Assembly (NCBI GenBank): GCA_016926235.1
Contig: JAFGOZ010000548.1
Span: 1 to 15,915 of the forward strand
From: Bacteroidales bacterium
GTDB lineage: Bacteria; Bacteroidota; Bacteroidia; Bacteroidales; UBA10428
Reading direction: 5' to 3'
Length of the DNA stretch: 15,915 nucleotides
Shown: piece by piece, positions 1 through 15,915 of the stretch
Position numbering within the stretch: position 1 is the stretch's first letter
Layout of the letters: each line of letters starts with the position of its first letter
Notes under the pieces: generated by a model
What the model was told of the DNA's origin: nothing
Database searches by the model: none
Seen by the model: only the letters and a program-made list of their open reading frames with translations
Translations under genes and position numbers: made by a program

Positions 1-1
1 G

Positions 2-322
2 CAAATAGAAGCAATGCCCGAAACTACATTTGACGAAATCGTAAACAAATATGTAGAAATGAACATTGCACACCCTTTTATGGAAGGTAATGGCAGAACT
101 ACCAGAATATGGTTGGATTTGATACTAAAAAAACGTCTTAAAAAATGCGTTGATTGGAGTAAAATAAGCAAGCAAGATTACATGAACGCAATGATACTAA
201 GTCCAACTAAAAGTAGTGTTTTAAAAACCCTTATAGAGAAAGCGCTCACCACCAAAATAAACGACCGCGAAATGTTTATGAAAGGGATTGACTACTCATA
301 TTACTACGAAGAGAATGACTAA
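2..322 (+). CDS. Fic family protein (protein adenylyltransferase), C-terminal part, cut by window edge
   Basis: The frame is open from base 2, so this is the 3' part of a gene that begins outside the window; the ATG at 14 is internal. The translated segment carries the Fic catalytic motif HPFMEGNGR (HPFx[D/E]GNGR), whose His activates the target hydroxyl and whose acidic residue and Gly-Asn-Gly-Arg bind Mg and the nucleotide phosphates. Fic enzymes usually transfer AMP from ATP to a hydroxyl side chain of a protein. The C-terminus ends in a short helix with SYYYEEND. This resembles the S/T-xxx-E-G/N inhibitory motif that class III Fic proteins (Neisseria meningitidis Fic type) carry at their C-terminus, except that Glu rather than Gly/Asn follows the key Glu. 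Class III self-inhibition is therefore an inference. Nothing links this gene to the peptide cluster downstream, from which it is separated by about 570 bases. Confidence 0.9.
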   Translation, partial: QIEAMPETTFDEIVNKYVEMNIAHPFMEGNGRTTRIWLDLILKKRLKKCVDWSKISKQDYMNAMILSPTKSSVLKTLIEKALTTKINDREMFMKGIDYSYYYEEND

Positions 323-403
323 TGATAATAGTTCCGTTTTAGATAGTATCTGGTTCATTAAACTGGAAACTTCTGAAAATTGTTTAAGAGCTTGCCTGTT
401 TTG

Positions 404-420
404 TCTGCCGACCAGGCAGA
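404..420. repeat. Short GC-rich hairpin
   Basis: TCTGCC and GGCAGA form a perfect 6-bp stem around a 5-base loop (GACCA), within the spacer after the Fic gene. With no T-run following, it is not a classical terminator. It shares the CTGCC/GGCAG core with the larger hairpin at 477-516, so both may be pieces of the same dispersed GC-rich palindrome family. Confidence 0.55.
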
Positions 421-476
421 TACCGGACGCCAAACAATATTAGGTCGTCTTAAAAATCCCATATTGACTCTGACAG

Positions 477-516
477 GCCTGCCTGCCGTGCATGGGCCTT
501 GAAGAGGCAGGCAGGC
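477..516. repeat. 11-bp perfect inverted repeat (GCCTGCCTGCC / GGCAGGCAGGC)
   Basis: Positions 477-487 and 506-516 are exact reverse complements separated by 18 bases. The stem is almost entirely G and C in an otherwise AT-rich spacer, so it should fold stably in RNA or single-stranded DNA. It sits just before the 10-bp repeat array. A role as dispersed palindromic (REP-like) element or as a transcription end for the Fic gene is possible; no U-tract follows. Confidence 0.65.
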
Positions 517-520
517 AATA

Positions 521-580
521 TCAAACAATTCAAACAACATCAAACACTATCAAACAATCTGAAACAATCTGAAACATCCT
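521..580 (+). repeat. Decamer array, about six units of [C/G]AAACNNNNT
   Basis: Consecutive units such as CAAACAATCT, GAAACAATCT and GAAACATCCT follow each other at a period of ten bases with one 9-base step. It belongs to the same family as the arrays at 11419-11480, 12391-12530, 14138-14194 and 15581-15740. No open reading frame of interest runs through it. Function unknown. Confidence 0.8.
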
Positions 581-584
581 TAAC

Positions 585-619
585 CCTTGAACCTTGAACC
601 TTGAACTTTGAACCTTGAA
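585..619 (+). repeat. Heptamer array, five units of CCTTGAA
   Basis: Five consecutive 7-base units (CCTTGAA, with one CTTTGAA variant) directly follow the decamer array. This is a simple tandem repeat with a different period from its neighbour. No coding or regulatory meaning can be read from it. Confidence 0.8.
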
Positions 620-667
620 CCCGCACCCCGCTCCGAATCCAGATATTTTTTTCAAATATTGGCAGAA

Positions 668-694
668 TTGTTTTTTTTTTTTTTCTTAAGTTTG
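668..694 (+). promoter_or_regulatory. Putative Bacteroides-type promoter with T14 tract in the spacer
   Basis: TAAGTTTG at 687-694 matches the Bacteroidota -7 consensus TAnnTTTG exactly, and TTG at 668-670 can serve as the -33 element. The spacer between them is 16 bases, of which 14 (671-684) are an uninterrupted run of T. The usual spacer is slightly longer, about 19 bases. It would drive the LytTR gene with a leader of roughly 190-200 bases. No other stretch in the 323-893 gap matches this consensus as well, but promoter calls by eye are weak. Confidence 0.4.
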
Positions 695-795
695 TTCATA
701 TTTCTTGAATATCAGGCGGAAGCAGTTGAAGATAGGTTGACAGAAAGTAGAATTGATGGGATATTACGCTGGAGAAGCTGAAATTTGAAAGTTTC

Positions 796-817
796 TGTCC
801 TGAAATAATGTAGGACA
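796..817. promoter_or_regulatory. Inverted repeat TGTCCT-N10-AGGACA, possible operator
   Basis: Two 6-bp half-sites in perfect inversion are separated by 10 bases, roughly one helical turn plus half-site width, and lie about 80 bases before the LytTR start codon. The geometry fits a dimeric regulator binding in the leader, or a small RNA stem with a 10-base loop. Six-base halves occur by chance fairly often, so confidence is low. Confidence 0.3.
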
Positions 818-893
818 TGGTTGTTCGGGTTGGTAAGTAAAATGTTGATTCGTTTAGGCTCATTATGTTCAACTCAACAATAGTATTCAGTTT

Positions 894-1238
894 ATGGAAA
901 AGATGAAGTTAATTGAAGTAAAAGCGTGCAACGGCGTTAGGATTGTTAAAATTGAATCCATAGTTACAATTCGGACAGCCGGGCGGCATTCTGTTATCAC
1001 GCTTTGTGACGGTAAATCATTCGAAGCGTTTCACAGTATAGGATGGTTCGATGAGCGACTTCAAAAACCTGATTTTTGCCGGTGTCATCAATCGCATATT
1101 GTTCACTGCCGGTATATCGAAAGCCTGAATTACACTTCCTTCAGGTTGAAAGTAAATGGATTCGGCGAAGTGCCTTTTTCACGGAAATACAAATCGGAAC
1201 TATTGAGCAATCTTAAAACGTACCTGGCACAGAATTGA
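894..1238 (+). CDS. Stand-alone LytTR-type DNA-binding regulator
   Basis: This 114-residue protein is essentially one LytTR domain (about residues 12-110). It shows the family's layout: beta strands around VKIESIVTIRTAGRHSVI, a middle FEAFHSIGWFDERL helix, the FCRCHQSHIVH segment equivalent to the 'F.RiHrS.lVN' signature, and a C-terminal VPFSRKYKSELL resembling 'lpvSR.y...l'. LytTR proteins bind direct or inverted repeats upstream of target promoters and commonly control bacteriocin and peptide-signal loci (AgrA, PlnC, ComE). There is no receiver or membrane domain, so how it senses a signal cannot be seen. ATG 894 and ATG 903 are both possible starts; neither has a Shine-Dalgarno, as usual in Bacteroidota. 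Its position directly before the peptide block suggests a local regulator (inference). Confidence 0.85.
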   Translation: MEKMKLIEVKACNGVRIVKIESIVTIRTAGRHSVITLCDGKSFEAFHSIGWFDERLQKPDFCRCHQSHIVHCRYIESLNYTSFRLKVNGFGEVPFSRKYKSELLSNLKTYLAQN

Positions 1239-1411
1239 ACCGGACCGTTAGATATTCAAAATTGCCGTTGGTTTTGCCGAATAAATGTTATTCAGCGTGT
1301 ATTATTATCAGATATTCCTTTTAAGTAACTCTTCAATAGAAATATAGTTATTTTTATTAAATCACTTCAGGAGGTACAGGTGAGGATGGGTTAACTGCAA
1401 ATTGTAATACC

Positions 1412-2443
1412 TTGGAAGCTATACATCAAAACATTCTGGAAAGAATCACAAATATTCTCCTGCTAAATGCCAGCTTTATCGATAACCTGGGACTTATGCA
1501 TGGTAAGATGGGAATATGCATTTTCTTTTATCATTTGGCAAGAAAAACCGGCAGTAAGGATTATGAAGAATATGCAGGTGAATTGCTTGATGAAATATTT
1601 GAAGAAATCTGCCAAGAAACACCATGGGATTTCGAAAATGGACTTGCTGGAATAGGATGGGGTATTGAGTACCTGGTAAATAATAATTATGTCGAGGCTG
1701 ATACGGATGATGTTTTAGCTCAGGTTGACCAAAAGCTTTTCTGGGAATTAATCTATACTCCTCCACATACAATAGGTTTACTTAATGGACTTTTAGGGAT
1801 TGGTATGTTTTTTCTAAGTCGAGTTCAAAGCAATAAAACTCATAAAAGTCAGATTCCCTTGCTTACAAATAAATACATATTGATCCAGTTTATTGAGGAG
1901 CTTGAAAGAAGAATTGAAATAATAGCAGAAATACCCCAAATGATTAAATGCAATTCTCAGGTTCCTGACCTTACGTGGGACTATCCTGTTATTCTCGGTC
2001 TAATGGCTGAATTATACCAAATTGATATATTCAATTATAAGGTTAATAAAATTATCTATCAATTGATTGAACTTTTGAATAATAATAATTTACCCACAAC
2101 TCCTGAGAACCGGATTTTATTAGAAATGGCTTTAGAAAAAGTTAAAAAGTGTGGTATAAATAAACTATTGCCAAGAGACTCGTTGGCGCTGAAAAACCCA
2201 ACAAAAAATCAACCGGGTGGTGAAGGACTTAATACTGGAATCAACTGGATATTCCGCACATTGTTTAATAATCCGAGAAAAAATGAAGGAAGTGCATTGA
2301 ATTCTTATCAATTGTCAGATGAGATTCATACTGGACATATATCAGATAATAAACGATTTAATGACCTTCTTAATGAGGGTTATCAAAATTTAGGACTACT
2401 TAATGGAATTGCAGGATTGGGACTACTACTTATGGACATATGA
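1412..2443 (+). CDS. LanC-like (lanthionine synthetase C-like) protein lacking zinc ligands
   Basis: The product (about 343 residues) shows the repeated GxxG turns of the LanC alpha/alpha-toroid: GLMHGKMG (27-34), ENGLAGIGWG (75-84), GLLNGLLGIG (about 122-131) and GLLNGIAGLG near the C-terminus. LanC enzymes cyclise dehydrated peptides using a zinc held by Cys, Cys-His. Here no WCYG- or CHG-type motif is present: the only Cys residues are outside those places, so classical cyclase activity is unlikely. It may be a scaffold or peptide-binding protein (inference). No ATG lies near the expected N-terminus; TTG at 1412 is the only conventional start before the ATG at 1496, which would remove the first GxxG repeat. 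The open frame continues upstream of 1412 (see findings). The stop overlaps the next gene's start (ATGA). Confidence 0.75.
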   Translation: MEAIHQNILERITNILLLNASFIDNLGLMHGKMGICIFFYHLARKTGSKDYEEYAGELLDEIFEEICQETPWDFENGLAGIGWGIEYLVNNNYVEADTDDVLAQVDQKLFWELIYTPPHTIGLLNGLLGIGMFFLSRVQSNKTHKSQIPLLTNKYILIQFIEELERRIEIIAEIPQMIKCNSQVPDLTWDYPVILGLMAELYQIDIFNYKVNKIIYQLIELLNNNNLPTTPENRILLEMALEKVKKCGINKLLPRDSLALKNPTKNQPGGEGLNTGINWIFRTLFNNPRKNEGSALNSYQLSDEIHTGHISDNKRFNDLLNEGYQNLGLLNGIAGLGLLLMDI

Positions 2444-3684
2444 GCAAGATTAACTGGTTAATATTGGCCAACAGTGATAGGGGAACCGATTATGGTGTAG
2501 GCACATTCATCAAGCAATTAGCCTATGGTTTGTCGATAAACCCTGGAATAAGTGTTTATATAATTGAAATTGGAAAGATGAAACAAACTGGATTTGAGAT
2601 TGAGAATAAAGAAAGAATTACTTACATATATATTACCCTACCTGGTAATGCCAAATATATTGCCACAAATAATAAAAAAAACAACTCAAATCTTTACCAA
2701 AAAAAAGTTGCTCGAACGATTGTTCGACTAATCAAGGGATACTTAGCGATTAGCGAGAAAAATGTAGTACATCTAAACTTTGTTTATCAATATTTTATTG
2801 GATTGGAATTTAAAAACCAATTAAATTGTAAGGTTATATTTACTCAGCATTTGTTTGCTTTCATTCCAAAAGAGGTACAAGAACTTGATACTGAAAAAGA
2901 TACCTTTAATCTTGTTGACAAGCTGGTAACGGTTACAAAGCATGGTAAAAGCCATTTATTTAAAAAATACAAAGATTCTAGTAAGATAAAAGTTATATAT
3001 AATGGTATTCAGCCAGATTGCTTAAAGTTAAGAACTACAAAAGATGTTCTTTTCAATAAATACGGTTTAAAAAAGACAGAAAGAATTATTCTTTACAGTG
3101 GCAGGATTGATTTGATAAAAGGTCTGGAATATCTGGCACAGGCGTTTAGCATTCTGCTAAAAGAATTACCTGATTGTCGCTTAGTAATAGCAGGTGACGG
3201 CGAAATTGAAGAATTAATCCAGTTAACACAATCATTCTCTTCACAAGTGAGTTATCTTGGATATCTTCCCAATACGGATATGGTTGGATTGTACCATATC
3301 GCAAATATTGGTGTTATCCCCTCTTTAGAAGAGCACTGCAGTTATGTGGCGCTTGAAATGATGCATTGTGGGCTGCCGGTAGTTGTTTCAAGTGTAGGGG
3401 GATTAAAGGAATTATTTATACACAACAAGAATGCGCTCTTATGCAAAATGGTAAAATCTAAAAGCAAAGCTCACCCGATTTTAATTAATGAGAAGAGTAT
3501 TCAAATGATAAATCCCTTTCAGAAAACTCCCGATGTTGTTTCTTTGGCAAAGGCTATGATAAAGCTACTGAAGAACAAAGAATTGCAATATGAGTTTTCA
3601 AAAAAGCTTGAATCAACCTCTAAAAAGTACACTGCAAAAAGAATGGGGCAGGAATATTTTGAACTCATTAGGGATCTGAATTAG
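2440..3684 (+). CDS. GT4-family glycosyltransferase, GG-Bacteroidales peptide-system type
   Basis: A 414-residue GT-B enzyme. The N-terminal half contains a glycine loop, DYGVGTFIKQL (17-27), typical of GT4 acceptor domains. The C-terminal half has SGRIDLIKG (220-228), the nucleotide-sugar-binding LVIAGDGE (248-255) and an EX7E motif with E298 and E306 (EEHCSYVALE), followed by GLPVVVSSVGG. This is the retaining glycosyltransferase family 4 arrangement. The length and neighbourhood recall the glycosyltransferases described as TIGR04157, found beside double-glycine peptides in Bacteroidales; membership is from memory, not a search. Its ATG overlaps the LanC-like stop by four bases (ATGA), indicating coupled translation. 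The substrate could be the precursor peptide at 5466 (inference) or a carrier lipid. Composition is strongly AT-rich. Confidence 0.88.
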   Translation: MSKINWLILANSDRGTDYGVGTFIKQLAYGLSINPGISVYIIEIGKMKQTGFEIENKERITYIYITLPGNAKYIATNNKKNNSNLYQKKVARTIVRLIKGYLAISEKNVVHLNFVYQYFIGLEFKNQLNCKVIFTQHLFAFIPKEVQELDTEKDTFNLVDKLVTVTKHGKSHLFKKYKDSSKIKVIYNGIQPDCLKLRTTKDVLFNKYGLKKTERIILYSGRIDLIKGLEYLAQAFSILLKELPDCRLVIAGDGEIEELIQLTQSFSSQVSYLGYLPNTDMVGLYHIANIGVIPSLEEHCSYVALEMMHCGLPVVVSSVGGLKELFIHNKNALLCKMVKSKSKAHPILINEKSIQMINPFQKTPDVVSLAKAMIKLLKNKELQYEFSKKLESTSKKYTAKRMGQEYFELIRDLN

Positions 3685-3700
3685 ACTATTATGAAACGTT

Positions 3701-5362
3701 ATGCAAGATAATGCATTATATGTTGTTCAGCAGGCTATTAAATCCTTCCATTTAAAGGTAACCCTTACTGGTTCAGAAGATTATCTCCTTTCTCATCCAT
3801 ATTACCCTTCACTTTTAAGTCTTTATGATGCGTTTAAAAGTTGGGGAGTTGAACCTTACGCATTAAAACTAAATATACAGGAAATTAGAGACATTAACAG
3901 ACCCTTTATTGCACATCTTAACAATACTGGTGGACAATTGGCCTTTGTTTATAGCATAAAAAACAACATTGTATTATACTCAATTGATAAAACTGGTAAA
4001 AGAAGCGAACAACTTGAAAAATTTGCCCTTCAGTTTTCTGGTGCAGTAATTATAATTAATCCTAAAAGGGATTCAAGAGAAAAAGAATTTAAAGTAAAAC
4101 TACAAAATGAAATCTTAGATCTTATACTTATACCACTAGTTATTGCATTAATATTAATATTAGGTGCATTTGTCTCAATTATAGCTATTAAACCTATTTT
4201 TTTAACAACATGGTGGATTTTGGCAATAATCAAAACCATCGGTTTAATTGCCTCTTTATTATTGGTTTTACATGATTTTAAGGTATATATTCCGCTTATT
4301 CATAAATTGTGCAGCCTAAGTTCTGAGATTGATTGCAACAGTATTATTAATTCAAAGGCCTCTAAAGTATTTGGATGGCTGAATTGGACCGATATAGGCT
4401 TGATATACTTTACAAGTACCCTACTTTTTTTACTCAGTAATCCAGATAAAACAGCCATAAGTATTCTCAAAATTTTAAGTTACCTTTCTGTTATATTCAC
4501 ATTTTATTCAATTTACTTTCAAGCTTTCAAAGCGAAAAAGTGGTGCCCTTTCTGCCTTATAGTTCAGTTAGTTCTAGTTGCTGAATTGATAATATTAGTT
4601 TACCAAAAGCCAGTTATATCTTTATCATATTATAGCGTATTGAGTTTATTTGTATTGTTTTCTATAACATCGACTATTTATATGTTACTAAAATCCAGTT
4701 TGTTAAAAAAACAAGAAACAAACAGGTATCTTTTACTTTATCGGCAATTCAAAAGGGATCCATGGATATTCAAACAGTTACTTAAAAAGAACGGGTATGC
4801 ATTCATTAACACTTCACAAAATTGTATTTTTTTTGGTAACCCTAATAGTGAAGTTACAATAATAAGCTTTCTCAGTTTCTATTGCAATTACTGCTCAATA
4901 GTTTTCAAAAAATTGATAACACTTATTGGCGAATCAGACAAAGTGAAATTCATTCCCGTTTTTGCAATTAATAACGCCCCAGAAACTAAAAAGCTTATGG
5001 CACATATTTATACTTTGTTCAACACTAAAGGCAAAAAGGATGTAATTGAATTTATTGAAAAATGGTATGAACATGCGCCCACCTCAGGAAATAGAATACT
5101 TAAGTCGATTATAGCAAATGAAAGTAGCGACTTAATTGGAAAACTGGCAACAGAGAATAATGAATTATTTAGTCAATTAAAAGTTGATATCACACCTGTT
5201 TTATATTTAAATGGATATAAATTGCCTCCTATGTATAATGTCGATGAATTAAAGTATTTTATTGATGAAATCGTCCAATTAGTTCAGGGAGACAGCCAAA
5301 AAGTAGAACAGAGCGTAACTAATGAAAATTCGTACCAGAAGTCTACAAAAGAAAGGAGGTGA
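3701..5362 (+). CDS. Membrane thiol oxidase: degenerate C39-like + VKOR + DsbA-like thioredoxin fusion
   Basis: Three regions are visible in 553 residues. Residues 1-125 resemble a C39 peptidase fold but have no Cys in the catalytic position and no catalytic His, so this part is probably a peptide-binding domain. Residues about 138-330 are hydrophobic, with around six membrane segments and the four VKOR cysteines: C204 and C212 (CX7C, the spacing seen in human VKORC1 C43/C51) and the CPFC pair C282/C285. Residues about 380-530 form a thioredoxin-like domain with CNYC (C395/C398) and the Thr-cis-Pro loop (T498-P499). VKOR domains pass electrons from a DsbA partner to quinone, so this fusion should make disulfides outside the cytoplasm. 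The next gene encodes a four-cysteine secreted peptide, its most likely substrate. ATG 3701 starts 16 bases after the glycosyltransferase stop. Confidence 0.9.
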   Translation: MQDNALYVVQQAIKSFHLKVTLTGSEDYLLSHPYYPSLLSLYDAFKSWGVEPYALKLNIQEIRDINRPFIAHLNNTGGQLAFVYSIKNNIVLYSIDKTGKRSEQLEKFALQFSGAVIIINPKRDSREKEFKVKLQNEILDLILIPLVIALILILGAFVSIIAIKPIFLTTWWILAIIKTIGLIASLLLVLHDFKVYIPLIHKLCSLSSEIDCNSIINSKASKVFGWLNWTDIGLIYFTSTLLFLLSNPDKTAISILKILSYLSVIFTFYSIYFQAFKAKKWCPFCLIVQLVLVAELIILVYQKPVISLSYYSVLSLFVLFSITSTIYMLLKSSLLKKQETNRYLLLYRQFKRDPWIFKQLLKKNGYAFINTSQNCIFFGNPNSEVTIISFLSFYCNYCSIVFKKLITLIGESDKVKFIPVFAINNAPETKKLMAHIYTLFNTKGKKDVIEFIEKWYEHAPTSGNRILKSIIANESSDLIGKLATENNELFSQLKVDITPVLYLNGYKLPPMYNVDELKYFIDEIVQLVQGDSQKVEQSVTNENSYQKSTKERR

Positions 5363-5465
5363 TATGAAGTAATTTGAAATAAAAAAAGATGATAAATCCA
5401 ATAAGTCATGGTAGTATCGAGGTCTTATGTCCTAAGGTTTTATTATTAAATTAAATTCTAAATGT

Positions 5466-5684
5466 ATGAAAAAACTTGAAAAACTTAACATTTCACCAAT
5501 AAAGGTATTAAGCGATGGAGAATTGGTGAAGCTTAAGGGAGGTATTACCTTAGCATGCAACTGCGATGGATACCTCCCAGGAGGTGGTGGTTGGTTTTAT
5601 GTTAGTGCTCCCTCACAGGCAGAAGCAATCTATATGGCTACAATAAAGTGTGGTCATTATCCAGGATGGTGTCAACAGGGTTAA
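5466..5684 (+). CDS. Double-glycine leader precursor peptide with four-cysteine core
   Basis: The 72-residue product has a textbook double-glycine leader: basic start MKKLEKLN, then LSDGELVKLKGG (residues 15-26), matching the LSxxELxxIxGG pattern read by C39 peptidases. Cleavage after G26 would release a 46-residue core. The core has four cysteines, C31, C33, C62 and C69, giving two possible disulfides; C62 and C69 are spaced CX6C. It contains a GGGG run (39-42), several aromatics and a likely helix from about S47 to I60. No Ser/Thr-rich block typical of lanthipeptides is present, only T28, S47, S50 and T59. It lies between the thiol-oxidase gene and the first propeller lipoprotein, and the C39 transporter at 7378 is the obvious processing and export partner. 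The mature activity (antibacterial, signal, other) is unknown. Confidence 0.88.
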   Translation: MKKLEKLNISPIKVLSDGELVKLKGGITLACNCDGYLPGGGGWFYVSAPSQAEAIYMATIKCGHYPGWCQQG

Positions 5685-5691
5685 TTTGGTT

Positions 5692-5710
5692 AAAGAGGTC
5701 GACTCTTTTT
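5692..5710 (+). terminator. Hairpin terminator after the precursor gene
   Basis: AAAGAG (5692-5697) and CTCTTT (5703-5708) form a 6-bp stem around GTCGA, ending in a run of T. It begins 8 bases after the precursor stop codon. Such a partial terminator just after a precursor is common in peptide clusters, since it lets the precursor be made in excess over downstream genes. The stem is short, so read-through is likely. Confidence 0.55.
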
Positions 5711-5836
5711 AAAGAATAGCACAATTATAGTTTGGGCTCTCATACAATAATGGTGCCTTATTAGTAAGGTAATCAAATATGTAATAATTAAAGTTTCTCC
5801 TTTAGACTTCATGCTGTCTTATGAGTCGACCACTTT
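5692..5836. repeat. 14-bp imperfect inverted repeat spanning the gap after the precursor
   Basis: Positions 5692-5705 (AAAGAGGTCGACTC) and the reverse complement of 5823-5836 (AAAGTGGTCGACTC) agree at 13 of 14 bases. They are 117 bases apart. Both contain a GTCGAC palindrome. The remainder of the 5685-6031 gap holds a small CCTTA/TAAGG hairpin near 5756-5769, a palindromic site at 5943-5955 and no convincing reading frame. The arms could pair in the transcript or mark the ends of a small inserted segment. Confidence 0.55.
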
Positions 5837-5942
5837 ATATATAAAAATATTCTATGATTTATTAACTTAACTAATTATCATTTATCTAAGCAAAATAAAC
5901 TTTTCTTTAGGCATTTATCGGACATAAATTCAAATTGATATT

Positions 5943-5955
5943 TTTATAGTATAAG
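5943..5955. promoter_or_regulatory. Palindromic operator-like site TTTATAGTATAAG
   Basis: This is a 6-1-6 palindrome with one mismatch (TTTATA-G-TATAAG). It lies 76 bases upstream of the first propeller gene. An almost identical, perfect version (CTTATAGTATAAG) sits 72 bases upstream of the tolC-like gene. Shared sequence extends to TTATAGTATAAGRTG. A shared regulator or promoter element is inferred. Confidence 0.45.
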
Positions 5956-6031
5956 ATGGAAGCAGCCCTATAATAAAACAACAATTTTAATCAAGTATTT
6001 AAATCACTATCTGATAATAAATTAGTTTTTT

Positions 6032-7171
6032 ATGAGAACCTTTTCATTATTATTATTCATAATTATTACATTTTCATGTCAAAACGAAAATCGTAACCTA
6101 TTGGTAATAAATACAAATGCAAAAAATTATTCAAAGGAATATCTATCACAGATATTTAAAAAGAGTGAGATAGTGAAACTTGAGACTCTAGACACTTGCC
6201 TGGTAAGACATGTTAGCCAAATTGTAAAAACAAAGGATTATATTTTTATAAATGATATGAACAAAGTACTTCAGTTTGATTCTGATGGAAAGTTTATCAG
6301 ACAGATAGGAAGCATCGGACATGGACCGGGACAATATTATGGGGTATTTGGAATGACAATTGATACAAGCTCGAAGTCAGTTATTATATCAGCCATCTAT
6401 CAATTATTATGCTACGATTTTAATGGCCGATTTTTGAATTCCATCCTGAAAACAGGAGATTTCACAACAGATTATATGTGCTTCATTAATGGACAATTAT
6501 GGACATATAATAAAAGACTAGTGATACCAATAGATAAGGGGAAATTTTTAGAACAAGGATGGCTATATATATACGATAGACAATTGAATATTACAGATAG
6601 TATTTTAACAAGGCAAGTTTTTGTTAATAATAGAGCTTTTCAATTTGGAAATTTGCCAAATATACTTTCAGTCCTTAAGTCCGGAATTTATATTTACTGT
6701 CCAGTATCTGCCCCGGAACCGCTTCTTAGAGATACTGTTTATAGGATTTCAGAATTCAAAATGATACCTTCAATAAAGCTTGATTTTTCTGAAATATTAT
6801 CTTTGAGAGATGACCTTAAACTCGATGCAAATACAATGAGTCCTGAAGATTTCAGAAGTAATATAAATTTAATCAGAAGTGTAAATATTAAAAATATATA
6901 TAGGACTGAAGAATTTGTGTTTGTAGAATATGATAATAGAGGTAAGCCCTATTTTTTTTGTTACGATATAATTCATCAATTGAGTTATAATATGTCTGAA
7001 GGCCTTACTGATGATTTGTTTGGGATCGGTAAACCGGTACAACTCATTCCTTTGGATCTTCTAGAAGGTAAGTTTTGCTTTGTTAAAAATGGATATGAGG
7101 TTCCAAGTATTATTGATGGAGTAAATGAAAACAGTAATCCCGTGATTTTCTTTCTTAAAACGAAAGAATAG
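6032..7171 (+). CDS. 6-bladed beta-propeller lipoprotein (DUF5128/BF4221-like), first copy
   Basis: The 379-residue product begins with a short lipoprotein signal, MRTFSLLLFIIITFSC, with the lipidated Cys at position 16. It then shows features of the 6-bladed beta-propeller lipoproteins of Bacteroidota: an early IVKLET, repeated 'KDYIFIND...VLQFDSDGKFIRQIG' blade strands, and the blade turn GHGPGQY (96-102). These lipoproteins are widespread in Bacteroidales and often sit in peptide-export loci; their function is not established. The last dozen residues (ENSNPVIFFLKTKE) nearly match those of the paralogue at 14363, as does much of the C-terminal half. Its composition is more AT-rich than the paralogue's. 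It could be a surface or periplasmic sensor, a chaperone for the exported peptide, or an immunity protein; none of these can be chosen from the sequence. Confidence 0.85.
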   Translation: MRTFSLLLFIIITFSCQNENRNLLVINTNAKNYSKEYLSQIFKKSEIVKLETLDTCLVRHVSQIVKTKDYIFINDMNKVLQFDSDGKFIRQIGSIGHGPGQYYGVFGMTIDTSSKSVIISAIYQLLCYDFNGRFLNSILKTGDFTTDYMCFINGQLWTYNKRLVIPIDKGKFLEQGWLYIYDRQLNITDSILTRQVFVNNRAFQFGNLPNILSVLKSGIYIYCPVSAPEPLLRDTVYRISEFKMIPSIKLDFSEILSLRDDLKLDANTMSPEDFRSNINLIRSVNIKNIYRTEEFVFVEYDNRGKPYFFCYDIIHQLSYNMSEGLTDDLFGIGKPVQLIPLDLLEGKFCFVKNGYEVPSIIDGVNENSNPVIFFLKTKE

Positions 7172-7377
7172 TTACATATAAAAATATATCATTTCATTTT
7201 TCAAGTTTCCTTTTTCCTTCTACTGTCGTTTAAGTTTTAGCTTAGACAATCAAAATCTTACTAAAAACGTAATGTCTTTTCACGTTGTAACTGTTTGTTT
7301 CATATAGTTTAATGAGGTTAGATGAATGAGTTCATTACTTTTTGAAAGAATTGAATAATTGCAAGTGAATTTAGCAC

Positions 7378-9588
7378 ATGAAGTTTTCACATTACAAACA
7401 ACTCGATTCCATGGATTGCGGCCCAACCTGTTTACGAATGGTTTCCAAGCACTATGGTAAGAGTTATAGTACAGAGTATTTACGAAACAATTCGTTTATC
7501 ACCCGTGAGGGCGTTTCCATGTTGGGTATCAGCGAAGCTGCAGAAAGAATAGGATTTCGGACAAGGGGTTACAGGCTTACCTGGGAACAACTGCGTGATG
7601 AGGTACCGTTACCCTGCATAGTCCATTGGAACCAGAGGCATTTTATAGTGGTTTATGATATTATTAGAAATGGGAGGCACAGGACAGGTGATGCATTGGT
7701 TCGTGTGGCCGATCCGGCAAATGGTTTGCTGGAATACTCCAAAGATGAGTTTCTGAAATGCTGGTTGAGTCATAAAGAAAATGGCGCAAACGAGGGAGCT
7801 GCTTTGCTTCTGGAACCCACCCCTGATTTTTATTCGCATGAAGATGAAAAAGTCCCGAAGACTAGATTTTTATATCTACTGGGTTACCTGAGACCCTACA
7901 CTAAGTTCATATTTCAGTTAGGACTTGGTATGTTAGCAGGAAGTGTTTTGAGCCTCATTTTTCCCTTTCTGACACAGTCGATTGTGGATTATGGCATCGG
8001 CAACAGCGATCTGGCTTTTATCTTACTGATTTTAGCCGCTCAGATGGTGCTAACATTAGGGCAAACAGCCAACGGATTCATCCGCAACTGGATCATGTTG
8101 CACGTGACCACCCGGATCAGTATATCCCTGATCTCGGATTTTCTCATCAAACTGATGCGGCTGCCCATAGCCTTCTTTGATACAAAAATGATCGGCGATA
8201 TCATGCAGCGCATCCAGGATCATCACCGCATCCAGTCTTTTCTAACACAGTCGTTGGTAGACATCATTTTTGCATCAATCACGCTAATCATCTATACGGT
8301 TATCATGGCTGTATACCACGTTGGTATCCTGGGTGTGTTCATTCTCGGCAGTGTTTTGTATATATCATGGGTTTTGATTTTTCTGAAAAGAAGGAGGGAG
8401 ATCGATTATAAACGTTTCCAGCAGGCATCGGCCAATACCAGCAATATTGTGCAACTGGTTACCGGAATGCAGGAGATTAAGCTCAATGCCTGCGAAAAGC
8501 AAAAACGCTGGGAATGGGAAAGTATACAGGCACGGTTGTTCAAAGTAAGTATCAAAGGACTGGCATTAAACCAAAACCAGCAATTGGGCGCCACTTTTAT
8601 CAACCAGTCCAAGGATCTTTTTATCTCGTTTCTTTCAGCCAAAGCGGTAATTACCGGCGATATGACCCTGGGCATGATGATGGCCGTGCAATACATTATC
8701 GGACAACTCAACGCCCCTATTCAGCAATTTATCGGTTTTACCCAGGCAGCCCAGGATGCAAAGATCAGTCTGGAAAGGCTGGGTGAGATTCATAACCGTG
8801 AAGATGAAGAAAAACCCGAAGATAACAGGATACAGGAGATACCAGGCAGCGGAAATATTGAAGTTTCCGGTATTACCTTCCAGTATGAGGGCCCGCATTC
8901 TGAGAAAGTCCTGGATGATGTCTCGCTGGTCATTCCTGCAAACCAGATAACAGCCATAGTGGGTACCAGCGGCAGCGGAAAAACAACCTTGTTAAAACTC
9001 CTGCTTGGTTTTTATGAACCGGTTAAAGGCAAGATTAAGCTCAATGGCATGGAACTGAACCAGTACAGTCAGTCGCAATGGCGAAAACGCTGTGGTGTGG
9101 TGATGCAGGAAGGCTTTGTATTTTCGGATTCCATTGCCAACAATATTGGCATAATGGATGAAGTGCCAGACAGGAACAAACTGGAGCAAGCAGTGAAAAC
9201 CGCCAATGTGAATGAATATATCGAATCACTGCCTCTCCGGTACAACACCCGGATCGGGAATGACGGTCACGGCCTTAGCACCGGTCAGAAACAAAGAATA
9301 TTGATTGCAAGGGCAGTTTATAAAGACCCTGATTATATTTTCTTCGATGAAGCAACCAACTCACTCGATGCTAAAAATGAACGGGTGATCATGGAAAACC
9401 TGAAACAGTTTTTCAGGGGCCGCACAGTGGTGATTGTGGCGCACCGCCTGAGCACGGTAAAAAATGCTGACCAAATTGTGGTGATGGAGAAGGGGAGGAT
9501 TGTGGAAACTGGAAACCACAAAGAGCTGGTAAAAAAGGAAGGGGCGTATTTTAATTTGGTGAGGGATCAGTTGGAATTGGGGAAGTAA
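7378..9588 (+). CDS. Peptidase-containing ABC transporter (C39 peptidase, PCAT type)
   Basis: The 736-residue protein is a complete bacteriocin-type exporter. An N-terminal C39 peptidase (1-145) carries C14 in DSMDCGPTCL, H88 in QRHFIVV and D112 in VADPANG, with Q8 as oxyanion residue. A six-helix membrane domain follows (about 160-460). The ATPase has Walker A GTSGSGKTT (529-537), a Q-loop in VVMQEG, signature LSTGQ (633-637, Thr replacing the usual Gly), Walker B YIFFDE (653-658) and the H-loop His689. It should cut double-glycine leaders and move the core peptide across the inner membrane. The precursor at 5466 has the matching leader. HlyD- and TolC-like partners follow, completing an envelope-spanning exporter. 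Composition is clearly richer in GC than in the upstream AT-rich block, and a 206-base gap without clear terminator precedes it. Confidence 0.96.
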   Translation: MKFSHYKQLDSMDCGPTCLRMVSKHYGKSYSTEYLRNNSFITREGVSMLGISEAAERIGFRTRGYRLTWEQLRDEVPLPCIVHWNQRHFIVVYDIIRNGRHRTGDALVRVADPANGLLEYSKDEFLKCWLSHKENGANEGAALLLEPTPDFYSHEDEKVPKTRFLYLLGYLRPYTKFIFQLGLGMLAGSVLSLIFPFLTQSIVDYGIGNSDLAFILLILAAQMVLTLGQTANGFIRNWIMLHVTTRISISLISDFLIKLMRLPIAFFDTKMIGDIMQRIQDHHRIQSFLTQSLVDIIFASITLIIYTVIMAVYHVGILGVFILGSVLYISWVLIFLKRRREIDYKRFQQASANTSNIVQLVTGMQEIKLNACEKQKRWEWESIQARLFKVSIKGLALNQNQQLGATFINQSKDLFISFLSAKAVITGDMTLGMMMAVQYIIGQLNAPIQQFIGFTQAAQDAKISLERLGEIHNREDEEKPEDNRIQEIPGSGNIEVSGITFQYEGPHSEKVLDDVSLVIPANQITAIVGTSGSGKTTLLKLLLGFYEPVKGKIKLNGMELNQYSQSQWRKRCGVVMQEGFVFSDSIANNIGIMDEVPDRNKLEQAVKTANVNEYIESLPLRYNTRIGNDGHGLSTGQKQRILIARAVYKDPDYIFFDEATNSLDAKNERVIMENLKQFFRGRTVVIVAHRLSTVKNADQIVVMEKGRIVETGNHKELVKKEGAYFNLVRDQLELGK

Positions 9589-9590
9589 AA

Positions 9591-9662
9591 ATTAAAGAAT
9601 TAAAGAATTAAAGAATGAAGGAATAAAAAATATAAAAATGAAAAAATTAAGAAATAGGAAAT
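9591..9662 (+). repeat. Octamer array (ATTAAAGA), left arm
   Basis: Three exact ATTAAAGA units are followed by six degenerate ones (ATGAAGGA, ATAAAAAA and so on). The array starts two bases after the transporter stop and ends at the four-helix-bundle start codon. Its inverted counterpart lies at 10037-10087, so the two arms bracket that gene. Confidence 0.8.
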
Positions 9663-10028
9663 ATGAAAGAGAATGTTTTAAAGGATAAATCGTATGAGTT
9701 TGCATTGCTTATTGTTAAAGCGTTTCAAAAACTTTCTCGCGAACAAAAGGAGTTTGTGCTTTCAAAACAGTTGTTGCGAAGCGGCACCTCAATCGGAGCT
9801 AATGTTGAGGAAGCTTCCGGAGGAATTTCAAGGAAGGAATTTATAGCAAAGCTACAGATATCCTTTAAGGAAGCAAAAGAAACCCGGTACTGGTTACGCT
9901 TGCTTTATGATTCAGGATATCTGGAGAAAAAAGACTTTGTAATACTCATGGATCTTTGTGATGAACTTTTACGCATTATTGCTGCCATTCTTAAAACCAC
10001 CAAAAACAATTCCGGTAATAACACATAA
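9663..10028 (+). CDS. Four-helix bundle protein (23S rRNA intervening-sequence / S23 family)
   Basis: The 121-residue product matches this small all-helical family throughout. It shows an opening 'YEFALLIVKAFQKL' helix, the hallmark LLRSGTSIGANVEEA segment (about 39-53), then SRKEFIAKLQISFKEAKETRYWLRLL, and a final helix with DELLRIIAAILKT. Relatives occur inside 23S rRNA intervening sequences and as solitary genes across Bacteroidota; they form pentamers and are related to the Avd protein of diversity-generating retroelements. The function of the solitary form is unknown. Here it splits an otherwise continuous transporter-HlyD pair and is bracketed by inverted octamer arrays, which looks like an inserted passenger (inference) rather than a part of the exporter. 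No reverse transcriptase or variable repeat is visible nearby. Confidence 0.93.
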   Translation: MKENVLKDKSYEFALLIVKAFQKLSREQKEFVLSKQLLRSGTSIGANVEEASGGISRKEFIAKLQISFKEAKETRYWLRLLYDSGYLEKKDFVILMDLCDELLRIIAAILKTTKNNSGNNT

Positions 10029-10036
10029 CGCATTCA

Positions 10037-10087
10037 TTTTCTATTTTTTAATTCTTTAATTCTTTAATTTTTTAATTTCTTAATTCC
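10037..10087 (-). repeat. Octamer array (ATTAAAGA on the minus strand), right arm
   Basis: Read on the minus strand this is ATTAAGAA, ATTAAAAA, ATTAAAGA, ATTAAAGA, ATTAAAAA and ATAGAAAA, the same 8-base unit as 9591-9662 in the opposite direction. It stops one base before the HlyD start codon, so it forms the entire immediate 5' region of that gene. Confidence 0.8.
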
Positions 10088-10088
10088 G

Positions 10089-11390
10089 ATGCTTCATCCC
10101 GAATCAGAAAAAATAGAGCTTCACAGCGAACCCGTCCGCGAAATCATGACCGAGATCCCGGGCTGGATTTTACGTTGGGGATTGACCGTATTATTTGGCA
10201 TAGTTGTATTGCTTGTACTTGGTGCCTACCTGATAAAATATCCTGAAACCGTTTCGGCCCCGATATTAATTACAACAACCAAGGCCCCGGCTGCAATGAT
10301 CTGCAAAGCATCAGGCAAGATTGATAGGTTGCATGTAAAAGAAGGTCAGCAAGTGACAAAAGGTTATCTTATCGCAGTTATAGAAAACACGGCGAATTAT
10401 GAGCATTATTGCCTGCTGAAAAAGGAAATGGAAGGAATTGATCTGGAAATGAACTGGCAGGAAATTGTATTGGAAAGAGAAAATATCGGAAATCTTTCAC
10501 TAGGAAACATGCAGCCACTGTATGAGCAATTCAGAAAAACCTGGAATGATTTCAGGAATTACCTCCTACAGGGTTATATTCAACATAAAATAGTTCTGAT
10601 AGAAAAGCAAATAAAGAAGCAGCAGGAGTATCATCAGATTTTGCTCCAGCAGAAAGAAATCGCAAATAGCGATAGATTACTTGCTATCAGGAAGTTTAAA
10701 AGAGATTCTGCTGTTTATATTGGCGGAGGATATAGTATAACCGAATATGAAACTGAAAAGCAACAACTCAATCAGAAAGAAGTTTCAGTAAAGAGTATGG
10801 AGGCATCTGTCAAGAATTCTGAACTGACCATTATCACTTTAACCCAAAACATTTTGGAATTAAAACTCCAAATGGAGAATGAAGTATCTCAATATTTACT
10901 GAATCTCGATGAAATAAAACAAAACCTGGAAACGGCGATACGTGCTTACGAGGAACAATACCTGATCAGAAGTCCGATTGAAGGTACCATAACTTTATCA
11001 TCATTCTGGAGTGAAAACCAGGTGGTAACAACCGGCGACAAGATAGCTACGGTTGTTCCTGAAGGAGTAACAACCATAATCGGTAAAGCTGTTATTCCGG
11101 CAGAAAGGTTCGGGAAAGTGGAACCGAACCAGCGGGTGATTATCAAACTTTCCGGTTATCCTTATATGGAATATGGGGTACTGCAAGGAATTGTCGGTGA
11201 TATTTCAAAAATCCCTGAAAAGGATGGATATGTTGCTGAAATTGAGTTGCCTGATGGTATGTTTACCAGTTATCATAAAAGGCTACAGTTCTCTCAGGAG
11301 ATGAGTGGTTCGGCAGAAATTGTTACCAGAGAAACACGGTTGATTGACAAGTTTATTAATCCTCTTAAGTCGATTGCAAAGAATAATTAA
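10089..11390 (+). CDS. HlyD-family periplasmic adaptor (membrane fusion protein)
   Basis: The 433-residue protein has one N-terminal membrane anchor (about residues 27-49). A biotinyl-lipoyl half-motif follows: AMICKASGKIDRLHVKEGQQVTKG (69-92). Next comes a long coiled-coil hairpin (about 105-290, rich in Glu/Lys/Gln heptads), then the second half-motif RSPIEGTI with VVTTGDKIATVVPEG, and a beta-barrel region towards the C-terminus. This is the layout of adaptors that join a peptidase ABC transporter to a TolC-type channel. Upstream is that transporter and downstream the channel, so the three should form one type I secretion complex. No Shine-Dalgarno is present; the ATG is preceded directly by the octamer array. 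Confidence 0.93.
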   Translation: MLHPESEKIELHSEPVREIMTEIPGWILRWGLTVLFGIVVLLVLGAYLIKYPETVSAPILITTTKAPAAMICKASGKIDRLHVKEGQQVTKGYLIAVIENTANYEHYCLLKKEMEGIDLEMNWQEIVLERENIGNLSLGNMQPLYEQFRKTWNDFRNYLLQGYIQHKIVLIEKQIKKQQEYHQILLQQKEIANSDRLLAIRKFKRDSAVYIGGGYSITEYETEKQQLNQKEVSVKSMEASVKNSELTIITLTQNILELKLQMENEVSQYLLNLDEIKQNLETAIRAYEEQYLIRSPIEGTITLSSFWSENQVVTTGDKIATVVPEGVTTIIGKAVIPAERFGKVEPNQRVIIKLSGYPYMEYGVLQGIVGDISKIPEKDGYVAEIELPDGMFTSYHKRLQFSQEMSGSAEIVTRETRLIDKFINPLKSIAKNN

Positions 11391-11418
11391 ACCTTAAAGT
11401 TACATGCTTTTATCGATA

Positions 11419-11480
11419 TGAAACAACCTGAAACAACCTGAAACAACCTCAAACAATCTGAAACACCCTGAAACAACCTA
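11419..11480 (+). repeat. Decamer array, six units of TGAAACAACC
   Basis: Units TGAAACAACC, TCAAACAATC and TGAAACACCC follow one another at exactly 10 bases in the 123-base gap between the adaptor and the second glycosyltransferase. The array ends about 33 bases before the next start codon. Same family as 521-580. Confidence 0.85.
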
Positions 11481-11513
11481 CATCCTGAATCTTAATGCCA
11501 GAAACAAATAGCC

Positions 11514-12302
11514 ATGACTAGTGAAACCAGAAAAGACCTAACCGACATCACTTTTACAATTCCATTGAGAGTTGATTCGGATGAACGGATTGAAAATTTG
11601 GAGATAGTGATTGACTTCCTGAAAAGTCATTTTTTTTCAAACATCATAGTTTTGGAAGCAGGTATGGCGGAAAAGTACATTACTGCCGATGATGTCATTA
11701 AAATCTTTGTGAAGGATGATGATCCTGTTTTCCATGCAACAAAGTATCGTAATGAGATGATACGGCGGACAACCACAAATTTTGTAGCCCTATGGGATTC
11801 CGACGTTTTGGCGCCGGTTGATCAAATAATTCAGGCGTATGAATTATTAAGGAAGAATTTAACTGATGTGGTATTTCCCTATGATGGAAAATTTTATGAT
11901 ACTCATGCACTTTTTAAAAGCATGTATAAAGAAAATCAGGATATTGCAATATTTGAATATAATGTTGATAAATTTAAACTAATGCATGGTTTGCATTCTG
12001 TTGGTGGTGCAGTATTCATGAACAGGGAGAAATATCTCCTTGCCGGTATGGAAAACGAAAAGATTTATGGTTGGGGCCCTGATGATTATGAACGCGTAAA
12101 ACGTTGCGAAATATTGGGATATAAAATATCATGGATAGATGGCCCGCTGTTTCACCTGCACCATCCCAGGGGCAAAAGCGGCTGGTTCTATTCCGATGAA
12201 ATCAACATCCGGTCAAAACAGGAGTTTTTTAAGGTCTGCCGGATGAACAGGCAGGAATTGTCGGATTATGTGCATGGAGAGGAATGGAATGAAAAAAACT
12301 AA
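11514..12302 (+). CDS. Galactosyltransferase-like GT-A glycosyltransferase
   Basis: A 262-residue GT-A enzyme. It has a Rossmann-like start (ITFTIPLRVDSDERIENLE), the metal-binding DxD motif in ALWDSDVLAP (D95, D97), the GWGPDDYE motif (186-193) equivalent to GWGxED of galactosyl- and N-acetylgalactosaminyltransferases, and PLFHLHHPRG (211-220) supplying a His metal ligand. This is the pattern of the galactosyltransferase C-terminal family (GT7/GT27-like). It is soluble, with no membrane segment or signal, so it works in the cytoplasm. Its position inside the secretion operon, between adaptor and outer-membrane channel, suggests it modifies the exported peptide rather than a surface polysaccharide (inference). 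ATG 11514 is supported because the ATG at 11495 is out of frame and closes after eight codons. Confidence 0.85.
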   Translation: MTSETRKDLTDITFTIPLRVDSDERIENLEIVIDFLKSHFFSNIIVLEAGMAEKYITADDVIKIFVKDDDPVFHATKYRNEMIRRTTTNFVALWDSDVLAPVDQIIQAYELLRKNLTDVVFPYDGKFYDTHALFKSMYKENQDIAIFEYNVDKFKLMHGLHSVGGAVFMNREKYLLAGMENEKIYGWGPDDYERVKRCEILGYKISWIDGPLFHLHHPRGKSGWFYSDEINIRSKQEFFKVCRMNRQELSDYVHGEEWNEKN

Positions 12303-12390
12303 CAACTTAGTTGCATGACTAAATTATTAGTTGTATTTTTAAATTCAAATTTTATCACACTCCAAACCCAGCCCCCAGCACCCAACAACA

Positions 12391-12530
12391 TGAAACCATA
12401 TGAAACGCTATGAAACAACATGAAACCATCTCCCGCCTTCGCTAAAGCTGCGGACGGGCAAAGGAAACCTGAGACAATCTGAAACAATCTGAAACCACCT
12501 GAAACAAATTTGAAACAACATGAAACGCTA
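12391..12530 (+). repeat. Decamer array (TGAAACNNNN) interrupted by a GC-rich hairpin
   Basis: Four units (TGAAACCATA, TGAAACGCTA, TGAAACAACA, TGAAACCATC) are followed by the hairpin at 12432-12458 and then about six further units ending with TGAAACGCTA. The array fills most of the 354-base gap between the second glycosyltransferase and the tolC-like gene. The rest of that gap is an AT-rich stretch (12303-12370) with nothing recognisable and the palindromic site at 12572-12584. Confidence 0.85.
12432..12458. repeat. Imperfect GC-rich hairpin inside the decamer array
   Basis: CCCG (12432-12435) pairs with CGGG (12455-12458), and an inner CGC/GCG pair encloses TAAAGCT, with mismatches between. 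The element interrupts the 10-bp array cleanly, with units on both sides, so it looks inserted into a pre-existing array. Similar 'CCGCCTTCGCTAAAGC' palindromes are, from memory, dispersed in Bacteroidota genomes. Confidence 0.5.
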
Positions 12531-12571
12531 AATATTAAGTTTTTTTGTCTAATTTTCCGCTAGTTATTCGA

Positions 12572-12584
12572 CTTATAGTATAAG
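12572..12584. promoter_or_regulatory. Perfect palindromic operator-like site CTTATAGTATAAG
   Basis: CTTATA and TATAAG are exact reverse complements around a central G. The site is 72 bases before the tolC-like start codon. Its near copy at 5943-5955 is at almost the same distance from the first propeller gene. A weaker relative (TATAGTTTAAT, 7303-7313) lies about 65 bases before the transporter gene. Confidence 0.5.
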
Positions 12585-12656
12585 GTGATTGAAATGTGAG
12601 TAGGGTTGGCTGTTTGGCGTGAGTAGGAATATAGTTTTCTCATTAAGAACTTACAC

Positions 12657-14135
12657 ATGAGCCCTGTTAAGTGCTATTTTTTCGTCGTATTACTTTTTCC
12701 TTCAATTTTATTGGGACAGAGTACGCTAACATTGTCTGATGCAATCAGGATAGCGACCGACAGCTCCCTTGCAGCCTTCAGAGCGGAGAACCTCTATAAG
12801 GCGGGTTACTGGGAATACCGTTCTTACCTTGCCCAGAAAAAACCTTCACTTACGCTCAACACAACCCCTCTGAGTTACAACCGGTCGTTTACACAGCGCT
12901 ATAATTCGGTGCTCGACATTGACGAATATCGTCAGCAGCAGAGTCTCTATTCCTATGCGAATGCCAGTCTGAGCCAGAACCTGCCCTTTACAGGAGGATC
13001 ACTATATGTGGATTCTGAAATAGGTCGCCTGCAGAACTTCGGTGACAATGAATATACTCAGTTTTCGTCTGTACCGATAAGAATAGGACTGATTCAGCCT
13101 ATCCTTGGGTATAACAGATTCAAGTGGCAGCGCAAAATCGAACCCCTGAAATACGAGATTGCCAAAAAAAGCTATGTACAGTCCACCGAAGCCATTTCTC
13201 TGCAAATGGTCAATTATTACTTTGACCTGCTGGCTGCGCAAATTCAAGTTGAAATGTCGAGGACAAACCTCGCCAATGCGGATACGTTATACAATATTGG
13301 ACAAAAACGCCTCGAAATTGCCACGCAATCACAGGCCGACGTGCTAACCCTGAAGGTCACGGCTCTCTCTGCACGCAATGAACTTGCCACAGCGATCAAA
13401 CAATTGCAAAGCGCCCGTTTCATGTTATACTCTTTCCTGAAGCTCAACAACAGTCAGGATGTGGAACTCAAACTGCCCGATCAGCTTCCGGATTTCCAGG
13501 TGACTTTTGATAAAGCACTCGCACAGGCCCTGGAAAACAATCCCGATCTGCTTGACTACCGCCAGCAGGTTCTTGAATCGGAAAGCACAGTGGAGCGTAC
13601 GAGACGAAACGGACTTATGGATGCGTCACTGATGGCAAGCTACGGACTTAACCAGCAAAGCACAGACCTGCCGGGTTCATACCGTGATCCGTTGAACCAG
13701 CAGAATGCATCATTAGGGGTATCCATACCCATAATCGACTGGGGTCAACGAAGGGGACAATATAACATGGCAAAGAATAACTATGAGGCTGTGAAGCTGA
13801 GCGCCGAACAGGCTGAAATTGACTTCCGCCAGACGGTGATGCTGGCCGTCAGCAACTTCAACATGCAGCATGATGTGGTGACAACGGCTTTTGAGACCCG
13901 TGAAGCAGCACGTCAGGCATACAACATCACCAAACAGAGGTTTATAATCGGAAAAACCGATGTGAACAGTCTGACTCTTGCCCTCGAACGCCAGGATCAG
14001 GCCAACCTGACTTATATTGAAGCGCTCCGGCTATTCTGGAGCTATTATTATACGGTAAGGCGGGTCACATTGTATGATTTTGAGAATGATAAAACGTTGA
14101 TGGATGGGCTTGATGAGGAGGTTGGGATTAGGTAA
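12657..14135 (+). CDS. TolC-type outer membrane efflux protein (OEP family)
   Basis: The 492-residue product has a Sec signal peptide (residues 1-20, hydrophobic VKCYFFVVLLFPSILLG). Two OEP repeats of long helices follow: TLTLSDAIRIATDSSLAAFRAE near the start, and the second repeat opening with 'FDKALAQALENNPDLLDYRQQV' at about 281-302. The characteristic SIPIIDWGQRRGQYNMAKNNYE strand-turn-helix sits near 360-380. These features match TolC-like trimeric channels. It would complete the exit path for the C39 transporter and HlyD adaptor. The gene is the most GC-rich in the window and has its own upstream palindromic site, so it may have a separate promoter. Confidence 0.92.
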   Translation: MSPVKCYFFVVLLFPSILLGQSTLTLSDAIRIATDSSLAAFRAENLYKAGYWEYRSYLAQKKPSLTLNTTPLSYNRSFTQRYNSVLDIDEYRQQQSLYSYANASLSQNLPFTGGSLYVDSEIGRLQNFGDNEYTQFSSVPIRIGLIQPILGYNRFKWQRKIEPLKYEIAKKSYVQSTEAISLQMVNYYFDLLAAQIQVEMSRTNLANADTLYNIGQKRLEIATQSQADVLTLKVTALSARNELATAIKQLQSARFMLYSFLKLNNSQDVELKLPDQLPDFQVTFDKALAQALENNPDLLDYRQQVLESESTVERTRRNGLMDASLMASYGLNQQSTDLPGSYRDPLNQQNASLGVSIPIIDWGQRRGQYNMAKNNYEAVKLSAEQAEIDFRQTVMLAVSNFNMQHDVVTTAFETREAARQAYNITKQRFIIGKTDVNSLTLALERQDQANLTYIEALRLFWSYYYTVRRVTLYDFENDKTLMDGLDEEVGIR

Positions 14136-14137
14136 TG

Positions 14138-14194
14138 TTTCAGGTTGTTTCAGGTTGTTTCATATGGTTTCAGATTGTTTCAGGTTGTTTCATG
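14138..14194 (-). repeat. Decamer array on the minus strand (GTTTCAGGTT units)
   Basis: Units reading GTTTCAGGTT, GTTTCATATG and GTTTCAGATT follow each other every 10 bases, the reverse complement of the TGAAACNNNN family. The array begins two bases after the tolC-like stop codon. Confidence 0.85.
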
Positions 14195-14227
14195 CGTTTG
14201 AATTGAAATTTGACAGGTTGGTTTTCA

Positions 14228-14312
14228 GGCCTGAAGGGCCGAAAGATAATAGCGCAGGGCAACGCCCTGCGGAAATGAATGTAATATCTCTTAAGCCCTG
14301 TATGAGCGACAG
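14228..14312. repeat. Structured GC-rich element with 8-bp perfect hairpin
   Basis: CGCAGGGC (14253-14260) and GCCCTGCG (14264-14271) form a perfect stem around AAC. It is preceded by a small GGCC/GGCC hairpin (14228-14240) and followed by a related GCCCTGTATGAGCGAC (14295-14310). The three-part layout (GGCCTGAAGGGCC, central hairpin, GCCCTG...) resembles interspersed palindromic elements I recall from many Bacteroidota genomes; this recognition is from memory. It is also a plausible transcription end for tolC, although no T-run follows. Confidence 0.55.
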
Positions 14313-14362
14313 GTGGTTTGAGTTCTTGCAAATATGAATATATAAAGAGTATATAGGATTTC

Positions 14363-15568
14363 ATGAATACCTACAGATCAAACATCAGTTCTTGCTATTA
14401 CAATCGATTATTAACCGGACTAATGATCATTTGCGCATTATTTTCCTGCAATAACAAGCATGATGAGTCGGTAATGGTTATCGATACAGAGGCTGGTAAA
14501 TCAGCTCCTGCCAATCTGTCTGAAGTTTTTGATCCAATAAAAATGGTGAAACTCGAAACCGGAGATTCTATAATGATTGGCCGTGTTGATGGAGTGTATG
14601 TGACAAAGGATTTTATTCTTATTGAACAATTTGGCGGATCAGAGAAAAAATTTCTGAAATTCGACAGTAATGGTCATTTTATTGCCAGTATTGGAAAATT
14701 CGGACACGGTCCCGGAGAATACACCTTCTTTTCCGGGGTAGCGATTGATACAGCACTGCAGAGGATTGTACTTCCCACATTCACAGATTTTATAGTCTAT
14801 AATTTTAAGGGTGATTTTGTTCAATCAGTATCCAGAAATATTGTTGACTTAAATAATCCTGATTTGATCAATGAATCCCTTACATGTTCAGATGGACATT
14901 ATTGGCAAACGGTTTACAGACCCATGATGGAATCAGATAACGGAGGATTCATGGAACGAAAATTATTATATAAGTTGGATGATAAGTTAAAAATATTAGA
15001 TAGTATTCTGGTGCGGCAGGTATTTCTTAAGATGAAGATATTTACTGGAGGATTTGGTGGAGAATATATGTCCAGGCTCAAATCGGGGATGTATTACTAT
15101 TGCCCTGTATTTTCGGCTGAACCTGTTCTGCGGGATACATTATACCGGATCGAGGAATCAAAACTTATACCGGTCATCAAACTGGATTTTTCGGATGTAC
15201 TTTCTGTAAAGGAGGATACTTATGCCAATGCTGATTTCAGTGACTATGTCGGGAAGTATATGTACGAGATCAGGAATATTACCCTCCGTAGCATTTATAG
15301 AACTGATCGCTATGTATTTGCTGATTACTATTACAATAGGGATAATCGTTTATTTTGTTATGATCTGAAAGGCACAAGACGATTCAATATGTCCAAAGGA
15401 TTCACTGACAATCTGTTTGCGACAGATTCAACGGTTCATCTTATGCCTGTGGATCTTGACAAGGGCGAATTTTGTTATGTTCGTAACGGATACGAGTTGG
15501 AAGGGAAAATTGAAGGCATTAATGAGAACTCGAATCCGGTGATATTTTTTATTAAGACGAAAGAATAG
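14363..15568 (+). CDS. 6-bladed beta-propeller lipoprotein (DUF5128/BF4221-like), second copy
   Basis: A 401-residue paralogue of the protein at 6032. The signal region ends in ALFSC with the lipidated Cys at 29. MVKLETGDSIMIGRV and the blade turn GHGPGEY (114-120) align with the first copy. The C-terminal halves are plainly homologous: LKSGMYYYCPVFSAEPVLRDTLYRI against LKSGIYIYCPVSAPEPLLRDTVYRI, and the end ENSNPVIFFIKTKE against ENSNPVIFFLKTKE. It follows the tolC-like gene after repeat arrays and precedes a third member. Base composition is more balanced than in the first copy. Function is unknown; see that entry for possibilities. ATG 14363 gives a slightly long n-region before the hydrophobic stretch; no better start is visible. 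Confidence 0.85.
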   Translation: MNTYRSNISSCYYNRLLTGLMIICALFSCNNKHDESVMVIDTEAGKSAPANLSEVFDPIKMVKLETGDSIMIGRVDGVYVTKDFILIEQFGGSEKKFLKFDSNGHFIASIGKFGHGPGEYTFFSGVAIDTALQRIVLPTFTDFIVYNFKGDFVQSVSRNIVDLNNPDLINESLTCSDGHYWQTVYRPMMESDNGGFMERKLLYKLDDKLKILDSILVRQVFLKMKIFTGGFGGEYMSRLKSGMYYYCPVFSAEPVLRDTLYRIEESKLIPVIKLDFSDVLSVKEDTYANADFSDYVGKYMYEIRNITLRSIYRTDRYVFADYYYNRDNRLFCYDLKGTRRFNMSKGFTDNLFATDSTVHLMPVDLDKGEFCYVRNGYELEGKIEGINENSNPVIFFIKTKE

Positions 15569-15580
15569 TTTGATGTTGCG

Positions 15581-15670
15581 TGTTTCATATAGTTTCATGT
15601 GGTTTCATGTGGTTTCATGTGGTTTCATATAGTTTCATGTGGTTTCATGTGGTCTCAGATGGTTTCATGT
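15581..15670 (-). repeat. Decamer array, nine units on the minus strand
   Basis: Nine GTTTCATNTG-type units at exact 10-base spacing follow the second propeller gene. Read on the minus strand they are TGAAACCACA-like units. They face the opposite array at 15681-15740 across a 10-base linker (ATCTGATTAA). Confidence 0.9.
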
Positions 15671-15680
15671 ATCTGATTAA

Positions 15681-15740
15681 CAATCTGAAACAATCTGAAA
15701 CAATCTGAAACAACCTGAAACAATCTGAAACAACCTGAAA
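15681..15740 (+). repeat. Decamer array, six units of CAATCTGAAA
   Basis: Six units CAA[T/C]CTGAAA at exact 10-base spacing, in the opposite direction to the adjoining nine-unit array. They end 20 bases before the next start codon. Together the two arrays fill nearly the whole 192-base gap between the propeller genes. Confidence 0.9.
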
Positions 15741-15760
15741 CAAAACTTATTACAAAAATC

Positions 15761-15915
15761 ATGAAGAATATTTGCCTACTGCTTCTATTGACATTACTAG
15801 TCCAATGCCGCCGCAATGAAACCAAACAACAGGATGCTACCGATGATCCCGATAAGTTTTTTGTGATCGACTATGAAAAAGCCCTGCAAAACAAAAAAAC
15901 AATCAACCTCAGCGA
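15761..15915 (+). CDS. Probable third beta-propeller lipoprotein, N-terminus only
   Basis: An open frame starts at ATG 15761 and runs off the window. The visible 51 residues begin with a lipoprotein signal MKNICLLLLLTLLVQC (lipidated Cys16), a polar linker (RRNETKQQDATDDPDK) and FFVIDYEKALQNKKTINLS. The last segment matches the usual mature start of the propeller lipoproteins ('VIDTEAGKSAPANLSE' in the copy at 14363). With the copies at 6032 and 14363 this would be the third member. The signal peptide is clear; assignment to the propeller family is likely but rests on a short stretch. Confidence 0.7.
   Translation, partial: MKNICLLLLLTLLVQCRRNETKQQDATDDPDKFFVIDYEKALQNKKTINLS

What the first reader, a model, noticed from the sequence alone, without database searches (positions are those of the whole stretch)
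1412..14135. Candidate glycosylated, disulfide-bonded peptide system in a Gram-negative cluster
The sequence shows a GG-leader precursor with four core cysteines, a VKOR-DsbA fusion that would form disulfides, two unrelated glycosyltransferases (GT4 and GT-A) and a complete C39-ABC/HlyD/TolC exporter. No dehydratase or radical SAM enzyme is present. That combination is the toolkit of glycocins such as sublancin (precursor, glycosyltransferase, thiol oxidase, C39 exporter) transplanted into an envelope-spanning export system. C62 and C69 have the CX6C spacing seen in glycocins, although the N-terminal pair (C31, C33) does not, so the fold would differ. Which glycosyltransferase acts on the peptide, if either, is inference.
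Basis: partly seen in the sequence, partly recalled or inferred. Interest (0 to 1): 0.8.

Follow-up and report, generated by a model that had tools for sequence, protein, structure and literature searches.

The report
Disulfide-rich secreted peptide cluster, probably glycosylated
This stretch encodes a bacterial production line for a small secreted peptide that is probably stapled by disulfide bonds and perhaps decorated with sugars, one member of a family whose peptides share one address tag but have very different bodies; what the peptides do is unknown.

Summary
The cluster is real: GG-leader precursor (72 aa, core Cys 31/33/62/69), C39-like/VKOR/DsbA fusion, GT4, GT-A and C39-ABC/HlyD/TolC exporter. 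Relatives show a conserved Bacteroidota system. A profile of 17 precursors found 538 proteins; in the 120 read, leaders are alike (median identity 77%), cores differ (29%), and core Cys number is even in 116, which strongly supports disulfides and speaks against Cys-linked sugar. In 140 genomes of one family, precursor and VKOR fusion co-occur (7 of 9 each, p 7e-9), and close relatives of GT4 (7 genomes) and GT-A (6) occur only where the LanC-like gene does. GT4 directly precedes the VKOR fusion in 14 of 20 copies. Glycosylation of the peptide is the best reading but unproven, and optional: several precursor genomes lack both GTs. A propeller gene follows 18 of 28 precursors and tracks core similarity, not leader or VKOR, suggesting a cognate immunity or receptor protein. 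'Glycocin' membership is not supported: CX6C is in 7 of 120 cores and the GTs best match other families.

The parts
894..1238 (+). stand-alone LytTR DNA-binding protein, possible regulator of the cluster
   Evidence: PF04397 E 3.9e-14; membership in the system is inference from position
1412..2443 (+). LanC-like protein, predicted LanC toroid without zinc ligands; proposed GT partner
2440..3684 (+). GT4 glycosyltransferase, TIGR04157-like; overlaps the LanC gene by 4 bases
3701..5362 (+). C39-like domain without Cys + VKOR + DsbA-like thioredoxin fusion; proposed thiol oxidase
   Evidence: Cys 204, 212, 282, 285, 395, 398 invariant in 14 of 14 aligned fusions; first 130 residues of the window protein hold no Cys
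5466..5684 (+). precursor peptide: 26-residue GG leader and 46-residue core with 4 Cys
6032..7171 (+). 6-bladed beta-propeller with a lipoprotein-like N-terminus (judged by eye); proposed cognate immunity or receptor protein
   Evidence: PF17170 1.8e-28; a propeller is the next ORF after 18 of 28 precursors; propeller tracks core similarity
7378..9588 (+). C39 peptidase-ABC exporter (PCAT type)
   Evidence: PF03412 3.2e-30, PF00664, PF00005
10089..11390 (+). HlyD-type periplasmic adaptor
11514..12302 (+). GT-A glycosyltransferase, Glyco_transf_7C/B4GALT-like, conserved WDxD and GWG motifs
   Evidence: 18 of 18 aligned members match PF02709; PDB profile hit B4GALT7 E 1e-6; motifs
12657..14135 (+). 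TolC-type outer membrane channel
   Evidence: PF02321 1.5e-38
14363..15568 (+). second 6-bladed beta-propeller, without a recognisable precursor in front of it
   Evidence: PF17170 3.9e-22; no GG-leader ORF of 50 aa or more just upstream in the ORF list

Best explanation
This is one locus of a Bacteroidota system that makes, oxidises and exports hypervariable disulfide-rich peptides, here with a glycosylation module. Proposed order: the precursor is made in the cytosol; GT4 and the GT-A, both without membrane segments, add sugar to Ser/Thr of the core, helped by the LanC-like protein acting as a non-catalytic docking scaffold (inferred); the C39 domain of the ABC transporter removes the leader at GG and the peptide leaves through ABC-HlyD-TolC (family knowledge); the VKOR-DsbA fusion, whose Cys-free C39-like domain may hold the leader, forms the disulfides (strongly supported by Cys parity and co-occurrence, not shown biochemically); the propeller encoded next to the precursor binds the mature peptide as immunity or receptor protein (inferred from pairing and co-variation). 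The likely product is a bacteriocin-like peptide; activity is not shown.
For: Even core Cys number in 116 of 120 relatives (simulated mean 59.8, maximum 78 of 120). Precursor and VKOR fusion share 7 genomes, 9 each out of 140, p 7e-9. Close GT4 relatives in 7 genomes and GT-A in 6, all with LanC-like, p 4e-9 and 1e-7. Adjacency: GT4 next to LanC, GT-A or VKOR in 19 of 20, directly before VKOR in 14 of 20; GT-A next to LanC, GT4 or an exporter gene in 20 of 24 (loci were chosen by LanC, GT-A, VKOR or precursor, so these are not independent samples). L110 repeats the window's order LanC-GT4-VKOR-precursor-partner-ABC-HlyD, then three further ORFs, then GT-A. GT-A motifs are conserved. In L054, GT-A, LanC and exporter stand with a Cys-free, Asn/Ser/Thr-rich GG precursor in a genome without a VKOR fusion at 1e-15. 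A propeller is the next ORF after 18 of 28 precursors; core-propeller rho 0.24, p 0.006 (n 23) and 0.57, p 0.0013 with one pair per genome (n 13), against leader-propeller 0.08, p 0.29 and core-VKOR 0.07, p 0.31 (n 14).
Against: No direct evidence that either GT acts on the peptide. Precursor genomes without close GT4 or GT-A relatives: G017 (Draconibacterium mangrovi), G323, G431, G447 in the family scan and G061, G135; apart from G017 their completeness is not known. G447 has two Cys-rich precursors but no VKOR fusion at 1e-15, so the pairing of precursor and fusion is not strict. GT-A plus LanC also occurs in genomes without a VKOR fusion (G261, G342), so the modules are separable. The Ser/Thr before the fourth Cys (52 of 52 CCxC cores) may simply cap a helix. 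The fold model of a relative's precursor has no PDB match. Core-propeller correlation is weak to moderate, fell from 0.38 (n 18) to 0.24 (n 23), and could reflect joint inheritance of neighbouring genes. The side on which the C39-like domain lies is unresolved. Cores are acidic (median charge -4, window -1), unlike many bacteriocins.
Confidence: 0.6

Rival explanations
1. Disulfide-only bacteroidetocin-like bacteriocin; the GTs and LanC-like protein modify something else at the envelope, such as the propeller lipoprotein or a surface glycan, and merely travel with the exporter.
For: Several precursor genomes lack both GTs; G135 has four precursor-propeller cassettes with VKOR and exporter and no LanC or GT in the fetched region and no GT4 or GT-A in the genome. 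O-antigen-ligase-like genes lie near two loci, L019 and L065.
Against: Close GT4 and GT-A relatives are rare (7 and 6 of 140 genomes) and sit beside LanC, VKOR or exporter genes; L054 has GT-A, LanC and exporter with a Cys-free Asn/Ser/Thr-rich precursor and no VKOR fusion in the genome, one locus only.
Confidence: 0.3
2. A glycocin in the strict sense, with two nested CX6C disulfide pairs and SunS-like glycosylation.
For: Precursor + GT + thiol oxidase + C39 exporter is the same kit of functions; one CX6C pair in the window.
Against: Two CX6C pairs in 2 of 120 relatives, any in 7; best GT matches are other families; even Cys parity leaves no spare Cys, whereas thermoglycocin's precursor has seven Cys and GlcNAc on Ser and Cys (PMC12457901, abstract and passages).
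Confidence: 0.03
3. A degenerate lanthipeptide cluster in which the LanC-like protein closes thioether rings.
For: LanC fold; LanB-like genes lie near the LanC-like gene in L006 and L012.
Against: No dehydratase found in the window; no zinc-ligand-like Cys column or CH motif in 32 aligned proteins; VKOR partner and even Cys number indicate disulfides.
Confidence: 0.03
4. A secreted signalling peptide rather than a toxin: the propeller lipoprotein is a surface receptor and the LytTR protein the regulator.
For: LytTR gene upstream; propeller tracks the core; cores acidic.
Against: No membrane transducer among the window genes typed; several different precursors per genome (four hits each in G017 and G135) fit a toxin-immunity array at least as well.
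Confidence: 0.25

Closest known systems
Bacteroidetocins (class IIf; PMC6671954, passages seen)
   Same: Bacteroidota, GG leader, 42-residue core with four Cys, dedicated thiol oxidoreductase, C39-ABC exporter
   Different: 15-residue leader against 26 here; four-gene region with a 5-TM protein; the passages seen name no GT, LanC-like or propeller gene and report no obvious immunity protein
Glycocins (sublancin, glycocin F, thermoglycocin; PMC12457901, abstract and passages)
   Same: precursor, glycosyltransferase, thiol-disulfide enzyme, C39 exporter
   Different: GTs best match other families, no nested CX6C pairs, even Cys number, envelope-spanning exporter, LanC-like and propeller genes
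TIGR04149/TIGR04157 Bacteroidota RiPP clusters, including BGC3-5 with LanC-like proteins lacking zinc motifs (PMC10352776, passages)
   Same: related GG leader, TIGR04157-like GT4, zinc-less LanC-like protein
   Different: those clusters carry radical SAM and pseudo-radical-SAM enzymes; the window carries a VKOR-DsbA fusion instead
Conotoxin precursors (recalled, no call)
   Same: conserved leader, hypervariable Cys-framework core
   Different: unrelated organisms and secretion route; analogy only

Membership tests
Glycocin | two nested CX6C disulfide pairs (CX6C from the finding; nested pairs from PMC12457901) | tested here: not met
   one CX6C in the window; two in 2 of 120 relatives, any in 7 of 120
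Glycocin | SunS-type peptide glycosyltransferase | tested here: inconclusive
   no NCBIfam family for the GT-A at E 0.01 and TIGR04157 best for GT4; GT-A matches Glyco_transf_7C in 18 of 18; SunS itself was not fetched or compared
Glycocin | sugar on the secreted core | not testable with these tools
   needs mass spectrometry
Bacteroidetocin | GG-leader peptide with four Cys, thiol oxidoreductase and C39-ABC exporter in one region | tested here: met
Bacteroidetocin | sequence similarity of the core to bacteroidetocins | not tested
   bacteroidetocin sequences were not fetched; leader lengths differ (15 in PMC6671954, 26 here)
TIGR04149 radical-SAM-modified RiPP | score above the family cut-off | tested here: not met
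   23.0 bits against cut-off 25
TIGR04149 radical-SAM-modified RiPP | radical SAM enzyme in the cluster | tested here: not met
   no such family for the 13 window proteins scanned
Lanthipeptide class I | LanB dehydratase and zinc-binding LanC | tested here: not met
   no PF04738 hit; no column with Cys in 10 or more of 32, no CH dipeptide in 32
Cysteine-stabilised alpha-beta (defensin-like) peptides | helix CxxxC joined to strand CxC | tested here: inconclusive
   model of relative P0122 is b-b-a-b with CxxxC on the helix and CCxC at a strand, core pLDDT about 82-91, but bonds were not examined and no PDB match was found

The most novel reading that the evidence does not exclude
A lineage-restricted, hyperdiverse arsenal of glycosylated disulfide-rich peptides in Bacteroidota: one near-invariant leader feeds many unrelated Cys frameworks into a shared oxidase and exporter, an optional two-GT plus pseudo-LanC module glycosylates them on Ser/Thr, and each peptide travels with a cognate beta-propeller immunity or receptor lipoprotein as an exchangeable cassette.
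Probability: 0.3. Interest if true: 0.82.

Novelty: new variant of a known kind. Interest (0 to 1): 0.63.

Why it matters
It would extend disulfide-rich, possibly glycosylated secreted peptides to a Gram-negative phylum, give zinc-less LanC-like proteins of Bacteroidota a role as glycosyltransferase partners, show that a leader family now labelled radical-SAM-modified also serves an oxidase-based pathway, and give PF17170 propellers a testable function as peptide partners.

Tried and rejected
Window genome: not held. Precursor single-sequence search: only itself, solved by a profile. VKOR and LanC in viral contigs: no relatives. GT4 in plasmids: none at 1e-30. LanC PDB search by sequence: none; profile: one weak hit. 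Radical SAM as part of the system: by Pfam in L002 and L003; other loci were screened only by a CxxxCxxC motif, so rejected as a core part but not counted exactly. CX6C as a glycocin mark: rejected. Ser/Thr before the fourth Cys as glycosylation site: kept only as a lead, since helix capping explains it as well. CCxC cores going with GTs (7 of 7 genomes against 7 of 14, p 0.03): chosen after seeing the data and hand-classified, lead only. PADLOC: no hits for the two propellers and IVP. Phylum-wide precursor search, 0 of 395 genomes: the tool itself warns that an empty answer shows nothing. Foldseek and VIA-align gave no relatives of the precursor model. Literature: nothing describing this combination in the listings (open-licence PMC only; one search was swamped by unrelated words).
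Full report
What is in the window. All cluster genes lie on the + strand: LytTR protein, LanC-like, GT4 (overlapping LanC by four bases), C39-like/VKOR/DsbA fusion, precursor, propeller, C39-ABC, IVP, HlyD, GT-A, TolC and a second propeller (families).

Conserved system. A LanC profile gave 26 genome loci. By my reading, of these 26, 16 carry GT4, 12 GT-A and 14 the VKOR fusion (all at 100 bits or more) and 11 a GG precursor by the leader model; 20 have at least one GT. Many contigs are short. L026 has only a weak LanC match and is included. A search by GT-A alone hit 7 of 295 genomes of the order and 6 of 140 of one family; in the enlarged regions, LanC, GT4 or exporter genes stand beside most of them, the exceptions being L053, L058 (weak hit) and one of two copies in L057. 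Across the 140 genomes: precursor 9, VKOR fusion 9, GT4 7, LanC 12, GT-A 6; overlaps precursor-VKOR 7 (p 7e-9), GT4-LanC 7 of 7 (p 4e-9), GT-A-LanC 6 of 6 (p 1e-7), precursor-GT4 5 (p 6e-6), precursor-GT-A 3 (p 0.003). These p-values treat genomes as independent. Counts depend on thresholds: G008 has a VKOR fragment at a contig end (L010) that the threshold missed. L110, the full contig of L009, has the window's order up to HlyD and a GT-A three ORFs further on.

Precursor family. A profile of 17 precursors found 538 proteins at E 0.01; the best 120 were read. Core Cys numbers: 2 (1), 3 (1), 4 (10), 5 (1), 6 (81), 7 (2), 8 (23), 10 (1); even in 116 of 120, against a simulated mean of 59.8 and maximum of 78. 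Median identity of 600 random pairs is 0.77 for leaders and 0.29 for cores. 52 of 120 fit CC-x-C ... CxxxC ... C. Two related cores (P0126, P0140) lack both the first and the last Cys of the pattern, which suggests that these two are bonded; this is probably one event. The window belongs to a four-Cys subtype with CxC, a helix-like stretch and C-x5-7-C, like P0240, P0195 and P0213, so CX6C is incidental. In the 23 precursors from loci that are followed by a propeller, parity is even in 20, less clean than the database set. A model of the six-Cys relative P0122 has a b-b-a-b core at pLDDT about 82-91 and a low-confidence leader; no PDB fold matched. The window's own precursor was not modelled.

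The oxidase. In 14 aligned fusions the six VKOR and DsbA cysteines are invariant. The window's first 130 residues hold no Cys; the only column there with Cys in 4 or more of the 14 (11 of 14) has Tyr in the window. The C39-like domain is therefore probably a dead peptidase that may bind the leader (inference). Hydropathy is high from about residue 132 to 200 and 251 to 331; which side the C39-like domain faces is not settled.

The glycosyltransferases. Neither GT nor the LanC-like protein has a hydrophobic segment over the threshold used, consistent with cytosolic action before export. The aligned GT-A family keeps WDxD and GWG motifs and matches B4GALT7 by profile (E 1e-6). The 19 aligned GT4 proteins all match TIGR04157, whose model name glyco_rSAM_CFB points to radical SAM loci. 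In L054, GT-A, LanC and exporter occur with a Cys-free, Asn/Ser/Thr-rich GG precursor, and that genome (G261) has no VKOR fusion at 1e-15; G116 (L055, Cys-rich precursor, no VKOR in the region) has two fusions elsewhere. This is what separable oxidation and glycosylation modules would predict, on very few loci. Against: G447 has two Cys-rich precursors and no VKOR fusion. Against an obligatory role of the GTs: G017, G323, G431, G447, G061 and G135 have precursors and no close GT4 or GT-A, and G135 shows a VKOR/exporter locus with four precursor-propeller cassettes. Sugar on the core is the best reading but unproven; even Cys parity favours Ser/Thr over Cys.

The propeller. Of 28 precursors with a following ORF of 150 aa or more, 18 are followed by a propeller; two with the same core type (L009, L093) are followed by an aspartyl-protease-like gene instead (in L093 the match is below Pfam's cut-off). 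Using only precursor-propeller pairs, core similarity correlates with propeller similarity (first set n 18: rho 0.38, p 0.0018; n 10: 0.48, p 0.010, against core-VKOR 0.03, p 0.46; enlarged set n 23: 0.24, p 0.006; one per genome n 13: 0.57, p 0.0013), while leader-propeller (0.08, p 0.29) and core-VKOR (0.07, p 0.31, n 14) do not; propeller-VKOR is 0.21, p 0.12; letter-shuffled cores give mean 0.04, maximum 0.125 in 30 shuffles. This fits a cassette of peptide and cognate partner, but joint inheritance of neighbours is not excluded, and the correlation fell when data were added.

Range. The precursor profile hit 9 of 140 genomes in one family, 2 of 393 in the order sample and 0 of 395 in the phylum sample: apparently a lineage-restricted system, at this profile's sensitivity.

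Relation to known systems. It works like a bacteroidetocin locus with added modules and shares functions with glycocins, but does not meet the nested-CX6C test. I found no description of this combination in the listings searched, which hold open-licence papers only.

Noticed in passing
window 14117-14222 and 15562-15748: Tandem 10-base repeats (GTTTCAnnTG-like, and AACAATCTGA-like in the second block) flank the second propeller gene, partly as inverted copies; possible recombining cassette borders.
   Followed up: partly
window 14227-14271 (-): Rfam Acido-Lenti-1 RNA above gathering score (43.3 bits, cut-off 37), between TolC and the second propeller.
   Followed up: no
window 9663-10028: A 23S rRNA-intervening-sequence-type protein gene sits between the ABC and HlyD genes.
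   Followed up: no
proteins P0019, P0052, P0071, P0076, P0098 in alignment A1: LanC-like relatives carry long, variable Asn/Gln/Thr/Ser-rich inserts, some looking like translated dispersed repeats.
   Followed up: no
L006:16499-18745, L012:13063-15264: LanB dehydratase-like genes (PF04738) in loci with LanC-like genes in Bacteroidota.
   Followed up: partly
L009:4592-5476, L093:7307-8200, L054:14650-16143: Retropepsin-like aspartyl protease genes next to GG precursors, in L009 and L093 with the same core type.
   Followed up: partly
L107 and L108: Genome G135 carries four precursor-propeller cassettes around one VKOR fusion and exporter.
   Followed up: partly
L023:4986-6503: Sulfotransferase-like gene directly after ABC-HlyD-GT-A-LanC, a possible further tailoring enzyme.
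   Followed up: no
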